NCBI GenBank assembly: GCA_945860225.1
Contig: CAMAPT010000002.1
Location: 62,001 to 126,000 of the forward strand
DNA length: 64,000 nucleotides
Direction of reading: 5' to 3'
Source of the DNA: Chitinophaga pinensis
Lineage (GTDB): Bacteria > Bacteroidota > Bacteroidia > B-17B0 > Aurantibacillaceae
Under the pieces are notes generated by a model that made no database searches, was not told the DNA's origin, and saw only the letters and a list, made by a program, of their open reading frames with translations. Numbering within the stretch: position 1 is the first letter of the stretch; every line of letters begins with the position of its first letter. The translations under genes were made by a program, and so were the position numbers. Shown here one piece after another: positions 1 to 64,000 of this stretch.

Positions 1-33
1 CCTTATCAGTATGTGCATGTGATTGCTCGATAA
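1..33 (+). CDS. C-terminal fragment of a gene cut by the window start
   Basis: Frame 1 reads ten codons (PYQYVHVIAR) and then TAA. It is followed within about 20 bases by a hairpin and T-run that look like an intrinsic terminator, so this is probably the last few codons of an upstream gene. Ten residues are too few to name a product. Confidence 0.4.
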   Translation, partial: PYQYVHVIAR

Positions 34-53
34 CTATTTAAAAATAAACAAAA

Positions 54-88
54 AAACACCGAACTTTTTAAATTCGGTGTTTTTGTTT
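54..88 (+). terminator. Intrinsic terminator after the truncated first gene
   Basis: A 10-bp inverted repeat (aaacaccgaa and ttcggtgttt) encloses a short AT loop and is followed by a T-rich tract. It sits directly behind the stop codon at 33. Confidence 0.65.
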
Positions 89-91
89 TAA

Positions 92-99
92 TACCTTTG
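92..99 (+). promoter_or_regulatory. Possible -7 box (TAnnTTTG) for the methyltransferase gene
   Basis: TACCTTTG fits the Bacteroidota -7 element TAnnTTTG. No TTTG lies 19 bases upstream, because that space overlaps the terminator stem. The ATG at 106 lies only 7 bases after the box, so a transcript from here would be essentially leaderless. Confidence 0.35.
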
Positions 100-105
100 C
101 AATCT

Positions 106-846
106 ATGCAGAATGAGTGGTTTTCTTCTTGGTTTGACACACCTTATTATCATACGCTTTATAAAAACAGAGACGATCGAGAGGCGTGTACTTTTATAGA
201 TTATTTAACTCAGTTTTTACAATTAAGTCCTCATGCTATGTGTTGGGATTTATGTTGTGGAAAAGGGAGGCATAGTATCTATTTAAATAAAAAAGGATAC
301 AATGTTATAGGAACCGATTTATCAGACCAAAGTATTAAAGAAGCCAACAAGCAGGCTAACGAAACACTTCAATTTCATGAGCATGATATGAGAAATATGT
401 TTCGATTGAATCATTTCGATGCCGTATTAAACTTATTTACGAGTTTTGGTTATTTTGATAATAAGGAAGACGATTTAAAAGTTTTTTCATCTGTACAAAA
501 ATCATTAAAAAATGATGGATTATTTGTATTGGATTTTCTGAATGCAACTTATGTTCGTAATAATTTGGTTGAAAATGATTTGAAAGAAATAGATGGAATC
601 ACCTTTCATATTGCTAAAACAATTGAAAATAATATGGTTGTGAAAAAAATTAATTTTTCAGATCGAGGTGAGCATTTTTCGTTTGAGGAACGTGTTCATT
701 TATATGATAAAATGTATTTTGAAGCTTTAGCTAAACAATCTGGTTTAGAAATGACTCATACATTTGGTAATTACCATTTGGAGAAGTTTGATGAGCGTGT
801 TTCTCCACGTTTAATTCTTGTTTTCAAAAAAACGAATCATTTATGA
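106..846 (+). CDS. Class I SAM-dependent methyltransferase
   Basis: A soluble protein of about 246 residues with a Rossmann-type methyltransferase core. Motif I reads D48-L-C-C-G-K-G, followed by GYNVIGTDLS (the acidic residue that binds the SAM ribose), a motif near HDMRNM, and a motif IV-like FDAVLNLFTSFGYF segment. The substrate cannot be told from sequence. A TTG at 97 would add three residues, but the ATG at 106 is the more natural start because the family begins with a NEWFSSWFD-like segment. The stop overlaps the ATG of the following ZIP transporter by four bases (ATGA), so the two genes are co-transcribed. The methyltransferase fold is secure and the role is unknown. Confidence 0.85.
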   Translation: MQNEWFSSWFDTPYYHTLYKNRDDREACTFIDYLTQFLQLSPHAMCWDLCCGKGRHSIYLNKKGYNVIGTDLSDQSIKEANKQANETLQFHEHDMRNMFRLNHFDAVLNLFTSFGYFDNKEDDLKVFSSVQKSLKNDGLFVLDFLNATYVRNNLVENDLKEIDGITFHIAKTIENNMVVKKINFSDRGEHFSFEERVHLYDKMYFEALAKQSGLEMTHTFGNYHLEKFDERVSPRLILVFKKTNHL

Positions 847-1589
847 GTCTGTGGCTTTTAACATTTTGGCTTTCTATTCCGGTTTTGGGCACTGGCATAG
901 CATTTCTATCTTTAAAAATTCAAGCAAAAAATTTACGATTTTTATTGGCTTTTAGTGCGGCCTATCTATTTGCTATTTCGGTAACTCATTTGTTGCCAGA
1001 ATGTTATGAAAATAGTGATTACAAGTTAATAGGACTATTTATAATAGTTGGTTTTTTTATACAAATCGTTATTGAATATTTTAGTGCCGGTATCGAACAC
1101 GGACATGTGCATGCTCATTCTGATTCTTGTAAAAAGCATTTGCCTTATGGCATGATTACAGGTTTATATTTACACTCTTTGCTTGAAGGTTTGCCCATTT
1201 ATCAAAGTGGCATTATAGAAACGCATACACAAGCTGTATTATCTACCCAACAATCTTTAGTGTTTGGTATAGCCATTCATAATATACCCATTGCTATTGC
1301 TTTTGTAACCTTGTTAATTGAACATAAAACTTCGAAAATAAAAACCATTTTTTTACTGATTGGATTTTCATTGATGGCTCCAATGGGATGTTTGATTAGT
1401 TACGTTTTAAACTCAATAGGGATTCAAAATTATGATGGATTTCTGAAATTTTCATTTGCAGTAGTAATTGGTATTTTTCTTCATATATCTACGGCTATTA
1501 TGTTTGAAACAGGAGAAAATCATCGTTATAATTTAGCAAAAATTATATCGATGATTGCAGGCGTTTGTATGGCATCCTTAATAAGTTGA
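843..1589 (+). CDS. ZIP-family divalent metal transporter
   Basis: A polytopic inner-membrane protein of 248 residues with about eight hydrophobic segments. A histidine-rich cytoplasmic loop (HGHVHAHSD) follows the third segment. The ZIP metal-path motifs are present in transmembrane segments IV and V: LHSLLEG and AIHNIPIA. Members of this family import zinc, iron or manganese down a gradient. Which metal is carried here cannot be read from the sequence. The gene overlaps the preceding methyltransferase by four bases and ends 38 bases before priA, with no terminator seen between them. Confidence 0.85.
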   Translation: MSLWLLTFWLSIPVLGTGIAFLSLKIQAKNLRFLLAFSAAYLFAISVTHLLPECYENSDYKLIGLFIIVGFFIQIVIEYFSAGIEHGHVHAHSDSCKKHLPYGMITGLYLHSLLEGLPIYQSGIIETHTQAVLSTQQSLVFGIAIHNIPIAIAFVTLLIEHKTSKIKTIFLLIGFSLMAPMGCLISYVLNSIGIQNYDGFLKFSFAVVIGIFLHISTAIMFETGENHRYNLAKIISMIAGVCMASLIS

Positions 1590-1627
1590 AAATAATAAAT
1601 TTTTTACCCTGAACTAGCAGCGGCGAT

Positions 1628-4162
1628 ATGTTTACCCAATCAGCTATCGTGAACCCACTAGCACACAACGACACGTTATTCGTTGATGTGATTGTGCCTT
1701 TGTCGGTTGCTAATAAATACACTTACAGAGTTCCAAAGGAATTAAATGATTGGGTGGCCATAGGTAAACGTGTTATTGTGCAGTTTGGGAAAACGAAATT
1801 TTATACGGCCATCATTTGTTCCATTCATCCCAATCCTCCAAAAAATTATGAAGCTAAATACATAGATTCTGTGTTGGATGATGAACCGATAATTACATCT
1901 TCGCAACTCCAATTATGGGATTGGATTTCACATTATTATTTGTGTAATCCGGGGGATGTAATGAATGCCGCACTACCAAGTGGATTAAAATTAAGTAGCT
2001 CTTCTCATATTACATTAAATGAAGATTTCAGTTTAGAAGAAGTATCCTATGATTTTTTTACAGATCAGGAACATTTGGTGTTGGAAACCTTACAGTCTAA
2101 AATTTCATTAAGTTTTGAAGATGTAACTGCGCTATTATCAATTAAAACTATACATGGATTTATAAATAAGTTGCTGAAAAAAGGAGCTATAGTTATTTAT
2201 GAAGAAATAAAAGATAAATACAAACCAAAATTGGTTGATTACATAGGAGTAAATCCAACTTTATTAATTGATTCTGTTCGTTTGAAGGAAGTAATGGATG
2301 TGTTGGAAAAAAAAGCATTTAGGCAAGCAGAATTACTACTATTGGTATTGCATCTTTTAAAAACCGAAGAAACAGCAAAGCAGTTAGGTTTAATCAAAAA
2401 GTCATTTTTGTTAAAAACATTTGATGTTGGAACTATAAAAAGTTTGATTAAAAAAGAAGTTTTGATTGAAAAAGAAATAGAAACAAGCAGACTTTTATTT
2501 GACTATAAAGAAAAAACGCAAAAAAAACTTAGTGAATTTCAAACTCAAACAGTAACTTCTATTGAGGAGTCATTTGAAACTAAGCAAGCTGTTTTATTGC
2601 ACGGTGTGACAGGAAGCGGTAAAACGGAAATTTATACTGAACTCATTCAAAAAGTTATCAATCAAGGTAAACAAGTTTTGTATCTCGTTCCTGAAATTGC
2701 TTTAACTACCCAACTCATCAATCGGATAAGGGCTGTCTTTGGTGATTCAGTAGGCATTTATCACTCTAAATTTAGTGAAAATGAACGTGTAGAAATTTGG
2801 AAGTCTATTTTAAGAGAAAATGATTCTAATATTAATGCTAGACATTTTAATATTGTTTTAGGCACACGGTCTGCTATTTTTTTGCCATTTAATAATTTAG
2901 GTTTAATTATTATTGATGAGGAACACGACAATTCCTATAAGCAACAAGACCCTGCGCCTCGCTATCATGCTCGAGATGCCGCTATGTACCTAGCTGGGTT
3001 ACATAAATCTAAAGTGCTATTAGGAACCGCAACTCCATCATTTGAAACATATTATAATGCTTTACAACAAAAATATGGATTAGTGACCTTGGCGCAAAGA
3101 TTTGGGAATGCTAGTTTACCAGGGACAGTTATTTGTGATTTAAAAAAAGAAACTCAACAACATCAAAATAAATCTATTTTTTCGCATCAATTAGTTAATG
3201 CCATTACCATGGCATTAGCTCAAAAAGAACAGATCATTCTTTTTCAAAACAGAAGAGGTTTTGCGCCTTATACAGAATGCAGTAGTTGTAATTGGATACC
3301 TCATTGTTCGCACTGTGATGTTGCGCTTATTTATCATAAGCAAACAAACAAATTAAGTTGTCATTATTGTGGTTATGCGATGCAGCCTCCTACTAGCTGC
3401 GGTGCATGTGGAAACAACAATTTGAAGTATAAAGGTTTTGGGACTGAAAAAATTGAAGAAGAAATAGAAATCTTATTTCCATCGGCTAAGGTAGAACGAA
3501 TGGATTTAGATACAACAAGAAGTAAATATGCCTATAAACAACTTATTGATGATTTTGAATTAGGTAATATTGATATATTGGTGGGTACACAAATGGTAAC
3601 AAAGGGTTTGGATTTTGATCATGTGAGCGTGGTTGGGGTTTTAAACGTAGACAGTGTGTTGAATTTTCCTGATTTTCGCTCATATGAAAAAGCCTATCAA
3701 TTAATTATTCAGGTGAGTGGAAGAGCAGGAAGAAAAGATAAGGCCGGAAAGGTATACATACAAACCAGTCAACCTGAACACGACGTCATAAACCATGTAT
3801 TAGATGGTGATTATAGACTTTTTTATCAATCACAAATCAACGAACGGCAACAATTTCATTATCCTCCATTTACAAGATTAATTGAATTATCAATTGTTTC
3901 AAAGGATGTTGAGGTAGTGAATGATATTGCTCAGCAATTAGCAAATCAACTTAAACCGTTATTTGGCGGAATGATGTTAGGGCCAGAATTTCCGTTGGTT
4001 GCAAAGATAAAAGACCAATATCATAAACGTATATTATTGAAAATAAATCGAGCTTATTCTCCTACACAAGTTCGGAATTTATTGAAACAGGAGATTGATA
4101 TTTTGCAATACAATAACAAAAAAAGCATTTATCGGTTACAAATAGATGCAGACCCCATATAA
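1628..4162 (+). CDS. priA: Primosomal protein N' (replication restart helicase PriA)
   Basis: An 844-residue superfamily 2 helicase that reloads the replisome at stalled forks. The N-terminal 3'-DNA-binding domain contains the VIVPLSVANKYTYRVP segment. Walker A is GVTGSGKTE near residue 326, the DEEH box lies near residue 431, and TATPSFE and QVSGRAGR are later helicase motifs. Between the helicase lobes lie the PriA zinc-binding cysteines in the pattern C-x2-C...C-x2-C...C-x2-C...C-x2-C (CSSC, CSHC, CHYC, CGAC). The length is slightly above the E. coli protein (about 730) and usual for Bacteroidota. The product is a cytoplasmic housekeeping protein. Confidence 0.96.
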   Translation: MFTQSAIVNPLAHNDTLFVDVIVPLSVANKYTYRVPKELNDWVAIGKRVIVQFGKTKFYTAIICSIHPNPPKNYEAKYIDSVLDDEPIITSSQLQLWDWISHYYLCNPGDVMNAALPSGLKLSSSSHITLNEDFSLEEVSYDFFTDQEHLVLETLQSKISLSFEDVTALLSIKTIHGFINKLLKKGAIVIYEEIKDKYKPKLVDYIGVNPTLLIDSVRLKEVMDVLEKKAFRQAELLLLVLHLLKTEETAKQLGLIKKSFLLKTFDVGTIKSLIKKEVLIEKEIETSRLLFDYKEKTQKKLSEFQTQTVTSIEESFETKQAVLLHGVTGSGKTEIYTELIQKVINQGKQVLYLVPEIALTTQLINRIRAVFGDSVGIYHSKFSENERVEIWKSILRENDSNINARHFNIVLGTRSAIFLPFNNLGLIIIDEEHDNSYKQQDPAPRYHARDAAMYLAGLHKSKVLLGTATPSFETYYNALQQKYGLVTLAQRFGNASLPGTVICDLKKETQQHQNKSIFSHQLVNAITMALAQKEQIILFQNRRGFAPYTECSSCNWIPHCSHCDVALIYHKQTNKLSCHYCGYAMQPPTSCGACGNNNLKYKGFGTEKIEEEIEILFPSAKVERMDLDTTRSKYAYKQLIDDFELGNIDILVGTQMVTKGLDFDHVSVVGVLNVDSVLNFPDFRSYEKAYQLIIQVSGRAGRKDKAGKVYIQTSQPEHDVINHVLDGDYRLFYQSQINERQQFHYPPFTRLIELSIVSKDVEVVNDIAQQLANQLKPLFGGMMLGPEFPLVAKIKDQYHKRILLKINRAYSPTQVRNLLKQEIDILQYNNKKSIYRLQIDADPI

Positions 4163-4225
4163 ATATTTTCTTTAAAAAATTTGATATAGATAAGGCTATT
4201 GTAAACCAAGATTCCTATTTAGGTT

Positions 4226-4546
4226 TTATATCTTTCCTTCTTTTTTTACCTGACTGTATAATTTCAAAAGTTCATTAAGTATTGCAAAAACAAATAATGG
4301 AAAAACAATAAATGATAGTTTATTATAATGGTAAGCCATTTCAAAATCAAAATGGATAAGATGTTGTATCGCTCTAGTCATTCCACACCCATAGCATTCT
4401 CTGTTTAATAATGAGACAGATAAACAAATCGATTGTCCTGAATCAAAGAATGTAGCCGGTAAGATAATTAAAGTAGAGGATAGAGTTATTAAAAATGCAA
4501 TCAATAGATATAAGGTAGATTTTCTAGATAGTTTAATGTTTTTCAT
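4226..4546 (-). CDS. DUF2752 small membrane protein
   Basis: A 106-residue membrane protein with an N-terminal hydrophobic segment (about residues 11-32) and a C-terminal one (about 78-95). Between them lies the DUF2752 signature: CYGCGMTRAI, then a segment rich in aromatic and acidic residues (FDFEMAYHYNK). The family is widespread and has no known function. The gene faces priA tail to tail with a 63-base gap and lies just downstream of the secreted-protein gene on the same strand. Confidence 0.8.
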   Translation of the reverse strand: MKNIKLSRKSTLYLLIAFLITLSSTLIILPATFFDSGQSICLSVSLLNRECYGCGMTRAIQHLIHFDFEMAYHYNKLSFIVFPLFVFAILNELLKLYSQVKKEGKI

Positions 4547-4566
4547 TTAAAACAGTTGATGTTCGG

Positions 4567-5469
4567 TTATTTTTTTGTCCCTTTTTTTAAAATAATAGTA
4601 GTTGTTTCGCCAAGCTTTAGTTTTGTGATGACGGGATGAATAATTGTTTTATCTTTTAAATTAATCGTTACTGTATTTGGGGATTGAGTTCCTTCGTTTG
4701 TTGCAACTATTTTTATTATTCCTTCTTTTCCCACAAAAGGAAGTGTTATAGCTTTTTTGGTTTCATTGATTATACTATTTTCTAAAATTTTTTTATCATC
4801 AAAAAAAACGCTAATAGCATCACCGTCAACTTTTCTGGAGTCCCAACATTCAAATGTAATTTCTTCTGAAATCCAATTGATTTGAAGTTTTTCATTTGGT
4901 AGTAATTCTTGATTATTCGTTTGATACAATAATTCTTTGATCGCTTTTTGAGGTTTCAAATCTAAAGTACTATCAGATTTTGATAGAAAATTGGTGCCAA
5001 CTAAATATAAGTAACCATTCACGCAATTTTTTCCGGTATTATATTTACCTTGAAATTTTCCTTCTATAATAGTTTTATTAGTTTTTGTTTTTAGTTTCAA
5101 ATTTTCGACATGAATAAAACAAAATTCTCCCGGATTGGCATCGGATTTTGTAGATACATTTTCGGTTTCATAAAATGAAATAGTATTTTTATTTCTATTA
5201 ATTGTACCGTTAATTTTTGATTTTGTTTTTTCAGATCCATAAAAATCTGTAACACTAAACCCTTCAATATTCCCATCTGCTAATTCCTTAAAATTAATTT
5301 TATAGGTAATAATAGCGTTTTCTGGCGTTTTAAGCATTCCAATAAACTCTTGTTGTTCAGTTTCTTGACTAAAAAGATGGAGACCTAAAAAGAAAAAATA
5401 TAAAAAAAATGTTTTTTTTGAGTTTTTGAATTTCAAAAAAAAATGCGAATAAACTATCATCGAAAGCAA
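4567..5469 (-). CDS. Secreted protein of unknown function
   Basis: A 300-residue protein with an N-terminal hydrophobic stretch ending in a LHLFSQE-type signal cleavage site, so it is predicted to be exported. The first half is beta-rich and resembles lipocalin/DUF-type beta-sheet repeats (segments around INGTINRNKNTISFYE and IEGKFQGKYNTGKNC). The later half has a segment around VDGDAISVFFDDKKI, which resembles Ig-like domains of Bacteroidota exported proteins. I do not recognise a named family. The M at 5469 precedes a long N-region, and a start about 20 codons later is also possible. DUF2752 follows 20 bases downstream. Confidence 0.65.
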   Translation of the reverse strand: MLSMIVYSHFFLKFKNSKKTFFLYFFFLGLHLFSQETEQQEFIGMLKTPENAIITYKINFKELADGNIEGFSVTDFYGSEKTKSKINGTINRNKNTISFYETENVSTKSDANPGEFCFIHVENLKLKTKTNKTIIEGKFQGKYNTGKNCVNGYLYLVGTNFLSKSDSTLDLKPQKAIKELLYQTNNQELLPNEKLQINWISEEITFECWDSRKVDGDAISVFFDDKKILENSIINETKKAITLPFVGKEGIIKIVATNEGTQSPNTVTINLKDKTIIHPVITKLKLGETTTIILKKGTKK

Positions 5470-5498
5470 TTTAAACTTTTATATTTGAGAAGTTAAAT

Positions 5499-5506
5499 CA
5501 AATATA
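5499..5506 (-). promoter_or_regulatory. Possible -7 box for the secreted-protein gene
   Basis: On the minus strand this reads TATATTTG, a match to TAnnTTTG, about 30 bases before the start at 5469. A TTG lies 17 bases upstream instead of the usual 19. Another TATATTTG lies on the plus strand at 5480-5487, so the stretch may fire in both directions. Confidence 0.3.
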
Positions 5507-5616
5507 AACTTAAAAAAACAAAACAATATGAAATAGCCATGTTTTCCGAAACACAAGCACAAATGAAGATAAACTGGCTAAACCATATGACAACTAAAAA
5601 ACAATAAAATCTACAT

Positions 5617-6012
5617 ATGAAACAAACAGCAAAATTGGCAACTATTTTTTTAGCAAGTTTTTTATTAATCGGAACTTACGTTTTCGCCTCTTTCCCCGTA
5701 AAAACAGAACACAATCAAATAATAACAAACGAAAAGGGTACTATCAGCAAAAATAATATTGAGCAAAAAATTCAAACTCAATTTCAAACTGTTGTAAAAA
5801 AAGCTGAAAATACTAAGAAAGCAAATTTGCCAACTAATGATGAAGAATTAGCAATTTTGGTAATTTTATGGTTTTTCTTAGGGGCTCTTGCTGCTCACAG
5901 ATGGTATAAAAATAAACCTATTGAATGGAATATTTTGTTTATACTAACTGCGGGAGGTTGCGGTGTTTGGGCTATTATAGATTTAATTCACATTTTACAA
6001 GGTAAATTTTAA
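5617..6012 (+). CDS. TM2-domain membrane protein
   Basis: A 131-residue protein. An N-terminal signal or transmembrane segment (about residues 8-26, ending near VFASFP) is followed by a polar linker. The C-terminal TM2 domain (about residues 80-131) is two membrane helices joined by a short turn, with FFLGALAAHRWYKN and GGCGVWAIIDLIHIL. TM2 proteins with exported N-termini are common in Bacteroidota and their role is not established. The gene stands alone between the divergent secreted-protein gene and an IS remnant. Confidence 0.75.
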   Translation: MKQTAKLATIFLASFLLIGTYVFASFPVKTEHNQIITNEKGTISKNNIEQKIQTQFQTVVKKAENTKKANLPTNDEELAILVILWFFLGALAAHRWYKNKPIEWNILFILTAGGCGVWAIIDLIHILQGKF

Positions 6013-6106
6013 ACTATATATTGCTATAATTAATTGAAATTAGGCTGTTTCAAAAGAGCAAATAGTTGCCTCGTCCTGAAATTAGTTGACACATAAGTTG
6101 ACTTTT

Positions 6107-6290
6107 ATGAAAAGCAAAGGAATTAAAGAGTTTATAAAAAAGACTCAAAAAGATTACAGTCCAGCATTTAAGCTGCAGATTCTTGATGAGATTGAAAAAG
6201 CTCATTTGACTTATAAATAATCACAAAAAGAATATGGTATACGGGGAAGAAGCACTGTTTTGGTTACGAAAACATGGTAACTTAAAAATA
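6107..6290 (+). pseudogene. Decayed IS3-type transposase OrfA fragment
   Basis: From the ATG at 6107 the frame reads MKSKGIKEFIKKTQ, then SPAFKLQILDEIEKA, and stops at TAA after 37 codons. It continues in the same frame with SQKEYGIRGRSTVL, then shifts by one base to WLRKHGNLK. That order (FKLQILDEIE, YGIRGRSTVLxWLRKHGNL) is the N-terminal helix-turn-helix of IS3-family OrfA. It carries one internal stop and one frameshift and lacks the catalytic OrfB. The bases just before it (cctgaaattagttgacac) look like an IS end. The stretch 6013-6387 holds nothing else I can name. Confidence 0.7.
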
Positions 6291-6387
6291 TGTGTTTAAC
6301 AGGACTGTTGTATTTTTTAGTAGCACACATTGTTTTATTTAATTTTTATTTTATTTTATTAATATTATTTAACAAGTTATTGTATAT

Positions 6388-9300
6388 ATGCCTTGTAGGT
6401 GTTTTTTGTTTATTATTGTTTTATTGAGAATTAATTTTTTTTCTTACACTCAAACTTGTAATGGTAATTATTATTGTGATGCATCTAACAGCGCTAGCAT
6501 TAGTAATTCTAATTCATGTATTACAAATGTTAAGTTCAATACCCTTAATTCCTCGAGCGCTTGTTCACCTTCTTCTAAATCATATTCCTATTTATATGCA
6601 ACTACAACTGTAAATGTAGGACAATCTTATTATTTTTATTTATCTACAAGTTCTTTAGCTAAAACATCGGTATGGTTTGACTGGAATAAAAATGGAACTT
6701 TTGAATCCACGGAATGGTATCAGCCATACGTAAACGCTACTTCTGGAACAATTTCAATTACTGTTCCTACAACTGCAGCTGCTGGAAGTGTATTAATGAG
6801 GGTTAGATCAAGAGCTAGCGCATCCAGTAATACATCAACAGATGCTTGTACTGTTATGGATTCTGGAGAAACTGAAGATTACTGTATAAATGTATTTTGT
6901 AAACCACCTATTACTAATGACTGTGATGAATATATCCAAAATGTTACATTGGGTAATATTAATAATACTACAGCTTGCACTTCCGGAGGTTATGTTTCTT
7001 ATACTAATATGAGTACTTCACTGAATAAAGGTACCGCTTACACAATATATGTTACACCTGCAGTGTCTAACAATTTAGGTACAGCATATTATAACGATGA
7101 AATAGCTGTTTGGATTGACTATAATAATGATTTTAATTTTTCTTCAATAGAAAGGGTTGGATATGTGCTTTTTGCGACAGGTTGGAGTAATCAATTTAAT
7201 TTTACAATTCCAATGTCAGCAGTGACAGGGGCTGTGCGTATGAGGGTTAGAATATCATTTAAACCAGATGGTGACATTGATCCTTGTGTATTTTCACCAT
7301 ACGGAGAAACTGAGGACTATACTGTAAATTTAACGAACGGGAGTAATCTTCCAATTTCACCATCTTCAATTTCAGCTTCTTCAACTAATAGCTGTGCTGG
7401 TCAAACTGTAAGCCTAACTGTTAGCGGTATTCAGGGCACAACTTATTGGTATTCTGGATTTTGTGGTAATTCTACTTCAGCCTCTATTGGAACTGGAACT
7501 AGTATTACTGTAAGTCCAACATCTTCTACTAATTATTACGCAAAAAATTACTTAAACGGACAATGGAGTATCAATTGCGCTTCAGTTTCAATAGCCGTAA
7601 ATGGTCTTCCAGCTGCTCCTGTCAACCCAACTAGCAATTCCCCGCAATGTAATTTCGTTACATTAACACGTTCTAGTAGTCCTCCAACTGGAGTAACATG
7701 GTATTGGCAAGGCACTAATTCTAATGGCACTTCTACAGCTTTAGGGTCAGGAACTACTTATATTGCATCTACCTCAGGAACTTATTATATTAGAGCATTA
7801 AGCTCTTCAGGATGTTGGAGTAATTCAAGTGGTAGTATTAGTATTATAGTTAATACCACGCCAAACAACCCTAGTAATCCCACCAGTAATTCACCACAAT
7901 GCAATTCATCAGTTACTATATCTAAATTGGGTGCACCTCCAACTGGAGTAACATGGTATTGGCAAGGTACTAATGCAAATGGTACTTCTACAACTTTAGG
8001 ATCAGGTACTACTTATATTGCAACTACCTCAGGAACTTATTATATTCGTGCCAGAAATTCTTCCGGGTGTTGGAGTTCAATAAGTGGAAGTGTTGCAATT
8101 TTAGTTGGTACAACACCCAATCCACCAAGTAACCCATCAAGTAATTCTCCGCAATGTTCATCTGTTACAATTACGCGAACAGGAGCGCCACCAACTGGAG
8201 TAACATGGTATTGGCAAGGTACTAATGCAAATGGTACTTCTACATCTTTAGGATCAGGAACTACTTATATTGCCTCAACTTCTGGAACTTACTACATTAG
8301 AGCTCAAAATTCTAGTGGTTGTTGGAGTAATTCAAGTGGTAGTATTAGTATTATAGTTAATACCACGCCAAACAACCCTAATAATCCCACCAGTAATTCA
8401 CCACAATGCAATTCATCAGTTACTATATCTAGATTGGGTGCACCTCCAACGGGCGAAACTTGGTATTGGCAAGGTACTAATGCAAATGGTACTTCTACAA
8501 CTTTAGGATCAGGTACTACTTTTATTGCAACTACCTCAGGAACTTATTATATTCGTGCCAAAAGTTCTTCCGGGTGTTGGAGTTCAACAAGTGGAAGTGT
8601 TGCAATTTTAGTTGGTACAACACCCAATCCACCAAGTAACCCATCAAGTAATTCTCCGCAATGTTCATCTGTTACAATTACTCGATCAGGTATTCCATCA
8701 ATTGAAGAAACTTGGTATTGGCAAGGTACTAATGCAAATGGTACCTCTACAGCTTTAGGATCAGGAACTACTTATATTGCCTCAACTTCTGGAACTTACT
8801 ACATTAGAGCTCAAAATTCTAGTGGTTGTTGGAGTAGCAGAAGTGGAAGCGTTACAGTTTCAACAAGTTCGCTTGGTGCCCCTTCATCATTTACCGGCAC
8901 TTCTTTATGTCAGCCAGGTTATTCAACAATTTATGCAACTAGTTCAGGAAGTGGAAACACAATCCGTTGGTACAATTCAGCTACAGGTGGAATTCCTATA
9001 TATATGGGCTCTAGTTACTCTTCTTATTTTTCAACTTCAACTACATATTATGCGGCCAATTATAATAGCTTAAATAGTTGTGAAAGCTCAAATCGAACAG
9101 CTGTGACTGTAACCGTAAGTAGTTTAACACCCCCCAATAATATAACTATAACAACTTGTGCAGATTTACCAACTTCAATCCAATTAAATCCTGTAACTGG
9201 TGGTAATACATTAAAATGGTATAGTTTTTCTTCAGGAGGTAGTCCATTTTTTACCGGTTTAACTTATTCTGCTTCATTTTCCAGTAGCTCGACTTTATAT

Positions 9301-9867
9301 GTTTCATCTTATAATTCTGCTTTTCAATGTGAAAGTACAAGAACTCCAATTAGTATTAATGTAAAAACCAATCCTATAATTACATATTCTGTAACAAATA
9401 GTAATTTCAATCAAAATGGTTCTTTTATTGGAAATATTGTTGCTGGAAGTCCTCCGTATTATTTTGATTGGGATTTTGATGGTAAAGGGGATTTTAATGA
9501 CATATTGAATCAATCTAATTTGGCACCAGGAGACTATCAATTAACAATTAAAGACGGAAATAATTGTATAGCCATTTATAAAATAAAAATTGACAGTGAC
9601 AATGAAATTTTAATAGCGACAGGTATCTCACCTAACAATGATAATAATAATGATAAATGGCAAATTTTAGGAACAGACAATTTATATGATCTTAAAGTTA
9701 GTGTTTTCGATGTAAACGGCATTATCATTCATTATCAAGAAAATAAATACATTCCATGGGATGGTACTTTTAATAATCAATTAGTTCCCATAGGTGAGTA
9801 TTATTTTTTAATTGAATCTGTAAAAAATAAAAAAAGGTATACAGGTATTCTCAGCGTTAGATATTAG
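6388..9867 (+). CDS. Giant secreted repeat adhesin with T9SS type B sorting domain
   Basis: A 1159-residue exported protein rich in Ser, Thr, Gly and Asn. An N-terminal hydrophobic signal is followed by two GEVED domains (about residues 90-170 and 230-315, ending in SGETEDY and YGETEDY). Next come an Ig-like unit and five roughly 84-residue Ig-like repeats (about 408-828) marked by SNSPQC, TWYWQGTNANGTST, GTYYIRA and SSGCWS. Two further Ig-like units, a SprB-like segment (PPYYFDWDFDGKGDF) and a C-terminal gliding-motility-type domain (ISPNNDNNNDKW) complete it. The C-terminal domain is the type B signal for the type IX secretion system. The gene is followed 6 bases later by a PorP/SprF gene, the usual partner of such proteins. 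A surface adhesin role is inferred. Confidence 0.88.
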   Translation: MPCRCFLFIIVLLRINFFSYTQTCNGNYYCDASNSASISNSNSCITNVKFNTLNSSSACSPSSKSYSYLYATTTVNVGQSYYFYLSTSSLAKTSVWFDWNKNGTFESTEWYQPYVNATSGTISITVPTTAAAGSVLMRVRSRASASSNTSTDACTVMDSGETEDYCINVFCKPPITNDCDEYIQNVTLGNINNTTACTSGGYVSYTNMSTSLNKGTAYTIYVTPAVSNNLGTAYYNDEIAVWIDYNNDFNFSSIERVGYVLFATGWSNQFNFTIPMSAVTGAVRMRVRISFKPDGDIDPCVFSPYGETEDYTVNLTNGSNLPISPSSISASSTNSCAGQTVSLTVSGIQGTTYWYSGFCGNSTSASIGTGTSITVSPTSSTNYYAKNYLNGQWSINCASVSIAVNGLPAAPVNPTSNSPQCNFVTLTRSSSPPTGVTWYWQGTNSNGTSTALGSGTTYIASTSGTYYIRALSSSGCWSNSSGSISIIVNTTPNNPSNPTSNSPQCNSSVTISKLGAPPTGVTWYWQGTNANGTSTTLGSGTTYIATTSGTYYIRARNSSGCWSSISGSVAILVGTTPNPPSNPSSNSPQCSSVTITRTGAPPTGVTWYWQGTNANGTSTSLGSGTTYIASTSGTYYIRAQNSSGCWSNSSGSISIIVNTTPNNPNNPTSNSPQCNSSVTISRLGAPPTGETWYWQGTNANGTSTTLGSGTTFIATTSGTYYIRAKSSSGCWSSTSGSVAILVGTTPNPPSNPSSNSPQCSSVTITRSGIPSIEETWYWQGTNANGTSTALGSGTTYIASTSGTYYIRAQNSSGCWSSRSGSVTVSTSSLGAPSSFTGTSLCQPGYSTIYATSSGSGNTIRWYNSATGGIPIYMGSSYSSYFSTSTTYYAANYNSLNSCESSNRTAVTVTVSSLTPPNNITITTCADLPTSIQLNPVTGGNTLKWYSFSSGGSPFFTGLTYSASFSSSSTLYVSSYNSAFQCESTRTPISINVKTNPIITYSVTNSNFNQNGSFIGNIVAGSPPYYFDWDFDGKGDFNDILNQSNLAPGDYQLTIKDGNNCIAIYKIKIDSDNEILIATGISPNNDNNNDKWQILGTDNLYDLKVSVFDVNGIIIHYQENKYIPWDGTFNNQLVPIGEYYFLIESVKNKKRYTGILSVRY
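7861..8874 (+). repeat. Two near-identical 507-bp tandem copies inside the adhesin gene
   Basis: The stretch 7861-8367 recurs at 8368-8874 with the same 507-base period. For example, ccaaacaaccct starts at 7861 and again at 8368. Each copy encodes two Ig-like repeats (84-85 residues each), so repeats 2 and 4, and 3 and 5, are closest to one another. The first single repeat (about 7612-7860) resembles the third. Several stretches are identical at the nucleotide level, which points to a recent in-frame duplication or gene conversion. Confidence 0.9.
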
Positions 9868-9873
9868 TCAGTT

Positions 9874-10830
9874 ATGTTAATTTTAAAGAAAAATATTTTT
9901 TTTTCATTTTTGATTTCACAATTCATTTTATGCAGTTTAAATTTATTTTCGCAAATTGAACATAGATTCAACTATTATATTCCTCTCGATTTTCAATTGA
10001 ATCCTGCAAAAATTGAGAATAATAAAAATGGCATTTATTTTTACCATAAAAACCAATGGTTAAAAAGTTTTACAAGCTTCAGAAAGTTTAATTCAATTTC
10101 AGGTCATTATAAATTGAAGGATAATTTTTTTATTGGAGGCAATCTTAACAGTAATAAGTATAGTAACTCATTTATGACAAACATTTTTCAATTAAATGGT
10201 GCTTGGAAGGGTAATTTGAATGATGAAAATGATAAGTATTTTTCCCTCGGCCTCGGGGTTAAGTATTACAGGATGAACTATCAACCACAAGATCTTATAA
10301 TATTTGATAATTTTGATCCCCAGTTTTTAAATATTGAATATAAAAACAAGAAAACGGATTTCAGTTCTGGTATTTTTTTTAGATTCAAATCTCTCAAATT
10401 ATCTTTTGCTAATACCGATTTAATTGGCCTCGTTTCAAAAAAACAATACAATAGAAACAATGAAATGATTTTTGAAATTGGATATTTATTTAATACAACT
10501 GACAATTCGGATCATTATTATGATGAATTAACCCAAATTAATTTCAGGATAAGTAAAAGTGAATTGTATTATGAAAAAATTTCAGTAGACATAAATTATG
10601 ATTACTACGCAAATCAAAATTATGCTTTAGGTGTTGGGATTAGGCAAAATTTTAAAAACGAATTTAGTTTTTCAACAATGGAAAGCAACGCCCTATTTTT
10701 TAGGGTTTTATTTAAGTTAGGCAAAATCCAAAAATTCACTTGTGGACTTGGGTACGATGTCAATACAGGTATGAAAAGCGGTTATTTGCCTTCCTCGTAC
10801 GATTTATTAATTGGATATCAAAAAGAATAA
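9874..10830 (+). CDS. PorP/SprF-family outer-membrane protein (T9SS partner)
   Basis: A 318-residue protein with a signal peptide ending near NLFSQIEH, followed by alternating beta strands typical of the PorP/SprF barrel. Landmarks are LNPAKIENN, KLKDNFFIGGNL, FSLGLGVKYY, SSGIFFRFKSLKLSFA, FEIGYLFNT, YALGVGIRQNF and a C-terminal SSYDLLIGYQ. In this family the barrel helps a specific T9SS type B substrate to reach or attach to the cell surface. Here the substrate is most likely the adhesin encoded 6 bases upstream. It is shorter and more divergent than SprF, and the call rests on pattern and gene pairing. Confidence 0.75.
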   Translation: MLILKKNIFFSFLISQFILCSLNLFSQIEHRFNYYIPLDFQLNPAKIENNKNGIYFYHKNQWLKSFTSFRKFNSISGHYKLKDNFFIGGNLNSNKYSNSFMTNIFQLNGAWKGNLNDENDKYFSLGLGVKYYRMNYQPQDLIIFDNFDPQFLNIEYKNKKTDFSSGIFFRFKSLKLSFANTDLIGLVSKKQYNRNNEMIFEIGYLFNTTDNSDHYYDELTQINFRISKSELYYEKISVDINYDYYANQNYALGVGIRQNFKNEFSFSTMESNALFFRVLFKLGKIQKFTCGLGYDVNTGMKSGYLPSSYDLLIGYQKE

Positions 10831-10848
10831 ATTTTTATTTCTTTAATC

Positions 10849-12006
10849 ATGAAACTTCGAAATCAATTTATAATTCTGGTCTTTTTTTATGTAATAAGCC
10901 TATTTCATTCTGCTATAGTTAAGGCACAGTCAATTATTACCTTCAATAATTTAAACTTTCAGATTTTTCAAATTAAAATAGATGCTGAAATCGGAAAAAA
11001 ATTAAAAATTATTCCTAACTATTCAGTTATGAAATTTAAGGATTTTCTAGAAGAAAATATTTTAAACAGTGATTCAGATATTTTTATTACAAATGCCTGT
11101 ATAAACGATGTAAACGGATCGCCAATTGGCCTTCTAAAATCGAATGAAACAGAGATTTTAAGTTTAAATTTAAACGATGGATCGGGAAATTTTTATTTAA
11201 AACCAAATGGTTTTTTAGCTATTACTAAAAATGATGCCATTATAGCAGAATCATCTAACTACTTTAAAACTAGTAATGTTTTACATGCTGCACAATCAGG
11301 CCCAATGCTTATTTCAGATAAAAAAATTAATTCACAGTTTAATCCAAATTCAAACAATAAAAATATTCGGTCAGGGGTGGGAACATACACCGCTAATAAT
11401 CAAAAATATTTGTTATTTTCCCAGTCGATTGATCCTGTTTCTTTTCATGAGTTTGCATCTTTTTTTCAAAATTACAATTGTGCCAATGCGCTTTGTCTTG
11501 AAAGTGTAAACTGTGCAACTTATCAAAAACATACTCAACTAAACAATAATGACTTAAATAAAAAAATTGGTTCATACATTGTTTATAAGCCAAATTTTAA
11601 TCCTACAAAAAACTCAAACAGTGTTAAATTGATTAGGGTAAATGCGGGAGTATATGAAATACCTGTTGAGCTTAATGGTGTATTGAAAATCAATTTTATT
11701 TTTGATTCAGGAGCCAGTGATGTAAGCATTTCTCCAGATGTAGCAATTACCTTAATTAGAACCGGTACCATAAAAGATGAAGATTTTATTGGCACTCAAA
11801 CATATTATTTTGCTGATGGTAGTAGTGCTACAAGTAGGGTATTTGTTTTAAAACAAATTAAAATTGGAAATACTTACTATAAAAACATACGTGCTTCTAT
11901 TTCAAACTCCATTAATGCGCCAATGCTTTTGGGACAAAGTGTGCTTCAACGAATCGGGAAATTCACAATTGATAATAATAGTAATATGCTATTGATACAT
12001 GAATAG
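10849..12006 (+). CDS. Fusion of phosphodiester-glycosidase-like domain and retropepsin-like aspartic protease
   Basis: A 385-residue exported protein with a signal near SAIVKAQS. Residues about 35-235 resemble the NAGPA/DUF2233 phosphodiester glycosidase fold: FITNACINDVNGSPIGLL, FYLKPNGFLAI, AAQSGPMLI and IRSGVGTY. The usual acidic LDG motif is replaced by CLESVNC, so catalysis may be lost. Residues about 255-385 form a clan AA aspartic protease domain with FDSGASDVSI (D286-S-G-A-S), a hydrophobic ligand-fold segment and the late LLGQSVLQR motif. A single retropepsin-type domain would have to dimerise. The gene lies 18 bases after the PorP/SprF gene, probably in the same transcript. Its substrate is unknown. 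Confidence 0.75.
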   Translation: MKLRNQFIILVFFYVISLFHSAIVKAQSIITFNNLNFQIFQIKIDAEIGKKLKIIPNYSVMKFKDFLEENILNSDSDIFITNACINDVNGSPIGLLKSNETEILSLNLNDGSGNFYLKPNGFLAITKNDAIIAESSNYFKTSNVLHAAQSGPMLISDKKINSQFNPNSNNKNIRSGVGTYTANNQKYLLFSQSIDPVSFHEFASFFQNYNCANALCLESVNCATYQKHTQLNNNDLNKKIGSYIVYKPNFNPTKNSNSVKLIRVNAGVYEIPVELNGVLKINFIFDSGASDVSISPDVAITLIRTGTIKDEDFIGTQTYYFADGSSATSRVFVLKQIKIGNTYYKNIRASISNSINAPMLLGQSVLQRIGKFTIDNNSNMLLIHE

Positions 12007-12057
12007 AGATTTTGCTAAAAAACGCAATTAATATTAATAACATCAAACCTAATAGTC

Positions 12058-12585
12058 TCAATAACCTGATGTTAATGGACTTATTTCATCAAGACTAACA
12101 GATTCAAAGATTTTATCTTTTTCATTCCAATTCCAAATTCCAGTAGAATGTGTTCTCATATCTTTTGACCAAGATCCATCTGCCTGAACAACAAGTAATG
12201 AATTATTTTTGGAACATAAAACACCAATATTTCCATTTCCTTCCCAATTGTCTAATCGAGGAAATTCATAAGAATACCCTGTTCTTGTATCAACTATGAA
12301 TCTTTCAATACAACCAGTACCGCAAAGGGTTGAAACTGTAATATAGAAATTCGCAAAATTTATCTCTGATTTTAAATACTGTTCCTTCATTTCTGTATTT
12401 TTTTCTTCATACATATAATCTAGTGGAATATATTGAAAAGATGCCTTCGGTATTTTACCTTTTTCTTCATTTAATTGGAATTTTTTAAAATCTAATTTAA
12501 ATGATTCTTCTTTAATTTCTTTTTCTTTTTCTTTTGAACAACCCAGTAAAGAAATTATTGTAATTAGCACTAATGTTTTTATCAT
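12058..12585 (-). CDS. Lipoprotein of unknown function
   Basis: A 175-residue protein with a short lipoprotein signal (IISLLGC, modified Cys at about residue 16) and then a Lys/Glu-rich linker. The mature part contains TLCGTGCIERFIVDTRTGYSYEFP and later WSKDMRTHSTGIWNW, which suggests a small beta-rich domain. I do not recognise a family. It lies downstream of another lipoprotein gene on the same strand with a 51-base gap and could share its transcript. Confidence 0.65.
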   Translation of the reverse strand: MIKTLVLITIISLLGCSKEKEKEIKEESFKLDFKKFQLNEEKGKIPKASFQYIPLDYMYEEKNTEMKEQYLKSEINFANFYITVSTLCGTGCIERFIVDTRTGYSYEFPRLDNWEGNGNIGVLCSKNNSLLVVQADGSWSKDMRTHSTGIWNWNEKDKIFESVSLDEISPLTSGY

Positions 12586-12636
12586 ATCTTTTTTATAATA
12601 TTATTTGATAATAAAGAGTTATAAAATTTATTTTTT

Positions 12637-13368
12637 CTATTTAATTAATTTTTCGCTTGTTTTAGTGTAACAATAATCATTACCTTCCAAATGATAACAT
12701 AAATTATTTTCACTTAATACATAATTAACTTCTTCATCATCCATAAGTAATCTTGAATTTCTGTAGGTACCTTTAATCATTCTAATTAATTCATCATTCA
12801 GATAAAACTCCATTGAAACATCTTCATCATCAATAATTAATTTAATTGTCTCATTAGAATTATTATCTGATATATACTTTATGAATTTCTTAATTTTTAA
12901 AGTGTTGTTTTTTTCTTTTGCTTCCGGTAAAGCATCTAAATTCGTTTGAAAAAGATTTCCTTTAAACAATAATTTAGAATCTACAAAACCTTGAATTTCT
13001 ATCATTTCCATACAAACTATAACCTCTTCTACTTTTTGAAAAACGAAAATTATATTAAATCTACCGCCACTTGTTTTAGAGTAAGAAGTATTTACTAAAT
13101 GATAAGAGGTGTCTCCATTTAGATGAGATTTAGCTTCAAACTCTGCATCATTTGTATGTAAACACTGCTTCCCTGATTGTAAAATTGGTTCGTCAAATAC
13201 ATGTATGACTTTACTCCCTCCATTGGGTAAATTCAATCTAACTTCATTTGATTCTCCATTTTCAAAATAAGAAATCGTAGGTATATAATTTTTATCTGAA
13301 GTATCGGTTTGTTTAGTACAAGCAAAAATAGATATACTCGCTACTAATAAAAATATAATTTTTTTCAT
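12637..13368 (-). CDS. Lipoprotein of unknown function
   Basis: A 243-residue protein with a lipobox (SISIFAC, Cys about residue 17) and a predicted beta-rich mature domain. A repeated type of strand pattern (YFENGESNEVRLNLP, SNETIKLIIDDEDVSMEFYLND) is visible but gives no family. It is the first gene of a two-lipoprotein run on the minus strand and is bordered upstream by a decayed transposase. Product localisation to a membrane is inferred from the lipobox alone. Confidence 0.65.
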   Translation of the reverse strand: MKKIIFLLVASISIFACTKQTDTSDKNYIPTISYFENGESNEVRLNLPNGGSKVIHVFDEPILQSGKQCLHTNDAEFEAKSHLNGDTSYHLVNTSYSKTSGGRFNIIFVFQKVEEVIVCMEMIEIQGFVDSKLLFKGNLFQTNLDALPEAKEKNNTLKIKKFIKYISDNNSNETIKLIIDDEDVSMEFYLNDELIRMIKGTYRNSRLLMDDEEVNYVLSENNLCYHLEGNDYCYTKTSEKLIK

Positions 13369-13454
13369 GATCTAATTAATGAATTTGTTTAAAATTGATG
13401 CAATAAAATTACGATAAAAGCTAATAAATTCAATACTTTCAGATGAATTTATTT

Positions 13455-14150
13455 GTTTCAAAACGAACTAACAATGCTTTAAAGACATTCATTCAAGCAT
13501 TAGTTCGTTCAATAACATATCTGGAATTTTACAATAATTTCGTCAAATAAATAATCTTTTTTACCACTATTTCTGCGATTAACGGTAATGTTACTTGTTA
13601 TTTATTTACTTACACAATAAGCTCTAAATTCTTTCGTGTCAAATCCAGAGTATGCATTAAGTAACAATCCTTCAATACATATATCAGATGTTTCAATAGA
13701 TTGAAATATTTGGGTTATATGATTATTTAATTCTTACGTATCGTTATGATTACAGGATATTTCATCACTACAAGCAATTGGTGTTACCTTTATTATCCGT
13801 AATAATGAGAGTATTTTCTTTCTAGCTTGATAGTCTGCCTCTTTGCCAACTCTTTTTGTGGGGGGTATTGTTATCTAATTGTGCACTTGATGTATCTAAT
13901 GCGCCTTATATTGGAATTTCTTGCTACTGACAGTCCATTTTTAAACGGTATAAAATGGCTTGTAAAACTTCGTATTTTTTAACTTTTGTATGGTTTAAAT
14001 CATTACCAAATTTTAAATGTTGGCACATTTCTTTTTTATTATAGTTGAATTTAACATTTTTAGAAAGAATAATACGAGGTTTATTTTTTTTATCCTCAAT
14101 GTATTTTTCTTTGTTATTAATATCTGACTTTAAACACCTTCAATATATTA
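13455..14150 (-). pseudogene. Decayed DDE transposase (IS4/IS5 superfamily)
   Basis: The reverse complement, read across frames, gives transposase landmarks in the correct order: VLQAILYRLKMDCQ, then QLDNNT and HKKSWQRG, LIITDNKGNTN, LLLNAYSGFDTKEFRAYC, NITVNRRNSGKKDY, and YVIERTNAWMNVFKALLVRFET near the plus-strand left end. Several stops and frameshifts break it, so it cannot make an active enzyme. No clear terminal inverted repeats or target duplication were found by eye. It fills almost all of the gap 13369-14319, and the remaining bases at either edge hold nothing I can name. Confidence 0.75.
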
Positions 14151-14319
14151 TCTATGTTTTCGGTCAATTTCTTTATAAATAATTTTATAACTCATTTCAA
14201 TTTAATTCTCCTTAAATAATTGCTAAAATATGATTTTTGATAATCTTTTAGAAAGCAGATAGACACTAAAAAGTATGTAAGTATTATAGATTTAACTCTA
14301 AACTCCATTTTTATTTTAA

Positions 14320-15933
14320 TTATTTCAAATAAATTCCCCTTGAATTAATTTGAAATTGTTTTAAATTATAATTGTACTGATTGTTAAGTTGCTCTTTTTT
14401 TTTCTTTTCAATGCATCTAATAACTTTTGAAATATCTATTGTGATAATTGCGGCAGCGGTTAGTGCAGATGCTAATGAAATATTTTTAAATAAATTAGAA
14501 TTTTTATTATACTTATTATATAAACTTTCATTTTCAGAATTTAAATAATTAGTATTTGTGATTTGAGATAGTTTATGAAAAAACAAGGCATTAACTATTA
14601 ATGAATAGCTTATTAAACCTTTTCTAAACTCAGTTGATTCGTCTGTAAAATCATTTGTTCCCCAACCAGGCCATAATAATGATTTTACAATATTTTTGCC
14701 CGTAGGTATATGACTTTGCTGGTTACCGATAATTTGGAAATATATTTCGTCGTAATTTGAATAGCCATCTTTTTTAAAATCCCATATTGCCTTTTTTTGG
14801 TTACAGCCTTTTACTAACTTAAAATCTCCGCTTAACGAATTTAGTTTTATTTCCCCTCGGTTTTTTTTGAATGCCCTAATTTTAATATTATAAATTTCGT
14901 CACTATTACAATTGTCAATTTCATATTTCAATTCTAATTTAGTGTTGCTTGAATTAAAATTATGACTTATTTTACTAGAGATGTTGTTATAAATATTTAC
15001 AGTTTTTTCAGCATATTCAGACTCTTTGCCATTACCAACAGATCTTACATAATAATTTGTATTTTCAAATGGTCTTACAGTAATTTCTGGGCCATAGCCA
15101 ATTGGATTAGAATAAATACTGTTTTCGTACCATTGCCATTGATAACCATTGCATAAATCGGAATTTTTAACTCTTAAATTAACTTCATCACCAAATGATA
15201 TGTAATCTTTACCCTCAATAGATTCGGGTTTTTTAATTTTAGGTATAACCTCAATCTCTGTGCAGGAAGTTACATCTTTTCCTTCGGCTCTAACAAAATA
15301 CTTAGTATCTTTTGTAGGAGTTGCATAGATGTAGCTGCCCTTTCCTAAATATGTTCCACCACAACTATTTTCGTACCAATACCAAGCCGATCCAGGACTT
15401 AAACTTCCTCCTTCCACATCTAATCTTGCACTTTCTCCACAATAAAAATCTCCATTAGTTTTAATTCTAGTTGGTTTGGTGGATTTATCGTTAGTTTTAG
15501 TTCCTTGATTTAGCTGAGGCTTATTATTATAGCTTTTTATATTATAAAAATTATCAGAAATTTCTGAAGCATAAAAAGTTAGCACACCATCTGCATCATT
15601 CTTAGGTTCTCCATTTTGAACTAAAGATCCGTTAAATATAGGATTTTCTTTACTTATATTGAATGCCTGATCAATGAATCGATTATCACCATTGCAATCA
15701 ATATAATCAATCCGATAAATCAGATATTGTGAAAAGTCATATATAGTACCATATAATCTATATTTAATAAAAACCGGTTTACCAACATTACAACCCCTGT
15801 TATTAAACGATATTTCTATAGTTAAACCTTTTTCCTTGTATAATAACTTCCAATCAGTCCAACTCTGAGCAAAAGAATTAGAAAAAAAAAATGAACAGAT
15901 CAAAAACGTTAAACTAATTTTTAGTATTTTCAT
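14320..15933 (-). CDS. Secreted Ig-repeat protein with C-terminal membrane-anchoring segments
   Basis: A 537-residue protein with a signal peptide (cleavage near SFAQSW). An N-terminal beta domain (about 25-140; IDYIDCNGDNRF) is followed by two Ig-like repeats with the pattern W-x-W-x-E...Y-F/Y-V-R (AWYWYENSCGG...YFVRAEG, WQWYENS...YYVRSVG). A beta domain around 315-400 comes next, and then a tail with LLWPGWG and two hydrophobic segments (about 440-455 and 485-500). The N-terminal domain and Ig repeats match those of the protein at 23086-25443, so they are paralogues with different C-termini. It is divergent from the next gene, with only 7 bases between the starts. Function unknown. Confidence 0.7.
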   Translation of the reverse strand: MKILKISLTFLICSFFFSNSFAQSWTDWKLLYKEKGLTIEISFNNRGCNVGKPVFIKYRLYGTIYDFSQYLIYRIDYIDCNGDNRFIDQAFNISKENPIFNGSLVQNGEPKNDADGVLTFYASEISDNFYNIKSYNNKPQLNQGTKTNDKSTKPTRIKTNGDFYCGESARLDVEGGSLSPGSAWYWYENSCGGTYLGKGSYIYATPTKDTKYFVRAEGKDVTSCTEIEVIPKIKKPESIEGKDYISFGDEVNLRVKNSDLCNGYQWQWYENSIYSNPIGYGPEITVRPFENTNYYVRSVGNGKESEYAEKTVNIYNNISSKISHNFNSSNTKLELKYEIDNCNSDEIYNIKIRAFKKNRGEIKLNSLSGDFKLVKGCNQKKAIWDFKKDGYSNYDEIYFQIIGNQQSHIPTGKNIVKSLLWPGWGTNDFTDESTEFRKGLISYSLIVNALFFHKLSQITNTNYLNSENESLYNKYNKNSNLFKNISLASALTAAAIITIDISKVIRCIEKKKKEQLNNQYNYNLKQFQINSRGIYLK

Positions 15934-15940
15934 AATCCAT

Positions 15941-16717
15941 ATGCAATTTATAAAAATATTTAGAAAAAAAGTTAAACTATTTTTATTAATAACTTTTTTA
16001 GTAAATGGTATTATAACATACTTAATAGTTAATCACTTTCAACAATTTGAGCTTGAACAAGGATTTGAAAGGGTGAATATTTGTGAAGGAAACCGAATCA
16101 GATTTTCAAACTATGAGACAAATCCGTTAAGAAAACTATCAGGCGAAGAGAAAATTAAATCTTGGATATTAGATTCTATAAACTATTATGAAATTAAAGA
16201 CCTTAAACTTATAGCTGATTCATTAAGTCAAATTTTAAGTAGTGATAGTACAGAAGAATTAATTGTAGAAATATTTACAAATGGTTTAAAAAATAAATTA
16301 AATTGGAAAAATGAATATTTACCTGATTTAATGTGTGAGATAGCTAATTGGTCTGAGAACTTAAACACACTTTCCAACATTAGTTTAAATTATTTATGTT
16401 GGAGAAGAGTTCATAATTACTGGTATAAAGAAATATCAGGTGTTTTATCAGAAATGATTAATAAAGACGAGTATATAATATATAAATCACGTTTCAATTA
16501 TTTAAATGAAAAATGCATTCAGAATAAGTTTATAATAGGAATTCAAACTTCTAATACAGAAAAAATATTCTTCCACCTTAGAAAAGGAAATTTCAAATAC
16601 CTAACTAATAGAATTAATGACAATATCCCAACATATTTAAAAATTTTATTTTTTACATTAACTTTAGCAATAATTGTTTTTTATTTAATAACAAAGCACA
16701 AAAAAAAATCAAAATGA
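15941..16717 (+). CDS. Two-TM protein of unknown function, module copy 1
   Basis: A 258-residue protein with one hydrophobic helix at the N-terminus (about 13-30), a mainly helical charged middle and one at the C-terminus (about 228-247), ending in a Lys-rich tail. It resembles the protein at 25449-26177 in length, topology, lysine tail and position rather than in an obvious motif. Its stop overlaps the ATG of the following glycosidase-like gene by four bases (ATGA), exactly as in the second copy. Most of the chain would lie in the periplasm if both helices span the inner membrane. Confidence 0.65.
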   Translation: MQFIKIFRKKVKLFLLITFLVNGIITYLIVNHFQQFELEQGFERVNICEGNRIRFSNYETNPLRKLSGEEKIKSWILDSINYYEIKDLKLIADSLSQILSSDSTEELIVEIFTNGLKNKLNWKNEYLPDLMCEIANWSENLNTLSNISLNYLCWRRVHNYWYKEISGVLSEMINKDEYIIYKSRFNYLNEKCIQNKFIIGIQTSNTEKIFFHLRKGNFKYLTNRINDNIPTYLKILFFTLTLAIIVFYLITKHKKKSK

Positions 16718-17592
16718 AATCAATTTTAACTTTAATATTTACAACAGTTTTTTTCTCTAATTCTTTTATTAATCATTTTAGTTATGATGAAAAATATGTG
16801 CAAATAATCACAAATATTTACAAAGGAGACAAATTTATATTTGTAAAAATGAGAAGGGAAGGTGAAAGAATTAAAGCTAAATATTTTGCATCAAAAGAAT
16901 TTGGTAATACAGTTTATGAAAGATACAGTGAATGGAGTAAAGGAAAAAATATTATTCTCGCATGTGGTGCAGCATATTTTGATTGGGGTATTCCAAAGTT
17001 TGATTATAAAAAAGCTACACCAGTAGGCATAACTATTGATAATGGCAACGTTGTTAGTTATAAAAAATCGGATAGAGGTAATGGATTAGTTATAGTATAT
17101 GCTACTGGGGGTATTGCATGTTCAAATATTAAACAAGGTAAATTAAAAATGAAATGTAGTGGTGAGTCTTTTATTTTTAATGTTAATCAGGACAAAGATT
17201 TGAATAGATTCATTGAATGTTCTAAAGAAGTTAATGCAACAGTTTTTCAACAACACTTATTAGCCTATGATGGCAAGCTAAACCAACTAACAAATTTCAG
17301 TACTGAAAAGAAAGAGCGCAGATTCTTAGTTGTAGGATATGACGAAAATAATAAACTTTTTCACATAGTAATTCATTATCCGACATCATCTTCCCTTAAA
17401 GATGCTGCAGAAAAAGTTTTTAATTTCTTAATGGATCAAGAATTAACTAAAATAGAATTTATGGTTAACCTTGACACCGGGTATCAAGATGTATTTAAAC
17501 TATATGATACTAATGGATCTGAAAAAAATGACATTAAAGGAACAGAACCCTTAACATCCTCAGTAAATTTACTCGTATATTATTACGAGTAA
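16714..17592 (+). CDS. Exported phosphodiester-glycosidase-like protein, module copy 1
   Basis: A 292-residue protein with a signal-like N-terminus (FFSNSFINHFS). It follows the order of the NAGPA phosphodiester glycosidase fold: IILACGAAYFDWG, TPVGITIDNGNVV, a gly-rich strand pair, VFQQHLLAYDGKL, ERRFLVVGY and NLDTGYQDVF at about residue 252. In typical members that last motif is NLDGG or LDG. The glycine is Thr here, so activity is uncertain. It overlaps the preceding 2-TM gene by four bases and is a paralogue of the protein at 26174-27019. The fold call is by motif order, not by a search. Confidence 0.7.
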   Translation: MKSILTLIFTTVFFSNSFINHFSYDEKYVQIITNIYKGDKFIFVKMRREGERIKAKYFASKEFGNTVYERYSEWSKGKNIILACGAAYFDWGIPKFDYKKATPVGITIDNGNVVSYKKSDRGNGLVIVYATGGIACSNIKQGKLKMKCSGESFIFNVNQDKDLNRFIECSKEVNATVFQQHLLAYDGKLNQLTNFSTEKKERRFLVVGYDENNKLFHIVIHYPTSSSLKDAAEKVFNFLMDQELTKIEFMVNLDTGYQDVFKLYDTNGSEKNDIKGTEPLTSSVNLLVYYYE

Positions 17593-17623
17593 ATAAATAT
17601 TTTCTAATTCAAAAAATAAAATT

Positions 17624-18790
17624 ATGAATAAAAGTTTTATAGCATTTAATACGTTATTAGTGAATTCAATTATTGTAGAATTAGTTTTTTTATGCCATTT
17701 GACATTGCATTCAAACTCAAATAAAGAGTTAAATTTTATTCCGCAAAAAATAGATAGTTTACAATTGTTAATTGATAATTATGGAAAACATACACTAAAT
17801 TATGATGTAATTGTTAATTTAATTGATCAAAAATCTAAAGACACGAAATTAATTGAAGATAATTTATTAGCTCTAAAAAACATCAAAATAGAAATATGCA
17901 AAAAAATAACTAATCCTAAATTAATAAAACAATTTGATAATTTAGTTGATTCATTAGTTAAAGAAAAAGAGAAGATTAATAAAAAAAATCTGCTAGCAAT
18001 TGATTCGTTGAAGAAAGAAGTAATTAAGGAAGATAATCTTGTTGATTATTCCTTTAATGAAATCCAAAATATGTTATCAAAAAAACAAGGGAGTATTCAT
18101 TTTACGTTTAAAGGATCTGAATTTTATTTTTTTGTTGCAGATTTAAATAAAAACGATGTACGCTTGCACTGGAAAAAAGACAGCATACAAAAGCATTCAA
18201 ATTTAAACTCGGTTATTGATTTAATTAAAAAGAAATATAAACAAAAACCTTTATTAGTTACTAATGCAGGCATGTTTGAAGAATCTCAAAAACCACTTGG
18301 CTTGTACATAGAAAACAACAAAGAATTTGTTCCGTTAAATGAAAAAGATCCAAATGACGATAATTTTTATTTAATGCCAAATGGAGTTTTTTTTATTGAT
18401 ACAGCTAATCATGCTTTTATCAAAGAAACTAAAGACTTTAAAAAAGATTATTCAAAAAAAATGAAATCCATTAAATTAGCTACTCAATCCGGGCCGTTGC
18501 TACTAAACAATAATGTGATACATAAAGAATTTCAAAAGAATTCACCAAATAATAAAGTAAGAAATGGTGTTGGTATAATTAATCAATCAAAAATTGTTTT
18601 TGGTTATTCTGACAACGTAAATTTTTATTTATTTACTGAAATATTTAAGTATTTTTTTAATTGTAAAAATGCATTATTTCTAGATGGGGCAATATCAAAA
18701 ATGTATTTATACGATTTAAGGCCAAATGATCTTGGCGGTGAATTCGGCCCAATAATATCAGTTTCAGAAAAAAAATCTCAACAAAATTAG
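17624..18790 (+). CDS. Exported coiled-coil protein with phosphodiester glycosidase (DUF2233/NAGPA) domain
   Basis: A 388-residue protein. An N-terminal hydrophobic segment (about 8-26) is followed by a Lys/Asn/Glu-rich helical region with coiled-coil character (about 30-145). The C-terminal domain (about 150-388) is the clearest glycosidase-type domain in the cluster: LLVTNAGMFEE, PLGLYIEN, FYLMPNGVFFI, ATQSGPLLLNN, VRNGVGII and ALFLDGAISKMY with the acidic LDG intact. The family includes the enzyme that uncovers mannose-6-phosphate and bacterial phosphodiester glycosidases. It lies between module copy 1 and the GTPase core and has the same strand as both. Confidence 0.78.
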   Translation: MNKSFIAFNTLLVNSIIVELVFLCHLTLHSNSNKELNFIPQKIDSLQLLIDNYGKHTLNYDVIVNLIDQKSKDTKLIEDNLLALKNIKIEICKKITNPKLIKQFDNLVDSLVKEKEKINKKNLLAIDSLKKEVIKEDNLVDYSFNEIQNMLSKKQGSIHFTFKGSEFYFFVADLNKNDVRLHWKKDSIQKHSNLNSVIDLIKKKYKQKPLLVTNAGMFEESQKPLGLYIENNKEFVPLNEKDPNDDNFYLMPNGVFFIDTANHAFIKETKDFKKDYSKKMKSIKLATQSGPLLLNNNVIHKEFQKNSPNNKVRNGVGIINQSKIVFGYSDNVNFYLFTEIFKYFFNCKNALFLDGAISKMYLYDLRPNDLGGEFGPIISVSEKKSQQN

Positions 18791-18817
18791 TATCATTCTA
18801 TTATATGATTAATTTTG
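18787..18817 (+). promoter_or_regulatory. Putative promoter of the GTPase-core genes
   Basis: TTAG, a 19-base spacer and TAATTTTG match the Bacteroidota promoter TTTG-N19-TAnnTTTG with one mismatch in the -33 box. The start codon of the next gene is 21 bases downstream. It suggests that the genes from 18838 onward can be transcribed apart from the upstream module. Confidence 0.5.
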
Positions 18818-18837
18818 TCTTACTTTAAATAACACAT

Positions 18838-19920
18838 ATGGATGAAAATAAAAAAATACCAGGAATTGTTCAGTTAGGAGCATGGTTATTAAGTTTAATA
18901 GTTTTTGCAGTTGGCTTTTGGCATACACATTTGGGGCTTAAAGAAATGAGACCTTTTGGCTCTGAATATGGAAGTATAGCTATTGCAGCAATTATTTTTT
19001 TGCTTTTAATCATAACTTATTGGTTCGCAGTTAATGGACGAAAAATGGCTCTTATTTTTTATTTAATCTGTGGACTATTCTTTTTTGTTTTTAATTTAAA
19101 TTATTTTTATCCTGCCTATATGGCAAGAGAATTAGTAAAGGAGGAAGCGATTGCATTAAATGATACACTTCAAAAATTCTCAAATAAATCTCAAAGTTAT
19201 TTTAAATCTGAAACTATTCAAGAGTTAACGAACTTAAATACTTTAAAAAAACAACTTGTTGATGAAGTGAAAAATCAAACTGGGTGGGGGCCAAGAGCTA
19301 CTGATTATTTAAATCAGTTTAATTTTATTACAAAAGGAAATCAAAAGCCAAACAATAGTCTTGGGTCTAATCAGGATGAACGTGACGATATTGCTGAAAG
19401 ATATGAAGATCTTTTGGAGGAGCAAATAGATGCTTTTGTATTAAGAACTGTAGCTAATAATAAAATAGGAAACCCAAAAATCATACTAGAAGGTATTAAG
19501 GATTTAAAAAAAGCTAAAGAGCAGTACACTGAAAAATTAAAACTAATTATTGAAGATGATTCAGAAATTCAGTTAGATTCTTTAATAAATTTAAGGCAAA
19601 AGGGATCTAATCATCCACAAATTCAATTGCTACAAAATTTAGTTACAGATATAGATAATTCAACAAAAAAAATAAATGAAGGCAATAAAGAAGAAATTTA
19701 CCCCATTTTAAAAGAGGCAGAAACCAGAAATTTAGGAAGGATAAAACACACCTTAAATTCGGTTAAGAAAAGGTTATCTGAAACAGATACCTTGGGTATA
19801 ATTTTCGTTTGTTTATTTATAGATTTATTAGTTCCCTTAGCAATCTATTTATTATTGCGAAAAAAAGAGGGAGATAGTGACGATGATTCTTCATTTGCTT
19901 CTGGACCAGATTCTTTTTAA
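18838..19920 (+). CDS. Polytopic inner-membrane protein, GTPase-system component
   Basis: A 360-residue protein. It has three N-terminal transmembrane helices (about 9-30, 44-67, 70-95), a long charged helical region predicted to form coiled coil (about 95-315), and one C-terminal helix (about 319-340) with an acidic Ser/Asp tail. The start ATG follows the predicted promoter. I do not recognise a family. The neighbours (GTPase, single-TM companion) suggest a membrane scaffold on which the GTPase acts, which is inference from gene order alone. Confidence 0.7.
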   Translation: MDENKKIPGIVQLGAWLLSLIVFAVGFWHTHLGLKEMRPFGSEYGSIAIAAIIFLLLIITYWFAVNGRKMALIFYLICGLFFFVFNLNYFYPAYMARELVKEEAIALNDTLQKFSNKSQSYFKSETIQELTNLNTLKKQLVDEVKNQTGWGPRATDYLNQFNFITKGNQKPNNSLGSNQDERDDIAERYEDLLEEQIDAFVLRTVANNKIGNPKIILEGIKDLKKAKEQYTEKLKLIIEDDSEIQLDSLINLRQKGSNHPQIQLLQNLVTDIDNSTKKINEGNKEEIYPILKEAETRNLGRIKHTLNSVKKRLSETDTLGIIFVCLFIDLLVPLAIYLLLRKKEGDSDDDSSFASGPDSF

Positions 19921-19943
19921 TTTACACTTTTTTTAATTATATT

Positions 19944-20867
19944 ATGACAAATAATTTTTTAGATGAACCACAAAATGTTAATGAACTTGGAGGGCATGAA
20001 ATCGCTACCGAATTTTCAAATTTAAAAGCATTAGACTATGTTACTGTAATACCTATAGGCTTTCCTAATGCAGGCAAAACATTATGGCTAGCATCAATTT
20101 TATCATACGCAAAAAATACAACAAGCCCGTTGTTCTCTATTACGCGTCAACGTCAATTTCCATTTAATGGAGGATTTAGAGTAGCAGATGAATTAGATAA
20201 TAATTTTAAACGCGGTGGAAATTTACCAGGTCGAACAATTACTGGTACTCTAGATATTTTTGGACTTAATATTTTACCAACTAAGGAGAAATTAAAAAAA
20301 TTAAACCTTGCTTTTTTAGATTTAGCGGGTGAGGATATTCAAAAAATTAGAACATCTGTTCGAGGAGATTTTTCAAGTAAAATTAAAGCGATTTTTAATG
20401 GATTGGGAATTGATAAATCGCCAATTATTTTTGTTTTAATTACTCCGTTTGCCCCTCCAGCAAAAAAAGGTCAATCTATTTCTGATGCACATAAAGATGA
20501 AGACAGTTTACATTCTGATTTTTTAAACTATCTACAAGTGGACGAACCAGAATTGATGAAGCATAGTAAATTTTTTATTGTTGTTTCTCAATGGGATAAA
20601 AATACTGATCAAAAATTGTCTGTTGAAAATTTTATAAAAAATAACAGACCATCCCTTTATTCTATTGTAAAAAATGTTTCTGTTATATGGGGAAATTATT
20701 CAATTGGGAAAATTTTAGAAACTTATAACGAATCCGATGGTACAATAAATGCTAATTTAGCTACCATTGATAAAGTGTCTCCTGAAAGATTTTGGAAGAA
20801 AATTTATCAAGTTTGTACAGGGAGAGAGCTAGATGAAAAAACTTGGTGGGAAAAATTATTTAGTTAA
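19944..20867 (+). CDS. Divergent TRAFAC-like P-loop GTPase
   Basis: A 307-residue soluble protein. Walker A is GFPNAGKT at residues 39-46. A beta strand then leads into AFLDLAGED (D126-L-A-G-E), the D-x-x-G switch II, and later comes FFIVVSQWDKN, where SQWD (215-218) stands in for the NKxD base-specificity motif. A long insert with a Phe/Pro-rich segment lies between switch II and this motif. This order fits a small GTPase of the trafficking type. In overall design it recalls the double-GTPase family described in bacterial conflict operons, but only one GTPase domain is seen. The next gene starts 2 bases after its stop. Confidence 0.78.
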   Translation: MTNNFLDEPQNVNELGGHEIATEFSNLKALDYVTVIPIGFPNAGKTLWLASILSYAKNTTSPLFSITRQRQFPFNGGFRVADELDNNFKRGGNLPGRTITGTLDIFGLNILPTKEKLKKLNLAFLDLAGEDIQKIRTSVRGDFSSKIKAIFNGLGIDKSPIIFVLITPFAPPAKKGQSISDAHKDEDSLHSDFLNYLQVDEPELMKHSKFFIVVSQWDKNTDQKLSVENFIKNNRPSLYSIVKNVSVIWGNYSIGKILETYNESDGTINANLATIDKVSPERFWKKIYQVCTGRELDEKTWWEKLFS

Positions 20868-20869
20868 TT

Positions 20870-22168
20870 ATGGCAGATTATTTAGTTTTCTTTGGTAGCT
20901 CGGAAGGGTTTAATTGTGAAGTATTTGACAAAGAAGGGATAAATATTAACTTCAATCGATCATTTCCTGATTTTGAACATTTTGAATCGAAAGTGTTTTA
21001 TACGGACCGTGCTGATAATAAACCAATATTAGCAAAGTATAAGCTAAAAGTTGCAGGTAAATCGATTACTTTATTGAAACATTATACATTTGCTCAATCT
21101 TCATTTAGCTCAAGAATAGAAGGTAGTAATATTGGAGTTGCATTTTTATCTGAGGATGATTTATCTCTAAACAAAATAAATTATACATTATTAAAAAATC
21201 TCCTATTAAAATTTCAGCAAAAGACATTAGACAATTACAAATTTGGAAGTGGTAATTTTTCTAAAGAAGCCATGGAGGTGTTTCAGGAATTTAAAAGTAC
21301 AAATTCATTTTCCATAATTGAAAAACAACACCTAAAATCAGATTCAAATTTTCAAGTTGTTCCCTGTGGATTTTTCACATCTGATTTTAGCGATGATTTT
21401 TTTAAAAAAATCCCAGATAATTTCGACAGAATATATTTAACCACAGATAAAGATCATTTAAAAAGAGCTTTTGATAGCACATCAGGTAGGTTTAACGTGT
21501 GGTTTGTTGAAAACAATAAATTAATTAGTTTAAGGGAACAAAATGAAATAAAAAAAACAGATGAACGTAAATTAAATCAAATCCCAACTAACAATACTTC
21601 AAGTAATACTAATTATAGCAATTCAAATTCTAACCAAAATGAACTACTAAAAAATGAATTTAATCAATTAAAAAATAAATATAAATTTGTCTTAAAAAAG
21701 AAAAAACTATTAACATCAATAGTTGCTATTCTATCAATACTTCTTTTAATATCCTTGCTATTTAATATTTTTAAAGGGGGGAATGTAAAAAAAGAAGCAG
21801 CAATTTCAAATACGCAAGAAAAAAATACTTCTAACGTTCAGTTTGTAAAACCAGAATTTAATGACATTGCTGTTAGTTTTGTCGATAGCATTATTGATGA
21901 TAAAGATAAACTTAAAAATTTTACAGGTTTTTTACTTTTTATAAATAACATTAAAAACGAAAAAATTACCACTGTAACACTTGAAAAGTTTGAGGAAATA
22001 AAGTTAGATATTGAAAGTTATGGCATACTAGAATTTGATGAACCATTTTTAAAAAAACATCAGATTAAAATAACTAAAGAACCAGTAATTCCTGATTCTG
22101 AAGTAAAAAAAAATAAAACTTTAGCTACAGATAAAAATAAACCATCAAAAAAAGATAACACTAAATAG
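20870..22168 (+). CDS. Single-TM companion of the GTPase, GAP1-like in layout
   Basis: A 432-residue protein. The N-terminal globular domain (about 1-230) has a segment with basic and aromatic residues and SSRIEGSNIGVAFLSEDDL near 78-98. It is followed by an Asn/Ser-rich linker (about 232-256), a coiled segment with Lys-rich end, one transmembrane helix (about 281-301), and a C-terminal part ending in Lys/Pro. The N-terminal domain is therefore likely cytoplasmic and next to the GTPase. Its pairing with a GTPase resembles the GTPase-associated protein 1 layout, but I cannot confirm homology. The start lies 2 bases after the GTPase stop, so the two are co-translated. Confidence 0.7.
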   Translation: MADYLVFFGSSEGFNCEVFDKEGININFNRSFPDFEHFESKVFYTDRADNKPILAKYKLKVAGKSITLLKHYTFAQSSFSSRIEGSNIGVAFLSEDDLSLNKINYTLLKNLLLKFQQKTLDNYKFGSGNFSKEAMEVFQEFKSTNSFSIIEKQHLKSDSNFQVVPCGFFTSDFSDDFFKKIPDNFDRIYLTTDKDHLKRAFDSTSGRFNVWFVENNKLISLREQNEIKKTDERKLNQIPTNNTSSNTNYSNSNSNQNELLKNEFNQLKNKYKFVLKKKKLLTSIVAILSILLLISLLFNIFKGGNVKKEAAISNTQEKNTSNVQFVKPEFNDIAVSFVDSIIDDKDKLKNFTGFLLFINNIKNEKITTVTLEKFEEIKLDIESYGILEFDEPFLKKHQIKITKEPVIPDSEVKKNKTLATDKNKPSKKDNTK

Positions 22169-22211
22169 CTATATACAAAAGCTGTACTATTTAGTTTTTT
22201 TAATTAACAGT

Positions 22212-23072
22212 ATGAGTAATCAAAATTCTATTAATAGCCAAGATGTTTTAAAAGCTTTTAAATCAAACAACAAAGAACGCTTTTGGAAAGAAAAAATTAT
22301 TGCATTAGCGGTATTATTATCTTTGTGTTTAATTTTATATTTTATATTCAGTGGCAATAAAACCAAGGACTTTGCAAGTAGATTTCAAGGAAATATAGCA
22401 ACTAAAACTAATTTAATTTTATACTTATCTGCAAAAGATGGTGTTTTAAGCGGTTATTATTATGATTTCTGCGATTCAATCAAAAAAACAAATATCAAAG
22501 GAGCCTTAGATGAAAATGGAAAATTTGTTTTAAATGAATTAGAAGAAAATAATCCAAATTCTCCTTCATTAAATGGTTCTCTAGGTGAAGATGGAAGTTT
22601 AAGTGGAGAAAGGGTAGAAAACTTCAGTAACACAAAATCGAGTTTTTATTTTGCAAGAATAACTGCTATACCTTCAATAAATTGTGAGGAGGTAATTAAA
22701 AAAGGGCCAAAAAGACCTGGAAAAGTTACAACGAAAATTCCCCCAACACCACAACCAATTAAATTGGAAGTTAAAGGAAAAGATTTAAAAGATTTAAGAA
22801 GTAAATTGGATAAGAGAACTAAAAAAATAATGGAGGCAATTAATTATATGCCTGAAAATATAATTTTAGATATTTCGAATTATAAATTCACTTGTGATTT
22901 AATTCCAAATCCATCAGCTAATTTTTCTAAAATTGGGTTGTTTTTTGGTCCAAAATCAAATGGTTTTTGCGAAAGTTGTTCAAATGTATTAAATAGAAAT
23001 CCAGGCTCTGAAGAATTAATTAAAGATGAAGACAAAGATTATTATTATTCTGTAATAGCTATTTCAAAATAA
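22212..23072 (+). CDS. Single-TM membrane protein with exported beta domain
   Basis: A 286-residue protein with one transmembrane helix (about 29-46) after a short basic N-terminus. An exported domain of beta-strand type follows (KTNLILYLSAKDGVLSGYY). A Pro/Thr-rich linker (GKVTTKIPPTPQ) comes at about 168-180, and then a C-terminal domain holds two Cys pairs (FCESCSN at about 258-264 and earlier singles). The segment around GSLGEDGSLSGER is reminiscent of exported beta proteins such as the one at 4567-5469, though the match is weak. It sits in the same run as the GTPase genes and the barrel protein. Confidence 0.65.
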   Translation: MSNQNSINSQDVLKAFKSNNKERFWKEKIIALAVLLSLCLILYFIFSGNKTKDFASRFQGNIATKTNLILYLSAKDGVLSGYYYDFCDSIKKTNIKGALDENGKFVLNELEENNPNSPSLNGSLGEDGSLSGERVENFSNTKSSFYFARITAIPSINCEEVIKKGPKRPGKVTTKIPPTPQPIKLEVKGKDLKDLRSKLDKRTKKIMEAINYMPENIILDISNYKFTCDLIPNPSANFSKIGLFFGPKSNGFCESCSNVLNRNPGSEELIKDEDKDYYYSVIAISK

Positions 23073-23085
23073 TATTTTAAATAAT

Positions 23086-25443
23086 ATGATTGCAAAAATG
23101 ATGTCAACTAGATTAATTTTTTTTATTTTTTGTTTAATAAGCATAGTTAGTTTATCACAACCCATTACACCTTCTTGGCAAAAGTCAGTATCAATATACA
23201 GCGATAATGATATTAAATTGAAAATATGTATGAAAATTGATAGTTCTAATTGTGGCTATCAAACTAATGCAATTTCGGAGTATAAATTTAAACTTGCAGA
23301 AAAGTCAGATAATTTTAATGATAAATACATTACATTTTCATTCGATTATGTAAATTGTAATAATCAAATTATTACTAAAATAATTTCTGTAGATGTTTCA
23401 CAAAATAGTTCGGGTGAAGAAATTGAATCTCAAGATTTTCAAATTAGACTTAAACGCTTATTTTCAATAGATCCTAAAGCTCCCAGTTATTTTTATGATG
23501 CAAGAAGAAGTAATTCGCCAATAAATTCTGAAAGTAAAAAATATCCTAGTGACCCAAAAAGTATAACAGGGAATGCTCAAATTATACTGGGAGAAAAAAC
23601 AACATTAACCGTTGATGGTGAAGATTTAATTGAACCTTCAAAATGGGTTTGGCACAAAGAAAGTTGCGATGGTGAGAAAGTGGGCGAGGGGAAAAGAATA
23701 ACTATTAGTCCTAATGAATCAACCACGTATTTTGTCAGAGCAGAGAATAAGAGTTTGGAATTTAATTCTAAATGTAAGCAGATTACAGTAAGGGTAAATG
23801 CAAAGAGTTTTGAAGCTGAACAAATTATAGGCAATAAAATAATTTGTCAAGGTAAATCGACTAACTTGGAGCTTAAAGGAGGTAAACTAGGAAAGGGAGC
23901 CAAGTGGGTATGGTATTCATCAAATGATTTTTCTGAAAAGTCTAAAATATCTGAAGGTAATAGTTGTTTGGTGTTTCCAAAAATAAAAACAGTTTATTAT
24001 GTAAGAGCTGAAGGTGATGAAAATATTACAACTCCTGTTTCTTTTGAAGTTGATATTGCTGAAAACTCTGTTAAACCAGACAAAATAAGAACCGTATCGG
24101 AGAAAATATGCGTAGATGAAATTGCTAATTTTTCTGTCGAAGGCGGTAATTTAGGTACGAATTCAAAGTGGGTTTGGTACGATGAGAATGATAAAATGCT
24201 TACTAACGGTTCAACGGCTAATGTTAGAATTAAACTTGGCGCACAACTTATAAAAGTTAGGGCTGAAGGCCTTTGTAATAATACTGATTACACAACAGTT
24301 TCGATAGAGGGTTTGTCGAATTCTAAAATATTTGGTATATCTGAAAATAAATTTGATGAAAAATACAATAAACTTACCGTTAGTGGCTATTTGGGAGATA
24401 AAGCGCAATGGGTTTGGTATGTGAATTCTAAAAAAAACCCATCTGAGTTTAATGATATAAAAGGAAAGGGAACAGAAATAAAAGTGCCAATTAAAAAAAC
24501 GAGAGTATATAAAATTATTGCTGAAGGCGGATTATGCGATAACAAATCTGATATATCAAGTTTCCATTCCATAGAAGCATATAAAAAAACGAAATTAAAG
24601 CGTAAGTTAGATATTGTTTACTATAGAGAAGATTTTAACGATGCCAGAAAAAAGAATTTTCATTTAGGTTTTGGTGTTGGTATTTATAATCAATATAATT
24701 CAGTTTCACTTTTAGATAATCAAATAAATAACAGTAAATTATTTTCGGTTGATTCTGCAAATAAATTTAAAATAATCACTAACGGTTTATCATGGGATAT
24801 TACTTTTACTCCGTTTATTTTTGAGGAACATAAAAATCAATCTAATAATAAGTTTTCAGCTAGTTTATCCTTTTATCATAAAGGAGGGGTTGCTACATTC
24901 GATAAATTAGCTAATTCTGAAATAGGTAATAATATTATTCAATCAAATATATCGGATACTATTGGTAAAATTGATAAGGTTGTATTTAATAAGTCTATGT
25001 ATAACTGCCAGGGGGTTGAAATTGTTTTAGGATTTAGGGGTTTCAGATTTTATTATTCATATGAAAATGAATTGAATTCATTAAGTTTAACGGCACAATT
25101 TCAAAAATATCAACAAATACTGCCAATTTATTCAAAACCTGAAAATTTTAATTTTAATGAAGAATTATCTCTACAGAAAAATAAATATGGTTTTAGGTTT
25201 GGTAGATATGCCAGCAAAAATAAGCTAGGACATAATAGGGGTTTAACTTACGACATTTATGCAATGTCGGTAAATAGAGTAAGCAATGATCCAACATTGA
25301 TAAACCATTTTCCAGCTTACGGTATAGGGTTTTCCTTGTGGGCACAAACTATGATGAAAGTAAACGCAGAAGTAATAGCATTTTCTAATTCAAATGTTTT
25401 AACCAGCTTAAAATTAAATTTGAATCTTGATTTATTTTATTAA
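23086..25443 (+). CDS. Exported Ig-repeat protein with C-terminal beta-barrel-like domain
   Basis: A 785-residue protein with a signal peptide (cleavage near SLSQPI). An N-terminal beta domain (FSFDYVNCNNQII) is shared with the protein at 14320-15933. Four Ig-like repeats (about 155-500) follow, each with W-V-W-Y/H and YFVRAE or similar (KWVWHKESCDG...YFVRAEN, KWVWYSSND...YYVRAEG, KWVWYDEN...IKVRAEG, QWVWYVNS...YKIIAEGG). The final 260 residues show alternating strands with Phe/Tyr and aromatic C-terminus (LNLNLDLFY), consistent with an outer-membrane barrel. It starts 13 bases after the upstream stop. It would link the system to the cell surface. Confidence 0.72.
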   Translation: MIAKMMSTRLIFFIFCLISIVSLSQPITPSWQKSVSIYSDNDIKLKICMKIDSSNCGYQTNAISEYKFKLAEKSDNFNDKYITFSFDYVNCNNQIITKIISVDVSQNSSGEEIESQDFQIRLKRLFSIDPKAPSYFYDARRSNSPINSESKKYPSDPKSITGNAQIILGEKTTLTVDGEDLIEPSKWVWHKESCDGEKVGEGKRITISPNESTTYFVRAENKSLEFNSKCKQITVRVNAKSFEAEQIIGNKIICQGKSTNLELKGGKLGKGAKWVWYSSNDFSEKSKISEGNSCLVFPKIKTVYYVRAEGDENITTPVSFEVDIAENSVKPDKIRTVSEKICVDEIANFSVEGGNLGTNSKWVWYDENDKMLTNGSTANVRIKLGAQLIKVRAEGLCNNTDYTTVSIEGLSNSKIFGISENKFDEKYNKLTVSGYLGDKAQWVWYVNSKKNPSEFNDIKGKGTEIKVPIKKTRVYKIIAEGGLCDNKSDISSFHSIEAYKKTKLKRKLDIVYYREDFNDARKKNFHLGFGVGIYNQYNSVSLLDNQINNSKLFSVDSANKFKIITNGLSWDITFTPFIFEEHKNQSNNKFSASLSFYHKGGVATFDKLANSEIGNNIIQSNISDTIGKIDKVVFNKSMYNCQGVEIVLGFRGFRFYYSYENELNSLSLTAQFQKYQQILPIYSKPENFNFNEELSLQKNKYGFRFGRYASKNKLGHNRGLTYDIYAMSVNRVSNDPTLINHFPAYGIGFSLWAQTMMKVNAEVIAFSNSNVLTSLKLNLNLDLFY

Positions 25444-25448
25444 TACAA

Positions 25449-26177
25449 ATGTTAAACATTAATAGAATTCATAAAATTTCCTCACTGCTTTTAGTATCAA
25501 TTATTGTTTTTTTAGTAACGTATATCGTTCTGAAAAATGATACAAATACTGAATTTCAAAATAATTCTTTATTGTTTCAAACAATAAAGAATAAAAAAAG
25601 TAGCAATAAACTTTTTAATTCATTTATTAATGAACAAGCCTATAGCCAACCACTTGCCCTAGAGTCATTTATAAATAAAAATCTTATACAGACTGAAAGC
25701 GATATTGCTAATGTGGCATATACCCTTATAACAGATTCAGTATACAAAATTGAATTTGATTCTTTAACTTACAATCCTGATACTATTTTTAATTTATTAC
25801 TATGGGCGGATGATTTTTATCATTTTAGATCTAGCGACACTTCACAACTATCAATAGTCTACCAAGCTGTTAATAGTTTTTGGATGAATAAAATTACAGA
25901 TTGTGTTAAATCTGCTTGTGAACAAAATCCCAACTTAAAATATGACAAAAGGTTTTATGTTATTTTAAAATTATTAGATGCTAAAAAATATTCTATTGGA
26001 GTCAAATATTCTAGTTTTGAGAAGTTTATAGATAATTTAGTTAAAAATAATTATGCATATATACTAAACCGATTGATTATTGAAACATCCTGGTTAACAA
26101 AAATTTTATTAATATTACTAATTGTTTTAATCTTTATTGGGAATTATTATTATTTAAAAAAAATTATTAAAAAATGA
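25449..26177 (+). CDS. Two-TM protein of unknown function, module copy 2
   Basis: A 242-residue protein with an N-terminal helix (about 10-28), a charged helical middle, a C-terminal helix (about 214-236) and a Lys-rich end (KKIIKK). It has the layout of the protein at 15941-16717 and the same four-base ATGA overlap with the following glycosidase-like gene. It starts 5 bases after the barrel protein, so the genes are likely one transcript. Confidence 0.65.
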   Translation: MLNINRIHKISSLLLVSIIVFLVTYIVLKNDTNTEFQNNSLLFQTIKNKKSSNKLFNSFINEQAYSQPLALESFINKNLIQTESDIANVAYTLITDSVYKIEFDSLTYNPDTIFNLLLWADDFYHFRSSDTSQLSIVYQAVNSFWMNKITDCVKSACEQNPNLKYDKRFYVILKLLDAKKYSIGVKYSSFEKFIDNLVKNNYAYILNRLIIETSWLTKILLILLIVLIFIGNYYYLKKIIKK

Positions 26178-27019
26178 AAATTATTGTTATTCTTTCCTTT
26201 TTATTACTGTCTAATTCATTCATGAAATTTGGATATGATTCAGATTATGTAACTTTTTCTTCCCCAGTTTATGACGGTTTAACTTTTAAAATCATAAAAA
26301 TGGAGAGAAGAGATAATCATATTAGAGCTAAGTATTTTGCAGTTAAAGATTTAGATGGTAAAAACGTACCTGATAGATATAAGGAATGGTCTAAATCTAA
26401 AAACATTATTACTGTTTGTTCAGGAACATATATGGATAAATGTGATCCTAATGCAAAACCTGTTAGTATAACTATTGATCAAGGTAACATTGTAAACAAA
26501 ACAATAACCTCAATGGATGGTGTTGTAACTGTTTTTTCAAGTGGTGAAATTGTTGTTGGTAATATTAAACAGGGTGACTTAAAAATTGCTAATAAGAATT
26601 ACAACTTAAAAAATCCATTAGAGTCTGAAAGTTTTTTTAAATGGGCACAGACTAATAAAGCAACTGTTTTTCAAACACATTTACTAATCTATAAAGATGA
26701 ATTAACTATATATGAAAACAGTAGTAAAAATGCCCGAGAAAGAAGATTTTTAGCCGGATGCACTGATGATGAAGGTAATAAATATGAATATATTATACAT
26801 ATTCCTGAATCAATTACACTTTTTGAAGGTGCAAAAAATACTAAAAAATTTTTAAAAATAAAACAACAAATGAAAACATTAGACTATCTTATTAATTTAG
26901 ATACAGGTTGTCAAGATTTTTTCGAAGCATACAACAGTAACGGACAGAAAAGAAATGATTATGCAGGAAGAGAGGTTATTTCAAATTCCATTAATTTAAT
27001 AAGTTTTTATTTTGAATAA
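26174..27019 (+). CDS. Exported phosphodiester-glycosidase-like protein, module copy 2
   Basis: A 281-residue protein. A short hydrophobic start is followed by the same motif order as the protein at 16714-17592: IITVCSGTYMDKC, PVSITIDQGNIV, VVTVFSSGEIV, VFQTHLLIYKDEL, ERRFLAGCTD and NLDTGCQDFF at about residue 241, with a C-terminal RNDYAGREV segment. The NLDTG motif shares the Gly-to-Thr change with copy 1, which supports a common origin rather than random drift. It is the last gene of the run. A 175-base gap without a clear terminator separates it from the next gene. Confidence 0.7.
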   Translation: MKIIVILSFLLLSNSFMKFGYDSDYVTFSSPVYDGLTFKIIKMERRDNHIRAKYFAVKDLDGKNVPDRYKEWSKSKNIITVCSGTYMDKCDPNAKPVSITIDQGNIVNKTITSMDGVVTVFSSGEIVVGNIKQGDLKIANKNYNLKNPLESESFFKWAQTNKATVFQTHLLIYKDELTIYENSSKNARERRFLAGCTDDEGNKYEYIIHIPESITLFEGAKNTKKFLKIKQQMKTLDYLINLDTGCQDFFEAYNSNGQKRNDYAGREVISNSINLISFYFE

Positions 27020-27194
27020 ATCATTTAAATTGATTATCTGAAAATAAAAAACAAAAAAAAATATTTAAGAATGGATTATAGTTTTTATAAATTTTGTATG
27101 GTTTGTTACTATCATAAACCTCACAAAAAAGTTTGATTTGTATCTAACAAACACTCTTAAATATCGCAGAGCAGAGAATTAAAATAAAATCATT

Positions 27195-27989
27195 ATGAAA
27201 AAAAGATATTTAATTTCAGTGACTTTAACTTTTATTTTGCTGTTAACAAACTGTGATGGTTCAAAATCAACTCTAGCCCAAGAACAACAGAATAAAGGGC
27301 AGAAATCAATAGATAAAGTAAAAGAAGATTCAACAGAAGAAAACATAATAAAATTACTTGCAAATTCCGTAAATCCAATTAATGATAAAGACTTGATTAA
27401 GCTTTTTAATATTACACTCTCAGATTTGGGGTCAGACTTTGTGAATGAAAATGATCCTGACAAAAAACCGGAATTTAAAATCATTGGAAAACAATATTAT
27501 TCAATAGATTCAGAAAACTATTTATTAGCAGTATTGGGAATAACCAATCCAAATGATCTTCATATTTCATCAGGCAGCATAAACATAGGTTTGTTTCAAT
27601 TTAAATCAATTCAATGGAAACGAACAGATTTATTAAAAAATGTTGGCGTTTTCTCTGGGTATGGGGCAATTGGGGAAATAGAAAATTATAACTTATTTGG
27701 AACGAAAAACGTTGCTGTAAGTTTATTTGGTAGCTATATGTCTCAAGGTGTTTTTGAAGAAAATCGAGTAATTATTGGTGTAGTTAATAATTCGCTAAAA
27801 GAGATTTACGTAGCTCAAAAATCTTTTAATGATGAAGGAAACCTAGGGACTGAAGCAAAGGAAACACAAGTGTCTTTTATGAAAACAAAAGATAAATATT
27901 ATGAATTGAAAGAGGTGAAACTGTCAAAAAATCGAGTAATTGAGACTAGCTTTTTACGCTTTAATGAAAAAGAACTAAAATACGAATAG
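27195..27989 (+). CDS. Lipoprotein of unknown function
   Basis: A 264-residue protein with a lipobox (ILLLTNC, Cys about residue 16) and a Lys/Glu/Ser linker. The mature beta-rich region includes YYSIDSENYLLAVLGI, NIGLFQFKSIQWKR and VAVSLFGSYMSQGVFEENRVIIGVV. I do not recognise a family. It lies directly after the glycosidase-like gene but with its own 175-base leader, so it may be a neighbour rather than part of the same system. Confidence 0.65.
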   Translation: MKKRYLISVTLTFILLLTNCDGSKSTLAQEQQNKGQKSIDKVKEDSTEENIIKLLANSVNPINDKDLIKLFNITLSDLGSDFVNENDPDKKPEFKIIGKQYYSIDSENYLLAVLGITNPNDLHISSGSINIGLFQFKSIQWKRTDLLKNVGVFSGYGAIGEIENYNLFGTKNVAVSLFGSYMSQGVFEENRVIIGVVNNSLKEIYVAQKSFNDEGNLGTEAKETQVSFMKTKDKYYELKEVKLSKNRVIETSFLRFNEKELKYE

Positions 27990-28069
27990 CTGAAATTAGA
28001 ATAAATCAATCACTTTATCGCTTCCGTTTAATCTATGTTATCATACACTAATAAAAAAATAAATATTTT

Positions 28070-28603
28070 ATGAAAAAAAACTATATCAAAATTTGTTTTA
28101 TTTTTCTTTTAGTTAAAATAACATTTATAAGTTGTGTTGATGGGCAACAAAACATTACAGATAATATTTTTAAAGACATACATAAACAAAGAACCGTTTA
28201 TACCGGTAACGATTCTATCAATTTGTATGAGTTTGAAATTTTTTCTTTATTGAAATTTGATGGTATTTCTATGGGAATGGACGAATATCTAGACTTTAAA
28301 GATGAAAAGTCGAAGATGGAATTTTCTTTTTCAAGCAATATGAATAAATACACAAGTGAAGATTATTATGATGATAAATCAAGGTTAAAAGGCAAAAAAG
28401 TAACATTAAAGTTTGAAGCAGACAATAAAGTATTAGTTCGAGAAATAATTCAAGGTGAAACATATAAAGTTATTTTTAATTATTTAAATGATAACACTGT
28501 GGCTAGAACAAATATTATAACTGAATTAAATGCGGGTTATGTAATCGTAGATATTATCCCAACTAATGAGAAATTTATGAGACAAATTCCATTTACTGAT
28601 TAA
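28070..28603 (+). CDS. Lipoprotein of unknown function
   Basis: A 177-residue protein with a short N-terminal membrane-directing stretch and a lipobox-like TFISC (Cys about residue 22). The mature part is rich in charged residues, with FDGISMGMDEYLDFKDEKSKMEFSF followed by a Lys-rich strand pattern. No family recognised. The gap to the preceding gene is 80 bases. It is the last intact gene before the decayed IS481-type transposase. Confidence 0.6.
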   Translation: MKKNYIKICFIFLLVKITFISCVDGQQNITDNIFKDIHKQRTVYTGNDSINLYEFEIFSLLKFDGISMGMDEYLDFKDEKSKMEFSFSSNMNKYTSEDYYDDKSRLKGKKVTLKFEADNKVLVREIIQGETYKVIFNYLNDNTVARTNIITELNAGYVIVDIIPTNEKFMRQIPFTD

Positions 28604-28766
28604 AAGAAATTCTTTCTCAAGAACATACACCACTTATCAGTAAAAACTATTTAGACCAATAAGTGTATACTTGATTTCTCTTATTAAATTATAGTAATTA
28701 AGTTAAAAATAAAAAGTGTTTTATAATTAAAAATCACTTTAAGTTTGAAGAAAGAGCAAACGAAAT

Positions 28767-29050
28767 ATGAATTTTAATGAATGTGAAAATATAGAGATTT
28801 GTTATTTCGTCTGTAAAGTAATAAGTTACTTTCTAGATAGTTTTTACCGCATAAAAGACTTCTGTGAAAATGGAGGAGAGCGAGCACTTCAAGAAGTCAG
28901 TCGTAAAAGTCTAATCCTAAAAGTAGGATTGAATCTCACACTGAAGAAGCTTTTGTGCAGTTTGTGATCCATCGACTAGCAATTGTTCAACCTATGGTGT
29001 CCAATGAACTTCGTGAAAAAGGAATATTAGTATATTCAGGTTGTTTTTAG
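28767..29050 (+). pseudogene. Decayed IS481-type transposase fragment
   Basis: A reading frame from 28767 gives DSFYRIKDFCENGGERALQEVSRKS, the typical helix-turn-helix end of IS481 transposases. A frameshift then leads to ESHTEEAFVQFVIHRLAIVQPMVSNELREKGILVYSGC and a stop at 29050, matching the order TEEAVVQFAID, SNELRKKGIFVS of that family. The catalytic DDE part is missing. The 66-residue open frame here is therefore not a real gene. The gap 28604-29163 holds this remnant, the inverted repeat at 29049-29106, and otherwise nothing I can name. Confidence 0.72.
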
Positions 29051-29106
29051 AGGATTTATTCACAATTCTTCAAAAAAAATGAGGCTTATCTTTTTATAAA
29101 TCCTCT
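29049..29106. repeat. 11-bp perfect inverted repeat with T-run
   Basis: AGAGGATTTAT at 29049-29059 is repeated in inverted orientation as ATAAATCCTCT at 29096-29106, with a 36-base loop and a T-run directly after it. It begins at the stop codon of the transposase fragment. It could be a terminator for the region or part of the old IS end. Confidence 0.4.
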
Positions 29107-29163
29107 TTTTTGCCTATAATATAAGCTAAAAGTTTGATGTGTTGACCGATTAAAAGAAAAAGA

Positions 29164-29550
29164 TTAATCCTTTTCTTTTCCTTTAATCAATTCTAGTATA
29201 CCTGTGGTGATGGATAAAATTAAGCTAAAATAAATAGCTGTTAAAAAACCCTCAACCCTAAAACCATCAACTAAATTATCGGCAAATAATATGATAATAG
29301 CATTGATAATTAATAAAAACAATCCAAGTGTAAAAAAGGTAATTGGTAAAGAAAGAATCGTAAGGATAGGTTTAACAATTGTATTTAAAAAGGCGAGTAC
29401 AATGGCCACTAAAAATGCTGTCGTTAACTTATTTATTGGATCAAAATTACCGCTATAAAATTGGTTACATCCAATTGTAACACCATCTAAAAAATAAGCA
29501 GTCATTAATACAGCTATAGTCGAAATTAGGAGTTTTATAATGAAATTCAT
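29164..29550 (-). CDS. Phage-holin-family (YvlD-like) 4-TM membrane protein
   Basis: A 128-residue protein with four hydrophobic helices and the family pattern: YFLDGVTIG near the start, the second helix containing AIVLAFLNTIVKPILTILSLPITFFTLGLFLLIINA, and a late VDGFRVEGFLTAI segment. These proteins are named for a holin-like topology but occur widely outside phages, with no proven lysis role. The gene is monocistronic, reads on the minus strand and faces the IS remnant. Confidence 0.85.
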   Translation of the reverse strand: MNFIIKLLISTIAVLMTAYFLDGVTIGCNQFYSGNFDPINKLTTAFLVAIVLAFLNTIVKPILTILSLPITFFTLGLFLLIINAIIILFADNLVDGFRVEGFLTAIYFSLILSITTGILELIKGKEKD

Positions 29551-29592
29551 GATAATATTTGAATGTTAAATGTACAATTGTTTATTATAAAG

Positions 29593-29624
29593 TAAAAAAC
29601 CCAACTAAATTTTTAGTTAGGTTT
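29593..29624 (-). terminator. Intrinsic terminator of the sigma-factor operon
   Basis: On the minus strand a stem of AAACCTAACTAA pairs with TTTAGTTGGGTTT (one mismatch) and runs into a T-rich tract. It lies 25 bases after the stop of the 29650-30276 gene. Confidence 0.6.
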
Positions 29625-29649
29625 AATTTATTATCTAGGATAAAGGTGA

Positions 29650-30276
29650 TTATAAATCTAATTCAGGTTCAACTGTTCCTTCATTTAAGTTTGTTACAGA
29701 TTTAATACTAGGTAATTCTTCTGAATTTATATTTAATTTTCTTTTTCTCTTTATAGCTTTCGAAGCTGGTTCTTTAACAACATCTGGTTCTGTAACTGGA
29801 TTTTGAGAAATTACTTCAGATGAAACTTCTACGGAGTCTTTATTTATAGCTTCTTCCTTTGTATTTAAAGCCGCTGAGTCTTGGTTTACTTTAACTTTGG
29901 TAGGCAATTCAGATTTTTTATTGTTGACCATTTCTGTTTCATAAATTGGTCTGCGTTGCATTTCCAAATCTCTGTAGTCTGCCATTAAAGGTTCTCCATT
30001 TCCCATATTAGGATTTTTCTTAAAATCTATTAGCGTAAACAGCATAGATGAAAAACCACTAATAAGAGCCATAAAAACTAAAAACAAAACAATAGTTTTA
30101 TTGATGTTGAGGTCGATTTTTTGAAAGTATTTGGAAAAATTCAAATGGTTATTTCTTCTTGAATTGGTGATATGTTCAAACTTTTCCCATGTAGCTTCAT
30201 CAAACTCCAACTCAGAGTTTTGCATCAAATGTTTGATTTGATTTTCATCTAACTCGTAATTAAACTGCCGACTCAT
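29650..30276 (-). CDS. Single-TM protein paired with a sigma factor, possible anti-sigma
   Basis: A 208-residue protein. The N-terminal region (about 1-50: LDENQIKHLMQNSELEFDEATWEKFEHI) is cytoplasmic and helical. One transmembrane helix (about 57-78) follows, and then a Lys/Glu/Ser/Val-rich, low-complexity periplasmic tail. The start overlaps the end of the sigma-like gene by 17 bases, the usual tight linkage of ECF sigma factors and their membrane regulators. No anti-sigma motif is recognised, so the regulator role is inferred. Confidence 0.65.
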   Translation of the reverse strand: MSRQFNYELDENQIKHLMQNSELEFDEATWEKFEHITNSRRNNHLNFSKYFQKIDLNINKTIVLFLVFMALISGFSSMLFTLIDFKKNPNMGNGEPLMADYRDLEMQRRPIYETEMVNNKKSELPTKVKVNQDSAALNTKEEAINKDSVEVSSEVISQNPVTEPDVVKEPASKAIKRKRKLNINSEELPSIKSVTNLNEGTVEPELDL

Positions 30277-30844
30277 AATTGCTTAATTTAAGATTTGTTT
30301 CAATATTTTTTTGAAGATTAAATCTGGCTTTTTCCAAAGTTGATTTAATACTTTGTTCATTTGTATCTAAAAATTCTGATGTTTGTAATAATGAATAATT
30401 GTCTATAACAACCAAATTAAAAGTCATTCTTTGTGAAGGCACCAACGATTGTAAAGATTTGATTAGTACATCTTTATTAACATTTTTCACATCAATAAAT
30501 TTACTGTCTAAAAACAAATCGTAAGTTTTATCCGGATCATCAATGGCTTTTACCGTGCTGGCAACATAATATTCGCTTCTTATCTCTTTGATGTAATTTA
30601 CCGCGAAAGAAATAAACTCATGTTTTATAAATTCATTTATAGTTAATGAACTTTGAGATTTGAATTGGTTAAGTTTTGAAAATACATGAGCAAAACCCTG
30701 CATTGCAATATGCTCAGATTGTGAAGAATTTTTTGAATATCGAAGTGCTACATGCGATATCTTACCAAAGTAAGTATCAAAAAACTGTTTTTTTGCAACT
30801 TTGTTATTTTTGATACATGAGGCTATTAAATCAGCTTGAAACAT
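30260..30844 (-). CDS. Divergent ECF-like sigma factor
   Basis: A 194-residue protein with a weak region-2-like N-terminus (KKQFFDTYFGKISHVALRYSKN) and a clearer region-4-like C-terminus: SLQSLVPSQRMTFNLVVIDNYSLLQTSEFLDTNEQSIKSTLEKARFNLQKNI, where LPxxxR...F.L...G.s..EIa..L gives the helix-turn-helix. The polymerase-binding region 2 is poorly conserved. It is encoded just upstream of, and overlapping, the single-TM partner gene, and opposite to the arginase-fold gene. Target genes unknown. Confidence 0.72.
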   Translation of the reverse strand: MFQADLIASCIKNNKVAKKQFFDTYFGKISHVALRYSKNSSQSEHIAMQGFAHVFSKLNQFKSQSSLTINEFIKHEFISFAVNYIKEIRSEYYVASTVKAIDDPDKTYDLFLDSKFIDVKNVNKDVLIKSLQSLVPSQRMTFNLVVIDNYSLLQTSEFLDTNEQSIKSTLEKARFNLQKNIETNLKLSNYESAV

Positions 30845-31125
30845 AAAAACACATTTTGAAGTACTTATACACCAACTGCATTCAAATAGTTACATTTTAA
30901 ATAAAAAAATAATTTTTAGATTTTTTTGGTAAAATCAGATGTATCGTTTGTTACATTTAATTATTCATGCTAACGAATATTCGTTAATAAGTTTCAGTAA
31001 TTACTTAATAACCAATAATTAATGTAGATATTATTGCTTTTCATTTTATACACTGTGATTTGGTGTTTTTCATCTATCCACTTCACTTTTTTTTAGTAAT
31101 TATTACGTTAATAAGTTAAAATTCT

Positions 31126-32292
31126 ATGAGCGACATACAACATTTTTTTAAGCCTATTGAATTTCAGATGGATTCCTATTCAGAAAATCAAATTGGGAAA
31201 ATCATAACCGCTTACACTTTAGATGCAGATTTTCCTGAATTGAAAAATGTAGATATGGCATTAATTGGTGTATGTGAAGATAGAAGAGCGTATAATAATT
31301 TGGGATGTGCTGTAGCACCTGACAAAGTTCGTGATTACCTGTTTTCATTATATCCAGGAAGCTTTAGCCCTCGTATTGTTGACTTGGGAAATATAGAGCC
31401 TGGGTTTGAAGTGGAAGATACCTATTATGCCTTAAAAACGACCATAAATTTCTTAATTAGAAACAATATTATTCCTATTATAATTGGTGGAAGTCAGGAT
31501 TTAACCTATGCTCAGTTTTTAGGTTATGAAAATTTGGAACAAACCATCAATGTAGTTGCCATAGACTCGATATTTGATCTTGGTAATCCGGAGGAAGATA
31601 TTACTAATACAGGTTATCTTGGAAAAATAATTTTACATCAACCAAATTATTTGTTTAATTATAGTAACATAGGTTATCAAACTTATTTAGTTGATCAAAT
31701 GAGTTTAGGAATGATGAATCGTTTGTATTTTGACACCTATAGATTGGGCCAAGTTAGGGATGCAATTGAGGAATCAGAACCTATTATTCGTCATGCAGAT
31801 ATGCTTAGTTTTGACATTACAGCCATTAAGCACAGCGATGCGCCGGCTAATCCAAATGCCTCTCCAAATGGTTTTTATTCTGAGGAAGCCTGTCAAATGA
31901 TGCGCTATGCAGGGATGAACGATAAACTATCATCGATTGGTATTTACGAAATTAATCCTGAATATGATACTCATGGTAAAACATCTCATCTGGCAGCACA
32001 AATGATTTGGTGTTTTATGGATGGATTTTATCATCGTAAAAATGATTTTGCTTCTCGCACCAGTTCAGACTATATTAAATTTCATGTGGTATTGCAGGAT
32101 GATAAATATGAAATTAACTTTTTTAAAAGTAAAAAAAGTGACCGTTGGTGGATGGAAATACCTTATCCGCCAACAAAAGGATTGAAATTTGAACGACACA
32201 CATTGATACCTTGTTCTTATAAAGATTATGAAATGGCCATCAATAATGAAATACCGGATCGTTGGTGGCAAACGTATCAAAAACTTTCATAA
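31126..32292 (+). CDS. Arginase/formimidoylglutamase-fold protein with altered metal site
   Basis: A 388-residue protein of the ureohydrolase (arginase) fold. The recognisable landmarks are IIGGSQDLTYAQF, AIDSIFDLG and MLSFDITAIKHSDAPANP. In catalytic members the binuclear manganese ligands sit in GGxH, DxHxD and SxDxDxxDP. Here the His of the first is Gln, the His of the second is Ile, and the third lacks its second Asp. Activity as a formimidoylglutamase or arginase is thus uncertain. I recall similar sequences as a common Bacteroidota branch. It has a 281-base leader with no obvious promoter and ends tail to tail with the MFS gene. Confidence 0.75.
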   Translation: MSDIQHFFKPIEFQMDSYSENQIGKIITAYTLDADFPELKNVDMALIGVCEDRRAYNNLGCAVAPDKVRDYLFSLYPGSFSPRIVDLGNIEPGFEVEDTYYALKTTINFLIRNNIIPIIIGGSQDLTYAQFLGYENLEQTINVVAIDSIFDLGNPEEDITNTGYLGKIILHQPNYLFNYSNIGYQTYLVDQMSLGMMNRLYFDTYRLGQVRDAIEESEPIIRHADMLSFDITAIKHSDAPANPNASPNGFYSEEACQMMRYAGMNDKLSSIGIYEINPEYDTHGKTSHLAAQMIWCFMDGFYHRKNDFASRTSSDYIKFHVVLQDDKYEINFFKSKKSDRWWMEIPYPPTKGLKFERHTLIPCSYKDYEMAINNEIPDRWWQTYQKLS

Positions 32293-32305
32293 CAATGGAT
32301 CAAAT

Positions 32306-32346
32306 AAAAGTAGTTTGAAAAATAATAGTTTGAATTATCTACTTTT
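32306..32346. terminator. Putative bidirectional terminator between convergent genes
   Basis: AAAAGTAG at 32306-32313 pairs with CTACTTTT at 32339-32346 around a 25-base loop. A T-run follows on the plus strand, and an A-run precedes it and so gives T's on the minus strand. It ends at the stop of the MFS gene. Confidence 0.45.
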
Positions 32347-33597
32347 TTAGTTTTTTATAAGTCCATTTTTCTCCCGTTTTCCGTAATCAAGAATTAAAAA
32401 ATAATACATTACAACACCAAATGTGTAAAGTGCTGCCGTTATTAAAAAAATGGTAACATACGGATAGCCTTTACTGAACATTATTTTTACTAAATAACCA
32501 CTTATCACCCAGCTGCCGCTCCATATAGCAGCGGTTAGAGCACTTGTAATTTCTCTATTTTTTTCACCCACATAATTCATCACCAATTCAGATGTCATAG
32601 GCCCTGCCATATTCATCAGCGGCTGTCGTAATAAATAACAAAAAATTGCGATATATACAGCAATATTGTATTGATTATAAAATTGGGTTGTAGCTAAAGC
32701 AATTAAAGAAATAATAGCCAAAGATTGAGTTGTAGGAATCGCAATTTTATAACCAATTTGTTTTTTGATATTAGGAACCAATAGGGCTCCCCAAACTACT
32801 AAAACAGCTGCGATGGCGCTTACAAATGAAAAGTTACCTTTTGACATGTGATGTACTTTGTCGAAAAACAAACTAATAAACGGAATTGTTAATCCTGCAC
32901 CTGTAGCAATTATTAACGTGGGAATCAAGCCTTTGATAATTAAATACCAATCGTTTTTTTTGGTTTTTATTTTATTTTTTGAAGGTAAATTGAAGTCAAT
33001 TGCTTCTTTCAAATTAACTTGATTGACAAAATAAATGCCTCCAAATCCCAAAATGGAAAAGAGAATAAGTATTTTTTCTTCGTCAAAATAATAGGGATTT
33101 ATTTTATCTAAAAAACTGATAATGATACCTGAAACAATGCCTGCGAAACTCCAAGTGCTGTAACTTAAAGCAATTCCTAAAGTATGGTTTTCTTTTTTTT
33201 CGTTCCTTAAAATATAAGGTGTTATCGGAATTTGCATAAACGTAAAAGAAGCGCCCCATAATAATAATGAAAGGTAAACGAGAGAAGTGTATTGTAAATT
33301 GATAAACAATACAATGCATAAGCCAAATAGAGGTACTAGCATGGACGCTAAATAAAAAAATGGTTTCATAATTCGACCTTTAATGATGTTACCAATAGGA
33401 AGCGCCAATACAAATACACCTAAGAAACGACATGTAATGAACAGGGCTATTTCTTCTTCACTAAATCCTTTTCTATCCATATATAAAGGTAAAATCAACA
33501 TGAACGTCGCATTGACCAATTGTATAAAAAATTCAGCTACAATAACATTTGTTATAGCAGGTTTCAGTTTTTTATAATCTTTTAGGAACGCAAACAT
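32347..33597 (-). CDS. Major facilitator superfamily transporter
   Basis: A 416-residue protein with about 12 hydrophobic helices. The loop between helices 2 and 3 contains ALPIGNIIKGRIMKPF (a MFS A-like motif with GxxxGRxxxxP character), and there is a central cytoplasmic loop rich in Lys (LPSKNKIKTKKN). Substrate cannot be named. Possible roles include efflux of drugs or sugars. It follows miaA with a 12-base gap, so it is likely the third gene of the DUF6702-miaA-MFS run. Confidence 0.85.
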   Translation of the reverse strand: MFAFLKDYKKLKPAITNVIVAEFFIQLVNATFMLILPLYMDRKGFSEEEIALFITCRFLGVFVLALPIGNIIKGRIMKPFFYLASMLVPLFGLCIVLFINLQYTSLVYLSLLLWGASFTFMQIPITPYILRNEKKENHTLGIALSYSTWSFAGIVSGIIISFLDKINPYYFDEEKILILFSILGFGGIYFVNQVNLKEAIDFNLPSKNKIKTKKNDWYLIIKGLIPTLIIATGAGLTIPFISLFFDKVHHMSKGNFSFVSAIAAVLVVWGALLVPNIKKQIGYKIAIPTTQSLAIISLIALATTQFYNQYNIAVYIAIFCYLLRQPLMNMAGPMTSELVMNYVGEKNREITSALTAAIWSGSWVISGYLVKIMFSKGYPYVTIFLITAALYTFGVVMYYFLILDYGKREKNGLIKN

Positions 33598-33609
33598 AAC
33601 ACAACCAAG

Positions 33610-34509
33610 CTAGTTAAATTGGTTAATGTAGTTTATGATATTATTAAGTTCATTTGGTTCGAATTTTTTGAAATTACCTTGGTGATTGAACCAGGTTAAT
33701 TGTCTTTTGGCATAGCGACGTGTATTTTGTTTTATTAACTGAATGGTTTCTGGTAAAGTCAGTTTGTCGTCTATATATTCAAAAAATTCTTTGTATCCAA
33801 CTGTATTTAGGGCATTTATATGTTTGTAAGGATACAGATTTTGCACCTCTTCCAATAACCCTTGAGTTATCATGTTATCAACGCGTTTATTAATTCGGTC
33901 GTATAAAATATCTCGACTAGTGTTTATTAGTATGGGTATATTATGAAACGACCTTTCTTTTTTTTCTTTTGTACGAAAACTCGAGTATGGTTTTTGCGAA
34001 TGAATGCAAACTTCCAAAGCCCTAATTAAGCGTTGAGGATTGTTCAAATCAACTTGATGATAGTAGATTTCGTCTTTTTCTTTTAATATATTTTGTAAAT
34101 AACCGATTCCTTGCTCTTGGTAATGTTTAATTAAATCAATTCTAATTTCATTAGGAATTTCATCAAATTCATCAACGCCGTTCAAAACCGCATTAATGTA
34201 CAATCCGGAACCTCCTACTAAAATTAAATGATCGTGTTTTTGAAATAATGTTTCAATGCAGGTAATTGCTTCTCGTTCATATTGACCAACATTATAAGAT
34301 TCATGGATGCTAATTTGATCAATAAAATAATGTGGAACATGTTGCATTTCTTCTAGTGTAGGTTTGGCAGTTCCAATACACATTTCTTTATAAAATTGTC
34401 TTGAATCAGCAGAAATTACAGGGCATTGGTAAAATTTTGCTAATTCTATGGATAAAGCTGTTTTGCCAACAGCGGTGGGACCGGCAATAACTATGAGATG
34501 TTTTTTCAA
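33610..34509 (-). CDS. miaA: tRNA dimethylallyltransferase
   Basis: A 299-residue cytoplasmic enzyme that transfers a dimethylallyl group to N6 of A37 in tRNAs reading UNN codons. The P-loop is GPTAVGKT (residues 9-16). It is followed by the MiaA signature SADSRQFYKEMCIGTAKP, a GGSGLYINAVLNG motif, and NNPQRLIRALE. The later TRRYAKRQLTWF motif is the substrate-binding RQ/W segment. Length is normal for the family. It lies 1 base after the DUF6702 gene and 12 bases before the MFS gene, on the same strand. Confidence 0.96.
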   Translation of the reverse strand: MKKHLIVIAGPTAVGKTALSIELAKFYQCPVISADSRQFYKEMCIGTAKPTLEEMQHVPHYFIDQISIHESYNVGQYEREAITCIETLFQKHDHLILVGGSGLYINAVLNGVDEFDEIPNEIRIDLIKHYQEQGIGYLQNILKEKDEIYYHQVDLNNPQRLIRALEVCIHSQKPYSSFRTKEKKERSFHNIPILINTSRDILYDRINKRVDNMITQGLLEEVQNLYPYKHINALNTVGYKEFFEYIDDKLTLPETIQLIKQNTRRYAKRQLTWFNHQGNFKKFEPNELNNIINYINQFN

Positions 34510-34510
34510 T

Positions 34511-35089
34511 TTAAAAATTAAATTCGATCTGATTTTCTGGATTAGTAAGTTTAAAACTTTTTTTTACGTTATTTACTTCAGCATGAATGATAAGCATCTG
34601 TTGAGGTAAAAAATCATAAAGTAAATGAGTTATTATTTTTAGGTGATTCGGTTGATTGCTTTTTTTTATTTCTAAATATGTCCAAATACAATCTTCTTCT
34701 TTTTCATATCCTACCATGTCAAGAGTTGTTGTTTGATGGTTTATGGAAATAGAAAATCTTTTTTTAATATATTCAAATAATTCGGTTTCCATAACCGCTT
34801 TATTTTTGGGGTTGAGTAAATCAATATATTTACCTGATGTTTTTTTTAGCCCATCTTCAAGGTCGTTGGTAAATAATTTTATACTAACGGACAGAAATTG
34901 TGTTTTGAAATCGTGTTTTATGTCGATGACACCAATGTAAAAAGGATGCCTACAATTGCAGTAATCAGCATAAATAGGAGAAATATTATTAGCTCTAAAA
35001 GATGAACAAACTATAAAAAATAGGACAAGCGAAAACGCCTTTAAATGTTTACCTATATTTTTTAATTTTATCACACACAAAAATAGCAT
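34511..35089 (-). CDS. DUF6702 protein
   Basis: A 192-residue protein with an N-terminal hydrophobic signal (about 15-32: FSLVLFFIVCSSF), then HPFYIGVIDIKHDFKTQFLSVSIKLFTNDLE, a segment ENxxYxxxR-like FEYIKKRFSISIN, and a C-terminal beta part. This is the layout of DUF6702 in Bacteroidota, which often lies near HupE-type and M1-peptidase genes, as here. Function unknown. A TAnnTTTG match on the minus strand (35078-35085) lies inside the first codons as called, so the true start could be a few codons further downstream. Confidence 0.7.
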   Translation of the reverse strand: MLFLCVIKLKNIGKHLKAFSLVLFFIVCSSFRANNISPIYADYCNCRHPFYIGVIDIKHDFKTQFLSVSIKLFTNDLEDGLKKTSGKYIDLLNPKNKAVMETELFEYIKKRFSISINHQTTTLDMVGYEKEEDCIWTYLEIKKSNQPNHLKIITHLLYDFLPQQMLIIHAEVNNVKKSFKLTNPENQIEFNF

Positions 35090-35094
35090 TTTTT

Positions 35095-35688
35095 ATGGAC
35101 GAATTTAGGGTATGGTTTAGTACGGGTCTTCTACATATACTTGATTTAAATGGTTACGATCATATTTTGTATGTAGTTGTTTTAACCGTATTATTTAGTA
35201 TCCGACAATGGAAACAATTATTAGTTCTAACATCGGCTTTTACAATTGGACATTGTTTAACACTTGCTATTAGTACTTTGAATATCATTCAAATTAAACA
35301 AAATATTGTGGAATTTTTAATACCAATGACTATTCTTGTGACTTGTTTAGTAAATTTAATGGAACGACTATTGCCAAATTTTAGGAACGCTGAAGGAGTG
35401 AAAAACTATTATTTAAATTATTCATTAGCCATGTTATTTGGTTTGGTGCATGGCTTAGGATTTTCTTATTTGTTAAAATCGATGTTGGGTAAAGAAGCTT
35501 CGGTTGTTTTTCCATTGCTTTGGTTTAATTTAGGACTAGAATTTGGCCAATTTATAATCGTAGTGATGATGCTTTTATTTTCTGTTTTTTTGGCTAGATT
35601 TACAAAAATCCAAAAACACACTGAGGTAATATGGGTTTCGTTAGCAGCAGCAGGAATAGCTTTTGCTTTATTGGTTCAAAGAATATAA
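35095..35688 (+). CDS. HupE/UreJ-type membrane protein
   Basis: A 197-residue protein with six or seven hydrophobic helices and the family order GLLHILDLNGYDHILYVVVLT, FTIGHCLTLAIS, LFGLVHGLGFSYLL and LLWFNLGLEFGQ. HupE and UreJ proteins are nickel or cobalt permease-like membrane proteins. Here no hydrogenase or urease gene is near, and the neighbour genes are M1 peptidases and an ABC transporter. The start lies 6 bases from the divergent DUF6702 start. Confidence 0.8.
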   Translation: MDEFRVWFSTGLLHILDLNGYDHILYVVVLTVLFSIRQWKQLLVLTSAFTIGHCLTLAISTLNIIQIKQNIVEFLIPMTILVTCLVNLMERLLPNFRNAEGVKNYYLNYSLAMLFGLVHGLGFSYLLKSMLGKEASVVFPLLWFNLGLEFGQFIIVVMMLLFSVFLARFTKIQKHTEVIWVSLAAAGIAFALLVQRI

Positions 35689-35700
35689 AATTTAAAAAAA

Positions 35701-38058
35701 ATGATTCGATATTTTAATCTAACAGGTTGTTTGTGTATGCTGATCTCTTTGGCATACGGTCAAAATATTAAAAACAATCCTATGTCTAATCATGGGAATA
35801 AATTTGAGCAATTAGGAAGCATTTTACCAACTCCCAATGAGCAAAGAACAGCTTCAGGGGCTCCGGGAATTAAATATTGGCAACAAAAAGCAGATTATAA
35901 CATTGAGGCAACATTAGATGAGAAAAATTTAATGTTAATTGGGAAGGAAATAGTTACTTATCATAATAATTCGCCAGATAAGCTTAATTATTTATGGATG
36001 CAACTAGATGAAAATCAGCATGCGACAAATTCTGATGCTAATTTTTTTGATGGTAATAAATTAAATGCACCTTATGATGAAGCAACTATTCGGGCAATGG
36101 ACGTTCATGAACGTTACAAAGATTTAGGCGATCAAATTTTAGCTGTCACGGATGAGTTTGGTAAACCTTTAAAATATGTTGTAAATCAAACAATGATGCG
36201 CATTGATTTGCCCAAAACGTTAAATCCTAACGGAAAGATAAAGTTTGTTGTAAAATGGCAATATAAAATGGGAAATCGTATTGCTATTGGTGGACGCGGT
36301 GGATATGAGTATTTTCCGGAAGATGGTAATTATTTATTTACGCTTACTCAGTGGTATCCTCGTATGTGTGTGTATAGTGATTTTCAGGGATGGCAAAATA
36401 AACAGTTTACAGGAAGAGGAGAGTTTGCTTTGGCATTTGGCGATTACACCGTAAAAATGACAGTTCCTGATGATCACGTGGTTTGTTCAACAGGACAGTG
36501 CCAAAATTATCAACAAGTATTAAGTCCAGTTCAAATGAGAAGATGGAATCAAGCAAATTTAAACTATAATGATGTCACGGAAATAGTCACCTTGGATGAA
36601 TGCACCAAGGCTGAAAAAAACAAAACTAAAGGTACAAAAACTTGGATTTTTAAGGCGGATAGCGTCAGAGATTTTGCATGGGGTTCTTCTCGTAAATTTA
36701 TGTGGGATGCATTGCCTATAAAAGTGGATGGAAAGAAAGTAATGTGTATGAGTTTTTATGGGAAAGAAGCTAATGGTTTATATAGAAAATATTCAACAAA
36801 AACAGTAGCTCACACCATTAAAACGTATTCTAAATTCACTATACCATATACTTACCCTGTAGCTCAAAGTGTTGAGGCGGCCAATGGAATGGAGTACCCA
36901 ATGATTTGTTTTAATTTTGGTCGTACCGAAAAAGATGGTACTTATACTGAAGGAGCTAAATACGGGATGCTAGGAGTTATTATTCACGAAGTTGGACATA
37001 ACTTTTTTCCAATGATAATTAACAGTGATGAACGTCAGTGGAGTTGGTTAGATGAGGGATTAAATACCTTCGTGCAATTTTTAACTGAGCAGGAGTTTGA
37101 TAATAACTATCCATCATCTCGCGGGCCGGCTCATAAACTAGTAGATTACATGCGACTACCAAAAGATCAGCTAGAGCCCATTATGACTAATAGTGAGAAC
37201 ATTAATAATTTTGGCGCTAATGCATATAGTAAACCATGCACGGCGTTGAATATTTTACGTGAAACAGTAATGGGGCGCGAATTATTTGATTTTGCATTTA
37301 AACAATATTGTTCACGTTGGGCATTTAAACATCCAACACCAGCTGATTTTTTTAGAACTATGGAAGATGCAAGTGCGGTTGATTTAGATTGGTTTTGGAG
37401 AGCATGGTTTTATGACATTGAACCAGTTGATGTTTCTTTAGATTCGGTAAAGGCTTTTACTTTTATTAATAATAAAGAAGTACCTGTGAAAATAGACACT
37501 GTGAGGATTTATCCTAAAATGAAAGATACCTTTGAACCAGTTTCAAAAATAAGAAACAGAGAACTAGGATTAAAGTTTTTGGTGGATACAGATACAACTT
37601 TGCGTGATTTCTATTATCACTACAAACCCGATATAAAAACTGAGTTAGAAAAAAAAGCAATTAACCGTAATGAAAATTTAGAAGCGGTAAGTGATTCTGC
37701 TTTTGCAAATATTAAAGAGAAATATTATTATGAAATTTATTTTACCAACAAGGGCGGTTGCGTCACTCCATTAATTATTCAATGGAATTTTAAAGATGGT
37801 ACCACTGAAATTGACAGAGTAAATGCTTATGTCTGGCGCAAGAACGAAAAGAGTGTTGTTAAGACTTATGCTAAAAATAAAGAAGTAGTTTCTATTGTTT
37901 TTGATCCATATAAAGAAACGTGTGACATTGATGAAAAAAATAATAGTTGGAATGTTAAAGAAGTGCCTAGCCGTTTTGACCTATTTAAAGGGAAAACAGT
38001 TGGTCGCGGACAAAGCACCGGCGGAAATCCTATGCAAAAGGCTAAGGAAGGGAAATAG
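35701..38058 (+). CDS. M1-family metallopeptidase (exported)
   Basis: A 785-residue gluzincin with a signal peptide (cleavage near LAYGQN). The zinc motif is HEVGHNFF followed 18 residues later by the third ligand in WLDEGLN (HExxH-x18-E). The substrate-binding segment is GMEYPMI, close to the GxMEN motif of aminopeptidases. The C-terminal third has no zinc residues and contains beta-rich segments. The product would cleave peptides in the periplasm or outside the cell. It follows HupE by 12 bases and precedes the ABC permease by 6 bases. Confidence 0.9.
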   Translation: MIRYFNLTGCLCMLISLAYGQNIKNNPMSNHGNKFEQLGSILPTPNEQRTASGAPGIKYWQQKADYNIEATLDEKNLMLIGKEIVTYHNNSPDKLNYLWMQLDENQHATNSDANFFDGNKLNAPYDEATIRAMDVHERYKDLGDQILAVTDEFGKPLKYVVNQTMMRIDLPKTLNPNGKIKFVVKWQYKMGNRIAIGGRGGYEYFPEDGNYLFTLTQWYPRMCVYSDFQGWQNKQFTGRGEFALAFGDYTVKMTVPDDHVVCSTGQCQNYQQVLSPVQMRRWNQANLNYNDVTEIVTLDECTKAEKNKTKGTKTWIFKADSVRDFAWGSSRKFMWDALPIKVDGKKVMCMSFYGKEANGLYRKYSTKTVAHTIKTYSKFTIPYTYPVAQSVEAANGMEYPMICFNFGRTEKDGTYTEGAKYGMLGVIIHEVGHNFFPMIINSDERQWSWLDEGLNTFVQFLTEQEFDNNYPSSRGPAHKLVDYMRLPKDQLEPIMTNSENINNFGANAYSKPCTALNILRETVMGRELFDFAFKQYCSRWAFKHPTPADFFRTMEDASAVDLDWFWRAWFYDIEPVDVSLDSVKAFTFINNKEVPVKIDTVRIYPKMKDTFEPVSKIRNRELGLKFLVDTDTTLRDFYYHYKPDIKTELEKKAINRNENLEAVSDSAFANIKEKYYYEIYFTNKGGCVTPLIIQWNFKDGTTEIDRVNAYVWRKNEKSVVKTYAKNKEVVSIVFDPYKETCDIDEKNNSWNVKEVPSRFDLFKGKTVGRGQSTGGNPMQKAKEGK

Positions 38059-38064
38059 TTTCAA

Positions 38065-38988
38065 ATGAATCAACTTCTTAAAATAAGATACTTTCAATTA
38101 AAAAGAGATTTAGGTTTTTTATTTTTTGTGATTGTTGCATTAGTATCTTGTGTTTCTTTTTTAGTATTTAATCATCAAGAACAAATAGGTTTATATACAA
38201 CATGGATTGTTGTGTTTTTGTTTTATAGTTTTCATAAAAATCGTGGAGATATTGCATTTTTAGCTAAGCATTTTGAAAAAGCTAAATTTCAATTGATTAT
38301 TGAGTATCAGTTGTTTTTATTTCCGGTTTCAATTCCTTGTTTGTTTACGAATTACTGGTATTGTTTTTTTGTTCTGCATGGTTTTGTTTTGGTGATTCCA
38401 TTTTTAAATATAAAATCTAAATACAGTTTAAAATATAATTTTGTTACTCGTTTATTTAAGAATGATTTTATATTTATTTCAGGAGTAAGAAGGAATTTAG
38501 TATCATTAGTTATTTTGTTTTTGTTGGCTTTGGCTCTTAGTCCTTTAAAATTGTTTCCATTAGTGGCTTTATTTTTATTTAATAATGTAGTGTTTTCGTT
38601 TTATGAATACAATGAAAGTGTACAGATATTACAGGCACTTCAAAAAACACCCAAACAGTTGATGGCATCTCTTTTAAATTTTGGGGTGAAAAAAATGTTG
38701 TTTGTTAATTTTCCAATCCTTTTAATCAATACCATATTTAATCCTGATTTATGGATGTTTAATATGTATTTTTTAGCCTATAATATTTTGATATTGGCTA
38801 CAGTCATTGCTTTAAAATACGAGAGTTATCAATATAAAAAATCAGTAAGTAATCATCAAATAAAATTAATTGTTATGATTTTAGGTTTATTTATTCCATA
38901 CTTATTTCCATTAACTATTATATTTTATATTCAATCAAGAGCCGGAGCTATTGAAAATTTAAGTCATTATTTAGATGTTGTCAATTAA
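38065..38988 (+). CDS. ABC transporter permease-like membrane protein
   Basis: A 307-residue protein with about eight hydrophobic helices and no clear motif, which fits the permease half of a small ABC exporter. It overlaps the ATPase gene by 14 bases. The residues are typical of inner-membrane segments in Bacteroidota. The substrate is not evident. The setting between two M1 peptidases suggests peptide handling, but that is only an inference. Confidence 0.75.
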   Translation: MNQLLKIRYFQLKRDLGFLFFVIVALVSCVSFLVFNHQEQIGLYTTWIVVFLFYSFHKNRGDIAFLAKHFEKAKFQLIIEYQLFLFPVSIPCLFTNYWYCFFVLHGFVLVIPFLNIKSKYSLKYNFVTRLFKNDFIFISGVRRNLVSLVILFLLALALSPLKLFPLVALFLFNNVVFSFYEYNESVQILQALQKTPKQLMASLLNFGVKKMLFVNFPILLINTIFNPDLWMFNMYFLAYNILILATVIALKYESYQYKKSVSNHQIKLIVMILGLFIPYLFPLTIIFYIQSRAGAIENLSHYLDVVN

Positions 38989-39661
38989 AGATTTGTCGTT
39001 TTGTTATAGCGAAGAACCAGTTTTAAAAGATATTAATATATCTTTCGAGACTAATCATATTCATGGGATTGTAGGATTGAACGGAAGTGGTAAAACAACT
39101 TTTTTTAATGTGTTAGCTGGATTTTTACCCCCTGATAATGGAACTATATTAATTAATAATGCTGAGGTTTTGAAGAAGAATATCGCCTATATTGATGCAG
39201 AATCTTTTTTCTATCCGAAACTTACAGCTTCTGAATTTTTGTCTGTATTCCCTAAAACTAATAGCAATTTTAACGAGAAAGATTTAGCGCTCATTTTTAA
39301 TTTGCCACTAGAAGAGTTTATTGAAAATTATTCTACCGGGATGAAGAAAAAATTGTTGATTCTATCTCAGTTAAAACAAGACAAACAATTGTTTATTTTT
39401 GATGAGCCCTTTAATGGCTTGGATATAGAGTCAAATAAATCATTACATTATATTATTGAACTGTTAAATAAAAGAGGAAAAACAATATTTATTGCTTCTC
39501 ATATTATTGAACCATTATTTGGATTATGCCATCAAATCCACCATTTAAAAAATAAAAATTTTGCAAAGAGTTATCTGCCAAAGGAATATGAATTATTAAA
39601 TACTGAAGTTTTTGGTGAATTTGATGAACATTTAAAAAACACATTAAGCCAGTCTTTATGA
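38975..39661 (+). CDS. ABC transporter ATP-binding protein
   Basis: A 228-residue ATPase. Walker A is GLNGSGKTT at residues 34-42, the ABC signature is YSTGMKKKL at about 119-127, and Walker B is LFIFDEP at about 139-145. It is followed by FNGLD. There is no membrane segment, so it pairs with the permease encoded upstream, whose gene overlaps by 14 bases. The stop overlaps the start of the following M1 peptidase by four bases (ATGA). Whether import or export is served is not known. Confidence 0.93.
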   Translation: MLSIKDLSFCYSEEPVLKDINISFETNHIHGIVGLNGSGKTTFFNVLAGFLPPDNGTILINNAEVLKKNIAYIDAESFFYPKLTASEFLSVFPKTNSNFNEKDLALIFNLPLEEFIENYSTGMKKKLLILSQLKQDKQLFIFDEPFNGLDIESNKSLHYIIELLNKRGKTIFIASHIIEPLFGLCHQIHHLKNKNFAKSYLPKEYELLNTEVFGEFDEHLKNTLSQSL

Positions 39662-41295
39662 GAAATATAATTGTATTGCTTTTTTTATGTTTCTCTATTG
39701 TTACATTAGCTCAATCAAAAGGATTTACTAAAGAAGATACTCTGATAGGAAGTAATACATCTTACAGAGCATGGTGGGATGTGATACATTATAATGTTTC
39801 AGTAAAACCTGATTTTAAAAATAAATCTATTTCAGGAAATTCTATTATAACTTATAAAGTAGTAGCAGATAGTTTGCCTTACATTATGCAAATTGATTTA
39901 CAAAAACCTTTGTATGTTGACTCTGTATTTTTCGATAGGATTAAAGCCACCAATTACAAAAATGAAAATAATAGATGGATATTCAATTTAAATCCTCAAC
40001 AAAAAAACTCTGAGCATACTATTCAATTGTTTTATCATGGTAAACCAAAAGAAGCGGTTAATCCACCATGGAAAGGAGGTTTTGTTTGGAAAAAAGATTC
40101 TTTAGGTAATCCTTGGATGAGTGTAGCTTGTCAAGGTATTGGAGCTAGTGTTTGGTTTCCTTGTAAAGATGTTCAAAGTGAAGAACCCGAAAACGGAGCA
40201 GAATTAACGATGTTAGTGCCAGATACATTGGTTGCCATTGGTAATGGTATTTTAGTCCATCAGCAAAAAATCGGAAAAGACCTTGTTTCTTATACCTGGC
40301 AAGTAAATAATATTATTAATAGTTATGATATTATTCCATATATAGGTAAATATACTGTTATAAATGATTCAATAATTGGAGAAAATGGGTTATTAAAAAC
40401 TGATTATTGGGTTTTAAATTATAATGTGGAAAAGGCAAAACAACATCTTAAGTCCAATGTTGTCAAAACAATTAAATGCCTCGAACACTGGTTTGGTTCT
40501 TATCCCTTTTATTCTGATACCTATAAAATAGTTGAATCGCCTTATTTAGGTATGGAGCATCAAAGCAACATAGCTTACGGAAATTCATACCTTAATGGTT
40601 ATGCAGGCAAAGATTTATCAAAAACAGGTTGGGGACTGAAATGGGATTTTATTGTAGTACACGAAACTGCTCACGAGTGGTTTGGTAACAGTATTACGGC
40701 ATTGGATGTAGCTGATAATTGGATACATGAAGGATTTGCCTCTTATGCAGAAGTGTTATTTACAGAATGTGAATACGGGAAAGAAGCCGGAAATGATTAT
40801 TGCGAGGGTATTAGAACATCTATTGACAATGATATACCGGTTATAGGAAAGTATGACGTAAAAAAAGAGGGGAGTGGTGACATGTATAACAAAGGCAGCA
40901 ATGTCATACACATGATACGCCAAATTATAGACAATGATGATAAATTTCGGTTACTTTTAAGAGACATCTCAAAAACATTTTATCATAAGATTATCACTAC
41001 AAAAGAATTTGAAGAATTTTTGATTCTTAAATCCGGAAAAAATATTAAACCTATATTTGATCAGTATTTAAGAACTGTTCAAATTCCGAGATTAGAATAT
41101 AAAATTAGTAATGACACTTTGTTTTATAGGTATTCGAATTGTATAAATTCATTCAATATGCCGGTTAAAATTACAGCAGAAAATGAAATTTGGATCTCAC
41201 CCACCACTCAGTGGCAATACATAGAACTTAATCGGCCAAGGCAATCTATTTCCTTAAATAGAAACTTTTATCTTAGCTTAATTAAGGTCAAGTAA
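39658..41295 (+). CDS. M1-family metallopeptidase, second copy
   Basis: A 545-residue peptidase with a signal peptide (near TLAQSK). The active site is HETAHEWF followed by the third ligand in WIHEGF (HExxH-x18-E), and the GxMEN-type motif is GMEHQS with His in place of Asn. It is shorter than the first M1 peptidase and lacks its long C-terminal part. It overlaps the ATPase gene by four bases and ends the five-gene run HupE, M1, permease, ATPase, M1. Confidence 0.9.
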   Translation: MRNIIVLLFLCFSIVTLAQSKGFTKEDTLIGSNTSYRAWWDVIHYNVSVKPDFKNKSISGNSIITYKVVADSLPYIMQIDLQKPLYVDSVFFDRIKATNYKNENNRWIFNLNPQQKNSEHTIQLFYHGKPKEAVNPPWKGGFVWKKDSLGNPWMSVACQGIGASVWFPCKDVQSEEPENGAELTMLVPDTLVAIGNGILVHQQKIGKDLVSYTWQVNNIINSYDIIPYIGKYTVINDSIIGENGLLKTDYWVLNYNVEKAKQHLKSNVVKTIKCLEHWFGSYPFYSDTYKIVESPYLGMEHQSNIAYGNSYLNGYAGKDLSKTGWGLKWDFIVVHETAHEWFGNSITALDVADNWIHEGFASYAEVLFTECEYGKEAGNDYCEGIRTSIDNDIPVIGKYDVKKEGSGDMYNKGSNVIHMIRQIIDNDDKFRLLLRDISKTFYHKIITTKEFEEFLILKSGKNIKPIFDQYLRTVQIPRLEYKISNDTLFYRYSNCINSFNMPVKITAENEIWISPTTQWQYIELNRPRQSISLNRNFYLSLIKVK

Positions 41296-41367
41296 AAAAC
41301 ATTTTTAAAGTGGGTTGAAACAGAATCTTAACTAGATTTTATTAAAGTATTGTAAAATTAAAAGTTG

Positions 41368-41871
41368 TTAAACTAAGTAAACAGCCTCTTTATTTTTTTT
41401 AGAGAAATCTGTATCTATTCTTTCTTGAAGTGTTGTAGATAATGAAAGCCCAACAAAATCTGCTTTTACCGGAAACCGAGTATGGCTGCGATCTACTAAT
41501 ACGAGCGTATTTAGTTGTTTAACGGGTTTATTTAAAAACAATTTAACAGCATAAATAAGTGTTTTACCACTATTCAACACATCATCTACCAATATCACTG
41601 ATTTGTTTACGAAATCTTTTTCTGTAAAGTCAATTTTTGGTTCAAATGACCATGGATTTTCTTTATCTATTTTTATTTTACCTAGTTTAATTTTAATGGA
41701 AGAAATAGTCGTTAAAATATCCACAATTCTTTGAGCTACTTTGTATCCATTACCGTCTATGCCAACAATTAATAATTCTTTTTCTTTGAAATTATTTTCA
41801 TAAACCTGATAAGCCATCCGATTTAATTTTTGATTGATTTGAACAGAGTTAAGTATCTTAGTTTTTTGCAT
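41368..41871 (-). CDS. Phosphoribosyltransferase-family protein (PyrR/hpt-like)
   Basis: A 167-residue protein with the PRPP-binding motif SVILVDDVLNSGKT at about residues 92-105. The segment LIVGIDGNGYKVAQRIVDIL at the start is like the purine or uracil PRTase N-terminus. A PRTase role in purine or pyrimidine salvage, or a PyrR-like regulator, fits the sequence. A TAnnTTTG box on the minus strand (41890-41897) precedes the start but lacks a matching -33 element. Confidence 0.75.
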   Translation of the reverse strand: MQKTKILNSVQINQKLNRMAYQVYENNFKEKELLIVGIDGNGYKVAQRIVDILTTISSIKIKLGKIKIDKENPWSFEPKIDFTEKDFVNKSVILVDDVLNSGKTLIYAVKLFLNKPVKQLNTLVLVDRSHTRFPVKADFVGLSLSTTLQERIDTDFSKKNKEAVYLV

Positions 41872-41897
41872 AAATTAAGTTTTAATAAACAAATGTA

Positions 41898-42674
41898 TTA
41901 ATTGCCTCTGAATTCAGGTTTTCGTTTTTCCAAAAAGGCCTGCACGCCTTCTTTGTAATCAAATGTATTAGCAGCTTCTGTTTGTGCCACGCCTTCTCGT
42001 TCTAGTTGTTTATCGAAGGTATTCAACAAACTTTCATTTAACAATCGTTTAGTTAACCCAAAAGCTTTTGTAGGCATATTAGATATATTGTGAACAAATT
42101 CTAATACATCTTGCGAAAATGTTTCGTCTGAAAATACTTTGTAAACCATTCCCATTTGTTGGGCTTCGGTAGCAGAAATTTTATCACCGGTAAACATTAA
42201 GGCTGTAGCTCTCTGAAATCCGATTAATCGAGGTAAGAAAAACGTACCACCACTATCAGGTATTAGTCCGATTTTACTAAATGCCTGAATAAAAGATGCA
42301 GTGTGGCGAGCAGTTACAATATCACAAGCAAGCGCAATATTTGCACCAGCACCAGCAGCTACTCCATTTACAGCAGCAATAATTGGTTTTTCGATATTTC
42401 TGATTTTTAATATTATAGGATTATAATGTTCCTCTACAATTTTTGTAATTCCTGGACCATTCGGGTCAATTGCTTCTGCTAAATCTTGTCCGGCACAAAA
42501 AGCTTTGCCCGATCCGGTTATAACTATGGCTCTCACATTGTCGTCTATTTTTGCTTTGTCTAAGGCTTCATGAAGCTGTAAGGCCATTTCGCGATTAAAG
42601 CTATTGAATTTATCAGGTCGGCTTAAGGTAATTATCATCACCTTTTCTACTAGTTCAGTAATTATATAACTCAT
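41898..42674 (-). CDS. paaG: Enoyl-CoA hydratase/isomerase, PaaG-type
   Basis: A crotonase-fold protein of about 258 residues. It begins with MSYIITELVEKVMIITLSRPDK, the motif AVNGVAAGAGANIALACDI carries the oxyanion-hole turn, and GLIPDSGGTFFLPRL holds the PaaG-type catalytic Asp. This points to 1,2-epoxyphenylacetyl-CoA isomerase in the phenylacetate pathway. An upstream ATG at 42716 would add 14 residues and overlap paaD. The ATG at 42674 was chosen because it matches the family start and leaves a 19-base gap. Last gene of the paa run. Confidence 0.85.
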   Translation of the reverse strand: MSYIITELVEKVMIITLSRPDKFNSFNREMALQLHEALDKAKIDDNVRAIVITGSGKAFCAGQDLAEAIDPNGPGITKIVEEHYNPIILKIRNIEKPIIAAVNGVAAGAGANIALACDIVTARHTASFIQAFSKIGLIPDSGGTFFLPRLIGFQRATALMFTGDKISATEAQQMGMVYKVFSDETFSQDVLEFVHNISNMPTKAFGLTKRLLNESLLNTFDKQLEREGVAQTEAANTFDYKEGVQAFLEKRKPEFRGN

Positions 42675-42693
42675 ATTTTTTTGTAGAATATTT

Positions 42694-43182
42694 TTAAATA
42701 CATTTAAAGTAATCAAATGGTTCTAGGCAATCTTGACATTGGTATAAGGCTTTACAGGCGGTGCTTCCAAACTGAGAAATAAGTTTGGTGTTTGAAGATT
42801 TGCATTGCGGACATTGAACCGTTTTAGGCTTGCCAGTTAGCCAACTTTTATCTTCTGAAGTATGCTCTGGAGGCGCAATACCATAAGCTTTTAGTTTTTC
42901 TTTCGCCTCTGGTGTTATCCAGTCAGTTGTCCAAGCTGGGGAATAAATGGTTTCAATATTAATGTCCGTAAACCCATTTTCCATCAATTTTTTTTTAACA
43001 TCATCCTCTATTTGTTTCATAGCAGGACATCCGGAGTAGGTGGGTGTAATTTTTAAATGGATACTGGAATTTGTAATAATTTCAATATCCCTAACAACAC
43101 CAAGTTCAACAATTGTAATTACTGGTATTTCAGGGTCAGCAATTTCTGAAAGTAATGAGATGATATGTTTTTTAGTGGTCAA
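42694..43182 (-). CDS. paaD: Phenylacetyl-CoA epoxidase assembly protein PaaD
   Basis: A 162-residue protein. The N-terminal MIP18/DUF59 domain has IADPEIPVITIVELGVVRDI and PTYSGCPAM, and the C-terminal zinc-ribbon-like part has CPQC...CKALYQCQDC. PaaD is needed for a working PaaABCE complex and probably helps to build or load its iron centres. It is separated from paaC by 237 bases containing a short membrane-peptide frame, which is wider than in most paa operons. Confidence 0.9.
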   Translation of the reverse strand: MTTKKHIISLLSEIADPEIPVITIVELGVVRDIEIITNSSIHLKITPTYSGCPAMKQIEDDVKKKLMENGFTDINIETIYSPAWTTDWITPEAKEKLKAYGIAPPEHTSEDKSWLTGKPKTVQCPQCKSSNTKLISQFGSTACKALYQCQDCLEPFDYFKCI

Positions 43183-43228
43183 TGAATTTTAAATATTTGA
43201 AGATTGATTTTAAGGAATAACTTTTTAT

Positions 43229-43336
43229 TCAAAGTATAAAAATAGCCGCAATAATCATAATTAAAATAATAATTAAGTACTGCCATACATCTACAAAGTA
43301 AGGAGATAGTTTTTTCCAGGTTTCTTTTATATTCAT
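43229..43336 (-). CDS. Possible 35-residue single-TM peptide
   Basis: ATG at 43336 (minus strand) opens a 35-codon frame: MNIKETWKKLSPYFVDVWQY, then about 15 hydrophobic residues (Leu/Ile-rich) to the stop. It has the shape of a one-helix membrane peptide with a charged start. It is on the operon strand between paaC and paaD. No homologue is recognised, and it could be chance. Confidence 0.4.
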   Translation of the reverse strand: MNIKETWKKLSPYFVDVWQYLIIILIMIIAAIFIL

Positions 43337-43419
43337 AAGGTAAATTATCTATCAAAAGTAAGATTAAAATTAATTTTGATAGTAAAATTCAAAAATGAAT
43401 AACTACTAAATAGTATTAT

Positions 43420-44178
43420 TTACCATTTTGCATTTGGGTACATACGCGGTAATGCCTGCATCTCTGCTAAAATATAACCTAAATGTTCGGTATGAACGCC
43501 TTTGCGGCTTCCGGTTTGCATAAATACGTTTTCGGGCTTGCTTAAGGTTGATTTATTCAATAATTCCGTTATATATTGATCCCATTTTGTTTTCACGATG
43601 CTTAAATCAACAGCAATTCCTTCTTTAATTAATACTTCGTCAACTTCATTCATTTCAAACAATTCATCAGTAAACTGCCATAATTCATTTAAGGCATTTT
43701 GAGCTTTTATATGACTTTCATTTGTCCCATCGCCAAAACGTTCTACCCAAGAAGAGCTATGACGTAAATGATAAGTTACTTCTTTAATAGATTTTTGAGC
43801 AATGCCAGCTAAGGTTTCATCTTTACTTTTAGATAATTCTTGGTAAAAATAAAAATCAAAACAATCCATAAATACCTGACGAACAATAGTTCTAGCATAA
43901 TCACCATTAGGTAACTCAGTTAGTTGTACATTAAAAAACTGTCTATCATTTCTAAAATAAGCTAGGTCATCTTCTGTTCTTCCTTTATTTTCAACAGATG
44001 CGGCATATTCTAGAAAGGATTTAGCTGCTCCGGTAATGTCTAAGGCAATGTTTGTTAAAGCCAAATCTTCTTCCAAAAATGGTCCGTGTCCCGTCCACTC
44101 ACTTAATCTTTGCCCTAAAATTAAATTAGTATCGCCTAAGCGAAGTGTATAGTTAAATAAAGCTGTTTTTAAATCCAT
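43420..44178 (-). CDS. paaC: Phenylacetyl-CoA epoxidase subunit PaaC
   Basis: A 252-residue ferritin-like structural subunit with the family segments RLSEWTGHGPFLEEDLALTNIALDITGAA, FLEYAA and HLRHSSSWVERFGDGTNESH. It pairs with PaaA in the oxygenase core that forms the ring epoxide of phenylacetyl-CoA. The position behind paaB with an 89-base gap fits the usual paaABCD order. Confidence 0.95.
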   Translation of the reverse strand: MDLKTALFNYTLRLGDTNLILGQRLSEWTGHGPFLEEDLALTNIALDITGAAKSFLEYAASVENKGRTEDDLAYFRNDRQFFNVQLTELPNGDYARTIVRQVFMDCFDFYFYQELSKSKDETLAGIAQKSIKEVTYHLRHSSSWVERFGDGTNESHIKAQNALNELWQFTDELFEMNEVDEVLIKEGIAVDLSIVKTKWDQYITELLNKSTLSKPENVFMQTGSRKGVHTEHLGYILAEMQALPRMYPNAKW

Positions 44179-44267
44179 TGAATTGAAAAGTTGAAAGATT
44201 GAATGTAGTTGATTTTTATAAAAATAATTACTCTAATTATTGAAAATTAAAAATGCTTAAAGAGTAA

Positions 44268-44555
44268 TTACATGTGTCCGATAGCATCGGGGATTTGATA
44301 AAAAGTTGGATGACGATACACTTTATCATTAGCAGGTTCAAAGAAAGGACCAATATCTTCAGGGCTGCTAGCAACAATTGCATTAGAAGGGACAGCCCAA
44401 ATAGCACATCCTTCGTTTCTGCGGGTATATAAATCTCTAGCATTTTGTAATGCCATTTCTTTATCAAAAGCATGTAAACTTCCACAATGAACAAAAGGTT
44501 GACCTGCTTTTTTTTGCAAAAATATTTCCCAAACCGGGCCTTGATTATCACTCAT
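44268..44555 (-). CDS. paaB: Phenylacetyl-CoA epoxidase subunit PaaB
   Basis: A 95-residue small subunit of the epoxidase complex with the typical GPVWEIFLQKKAGQPFVHCGSLHAFDKEMALQNARDLYTRRNEGCAIWAVPSN order and a later HPTFYQIPDAIGHM end. It has no catalytic residues and bridges PaaA-PaaC units. It lies 31 bases after paaA. Confidence 0.95.
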   Translation of the reverse strand: MSDNQGPVWEIFLQKKAGQPFVHCGSLHAFDKEMALQNARDLYTRRNEGCAIWAVPSNAIVASSPEDIGPFFEPANDKVYRHPTFYQIPDAIGHM

Positions 44556-44586
44556 AATTCTTATTTTTTATCAAATGGATTATTAC

Positions 44587-45528
44587 TTATGCTGCTTCGT
44601 AAATTTCTTTTCTTTTTTTTGCGAATGCTTGTGCGGCTTCTCTTACCCAAGCGCCATCATTATGTGCTTTATTTCTTGCTGCTAAGCGTTCTTTATTACA
44701 AGGGCCATTTCCGCTGATTACATTTTTAAATTCTACCCAATCTGGTTGACTGAAATCATAACCTTTTTTGTCTTCATTCCATTTTAGATTTTGGTCAGGT
44801 ACAGTTAATCCAAGATAGTGGATTTGCGGAACAGTTTGATTGACAAAACGCTGGCGTAATTGATCGTTTGTTTCACGTTTAATACGCCATTTAATCGCAT
44901 TTTCACTATTTGGAGATTCGGAATCAGGCGGCCCAAACATCATCATGGTAGGATACCACCAACGGTTTAGGGCATCCTGAGCCATAGCCTTTTGTTCGTC
45001 TGTTCCAAATGCCAGGCGAGTCATAATTTCAAAACCTTGTCGTTGATGGAAACTCTCTTCCTTGCAAATACGAACCATTGCTCTTGCATAAGGACCGTAT
45101 GAAGTTCGTTGTAACATGACTTGATTCATGATGGCTGCACCATCAACCAACCAGCCCACCGCCCCGATATCTGCCCATGTAAGAGTTGGATAATTAAAAA
45201 TAGAAGAGTATTTTGCTTTACCCGTATGCAAGTTATTAAGCAATTCATCACGGCTTATTCCTAGGGTTTCTGCTGCCGTATATAAATACAAACCATGCCC
45301 TCCTTCATCTTGAACTTTAGCTAATAAAACAACCTTTGAACGTAAGCTTGGAGCTCTTGTTATCCAATTTCCTTCGGGCAACATTCCTACAATTTCGGAA
45401 TGGGCATGCTGAGATATTTGGCGAATCAAATGTTTGCGATAATTTTCAGGCATCCAATCTTTTGGTTCAACCATTTCGTTTTTGGCTAATTTGCTCTCAA
45501 AAACCTCTTCAAATTTATTAGCTTCCAT
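44587..45528 (-). CDS. paaA: Phenylacetyl-CoA epoxidase catalytic subunit PaaA
   Basis: A 313-residue ferritin-like di-iron oxygenase subunit. The iron ligands lie in [24 protein letters not shown] and [17 protein letters not shown] (ExxH patterns). The complex inserts one oxygen atom of O2 into phenylacetyl-CoA. It is the first gene of the minus-strand run paaA-paaB-paaC-paaD-paaG, and the predicted promoter lies 29-59 bases before the start. paaE is divergently transcribed from the same intergenic space. Confidence 0.95.
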
Positions 45529-45556
45529 TTTTTTATGTATTAGATTACAAGTTATA

Positions 45557-45587
45557 CAAATATACAGTTTTGGGCGTTTTTCACAAA
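45557..45587 (-). promoter_or_regulatory. Promoter of the paaA operon (TTTG-N19-TATATTTG)
   Basis: On the minus strand, TTTG (45584-45587), a 19-base spacer and TATATTTG (45557-45564) match the Bacteroidota consensus at every listed position. It lies just upstream of paaA in the divergent paaA-paaE space. Confidence 0.8.
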
Positions 45588-45720
45588 CCTTCAGTCCTAA
45601 ACTCTTTCATTAAAACAGTAAAAAACAAGCAAAGTTGACAAAAATCATAAAAAGTTCATTGCAATATAAAATCTAATAATACCCATGCTATAAAAAGTTC
45701 TAATTTAAAACGGTTTCTGA

Positions 45721-45728
45721 TATATTTG
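45721..45728 (+). promoter_or_regulatory. Possible -7 box for paaE
   Basis: TATATTTG on the plus strand, 39 bases before the paaE start. The -33 position carries TTCT instead of TTTG, so the promoter is weaker or activator-dependent. Confidence 0.4.
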
Positions 45729-45767
45729 TTTTTTATATCTATTTTTACACTCCAAAAAATAAAATAA

Positions 45768-46844
45768 ATGGCAAGATTTCATACCTTAAAAATAAAAGAT
45801 GTGCGTCGTGAGACTGCTGATGCTGTTTCTGTTGCTTTTGATATTCCATTAGCTATTCAGCATGAGTATCAGTATAAACAAGGACAGTATATAACAATCA
45901 AATTAAATGTTAATGGTGAAGAAATACGCCGTTCATACAGTATTTGTACCAGTCCTTATAGTGAAAAAGAGTTACGTGTGGCTGTAAAAGAAGTAAAAGA
46001 TGGCCGAGCTTCTACCCTAATTAATCGTGAATGGAAAGTTGGTGATGTGGTTGATGTAATGACCCCAATGGGAAATTTTCATTCCATATTATCAGGTAAT
46101 AATAAAAAAAATTATGTCTTGTTTGCTGGTGGAAGTGGTATTACTCCAATGATGAGTATTTTAAAAAGTGTTTTGTATATCGAAAAACAAAGTCACGTTA
46201 CTTTGGTATATGCAAACAGAGATGAAGATTCTGTGATTTTTAAAGCAGAATTAGAAAAAATAGAAGCTAATCATTCAGGAAATCTGAAAGTATTAAATGT
46301 GTATGATAATCCTAAACAACAAGTCGTAGATTTGCAAAAGGGATTATTGACACAAGAACGTGTTAAGGCTATATTAGAAAATTATGGTGGGTTAAATGCT
46401 GATGAGTATTTTATTTGTGGACCGGCCCCAATGATGGAAAATATTAAAGGAGCATTGGAAAACTTAAAAATTTCTAAAGAAAAAATTCATATCGAGTATT
46501 TCAGTGCAGTAGTTGATGCCGTTAATAAAGCAGCTTCTTCTGAGGTAACTGGCGCTCCAGTTAATAGCGAAGTAACTGTTATTCAATATGGTATAGAAAC
46601 CCAATTAAAATTAAACACGGAAGGTTTAACGATTTTGGATGCTGCCATTGAGGCAGGTGTGGATGCTCCGTTTAGTTGTAAGGGAGCTGTTTGTTGTACT
46701 TGTCGAGCTAAGGTAATTGAAGGCAAGGCTAAAATGGACAATAATTTTGCTTTAACAGATGATGAGGTGGCAGAAGGATTTATTTTAACTTGCCAAGCAC
46801 ATCCATTAACAGAAAAAATCATAGTTGATTTTGATGCTATTTAA
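45768..46844 (+). CDS. paaE: Phenylacetyl-CoA epoxidase reductase PaaE
   Basis: A 358-residue flavin reductase that passes electrons from NAD(P)H to PaaA. It has an FAD domain (RSYSICTSP), a nucleotide-binding motif (FAGGSGITPMMSILK) and a C-terminal 2Fe-2S ferredoxin domain (CKGAVCCTCRAKV...CQAHP). In many species paaE follows paaD. Here it is encoded on the opposite strand, divergent from paaA. A hairpin terminator lies directly behind it. Confidence 0.95.
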   Translation: MARFHTLKIKDVRRETADAVSVAFDIPLAIQHEYQYKQGQYITIKLNVNGEEIRRSYSICTSPYSEKELRVAVKEVKDGRASTLINREWKVGDVVDVMTPMGNFHSILSGNNKKNYVLFAGGSGITPMMSILKSVLYIEKQSHVTLVYANRDEDSVIFKAELEKIEANHSGNLKVLNVYDNPKQQVVDLQKGLLTQERVKAILENYGGLNADEYFICGPAPMMENIKGALENLKISKEKIHIEYFSAVVDAVNKAASSEVTGAPVNSEVTVIQYGIETQLKLNTEGLTILDAAIEAGVDAPFSCKGAVCCTCRAKVIEGKAKMDNNFALTDDEVAEGFILTCQAHPLTEKIIVDFDAI

Positions 46845-46863
46845 GTAATTTAATTTTTTAACT

Positions 46864-46896
46864 AAAGGCTTTCATGATAACATGGAAGCTTTTTTT
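46864..46896 (+). terminator. Intrinsic terminator after paaE
   Basis: Arms AAAGGCTTTCATG and CATGGAAGCTTT (one G-T pair and one bulge) around a 4-base loop, followed by seven T's. Twenty bases after the paaE stop. Confidence 0.7.
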
Positions 46897-46980
46897 ATGT
46901 TATGTTATTAAAAATATAGATCCGTCAGAGTATTATATTTTTTTTAATTAAAAAACTATGTATCTATGCGGTTCATAATT

Positions 46981-47691
46981 ATGAATTGCTTGAGTAGTTA
47001 CCCACTTTTAAATAAAGCTTTGCAAACTAAACTGATCATTTTGATTGATCCTGATAAATACAATCAGGAGTTAGTTAAATTAGCTAATGATTGTAATGTG
47101 TATTGCATCTTTGTGGGTGGAAGTGTATTAAATAAAAACACTTTAGAAAAAACAGTAATATCTATAAAGACTATTACAACTATTCCGGTTATTATTTTTC
47201 CGGGAGATGAAACGCAAATTTCTAAATATGCTGATGGTATTTTAATCTTATCTCTTTTGTCGGGGAGAAATGCAGAATACCTCATTGGTAAGCATGTGAA
47301 AGCTGCTATAAAAATTAGACAATCTAAATTAAAAGCGATTCCGACAGGTTATATTTTAGTGGATGGCGGAAAAAAATCTACAACACAAAAAGTAACTAAA
47401 TCAAAACCATTAACGGATAAAAAAGAAATTGTTAACACAGCTATTGCCGGCGAATTATTAGGAAAACAATTAATTTATTTAGAAGCAGGTAGTGGTGCTA
47501 AGCAAACTTTAACAAATAGTGTTATAAAAGCCGTAAAACAAAATATTTCAATTCCATTGATAGTAGGGGGCGGCATTGATTCAGAAGAAAAAGTCAAAAA
47601 AATACTTCTTTCAAAGCCCGATTATATAGTCATAGGAAACGCTTTTGAAAAAAATCCAAATTTATTAACTCGCATAAAACCATTTTTTTAA
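46981..47691 (+). CDS. Geranylgeranylglyceryl phosphate synthase-family protein
   Basis: A TIM-barrel prenyltransferase of about 236 residues. Motifs are LIDPDKYN near the start, CIFVGGSVLN, IIFPGDETQIS, LEAGSGAK, and VGGGIDSEEKV with IGNAFEKNP at the end. In archaea this family makes the ether link of membrane lipids from G1P. In Bacteroidota it is widespread and its product is less clear. The ATG at 46981 seems better than an upstream ATG at 46966 by five residues, but the choice is uncertain. The stop overlaps the next gene's ATG by one base. Confidence 0.85.
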   Translation: MNCLSSYPLLNKALQTKLIILIDPDKYNQELVKLANDCNVYCIFVGGSVLNKNTLEKTVISIKTITTIPVIIFPGDETQISKYADGILILSLLSGRNAEYLIGKHVKAAIKIRQSKLKAIPTGYILVDGGKKSTTQKVTKSKPLTDKKEIVNTAIAGELLGKQLIYLEAGSGAKQTLTNSVIKAVKQNISIPLIVGGGIDSEEKVKKILLSKPDYIVIGNAFEKNPNLLTRIKPFF

Positions 47692-48323
47692 TGAAACTTG
47701 TGGTCATGACTCAATCGCAAAAAAGCGATACTGAAATAGCATCTATTATTCAAATGTTTGAAGCTGGACTAGAAACACTTCATGTTCGGAAAAATAGGTT
47801 TTCAACCCAACAGTTGGATGATTATATTAATGAAATACCTTCTCACTTTCATAACCGTATTATTATCCACTCTCATCATCGATTGGCTTTAAAATATAAT
47901 TTGAAAGGATGTCATTTTACCTCTACGCATTTAAAAAGGAAATTTCAACTTTGGTGGAATACTAAGATGATATACTTGAGAAAACCTAAATTAGTTAAGA
48001 CAATTTCTCATAATAAAGTAGCCGAGTTATATGAAGATCAGAAAATAAAAACCGATTATTGTTTTTTAGGGACTATGTTTAATAATATATCCGGAGAGTT
48101 AAATACAGGTTATTATCCTGAAACAGTTCGGGCAGCTATTCAAAAATCCGAAAAAAAAATATTCGCCCGTGGGGGAGTTAATGAAAAAAGTGTTGAATTA
48201 GCTTATCAGCTTGGTTTTTATGGTATTGCACTATACGGACTTTTATGGCAAAGTACATCTCCCTTCGAAAAATATATTCAGTTTATCAGATATTGTAAGG
48301 ACAAAAATATCCCAATTGAATAA
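47691..48323 (+). CDS. ThiE/TenI-like thiamine phosphate synthase-fold protein
   Basis: A 210-residue TIM-barrel protein. It carries GLETLHVRKNRFSTQQLDDYI, IIIHSHHRLALKY, GCHFTSTHL, FLGTMFNN and FARGGVNEKSVELAYQLGFYGIALYGLLW, the order of the ThiE/TenI family. The family makes thiamine phosphate (ThiE) or isomerises thiazole phosphate (TenI). Substrate residues are not clear enough to choose between them. The gene overlaps the genes on both sides by one base (stop/start ATG overlap), so it is translationally linked to GGGP synthase and PnuC. Confidence 0.75.
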   Translation: MKLVVMTQSQKSDTEIASIIQMFEAGLETLHVRKNRFSTQQLDDYINEIPSHFHNRIIIHSHHRLALKYNLKGCHFTSTHLKRKFQLWWNTKMIYLRKPKLVKTISHNKVAELYEDQKIKTDYCFLGTMFNNISGELNTGYYPETVRAAIQKSEKKIFARGGVNEKSVELAYQLGFYGIALYGLLWQSTSPFEKYIQFIRYCKDKNIPIE

Positions 48324-48874
48324 TGTTTATTTGGGATTTTATAGCATTAGTAACTGGCATTGGTGGTGTAATTTTAACCATACTCGAATCTATTTGGTGC
48401 TGGCCCATTGCTTTAATTTCAGTGATTATTTCAGGAATTACATTTTTCAATGAACGCTTATTTGGTGATTTTTGTCTACAGGTATTTTACTTAATAAGTG
48501 GTTTGTATGGTTGGTACTATTGGAATAAAAATAAAAGTGAAGTATTTGTAATTCATAAAATGCCTGGTAAGTTAATTTTACCGCTTATAATGTGTACAAT
48601 AATTCAAGCCTTTATTTATTATTTTTTACTTAAATATTTTAAATCTGATCAATTTTTATTTGATGCTATTCTTACTGCATGTAGTTTTACAGGTACTTTT
48701 ATGATGGCTAAAAAATGGTTAGAAAATTGGTTGATTTGGATATTTGTAGACATAGCATATGTTTTTTTATATCTTATCAAAGATTTAAGTTCGTACGCAT
48801 TACTTTATGTTTTTTTTGCTGTTATGGCGGGTTATGGTTTTTATAAATGGAAGAAACAATTAGTAATTCAATAA
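48323..48874 (+). CDS. pnuC: PnuC/PnuT-type vitamin transporter
   Basis: A 183-residue protein with about six or seven transmembrane helices. It has the family segments LVTGIGGVILTILESIWCWPIALISV, FYLISGLYGWYYWNKNK and a late Trp-rich helix. PnuC imports nicotinamide riboside. A branch of the family (PnuT) imports thiamine. Coupling to a ThiE-like gene before and a NadR-like kinase gene after leaves both possible. The following kinase gene overlaps it by 28 bases. Confidence 0.85.
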   Translation: MFIWDFIALVTGIGGVILTILESIWCWPIALISVIISGITFFNERLFGDFCLQVFYLISGLYGWYYWNKNKSEVFVIHKMPGKLILPLIMCTIIQAFIYYFLLKYFKSDQFLFDAILTACSFTGTFMMAKKWLENWLIWIFVDIAYVFLYLIKDLSSYALLYVFFAVMAGYGFYKWKKQLVIQ

Positions 48875-49392
48875 AAAAAATTGTTGTGCTTGGTGCAGAA
48901 AGCACGGGGAAATCAACGTTGTGCGAAAGTTTAGCAAATCATTATAACACAGTGTTTGTTCCCGAATTTGCTCGTACCTATTTTAACGTTCATGATATCA
49001 ACCATTATTCAATACAGGATTTAGAAACAATAGCAAAAACGCAAATTTCACTAGAAAAGGATTACGTTAAAAAAGCCAATAAATTGTTGTTTTGTGATAC
49101 ATCATTAATTACTATTAAAATATGGGCTATTCATAGATTTAATCAAATTCCGGAATTTTTTAAAAATAGTATTAAACCTACGGATTATCACATGTACTTA
49201 ATTACTAATAATGATATTCCGTGGGTAGCAGATGATCAAAGAAAAAATGAAGTATCAAGGGATTCTTTATTTAAATGGAATCAACACGAAATGCAAAAAT
49301 TAGGTATTAATTACCATATAGTAAAAGGGCTTGGCACGAAAAGACTTCAGCACGCTATTGATTTAATTGATGAGCAAGGTATTTTGTTTTAA
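48847..49392 (+). CDS. NadR-type nicotinamide riboside kinase domain protein
   Basis: A 181-residue P-loop kinase with VVLGAESTGKST (Walker A at residues 16-23), a central FVPEFARTYF that fits the NadR kinase domain, then CDTSLITIKIWAIHRF, a Walker B-like segment, and DDQRKNEVSRDSLF in the lid. Only the kinase half of NadR is present: no N-terminal helix-turn-helix or adenylyltransferase domain. With PnuC it would trap imported nicotinamide riboside as NMN. The start lies inside the last codons of pnuC. Confidence 0.8.
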   Translation: MEETISNSIKKIVVLGAESTGKSTLCESLANHYNTVFVPEFARTYFNVHDINHYSIQDLETIAKTQISLEKDYVKKANKLLFCDTSLITIKIWAIHRFNQIPEFFKNSIKPTDYHMYLITNNDIPWVADDQRKNEVSRDSLFKWNQHEMQKLGINYHIVKGLGTKRLQHAIDLIDEQGILF

Positions 49393-49412
49393 GAATAAGA
49401 TATTGAATTTTG

Positions 49413-50891
49413 TCAGCGATTTTGTCTCCAATTGTTCTTTTTAGGTGAATTTTCGAAAAAATCATGCTTGTTACTACTTAAATTTGAGGATAAGAAGCTC
49501 GCAAATATCGAGGCTATTTGTTCTTCCTTGTTACACGATTTTTTTAGCATTTCAGGGAGATAGTATTTGGGGATGAAACCTGTATCAAATTGACCGCTAA
49601 TAAATGCTGAATGCTTAAGAACAAATGAACAAAAATTCAAGGTAGTTTCTACTCCTGAAATGTGATAATCATCTATAGCACGCAACATTTTTTGAATGGC
49701 CTCTTCGCGATTTTTTCCATGTACTATTAATTTAGCAATCATTGGATCGTAATAAATAGGGATATCCATTCCTTCTTCAAATGAATCGTCAACCCTAACA
49801 CCTGGGCCTGATGGGACACGATACGTTTTTAAACGTCCAATATCCGGTAAAAAATTATTTGTTGGGTCCTCAGCACACACTCGTACCTCAATAGCATGAC
49901 CATTTATTTTTAAATCTTCTTGAGTAAAAGATAATTTCTCACCTCGAGCAACCTTAATTTGTTCTTTAACTAAATCCAAACCGGTTATGAATTCTGTTAC
50001 AGGATGTTCAACCTGTAAACGAGTGTTCATCTCTAAAAAATAAAAATTTAATTGCTCATCTAATAAAAACTCAACAGTTCCTGCTCCGCTATATTGACAA
50101 GCTTTTGCCACTCTTACAGCACATTCTCCCATTTGTTTTCGTAATTCAGGCGTTAGTATAGAGGATGGAGCTTCTTCTATCACTTTTTGATGACGTCTTT
50201 GGATACTACACTCTCTTTCAAATAAATAAATGCAATTTCCGAAATTGTCAGCTAATAGCTGGATTTCAATATGGCGTGGCCCTGTAGCATATTTTTCAAT
50301 AAATACGGCACCATTACCAAATGCCGAAATTGCCTCACTGATGGCTAGTTTCATTTGTTCTTCAACTTCTTCTTCCTTTTCAATCAGGCGCATTCCTTTG
50401 CCGCCACCACCGGCCGAAGCTTTAATTAATAAAGGAAAACCTATCGTTTTTGCAATGTTTATAGCTTCGTTTAAATCATTCACTGCACCTTCCGATCCTG
50501 GAATCATAGGGACATTGTGAACTTTAGCTGTAGCTTTTGCGCTTAATTTATCTCCCATCATATCCATAGCCTCTGCACTTGGACCAATGAATATGATGCC
50601 GGCTTTTTGAACTTTCCTAACAAAATCAGCGTTTTCAGATAAAAAACCGTATCCAGGATGAATGGCATCCACCTTTAGCTGTTGGCAAATTTCTATGATT
50701 TTATCGCCTTGTAAATAGGATTGCGCACTAGGAGGAGGACCAACACACACGGCTTCATCTGCGTACCTTACAAAAGGAGCATTTCTGTCCGCTTCGCTAT
50801 ATATAGCCACGGTTTGAATCCCCATTTCTTTAGCACTTCGCATCACTCGTAATGCGATTTCTCCTCTATTGGCAATTAAAATTTTTTTCAT
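49413..50891 (-). CDS. accC: Biotin carboxylase subunit of acetyl-/propionyl-CoA carboxylase
   Basis: About 492 residues. It starts MKKILIANRGEIALRVMRSAKE and contains the ATP-grasp segments GGGGKGMRLI, ECSIQRRHQKVIEEAPS and FLEMNTRLQVEHPVTE. Catalysis: carboxylation of biotin with ATP and bicarbonate for fatty acid or propionyl-CoA metabolism. The 496-residue reading starts four codons earlier at 50903, and the ATG at 50891 was chosen because it matches the family start. A longer tail than E. coli AccC (449) ends in a low-complexity stretch. BCCP and carboxyltransferase genes are not in the window. Confidence 0.9.
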   Translation of the reverse strand: MKKILIANRGEIALRVMRSAKEMGIQTVAIYSEADRNAPFVRYADEAVCVGPPPSAQSYLQGDKIIEICQQLKVDAIHPGYGFLSENADFVRKVQKAGIIFIGPSAEAMDMMGDKLSAKATAKVHNVPMIPGSEGAVNDLNEAINIAKTIGFPLLIKASAGGGGKGMRLIEKEEEVEEQMKLAISEAISAFGNGAVFIEKYATGPRHIEIQLLADNFGNCIYLFERECSIQRRHQKVIEEAPSSILTPELRKQMGECAVRVAKACQYSGAGTVEFLLDEQLNFYFLEMNTRLQVEHPVTEFITGLDLVKEQIKVARGEKLSFTQEDLKINGHAIEVRVCAEDPTNNFLPDIGRLKTYRVPSGPGVRVDDSFEEGMDIPIYYDPMIAKLIVHGKNREEAIQKMLRAIDDYHISGVETTLNFCSFVLKHSAFISGQFDTGFIPKYYLPEMLKKSCNKEEQIASIFASFLSSNLSSNKHDFFENSPKKNNWRQNR

Positions 50892-50971
50892 AGCTAAGGT
50901 CAAATAGTTTTTACGAAGATAATAAAATGGTCCGCTTCATTTCATTTAATTATTAAATGGTTATATTTATT

Positions 50972-50979
50972 CAAACATA
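50972..50979 (-). promoter_or_regulatory. Possible -7 box for the biotin carboxylase gene
   Basis: TATGTTTG on the minus strand, about 80 bases before the start at 50891. No TTTG lies 19 bases upstream, so this is a half match only. Confidence 0.3.
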
Positions 50980-51061
50980 AAATCAATTTTTATTTTTTGA
51001 ATTGTTTATATAATGCTTTCAATTTTTTTTGACAAAAGACCTATTTAATCCTTATAAAAAG

Positions 51062-51092
51062 TTTGGCACATAATAAAAATCTACTATATTTG
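51062..51092 (+). promoter_or_regulatory. Promoter of rpmH (TTTG-N19-TATATTTG)
   Basis: TTTG at 51062-51065, a 19-base spacer and TATATTTG at 51085-51092 match the Bacteroidota consensus at all listed positions. It lies 44 bases before the rpmH start. Confidence 0.85.
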
Positions 51093-51136
51093 CAGTCCAA
51101 TTTTGAAATACTTATAAAAATTAAATATCTAATAAT

Positions 51137-51292
51137 ATGAAACGTACTTTCCAACCATCGCAACGTAAAAGAAGAAACAAACACGGATTTCGTGAGCGTA
51201 TGGCTTCTGCAAATGGCCGTAGAGTTTTAGCTTCCCGTAGGGCTAAAGGCCGTAAAAAATTAACGGTTTCTAGCGAAAAAACTCATAAATAG
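51137..51292 (+). CDS. rpmH: 50S ribosomal protein L34
   Basis: A 51-residue basic protein: it begins [20 protein letters not shown] and continues [22 protein letters not shown], the L34 signature. It is a small part of the large ribosomal subunit near the exit tunnel. It has a perfect promoter in front and a hairpin terminator behind, so it is transcribed alone. There is no dnaA or rnpA beside it, so it is not at the replication-origin setting seen in many bacteria. Confidence 0.97.
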
Positions 51293-51314
51293 TAGTTTTA
51301 TTCTATAACAAATC

Positions 51315-51345
51315 AAAGCCTCCTGTAAAAACAGGTGGCTTTTTT
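51315..51345 (+). terminator. Intrinsic terminator after rpmH
   Basis: AAAGCCTCCTGT pairs with ACAGGTGGCTTT (one T-T mismatch) around four A's, followed by a T-run. It starts 23 bases after the rpmH stop. Confidence 0.85.
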
Positions 51346-51411
51346 AGTATATAATTACTTGTATCAATATTAATATATTTAATTAAGAAAAACAGCTATT
51401 CAACCTTTTTC

Positions 51412-52491
51412 TTGCCTAAAATTTTATTCATAGCCGACCATCGTCTCAATCGCTCTCCCAGTCAAAGGTATCGTTTTGAACAATATTTGAATTTTTTTCA
51501 ATCAAAAGGGTTTGATTGGGAATTATCAGAAATTATTTCTGAAAAAGATGATTTGTTTTTTTATAGGCGAAATAATTATCTGAGAAAAGCATTTATTTTA
51601 ATGAAATCCATCTTTATTAGATGGAAAGATTTAAGAAGAGCAAAAAACTTCGATGTTATTTTTATTCAAAGAGAAGCTTTGTTAATTGGATCATCTTTTT
51701 TTGAGAAAAGATTTTATAAAAGAAGTAAGGTCGTATTTGATTTCGATGATAGTATATGGTTATTAGATACATCTCCTGAAAATAAAAAATTTGAATTTTT
51801 AAAAAATCCGGATAAAACGAGTATTAATATTCGTCATGCTCACGCAGTAATAGCAGGAAATTCTTTTTTAGCAAACTACGCAATAAAATACAACAAAAAC
51901 ACGCATGTAATACCAACAACAATAGATGCCAATTTTCATGTTCCAAAGCCAGAGCTACGAAATCGAGAAAAAATAGTAATTGGTTGGAGTGGCAGCATTA
52001 GTACAATTAAGCATTTTGAAATTATTATTCCTGCTTTAATTCAAATTCAGGACAAGTATCCGAACCTTATAGAAATACATGTTATTGGTCAGGAATTATA
52101 TGCCCATTCCAATTTAAATATTATCAATAAAACATGGAGTTCAAACACAGAGGTTGATGATTTAAATTGTTTTGACATTGGCATTATGCCTTTGCCAAAT
52201 GATGAGTGGGTTAAAGGAAAATGTGGGTTAAAGGGTTTGTCATATATGGCCTGTGGAGTTCCTACTGTTATGAGTAATATTGGAGTTAATTCTGAAATTA
52301 TTAAACATGGTAAAAATGGCTATTTAGCATCAACTTATGAGGAATGGGTGGATTGTATAATTACATTGATTGAAAATATTGAGTTAAGGAAACAAATAGG
52401 TGATAATGGCAGGCAAACTGTACTTGAACATTATTCAGTTGATGCTCATAAAGTAAACTATTTAGAGGTTTTGAATTCTCTTTTAAAATAG
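51412..52491 (+). CDS. GT4-type glycosyltransferase
   Basis: A protein of about 359 residues with the GT-B fold: KILFIADHRLNRSPSQRYR at the start, a C-terminal nucleotide-sugar domain with GWSGSISTIKHFEIIIPAL, then DIGIMPLPNDEWVKGKCGLKGLSYMACGVPTVMSNIGVNSEII. The acceptor and sugar are unknown. It opens with a TTG at 51412, and no in-frame ATG lies close by. Upstream in frame there are only sense codons to about 51361. Stand-alone gene between rpmH and gcvT. Confidence 0.82.
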   Translation: MPKILFIADHRLNRSPSQRYRFEQYLNFFQSKGFDWELSEIISEKDDLFFYRRNNYLRKAFILMKSIFIRWKDLRRAKNFDVIFIQREALLIGSSFFEKRFYKRSKVVFDFDDSIWLLDTSPENKKFEFLKNPDKTSINIRHAHAVIAGNSFLANYAIKYNKNTHVIPTTIDANFHVPKPELRNREKIVIGWSGSISTIKHFEIIIPALIQIQDKYPNLIEIHVIGQELYAHSNLNIINKTWSSNTEVDDLNCFDIGIMPLPNDEWVKGKCGLKGLSYMACGVPTVMSNIGVNSEIIKHGKNGYLASTYEEWVDCIITLIENIELRKQIGDNGRQTVLEHYSVDAHKVNYLEVLNSLLK

Positions 52492-52618
52492 TAGATTTAC
52501 TCTTTTTAAAAACGAAAATACAGTAAGAAATATGTTTTGAAATGAGTTGATAAACATATTTTATAATAATTAAGATTGAAAATTATTCTTATACACTAAC
52601 AAACAATACATGCTTGAT

Positions 52619-53701
52619 ATGAAAAACACAGCTTTAACTCAAAAACACATTTCTTTAGGAGCGAAAATGGTTCCGTTTGCAGGATATAATATGCCGGTTT
52701 CTTATAGTGGATTAAATGATGAACATGCAAACGTAAGAAATGCGGTTGGGGTTTTTGATGTGAGTCATATGGGTGAATTTATCTTAAAGGGGGATAAAGC
52801 ATTAGATTTAATTCAAAGAGTGACCAGTAATGATGCTTCTGTTTTAACGGATGGTAAAGCTCAATATTCTTGCTTGCCTAATAATGATGGCGGTATTGTT
52901 GATGATTTAATTGTTTACCGTATCGACGAAAAATCTTATATGTTAGTTGTTAATGCTTCAAATATTGATAAAGATTGGAATTGGATTAGTAAACATAATA
53001 TTGATCATGTGGAGATGCATAATATTTCCGAAAAAACATCTTTATTAGCTATACAGGGACCAAAAGCAATTGATACTTTACAAAAACTGACTAGTATTAA
53101 ATTAGCAGATATTCCTTATTACTCTTTTGTTAAAGGAACTTTTAACGGAATAGATAATGTGGTGATTTCTAATACGGGTTATACAGGTGCTGGAGGTTTT
53201 GAAATTTATTTTGAAAATGAATTTGCTGAAAAAATGTGGGATTCTATTTTTGAAGCTGGCTCAGAATTTGGCATTAAACCAATTGGATTAGGCGCTCGTG
53301 ATACCTTACGTTTAGAAATGGGTTTCTGTTTATATGGAAATGATATAGATGATACAACCTCTCCAATTGAAGCCGGATTAGGTTGGATTACGAAATTCAC
53401 AAAAGATTTTACAAACCGTGCAGCTATTGAAAAACAAAAAACAGAAGGTGTAACTAAAAAATTGGTTGGATTTGAAATGATTGAAAGAGGGATTCCACGT
53501 AACGATTACCAAATTGCAGATGCTAATGGAAACATTATTGGTAAAGTTACTTCTGGGACTCAATCACCAACTTTAAATAAAGCTGTAGGTATGGGTTATG
53601 TAAATAAAGATTTAGCTAAAGTTGACTCAGAAATTTTTGTTTTAATTAGAGATAAAGCCATTAAAGCAAAAGTTTGTAAAATTCCATTCTTAAAAAAGTA
53701 A
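52619..53701 (+). CDS. gcvT: Aminomethyltransferase (glycine cleavage T protein)
   Basis: About 360 residues. The family start [29 protein letters not shown] is followed by [31 protein letters not shown] and [10 protein letters not shown]. The protein takes the aminomethyl group from the H protein and forms methylene-tetrahydrofolate and ammonia. An ATG at 52610 would add three residues, but the one at 52619 matches the family start. gcvP lies about 9 kb away, so the glycine-cleavage genes are split. Confidence 0.95.
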
Positions 53702-53797
53702 GCATTATGAATATTAAATACAGTCGTATTTTAAGTTTCTTATAATTAAAATCAAATGTTTGTATTTAAAAGATAATTAATCTACAAAACACAACAC

Positions 53798-54505
53798 ATG
53801 AATATAGAAGTTTGTTATACGCCACAGGCTTATCATTTATTTCATAAAGATGACGCCATCGTCGTTGTAATAGATGTTTTAAGGGCAACATCTGCCATTG
53901 TTACTGCTTTTTTTAATGGAGTGAGTAAAATGGTGCCTGTGTCAACAGTTGAGGAGGCTAGAGAGTACCAATTAAATGGGTTTATGGCTGCAGCAGAACG
54001 TAACGGAGAGGTAATAGAGGGATTTGAGTTGAGTAATAGTCCGTTTGGTTACATGAATAATAAGGTTAAAGGTAAAACTATAGCTATTTCGACAACTAAT
54101 GGCACTCAAGCAATAGAGGTTAGTAAGAAAGCTTCTAAAATATTAATAGGAAGTTTTTTGAATCTCGATGTTTTATGTGAATATTTAATTGCACAAAACA
54201 AAGATGTTATTTTGCTTTGTGCCGGATGGAAAAATAAATTTAATCTAGAGGATACTCTATTTGCAGGTGCTGTGGTAGAAAAACTCAGTAATGAAGTAGG
54301 AACAGATATAACATGCGATTCGGCAATAGCTTCTAAACATCTATATTCTATAGCTAAACAAGATTTATATTCTTTTTTAGCAAATTCATCTCATAGAAAC
54401 CGTTTAGCTAAATTGGATTTAGAACGCGATGTTAAATATTGTTTAACCCCAAATCAATGCCCCGTGTTACCTATGATGGAAGGTAAATATTTAATTAAAT
54501 TGTAA
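53798..54505 (+). CDS. comB: 2-phosphosulfolactate phosphatase family protein
   Basis: A 235-residue protein. It has VVIDVLRATSAIVTAF, AAERNGEVIEGFELSNSPFGY, ISTTNGTQAIE and CAGWKNKFNLEDTLFAGAVVEKL, the family motifs with the acidic metal ligands. In methanogens the family removes phosphate from 2-phospho-3-sulfolactate for coenzyme M. In bacteria it may serve sulfolactate metabolism. No other gene of that pathway is seen nearby. It stands alone between gcvT and a membrane protein. Confidence 0.85.
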   Translation: MNIEVCYTPQAYHLFHKDDAIVVVIDVLRATSAIVTAFFNGVSKMVPVSTVEEAREYQLNGFMAAAERNGEVIEGFELSNSPFGYMNNKVKGKTIAISTTNGTQAIEVSKKASKILIGSFLNLDVLCEYLIAQNKDVILLCAGWKNKFNLEDTLFAGAVVEKLSNEVGTDITCDSAIASKHLYSIAKQDLYSFLANSSHRNRLAKLDLERDVKYCLTPNQCPVLPMMEGKYLIKL

Positions 54506-54542
54506 TCATAAAACTTTTTAATCCTAAAAAAGTATTTTGTAG

Positions 54543-55103
54543 ATGGAGAATATTCAAGGAATTGGTAAACGTAGTTCTTTACTAATTGATAATCAAATTT
54601 TAAGTTTAGTTATTTTGCCAACAGATGATAAAAAGAAAATTAATATCATGTTCTTATGGTTAATGGCTTGGTCTGTTAGTGGAGTAATTGTTTTGATTAA
54701 TTACTTTAGTTTAACCCAAGACAATGCTAAATTATTTATTCTTATTTGGTTAGCATTTTGGGCTTATTTTGAATTTAAAATCATCAGAGTTTTTATGTGG
54801 AAGCGCTTTGGAAAGGAAAAATTATGGATTAAAAATGGCACTTTATTTTATCAGCAAGATATTAATGGTAAAGGTAAAATAAATGAATTTGATGTCAATT
54901 TAGTATCAAATTTTGATTTAATACCTTTAACAAAAGGAAGTATTGCTGATACGTTTAGTCAAACATTTTGGGTAAAAGGTGGTGAACGAATTCAATTTTC
55001 ATGTCAATCAAAATTGATTAAATTTGGGATGCAATTAGATGACGAGGACTCAAAAACAATTATTTTAGTTATAAAAAAATTTTTAAAAAATACGAGTCAT
55101 TAA
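54543..55103 (+). CDS. Two-TM membrane protein of unknown function
   Basis: A 186-residue protein with two hydrophobic segments (about 34-54 and 62-78). A basic stretch, then a C-terminal beta-rich domain (about 90-186) with KLWIKNGTLFYQQDINGKGKI and SFDLIPLTKG-like strands, suggests a PH-like or similar fold. No family name can be given. Its stop overlaps the pseudouridine synthase gene's stop tail to tail by four bases. Confidence 0.6.
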   Translation: MENIQGIGKRSSLLIDNQILSLVILPTDDKKKINIMFLWLMAWSVSGVIVLINYFSLTQDNAKLFILIWLAFWAYFEFKIIRVFMWKRFGKEKLWIKNGTLFYQQDINGKGKINEFDVNLVSNFDLIPLTKGSIADTFSQTFWVKGGERIQFSCQSKLIKFGMQLDDEDSKTIILVIKKFLKNTSH

Positions 55104-55723
55104 TTTTTCCAATTTTCGATTTTCAATTTTTCAAAAAACTCTTCTTCTTCAATTTCTTTTATACTTCCAGGCTGAAGGTCTCCTAAAGCTAAATCTTCAA
55201 TAGAAATTCTAATTAAGCGTTTACAATGATGGTGAACGGATGAGACCATTTTACGTATCTGATGAAATTTCCCTTCTGTAAGAGTAATAGTCAGCCATGT
55301 ATGAGGCAAATCTTCTCTAAATTCGTGACCTCTTTTGGGTAAATTTTTTGGTTTTTCAACTATTTCAACTTCACATGGGGAAGTGGTATAATATCCTCCA
55401 CCTTTCACTCTAATTTTAATTCCGGTTCGTAGTTGAAATAGACTTTGTTCATTTACGAACTTTTCAACTTGAACTAAATAGGTTCTTTTATGTGGAGTTT
55501 GACTTTCAAATAGTAATTTTGTGACGCGTTTGTTTGTGGTCAATATAAGTAATCCTTCAGAATTATTATCCAATCGTCCAATAGCATGAGTTCCTTCAGG
55601 AAATGGAAAATTTAAATCTCCCAATAAATTCACCTTATCGGGGCTAATAAATTGAGAAACCATTTTATAAGGTTTGTTAATTATAAAATAACGGTTTTGA
55701 GTTGTATTTATTGGGGAAATCAT
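55100..55723 (-). CDS. Pseudouridine synthase, RsuA/RluE type
   Basis: A 207-residue protein with KPYKMVSQFIS, AIGRLDNNSEGLLILTTNKR (catalytic Asp in GRLD), KRTYLVQVE and LTITLTEGKFHQIRKM. Members of this branch modify uridines in ribosomal RNA. There is no N-terminal S4 domain, which suits RluE-like proteins. The start touches the stop of the SpoIIE-phosphatase gene (one shared base). It is the last gene of that minus-strand run. Confidence 0.88.
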   Translation of the reverse strand: MISPINTTQNRYFIINKPYKMVSQFISPDKVNLLGDLNFPFPEGTHAIGRLDNNSEGLLILTTNKRVTKLLFESQTPHKRTYLVQVEKFVNEQSLFQLRTGIKIRVKGGGYYTTSPCEVEIVEKPKNLPKRGHEFREDLPHTWLTITLTEGKFHQIRKMVSSVHHHCKRLIRISIEDLALGDLQPGSIKEIEEEEFFEKLKIENWKN

Positions 55724-57507
55724 TAAACTCTAACTCCAATAATTAAAACATCATCTACTTGTTCTAAATTTCCACGCCATTCTTCAATGGTTTGGTTGAG
55801 TTTTGTTTTTTGTTTTTCTATAGGCAAAGAACTGACTTCGGTAAGCAATTCTCTGAAGTTTCCAGCCATAAATTTTTTTCCTTTAGGTCCACCAAACTGA
55901 TCGGCGTAACCATCAGAAAAAATATAAATAGTATCTCCTTTTTGTAATTGAATGGAATAATTTGTAAAATTTTGTTTTTCTCCGATAAACATTCCTACAG
56001 GGAATTTATCTACTTTATATTGTATTAATTGATTATCCCTAACAATATATAATGGATTGAATGCTCCTGCAAATTGCAGTTCCATGCTATCATAATTTAA
56101 TGCACATAAAGTCATATCCATTCCGTCTTTCGTTTGTTTTCCGGAAGTTGTGTTTGTGTGCAAAGTATGAGCTACTCCATCATTCAATTTGTCCATAATA
56201 AATGAGGGCTCTATACTCAAGGTATTTTTAAGTATATCTTTTAATAAATTATGACCAACGATACTCATAAATGCACCTGGAACTCCATGGCCTGTACAAT
56301 CTACAGCGGCAAAATATGTCCATGAATCTTTTTTATCAATCCAATAAAAATCACCACTTACTATATCTTTAGGTTTGTATAAAACGAAAGATTGAGGTAA
56401 GATTTGTTTGACCACGTTTTTTGGAGGTAAAATGGCTTCTTGTATTCTTTTGGCGTAATGTATACTATCTGTTACTTGTTTAAACAGAAGTTCTAATTCT
56501 CGTGTTTTAAATTCAATTTCTTCTTTTTGTTTTACAACTTCTTCTGTGCGTTCCTTAACTTTTTGTTCCAAGACGCGTTCATTTTCAGATAATCCATCAC
56601 GCATTTTGAGTAATGCATGTCCTAAAGTATCGTCCTTACTTAAAGGATTAAAATCGGCTTCAAAATTACCTTTTCCAGTTTCCTTTGCAAATTCAGTAGT
56701 ACTCTCCATTGATTCTACTAAACTATTCAATGCAATTCCCATCTCACCAATTTCGTCAGTTCTGTAACTAATTCTTTCTTTTGGCAAAATACCTAACCCC
56801 ATAGAAAGAAGCATTTTTTTAAGATTTTGAATAGGCTTTGTAATTGATTGAGTTGTGAATATTGCTACTAATATTCCACCAATCAATAAACCAATACCCA
56901 AAAGTTTTACAAATCTGTCTAGAAAGTTAAAAGATTTAAACATTTGATCTGTTGTAGATTCTGCGTTTAGTTCTTTTTGAGCAATAAGGGAGTTTAATTG
57001 TTCATAAAGTAATTTGATTTTTTCCTGACTGTCTTCGAAATCTAAAGTTACTTCAAATTTAATATTTGGATCTTGATAGCTATCCCAAGAATTAAGTGGA
57101 GTCATTATTCTTTGTTCATAGAATTTAAATAATTCATCACTAATTAAAATTATTTTTTTAGCCTTTTCTTGTTCTTCTTTTGTCCAATCTTCCGATAAAA
57201 CATTTAAATTGTCCTTTATATGAGGGTAGTCTCTGTTTATTAAATTTCTTAGTTCTGTTTTTGAAGGGTCATCATTATTAGATTGTAAATAAGTCCACTT
57301 TGTAATTAAGGTTTGTGATTTTTGTAAAATAAAATTGTATTCCTTTAACCCTGATACAGATGGGGTTACTTTACTTACTACAGAATCAGTTTGTTCTTTG
57401 CTTTTGGTAATGGTAACAACTGTGAAAATAAAGGCTACAAGAGTTAATAATAGCAATACTCCAAAACCTGTTCCTATTCGTCTTCCAATGGTAAATTTAA
57501 ATCCCAT
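55723..57507 (-). CDS. Membrane sensor with HAMP domain and SpoIIE-type PP2C phosphatase
   Basis: A 594-residue protein. A first TM helix (about 12-34), an extracytoplasmic four-helix sensor part, a second TM helix (about 200-220), a HAMP domain (about 222-275), a coiled coil (about 300-365), and a SpoIIE phosphatase domain to the end. The phosphatase motifs are VSGDFYWI, AAVDCTGHGVPGAF, DGMDMTL and IFSDGYADQFG, with metal-binding Asp residues intact. It would remove phosphate from a Ser/Thr of an anti-sigma antagonist or similar partner. The linked TPR and YfiR-like genes suggest a signal route from the periplasm. Confidence 0.9.
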   Translation of the reverse strand: MGFKFTIGRRIGTGFGVLLLLTLVAFIFTVVTITKSKEQTDSVVSKVTPSVSGLKEYNFILQKSQTLITKWTYLQSNNDDPSKTELRNLINRDYPHIKDNLNVLSEDWTKEEQEKAKKIILISDELFKFYEQRIMTPLNSWDSYQDPNIKFEVTLDFEDSQEKIKLLYEQLNSLIAQKELNAESTTDQMFKSFNFLDRFVKLLGIGLLIGGILVAIFTTQSITKPIQNLKKMLLSMGLGILPKERISYRTDEIGEMGIALNSLVESMESTTEFAKETGKGNFEADFNPLSKDDTLGHALLKMRDGLSENERVLEQKVKERTEEVVKQKEEIEFKTRELELLFKQVTDSIHYAKRIQEAILPPKNVVKQILPQSFVLYKPKDIVSGDFYWIDKKDSWTYFAAVDCTGHGVPGAFMSIVGHNLLKDILKNTLSIEPSFIMDKLNDGVAHTLHTNTTSGKQTKDGMDMTLCALNYDSMELQFAGAFNPLYIVRDNQLIQYKVDKFPVGMFIGEKQNFTNYSIQLQKGDTIYIFSDGYADQFGGPKGKKFMAGNFRELLTEVSSLPIEKQKTKLNQTIEEWRGNLEQVDDVLIIGVRV

Positions 57508-57518
57508 AATTAGCCTTT

Positions 57519-58436
57519 TTATTTTTTATTTAAGGCCTCTTTCTTTTGTTTAAACTCATTTGCCTTTTCTTCATCCAATAAGGCTGAATATATACCTTCA
57601 AGACTTTCAAGAGCTTTTTCAGTATTTGGGTCTAGTTCATAGACTTTAATCATAAATGGTAATGATTGTTTGAATAATTTTTTAGCATTTTCTTGTATAA
57701 TATCTAATTGAGCTAAATCCACATCATAATCCATCATGCGCATCAAGGTAGCTCCTTGATTATAATATAATATGCCTAAATTAATATTAGCGCTTATGTT
57801 TTTGCTGTCTATTTCTAATACTTTTTGTAATGATGTTTTTGCAATTTCTCCCTGTTTTTGATTGAAATTATTTTTCATGTATAAATCAGCAAAAATACTT
57901 CCCATCGTATTGTAATACTCAACATCCCGAGCTTTGAAGTCAAAGTCTTGATTTATAATCCGGGTAAAAGATTTATATTTTGAATAAAGTTTATCAGATT
58001 TAACATCATTCAAGGAGTCTTGAAGTAAAATGGTACTTAATTTGTAATAAATACCAGCACCATTTTTTATAAACGCATGATTATTTTCAGTGTAATTTTT
58101 GGCTGTATCTAACTTTATTGAAATCAATGCAGATGATAAAGAGGTGTCAAGTAAATTTATTTTTGATATATTGGATGTGCCAGATAGTTTGAAATTCTGT
58201 AGGTATGCATATGATCTAATATGCCAAGTATGAGGATCATTTTTAGTTTCAGCATCAATAATTGCATGCTCTAATAGTGCAATAGCTTCATTATATTTCT
58301 TTTCATTACATAGTTTTTGAGCTTTGAAAAGAGAATCTGATTGCCCGTATTGTTCATGGCAAACACCTAACATTAAAACGAACATTAGGAGTGTAATGTA
58401 ACTTCTTATTTTTATATGTTTAAGCACCTTAAGCAA
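57519..58436 (-). CDS. Exported tetratricopeptide-repeat protein
   Basis: A 305-residue protein with a signal-like N-terminus (LMFVLMLGVCHEQYGQS) and helical repeats that fit TPR motifs (KKYNEAIALLEHAII, ISANINLGILYYNQGA, KALESLEGIYSAL). It lies 11 bases upstream of the SpoIIE gene and 14 bases downstream of the YfiR-like gene, so all are probably in one operon. It may bind periplasmic partners of the sensor. Confidence 0.8.
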   Translation of the reverse strand: MLKVLKHIKIRSYITLLMFVLMLGVCHEQYGQSDSLFKAQKLCNEKKYNEAIALLEHAIIDAETKNDPHTWHIRSYAYLQNFKLSGTSNISKINLLDTSLSSALISIKLDTAKNYTENNHAFIKNGAGIYYKLSTILLQDSLNDVKSDKLYSKYKSFTRIINQDFDFKARDVEYYNTMGSIFADLYMKNNFNQKQGEIAKTSLQKVLEIDSKNISANINLGILYYNQGATLMRMMDYDVDLAQLDIIQENAKKLFKQSLPFMIKVYELDPNTEKALESLEGIYSALLDEEKANEFKQKKEALNKK

Positions 58437-58450
58437 AATTAGTATATTTT

Positions 58451-58981
58451 TTAATCAACAGCAATAGCCAAACCACTTATCTCATCACCAGGTTTAAGAC
58501 CTGCTTTTTTTGCATTACTTTGACTATATTCGAACGCTTGTTTGTTATCTGCAACTATAAAGTTTATGGCAGCTCCCTGTTTGGCAGCTCCCGTTTTTTC
58601 TGTTATTATTAAGGTTCCATTCCCTTTATACTTTGAGTTGGCATCCTTTAATAAGTCAGTAGATTCTTTTAATAGATAAATAATATGGGGTTTAATAGCT
58701 GGATCAAGAGATGTAGTAATTTTGATTTCCAATTTTTGATTTCCAATTTGTTTTGTGGAAGCCATTTTATTTAGTTCTTGATTTAAATTGACATTTGATC
58801 CCACGATCTGAATAATGAAATTTCCTGATTTCATTTTCTCAGGCCAATCAAACAGTTTGGTGAAATTGTATAAGAATACAGCTTTTCTTTTGGCATTTGT
58901 GTCATAATTTTGAGTTTGCTGAAAACTCAAAGTAGAGAAAGCCAACAGTATAATTAAGCTATATTTTATTAGTAGTTTCAA
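58451..58981 (-). CDS. YfiR/DUF4154-family periplasmic protein
   Basis: A 176-residue protein with a signal peptide (LLAFSTLSFQQ) and the YfiR pattern KRKAVFLYNFTKLFDWPEKMKSGNFIIQIVG, IIYLLKE, GTLIITEKTGAAKQGAAINFIV and LKPGDEISGLAIAVD. YfiR proteins bind and hold back a membrane signalling protein (the diguanylate cyclase YfiN in Pseudomonas). Here no cyclase is present. The partner may be the HAMP-phosphatase encoded two genes downstream. First gene of the operon, with a perfect promoter upstream. Confidence 0.85.
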   Translation of the reverse strand: MKLLIKYSLIILLAFSTLSFQQTQNYDTNAKRKAVFLYNFTKLFDWPEKMKSGNFIIQIVGSNVNLNQELNKMASTKQIGNQKLEIKITTSLDPAIKPHIIYLLKESTDLLKDANSKYKGNGTLIITEKTGAAKQGAAINFIVADNKQAFEYSQSNAKKAGLKPGDEISGLAIAVD

Positions 58982-59009
58982 ATTTTTATTTAAATAGTAC
59001 TTTGTAACG

Positions 59010-59040
59010 CAAATATAATATTATCGTAATAGGAAACAAA
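59010..59040 (-). promoter_or_regulatory. Promoter of the YfiR-TPR-phosphatase operon (TTTG-N19-TATATTTG)
   Basis: On the minus strand, TTTG (59037-59040), a 19-base spacer and TATATTTG (59010-59017) match the Bacteroidota consensus at all listed positions, about 29 bases before the start of the YfiR-like gene. Confidence 0.8.
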
Positions 59041-59074
59041 AATTTCAGTTTGTTTTTGTAAAAGTTATTTAAAT

Positions 59075-59105
59075 AAAAAACCCTTAATTTAATTAAGGGT
59101 TTTTA
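59075..59105 (-). terminator. Intrinsic terminator after tonB
   Basis: A stem of AAACCCTTAAT pairs with ATTAAGGGTTT around a short AT loop, flanked by A and T runs. It lies 21 bases after the tonB stop and could end transcripts from both sides. Confidence 0.75.
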
Positions 59106-59125
59106 AATTCATAAATCTTTATAAA

Positions 59126-59977
59126 TTATCGTAACTGGAAGTTTATTGGTAAATTAAAGAAAACAGAAACTGATCTACCATTTTGTTTTCCTGCTTTCCA
59201 GTTCGGCATAGATTTAACAACGCGAATAGCTTCACGGTCACACTCCGAGCATCCTGGAACTCCCTTTAATACATTAACATCTGTGATATGTCCACTTCCA
59301 TTTACAACAAATTTCAAGAAACATTTACCAGATAATCCTGCTTCTTTAGCCATTTGAGGATACTGAATGTTTTTTTGAATATATTTCATCATCTCCATTG
59401 CACCACCTGGAAATTCAGGCATTTCTTCAACAACTGTAAAAATCTCAGGCGCCTTTTCTTCAATAACACCATTTCCTGTTCCTTCTGAGGGAACAACAAC
59501 TGCATCTCCATCTCCTTCTTGTGTAACTGTACTTACATTTGTTTCGGCCAATTTATCTTGGGGTGGTGGTGGATCTGTTTCTACTGCGTCATCTTTTATA
59601 ACAGGAGGTACGAATTTTACTGTTTCCATCACTGGTGGTGGTGGTGGCGGCGGCGGCGGCGGCGGTTCGTTTTTGTCGGCTGGAGGGGGTGTCAAATCTA
59701 TGGTTGTCATATCCAACACGGGCTCTTTGACAATTTCATCCTCTTTTAAGCCTAATAAAAATTTCACACCTAATCCAATACCCACGGCCGCTATCATACT
59801 AAACAATATGAGCATGATGGTTCTGTCATATTTCTTACGAATTTGGTATGCTCCGTAAGCTTGATTTCTATCAGCGAATACAATATCATTCCTGTCTGCT
59901 GATTGTACATTATTCCATTTTTCCAAATAAAGGAGAAATGAAACAGCACCGATTAATATTACTAATATCCACAACAT
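59126..59977 (-). CDS. tonB: TonB-family energy transducer
   Basis: A 283-residue protein with two hydrophobic segments (about 3-18 and 52-72), as in several Bacteroidota TonB variants. The next part is Pro-rich with a run of about eleven prolines (near residues 105-115). The C-terminal TonB domain (about 195-283) has EFPGGAMEMMKYIQKNIQYPQMAKE, GKCFLKFVVNGSGHITDVNVLKG and VVKSMPNWKAGKQNG. It passes the proton-motive energy of the ExbB-ExbD complex to outer-membrane receptors. It is last in the run exbB-exbD-exbD-tonB. Confidence 0.93.
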   Translation of the reverse strand: MLWILVILIGAVSFLLYLEKWNNVQSADRNDIVFADRNQAYGAYQIRKKYDRTIMLILFSMIAAVGIGLGVKFLLGLKEDEIVKEPVLDMTTIDLTPPPADKNEPPPPPPPPPPPVMETVKFVPPVIKDDAVETDPPPPQDKLAETNVSTVTQEGDGDAVVVPSEGTGNGVIEEKAPEIFTVVEEMPEFPGGAMEMMKYIQKNIQYPQMAKEAGLSGKCFLKFVVNGSGHITDVNVLKGVPGCSECDREAIRVVKSMPNWKAGKQNGRSVSVFFNLPINFQLR

Positions 59978-59978
59978 A

Positions 59979-60617
59979 TTATTTAATTTTTTCTTGTAAT
60001 AATGCGTACTCAGATGCCATCATCTCAACTCCTAAAACTCGTTTACCTACATTACATATTTTTAACTCATCCAGCATATCAATAGCATTTTTATAGGTTG
60101 CTTGATCGTCAGTTTTTATCAAAACGGTAATAGCCCTTGTATCAGCAGTAGCATCAACTGCCATACGATTATAGGTTGTGTCAGATAATAACTTTTTCTT
60201 ATTTTTTTCAGTCAAACCCTTGATTTCATCAATGGCCCATTTATTTTGTTCAGTTAATAATTTATGAAGACCATCAGAGCTAAAATTTGTCTCTTTTAAG
60301 TCTGTAACGGGTTTTCCGTCTTTATTTCCTGGAGCATTAAATTGACCTACGTAATAAAAGATACGATCATCTTTTGTTAATAAAAATGTAACTCCATTTT
60401 TTACCTCAGGTGGGGGAGGGCTTCCTGGAGGTGGTTCGGCCGGCAAACTTAACTCCATACTTTTAGGTTTACTAAAGGTTGATGTTAAAACGAAAAACGT
60501 TAATAACAAAAACGCTAAGTCAACCATTGGAGTCATATCCACACGGGTACTTTGTTTTTTGGCTCTTTTCTTCCCTCCTTTACCATGCCCACCGCCACTG
60601 TCTGCTATTTCTGCCAT
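59979..60617 (-). CDS. exbD: ExbD/TolR-family protein, second copy
   Basis: A 212-residue protein. After a basic start (KGGKKRAKKQSTR) it has the ExbD transmembrane helix VDMTPMVDLAFLLLTFFVLTSTF with the conserved Asp in MVDLAF, and a periplasmic domain with an unusually long insert of about 60-80 residues. It ends 2 bases upstream of tonB. With ExbB it forms the proton channel that drives TonB. Confidence 0.93.
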   Translation of the reverse strand: MAEIADSGGGHGKGGKKRAKKQSTRVDMTPMVDLAFLLLTFFVLTSTFSKPKSMELSLPAEPPPGSPPPPEVKNGVTFLLTKDDRIFYYVGQFNAPGNKDGKPVTDLKETNFSSDGLHKLLTEQNKWAIDEIKGLTEKNKKKLLSDTTYNRMAVDATADTRAITVLIKTDDQATYKNAIDMLDELKICNVGKRVLGVEMMASEYALLQEKIK

Positions 60618-60641
60618 ATTAAATAATTTGGTTGTTTAATA

Positions 60642-61325
60642 TTATTTTTTTGTTTCATTTGCTGGCACTGATGCGCCGCCTTCCATTGATGTGATCAAGT
60701 TGAACGTGTAAATTTTCATATCAGTAAAAGTTTTGAATACATCTTTTACATATATGTATTTAGCCTTTGCATCCGCCTTAATAGCATAACGAGGTTTTTC
60801 ACCTTTAAACTCCTGTCCGGTTTCTTCTGCTTTACTTTTATTTCTCATGTAGATAGCATTCAACTCGGTAGCAGAAATTTGAATCCAATCTCTTAATTGA
60901 TTATTAAGTGAATCCAAAGGAACACCTTTTTGTGGTTGAAATTTTAATCTTTCTGCTTCAGATGCATCTAAATATTTTGGTAAATCTTTAATATCTACAC
61001 CAAAACTTGAGAGTCCACCAAATTTTTTAACATGGTCAGCATTGAATTTAACCCCGTATTTTTCACTCATTTTAGCTAGTGTATTAGTACGAGCTTCACC
61101 ATTTCCTACTCCAAAAAATGACCTTCCAATATTATCAACTGTTATTAATACAGTGTTTTCGGGCAATGTTTTATCGGATACAGAAGATGGAGGATCTACA
61201 ACTACAGGTTCTGCCATACGGAATGATGCTGTAAGCATAAAGAACGTAACCAACAAGAATGCTAAGTCAACCATTGGCGTCATGTCAATTGATGGGGCAT
61301 GCGCAGCAACTTTTATCTTTCCCAT
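60642..61325 (-). CDS. exbD: ExbD/TolR-family protein, first copy
   Basis: A 227-residue protein with IDMTPMVDLAFLLVTFFMLTASF as the transmembrane helix and a periplasmic domain containing the same sort of long insert as the second copy. It is longer than E. coli ExbD (141). Two ExbD genes in tandem are common in Bacteroidota TonB clusters. It lies 24 bases upstream of the second copy and 106 bases after exbB. Confidence 0.93.
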   Translation of the reverse strand: MGKIKVAAHAPSIDMTPMVDLAFLLVTFFMLTASFRMAEPVVVDPPSSVSDKTLPENTVLITVDNIGRSFFGVGNGEARTNTLAKMSEKYGVKFNADHVKKFGGLSSFGVDIKDLPKYLDASEAERLKFQPQKGVPLDSLNNQLRDWIQISATELNAIYMRNKSKAEETGQEFKGEKPRYAIKADAKAKYIYVKDVFKTFTDMKIYTFNLITSMEGGASVPANETKK

Positions 61326-61431
61326 ATTTTATTTTTTACAAATTAATTTTAAACTTACTATCGAAAATCAATTTTTATTTTAAACAGGTTCACGAGATTG
61401 TGAAACCAGATAATCGATTATAGTAAATAAA

Positions 61432-62235
61432 TTATTTTCCAGAAGATTGAAACTCTCCAATAATTGAGAATCCAGCTTCATCCATCGCATAAGTTAATTG
61501 GTCAACACGATTAGAAAATAAGTTGTAAAAAATAATAGCTAAGGCTGAAGATAAAATTCCCACCAATGTGTTTACTAAGGCTTCAGAAATACCAGTTGCT
61601 AGAGCAGCAGTATCAGGAGTACCAGCTGCAGCTAAGGCACCGAAAGCACGAATCATCCCTACAACTGTTCCAATTAAACCTACTAATGTTCCAATAGATG
61701 CACAAGTTGAAATAACACTCATATTTTTAGATAACATAGGTAATTCTAGCGCTGTTGCTTCTTCTAATGATTTAGAAATAGCAGCAACTTTTGATTCTTT
61801 GTCCATTGAAGCGTCATTTTGAACAAATTTATATTTAGCTAAACCTTCTCTAACAACATTACCTAGAGAGCCTTTTTGTTTATCACATTCAGCCATTGCT
61901 CCATCTAAATCTTTGTTTGAAATTAATTCTTTTATTTTCGCAACAAATTTATCGGTTTGGCCACGTCCATTTGCTTTTTGGATAGTAATAAAGCGCTCTA
62001 AAGCAAATGTTATTACAGTAAACAATGTACCTAAGAGTACAGGTACGATAAACCCTCCTTTGTACATAATACCAAAGAAATTGTGAGGATGTCCTTTTTC
62101 CGGACCTTCAGCATCAAAATTACCTGGATCCCCCAATACAAACTTATAAACGATGATACCAATTACTAAACAGATAGCAATTGCCATAGCAGACACGATG
62201 AACGGAAAACCGCCTGATGTTTTTTTGTTACTCAT
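61432..62235 (-). CDS. exbB: MotA/TolQ/ExbB proton channel protein
   Basis: A 267-residue membrane protein with an N-terminal helix (about 10-32) and the ExbB core: GTLFTVITFALERFITIQ, a cytoplasmic helix region, and LVGLIGTVVGMIRAF plus a second long helix ALVNTLVGILSSALAIIFYNL. It forms the proton-conducting complex with ExbD for TonB. First gene of the run, followed by two exbD genes and tonB. Confidence 0.94.
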   Translation of the reverse strand: MSNKKTSGGFPFIVSAMAIAICLVIGIIVYKFVLGDPGNFDAEGPEKGHPHNFFGIMYKGGFIVPVLLGTLFTVITFALERFITIQKANGRGQTDKFVAKIKELISNKDLDGAMAECDKQKGSLGNVVREGLAKYKFVQNDASMDKESKVAAISKSLEEATALELPMLSKNMSVISTCASIGTLVGLIGTVVGMIRAFGALAAAGTPDTAALATGISEALVNTLVGILSSALAIIFYNLFSNRVDQLTYAMDEAGFSIIGEFQSSGK

Positions 62236-62276
62236 AATTGTTTTTTTAAATTAATTTCAGTTTTTTAGAATGAGGC

Positions 62277-62307
62277 CAAACATAGTAAAAAGGTTTTTAA
62301 ATAACAA
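62277..62307 (-). promoter_or_regulatory. Probable promoter of the exbB-exbD-tonB operon
   Basis: On the minus strand, TATGTTTG (62277-62284) fits the -7 element. A TTG (62305-62307) lies 20 bases upstream instead of 19, so it is a near match. The start of exbB is 42 bases downstream of the box. Confidence 0.5.
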
Positions 62308-62672
62308 TATGACAATACTATCTTTTTGTTAATGTTTAAACTTGTTAATTGATGTTTTTTTATTTTACTATACATTTTTGGTAACTTAACCGTACAAAAA
62401 ACGAGAATTTAGCAATCTGATTTCAGTTTTTACCAAAATTAGTAAAGCATTAATTTATTTTTTCGGCAATCAAAAATTTAATTGTAAAATTTTTGCCAAA
62501 AGAAGATTAATACAAAAACAAAGAGATTTGATTTAAAATATGGATTTATAAACAAACGGTTGAAAATTCAGTTAATTATCACACAAGGATTTTGTTTAAA
62601 TTTGACGTCTGTTAATTTAAATACCTAATCTGAATACCATTTTAAATAATTAAAAATATAAAAATCTAAAAA
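62308..62672. other. AT-rich divergent intergenic region between exbB and gcvP
   Basis: About 365 bases of AT-rich sequence with no open frame of note. It carries a plus-strand TAAATTTG at 62597-62604 that could be the -7 box of gcvP, but no TTTG lies at the right distance. No glycine riboswitch pattern was seen. Confidence 0.6.
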
Positions 62673-64000
62673 ATGACAACCGATAAATTTGTTTCCCGTC
62701 ATAATGGTCCACGTGAAAATGAAATTAAACAAATGTTGGCTAAAGTTGGCGTAACATCTGTTGATGAATTAATTAGTCAAACTGTACCTTCAGGTATTCG
62801 TTTAAAACAACCATTGCAAGTAGCACCTGCTATGAGCGAGTATCAATATGCGAAGCACTTAAAAGTCTTAGGTAAAAAAAACAAGGTATTTCGTTCATAC
62901 ATTGGTTTAGGATATTATAACACCATTTTGCCAGCAGTTATTCAACGTAACATATTAGAAAATCCAGGTTGGTACACAGCCTATACGCCTTACCAAGCAG
63001 AAATTGCGCAAGGACGTTTAGAAGCGATTTTAAATTTCCAAACTATGGTTATGGATTTAACAGCTATGCCAATTGCTAATGCATCGTTATTAGATGAGGC
63101 AACAGCTGCTGCTGAAGCTTTATTTATGTTTTATAGTAACCGTAGCAAAGCAAAAATTGTAAACGGTGGAAATAAATTCTTTATCAGTGAAACAGTTTTT
63201 CCTCAAACAATTGATGTGGTGAGAACTCGTGCAGTTCCTTATGGCATTGAATTAGTAATTGGTGATGCTAATACTGTTTCATTAGATAATTCATTCTTTG
63301 GTGCCTTAATTCAATACCCAGATATTAATGGGGAAATCAACGATTATAAAACATTTGTTGCTAACGCTCATGCTAAAGAAGTTCAAGTAGTAGTGGCTAC
63401 TGATTTATTAGCCCTAGCATTATTAACTCCTCCAGGGGAATGGGGAGCTGATTGCGTTGTAGGTAACTCTCAACGTTTTGGTGTGCCATTAGGATATGGA
63501 GGACCTCATGCTGCCTTTTTTACTTGTAAAGAAGATTACAAACGTTTAATTCCAGGACGTATTATTGGTGTATCGGTTGATGCTCAAGGAAATACTGCAT
63601 TACGTATGGCTTTACAAACACGTGAGCAACATATCAAACGTGATAAAGCAACATCTAATATTTGTACAGCGCAAGCGTTGTTAGCAATTATGGCTAGTAT
63701 GTATGCTGTGTATCATGGCCAAGAAGGCATTAAAGCGATTGCTCAAAGTGTACATAATGCCACTAACTCTGTTGCAGAAGCATTAAGAGGATTAGGATTT
63801 AACATTAAAACAAAAATATATTTCGATACGATTATTGTTGAATGTGATGCAGCTAATGTTATTGCAGCTGCTGAAGCTAAAGAAATTAATTTTCGTTTTG
63901 TAGATGTTAAGCATGTTGCTATATCGTTGGATCAAACTATTGAACAAAATGACTTAAATGATATCGTTTCTGTTTTTGCTGGCACTACTAAAGAAATAAT
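62673..64000 (+). CDS. gcvP: Glycine dehydrogenase (decarboxylating), P protein, 5' part only
   Basis: The first 442 codons of a protein usually of about 950 residues. The window ends inside the gene. It starts MTTDKFVSRHNGPRENEIKQML, with the family order VFRSYIGLGYYNTILPAVIQRNILENPGWYTAYTPYQAEIAQGRLEAILNFQTMV and NASLLDEATAAAEA. The PLP-binding lysine region lies in the part not shown. It decarboxylates glycine and passes the aminomethyl group to the H protein, working with GcvT. gcvT lies about 9 kb upstream, on the same strand. Confidence 0.97.
   Translation, partial: MTTDKFVSRHNGPRENEIKQMLAKVGVTSVDELISQTVPSGIRLKQPLQVAPAMSEYQYAKHLKVLGKKNKVFRSYIGLGYYNTILPAVIQRNILENPGWYTAYTPYQAEIAQGRLEAILNFQTMVMDLTAMPIANASLLDEATAAAEALFMFYSNRSKAKIVNGGNKFFISETVFPQTIDVVRTRAVPYGIELVIGDANTVSLDNSFFGALIQYPDINGEINDYKTFVANAHAKEVQVVVATDLLALALLTPPGEWGADCVVGNSQRFGVPLGYGGPHAAFFTCKEDYKRLIPGRIIGVSVDAQGNTALRMALQTREQHIKRDKATSNICTAQALLAIMASMYAVYHGQEGIKAIAQSVHNATNSVAEALRGLGFNIKTKIYFDTIIVECDAANVIAAAEAKEINFRFVDVKHVAISLDQTIEQNDLNDIVSVFAGTTKEI

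Follow-up and report, generated by a model that had tools for sequence, protein, structure and literature searches.

Three adjacent genes in a 64,000-nucleotide stretch of Chitinophaga pinensis DNA (the window) form a core conserved in Bacteroidota and relatives: TM4, a tetraspan membrane protein; a DO-GTPase1-like GTPase; and a protein whose amino-terminal domain is predicted to adopt the longin fold. The conserved unit is this trio (18838-22168) and not the entire cluster that surrounds it (14320-27019). Probably, the three genes encode a membrane-associated GTPase switch, in which an envelope sensor would set the GTPase through a membrane-tethered longin partner.

Trio gene order and strand are constant, with short gaps, at 22 distinct loci that have enough contig (L021, a duplicate of L006, was not counted twice). 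Three further loci carry the TM4-GTPase-third gene trio. L040, with a GTPase match (L014) between TM4 and the third gene, was counted as well, making 26 trio loci besides the window, with partner genes assigned through profile HMMs. The association holds in the independent direction too: the TM4 profile has eight matches in other genomes, and the GTPase and third genes adjoin TM4 in all eight. (By the TM4 profile alone, TM4 is present in 9 of 390 phylum genomes.) Each trio has one GTPase gene, and the window's own genome has one GTPase match. Single-sequence scans of genome contigs, viral contigs, and plasmids with the GTPase gave no matches; homologues were recovered by an alignment-based scan. 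Gene context varies between hosts, and promoter and terminator counts were not above those in shuffled sequence.

Features of the window discussed in the text
Feature	Position	Strand	Basis
NAGPA and retropepsin-like fusion	10849..12006	+	Pfam: NAGPA 53.9 bits, gag-asp_proteas 47.3 bits
Ig_7-repeat protein, module copy 1, inverted	14320..15933	-	Pfam, pairwise comparison
2-TM protein, module copy 1	15941..16717	+	Pairwise comparison, hydropathy
NLDTG protein of module copy 1, weakly NAGPA-like	16714..17592	+	Pfam, pairwise comparison
Exported protein with NAGPA phosphodiester-glycosidase domain, TM4 directon	17624..18790	+	Pfam
TM4 tetraspan membrane protein, proposed sensor	18838..19920	+	Hydropathy, positive-inside rule, model
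DO-GTPase1-like TRAFAC GTPase, putative switch	19944..20867	+	Pfam PF19975, motifs
Predicted longin-domain protein, proposed GTPase partner, invariant R82	20870..22168	+	AlphaFold2, VIA-align
Single-TM protein, trio directon	22212..23072	+	Pfam, hydropathy, neighbourhood census
Ig_7-repeat protein, module copy 2, trio directon	23086..25443	+	Pfam, pairwise comparison
2-TM protein, module copy 2	25449..26177	+	Pairwise comparison, hydropathy
NLDTG protein, module copy 2	26174..27019	+	Pfam scan, pairwise comparison

A first-pass annotation had listed the open reading frames of the cluster (14320-27019), all of which are present at the positions it gave, and hydropathy agrees with its transmembrane counts. 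Its P-loop GTPase proves to be DO-GTPase1-like. The window protein scores 26.3 bits against Pfam PF19975, just below the cut-off of 27; two homologues lie above it (31.6 and 27.1 bits), and 15 of 16 match DO-GTPase1 at E<=0.001. The motifs (P-loop GFPNAGKT; DLAGE, including G129 and E130; and SQWDK) are conserved in homologues, and G129 and E130, the Walker B glutamate, are invariant in alignment A7. The annotation's "inner-membrane/cytoplasmic motor or switch" survives for the trio, where "switch" is the better name for the GTPase and its likely function; it does not extend to the next gene (22212-23072), which is not conserved alongside the trio. The annotation knew of no described system with the gene set of the entire cluster, and we found no published description of the trio.

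By hydropathy, TM4 has three amino-terminal transmembrane helices, a helical loop of about 212 residues, and one carboxyl-terminal helix. Among 25 homologues, lysine plus arginine per residue amounts to 0.22 in the inside segments versus 0.03 in loop 1-2, and the positive-inside rule predicts that the long loop is periplasmic. The TM4 model is all-helical; a fold search returned generic helical matches only, with no fold match. PDB sequence searches with profiles of all core proteins yielded nothing convincing.

The third protein comprises the predicted longin domain (residues 1-150), a helical region, a single transmembrane segment (about residues 280-298), and a carboxyl-terminal tail. AlphaFold2 models the amino-terminal region with pLDDT mostly 80-94 and dips near 60. 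DSSP assigns the order beta-beta-alpha-beta-beta-beta-alpha-alpha, in agreement with the longin arrangement beta2-alpha-beta3-alpha2. Structural comparison by VIA-align gave Z scores of 10.4 (Loki longin), 10.1 (Lst4), and 8.9 (FLCN), with 131-132 residues aligned in the best two matches; best Z scores of 7-8 are common without true kinship, and only two matches exceed 10. The best 31 matches to solved structures are all longin-superfamily proteins or TagF. Foldseek gave no match at E<=0.001, and its best structured matches were TagF and FLCN. Pfam, PDB-sequence, and profile searches revealed no sequence-level link to the longin, TagF, or GAP1 families. Among 29 third-protein sequences, R82 and G85 are invariant. 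R82, the sole invariant charged residue, sits in an inter-strand loop, and is a candidate arginine finger.

These features suggest a mechanism. The helical domain of TM4 would lie in the periplasm, where TM4 probably senses the state of the envelope, with the GTPase at the cytoplasmic face of the membrane. The third protein, tethered by its one transmembrane segment, would offer the longin domain to bind the GTPase and set its nucleotide state. Most likely it would act as a GAP through Arg82, although exchange-factor or docking roles are possible. Established longin GAPs whose arginine finger lies on a loop of the longin domain offer precedents for the GAP role: SMCR8, Arg147 (PMC8213707); and NPRL2, Arg78 (PMC8534245). 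Finally, the operon is supplemented in different hosts by different exported or surface proteins, which probably are the clients or outputs of the switch. Additions at other trios include retropepsin-like exported proteins, DUF805 membrane proteins, and an RHS-repeat protein.

In the window, the additions include a duplicated module of Ig-repeat, 2-TM, and NLDTG genes, as the first-pass annotation had recognised. The NLDTG pair shares 39% identity over its full length (E 1e-64); the 2-TM pair, 24% over 102 residues (E 5e-8) and the two-TM layout; and the Ig-repeat pair, 27% over 320 residues (E 5e-20). These E-values come from single comparisons, and are far from chance. Further details of that annotation also hold: the last two genes of each copy overlap by 4 nucleotides (16714-16717 and 26174-26177); only the first copy has its Ig gene inverted; and the exported proteins contain Ig repeats (Pfam Ig_7), which are not conserved with the trio. 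Its three glycosidase-like proteins fared unevenly. The protein encoded 47 bp upstream of TM4 has a clear phosphodiester glycosidase domain (NAGPA, 61.6 bits; cut-off, 25), but its gene does not adjoin other trios. For the NLDTG pair the label is weak, because it rests on motifs: copy 1 matches NAGPA at 17.6 bits, below the cut-off; copy 2 has no Pfam NAGPA match; and hhalign comparison of NLDTG and NAGPA profiles, each of only two sequences, showed no link. Upstream, the fusion protein at 10849-12006 matches fourth-gene family c3, the retropepsin-like gene found 3' of the trio elsewhere. It is possibly related to that gene, and might thereby be connected with the trio.

The first-pass annotation had made the modules part of one trans-envelope machine, with a GTPase core and surface parts, and had proposed as its own test whether GTPase homologues regularly occur without them. 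They do, so the one-system idea fails that test. Not one of the other 26 trio loci has an Ig, 2-TM, or NLDTG module gene; outside the window's own genome, the NLDTG gene is missing from all 100 relatives and 390 phylum genomes searched; and the trio stands without added neighbours in many genomes. The single directon at 15941-27019, in which gaps are small and the trio has a module to either side, speaks for one machine, which nevertheless is very improbable. The duplicated modules are local additions, and may be local clients of the switch, because they share a directon with the trio here. It is equally doubtful that the trio governs an apparatus for protein export or contact-dependent delivery, as TagF represses type VI secretion. 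By probability, TagF ranks first among Foldseek matches (0.93), its fold matches over 161-194 residues, with a structural alignment over residues 1-216 (Z 8.1), and the RHS-repeat gene lies directly upstream of the trio in three genomes. However, those genomes represent one genus; third proteins have no TagF Pfam match at E<=1; and no type VI genes were recognised near trios among the top 25 families of the flank scans. TagF, moreover, is described as partnering Fha and not a GTPase (PMC5995506).

A stronger competitor, though still an unlikely one, derives the trio from the DO-GTPase/GAP1 defence systems (Kaur et al. 2020, eLife, PMC7159879) as a reduced branch, in which the third protein would be a diverged GAP1 and the variable genes effectors against phage or rivals. 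The Pfam GTPase family is the same, GAP1 likewise is encoded just 3' of the GTPase, and frequent membrane association and variable accompanying genes are shared features. The third-protein motif SxRxG[TS]FxGxSI resembles SGRPGNVFAHVVL in a confirmed GAP1-N2 protein. Moreover, trio distribution is patchy, its context varies, and DUF262-like and other possible defence genes are close to some trios. These, however, are scattered singletons amid ordinary genes, and association with defence islands was rejected. GAP1-N, -M, and -C were not recognised: Pfam hits included no GAP1 family (five third-gene proteins at E<=1, two more at E<=0.1), and homology to GAP1-N2 found no support in profile and hhalign comparison with one template, a confirmed GAP1-N2 protein from a Rhodococcus plasmid, although with a single template distant kinship may have been missed. 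The GAP1-N2 family was not found in 148 phylum genomes. The trio has one GTPase rather than two (paralogous pairs occur in 38% of DO-GTPase/GAP1 systems, and are not obligatory; PMC7159879) and a constant tetraspan protein. GASH, FNIII, and known effector domains are absent from the window genes, and PADLOC models gave no hit at E<=1 against ten window proteins.

The membrane-associated switch that we favour has partial parallels. MglA/MglB is a two-gene pairing of a GTPase with a partner that is a small alpha/beta protein and belongs to the related Roadblock/longin group. In contrast, the trio has a DO-GTPase1-like GTPase, a constant tetraspan protein, and a membrane-anchored partner that is longin-type by model. 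Third proteins have no Roadblock Pfam match; longin proteins predominate among their structural matches, and Ego3 (4fuw, 4ftx) scores Z 5.6-5.8. FLCN-FNIP, GATOR1 (NPRL2), and C9orf72-SMCR8 share the longin match by structure, a conserved loop arginine, a GTPase partner, and a membrane setting. The trio differs in being bacterial, without a DENN domain or sequence similarity, and its one longin gene means that the product would need to homodimerise. We know of no transmembrane anchor or tetraspan partner for Asgard longin proteins. These archaeal proteins (8yqg; PMC10933270) provide the best structural match (Z 10.4), with no sequence link. SrfABC-type operons (L042 and L043) encode a remote GTPase homologue with a membrane protein just upstream, but carry SrfB and SrfC homologues; profile comparison found TM4 and the third gene unrelated to their equivalents there, and homology was rejected.

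Ras-like switching in bacteria is known mostly through MglA with its Roadblock partner MglB, the described bacterial equivalent of the longin-type GTPase control known from eukaryotes and Asgard archaea. More tentatively than for the switch itself, we suggest that a tetraspan periplasmic sensor, a GTPase, and a membrane-tethered longin GAP may represent an undescribed class of bacterial transmembrane signalling, encoded by a mobile operon of Bacteroidota. Sequenced isolates of Flavobacterium, Flectobacillus, and Halpernia carry the trio, which therefore is directly testable. If the proposal is true, longin-controlled membrane GTPase switching extends to Bacteroidota. A compact operon of DO-GTPase-like, longin, and tetraspan proteins would serve as a simple bacterial model for how longin domains control GTPases, and would bear on the origin of these domains.

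The three genes TM4, GTPase, and a third gene encoding a single-TM protein with a predicted longin domain form a conserved trio. A search of the phylum with the GTPase returned one 48% homologue and three remote homologues, all four of which share the same upstream gene and the same downstream gene. After a class profile search and a scan of named genomes, the trio's range includes Kapaibacterium, Ignavibacteria, Chitinophagaceae, Sphingobacteriales, Bacteroidales, Saprospiraceae, Flavobacterium, Halpernia, and Flectobacillus. The order TM4-GTPase-third gene, on one strand, is kept wherever the contig allows, with gaps of -34 to 145 bp under a uniform ORF analysis. (At loci L024 and L025, the contig ends before TM4; at L040, the analysis took an opposite-strand ORF over the GTPase, whose match, G749:C440:1288-2052 on the minus strand, lies in the expected place.) A search with TM4 alone, independent of the GTPase searches, matched nine of 390 phylum genomes including its own; GTPase and third gene adjoin TM4 in all eight others, three of which are new loci. 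The trio occurs in about 2% of the sampled phylum genomes, so the set of loci is small; several of them are closely related (L027/L030/L036; L032/L033/L035), and filtering to 70% non-redundancy leaves 23 third-gene proteins. No paper on the trio was found in the open-access literature.

All genes listed by the first-pass annotation are present, and the module duplication it described is borne out: identity is 39% between the two NLDTG proteins, 24% over 102 residues between the 2-TM proteins, and 27% over 320 residues between the Ig proteins. Pfam matches comprise Ig_7 repeats, the DO-GTPase1-like GTPase, and one clear NAGPA phosphodiester glycosidase (17624), which adjoins TM4. Because the ten genes from 15941 to 27019 all lie on the plus strand with gaps of 47 bp or less, a single transcript is plausible. 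The proposal that the modules belong to the GTPase system is not supported: they lie beside none of the other trios.

The window is part of a 160-kb contig and carries Bacteroidota-type features (T9SS sorting domain, PorP/SprF). Contamination is contradicted by the flanking genes, which have close counterparts across the genus (72-87% identical for the gene at 1628, 77-89% for formimidoylglutamase at 31126). Nothing from the 4.2-31 kb stretch follows either flanking gene in the genus members examined; the GTPase was not found in 59 relatives (19 of the same genus), nor the NLDTG protein in any of 99 relatives or of 389 further genomes from the phylum. The 4.2-31 kb region is thus lineage-specific. 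At 29650-30844, a gene for a sigma-70 region-4-like protein overlaps one for a single-TM protein, a possible sigma/anti-sigma pair that was not seen beside formimidoylglutamase in the genus relatives examined.

Neighbours of the trio differ among loci, and often there are none. Retropepsin-like exported or lipoprotein genes occur at six independent loci, with the active-site motif DxGA in those examined; DUF805 membrane proteins at five; an RHS-repeat protein of about 1780 residues, 71-81 bp upstream, in three genomes of one genus; and a divergent Cro/C1-type regulator just upstream in several. Since retropepsin-like genes follow the trio in other genomes, the window's NAGPA-retropepsin fusion and the NAGPA gene by TM4 may be functionally linked to it. 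At L008:12934-16690, the trio has as neighbours a putative DUF262-like protein and a Cro/C1-type regulator gene in divergent orientation, an arrangement resembling a defence island.

Coordinates of the trio, the modules, and associated features (L-numbers denote loci from other genomes)
Feature	Location	Remark
TM4	18838-19920	window
GTPase	19944-20867	window
Third gene	20870-22168	window
Ig-repeat/2-TM/NLDTG modules	14320-17592; 23086-27019	window
Type IX secretion unit	6388-12006	window; GEVED/Ig_7/CHU_C cargo protein, PorP/SprF partner, NAGPA + retropepsin-like fusion
NAGPA + retropepsin-like fusion	10849-12006	window; 18 bp after PorP/SprF gene
Retropepsin-like exported/lipoprotein gene	L006, L020, L025, L026, L028, L038	recurrent, shortly 3' of trio
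RHS-repeat gene	L104:5227-10563; L105:3756-9101; L009:169-3792	directly upstream of trio; L009 gene truncated by contig end
Operon with remote DO-GTPase-like gene	L042:7491-18782; L043:7643-19862	GTPase gene after membrane-protein gene; operon includes SrfB and SrfC homologues

In the GTPase, the P-loop, the Walker B motif (DxxGE), and a [ST][QK]WD motif are conserved; 15 of 16 homologues match DO-GTPase1, and the protein belongs with the DO-GTPases. These have been described as acting, together with a partner named GAP1, as switches in conflict systems (PMC7159879, which mentions neither longin, Roadblock, nor tetraspan proteins); a survey of phage-shock systems also ties them to membrane stress (PMC11237479). 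Loci L042 and L043 were excluded from the trio count, since each has a remote GTPase in an SrfB/SrfC operon but lacks the other core genes; they suggest that a GTPase switch can form part of SrfABC-type loci.

The third-protein model, built from 15 sequences, has pLDDT mostly above 75 over residues 1-236, falling in places to about 60 within residues 31-50, and its predicted strands and helices are ordered as in a longin domain. The best VIA-align match is a Lokiarchaeal longin (Z 10.4, 3.4 A, 131 residues), followed by Lst4 (Z 10.1) and FLCN (Z 8.9); other leading matches are KICSTOR/GATOR1 chains, TRAPP, DENN, SNARE longins, and TagF, and the first outside this longin-type/TagF group score about 6. 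Foldseek was weaker (best E 0.017). Residues R82 and G85 are invariant in 29 sequences, R82 lying between strands 64-76 and 85-94. In eukaryotic longin GAPs, a loop of the longin domain supplies an arginine finger (PMC8213707; PMC8534245); R82 is a candidate counterpart. GAP1-N itself could be longin-like; sequence comparison of the third protein with one GAP1-N template was negative. Rhodococcus opacus plasmid pRho-G13 (L106:2218-7574) encodes a confirmed GAP1-N2 protein, and the adjoining 860-residue protein may be the FNIII component.

TM4 has three N-terminal TM helices and one C-terminal, with a loop of 187-235 residues predicted to be periplasmic from charge distribution. Its model, all helical and of low-to-middling confidence, found no match in fold comparison.

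Longin and Roadblock proteins are considered GTPase platforms, Roadblock being sporadic in bacteria (PMC10933270). Most likely, the TM4 periplasmic loop would read the state of the envelope; the longin protein would keep the GTPase at the membrane and set its nucleotide state; and the GTPase would relay that state to host-specific clients.
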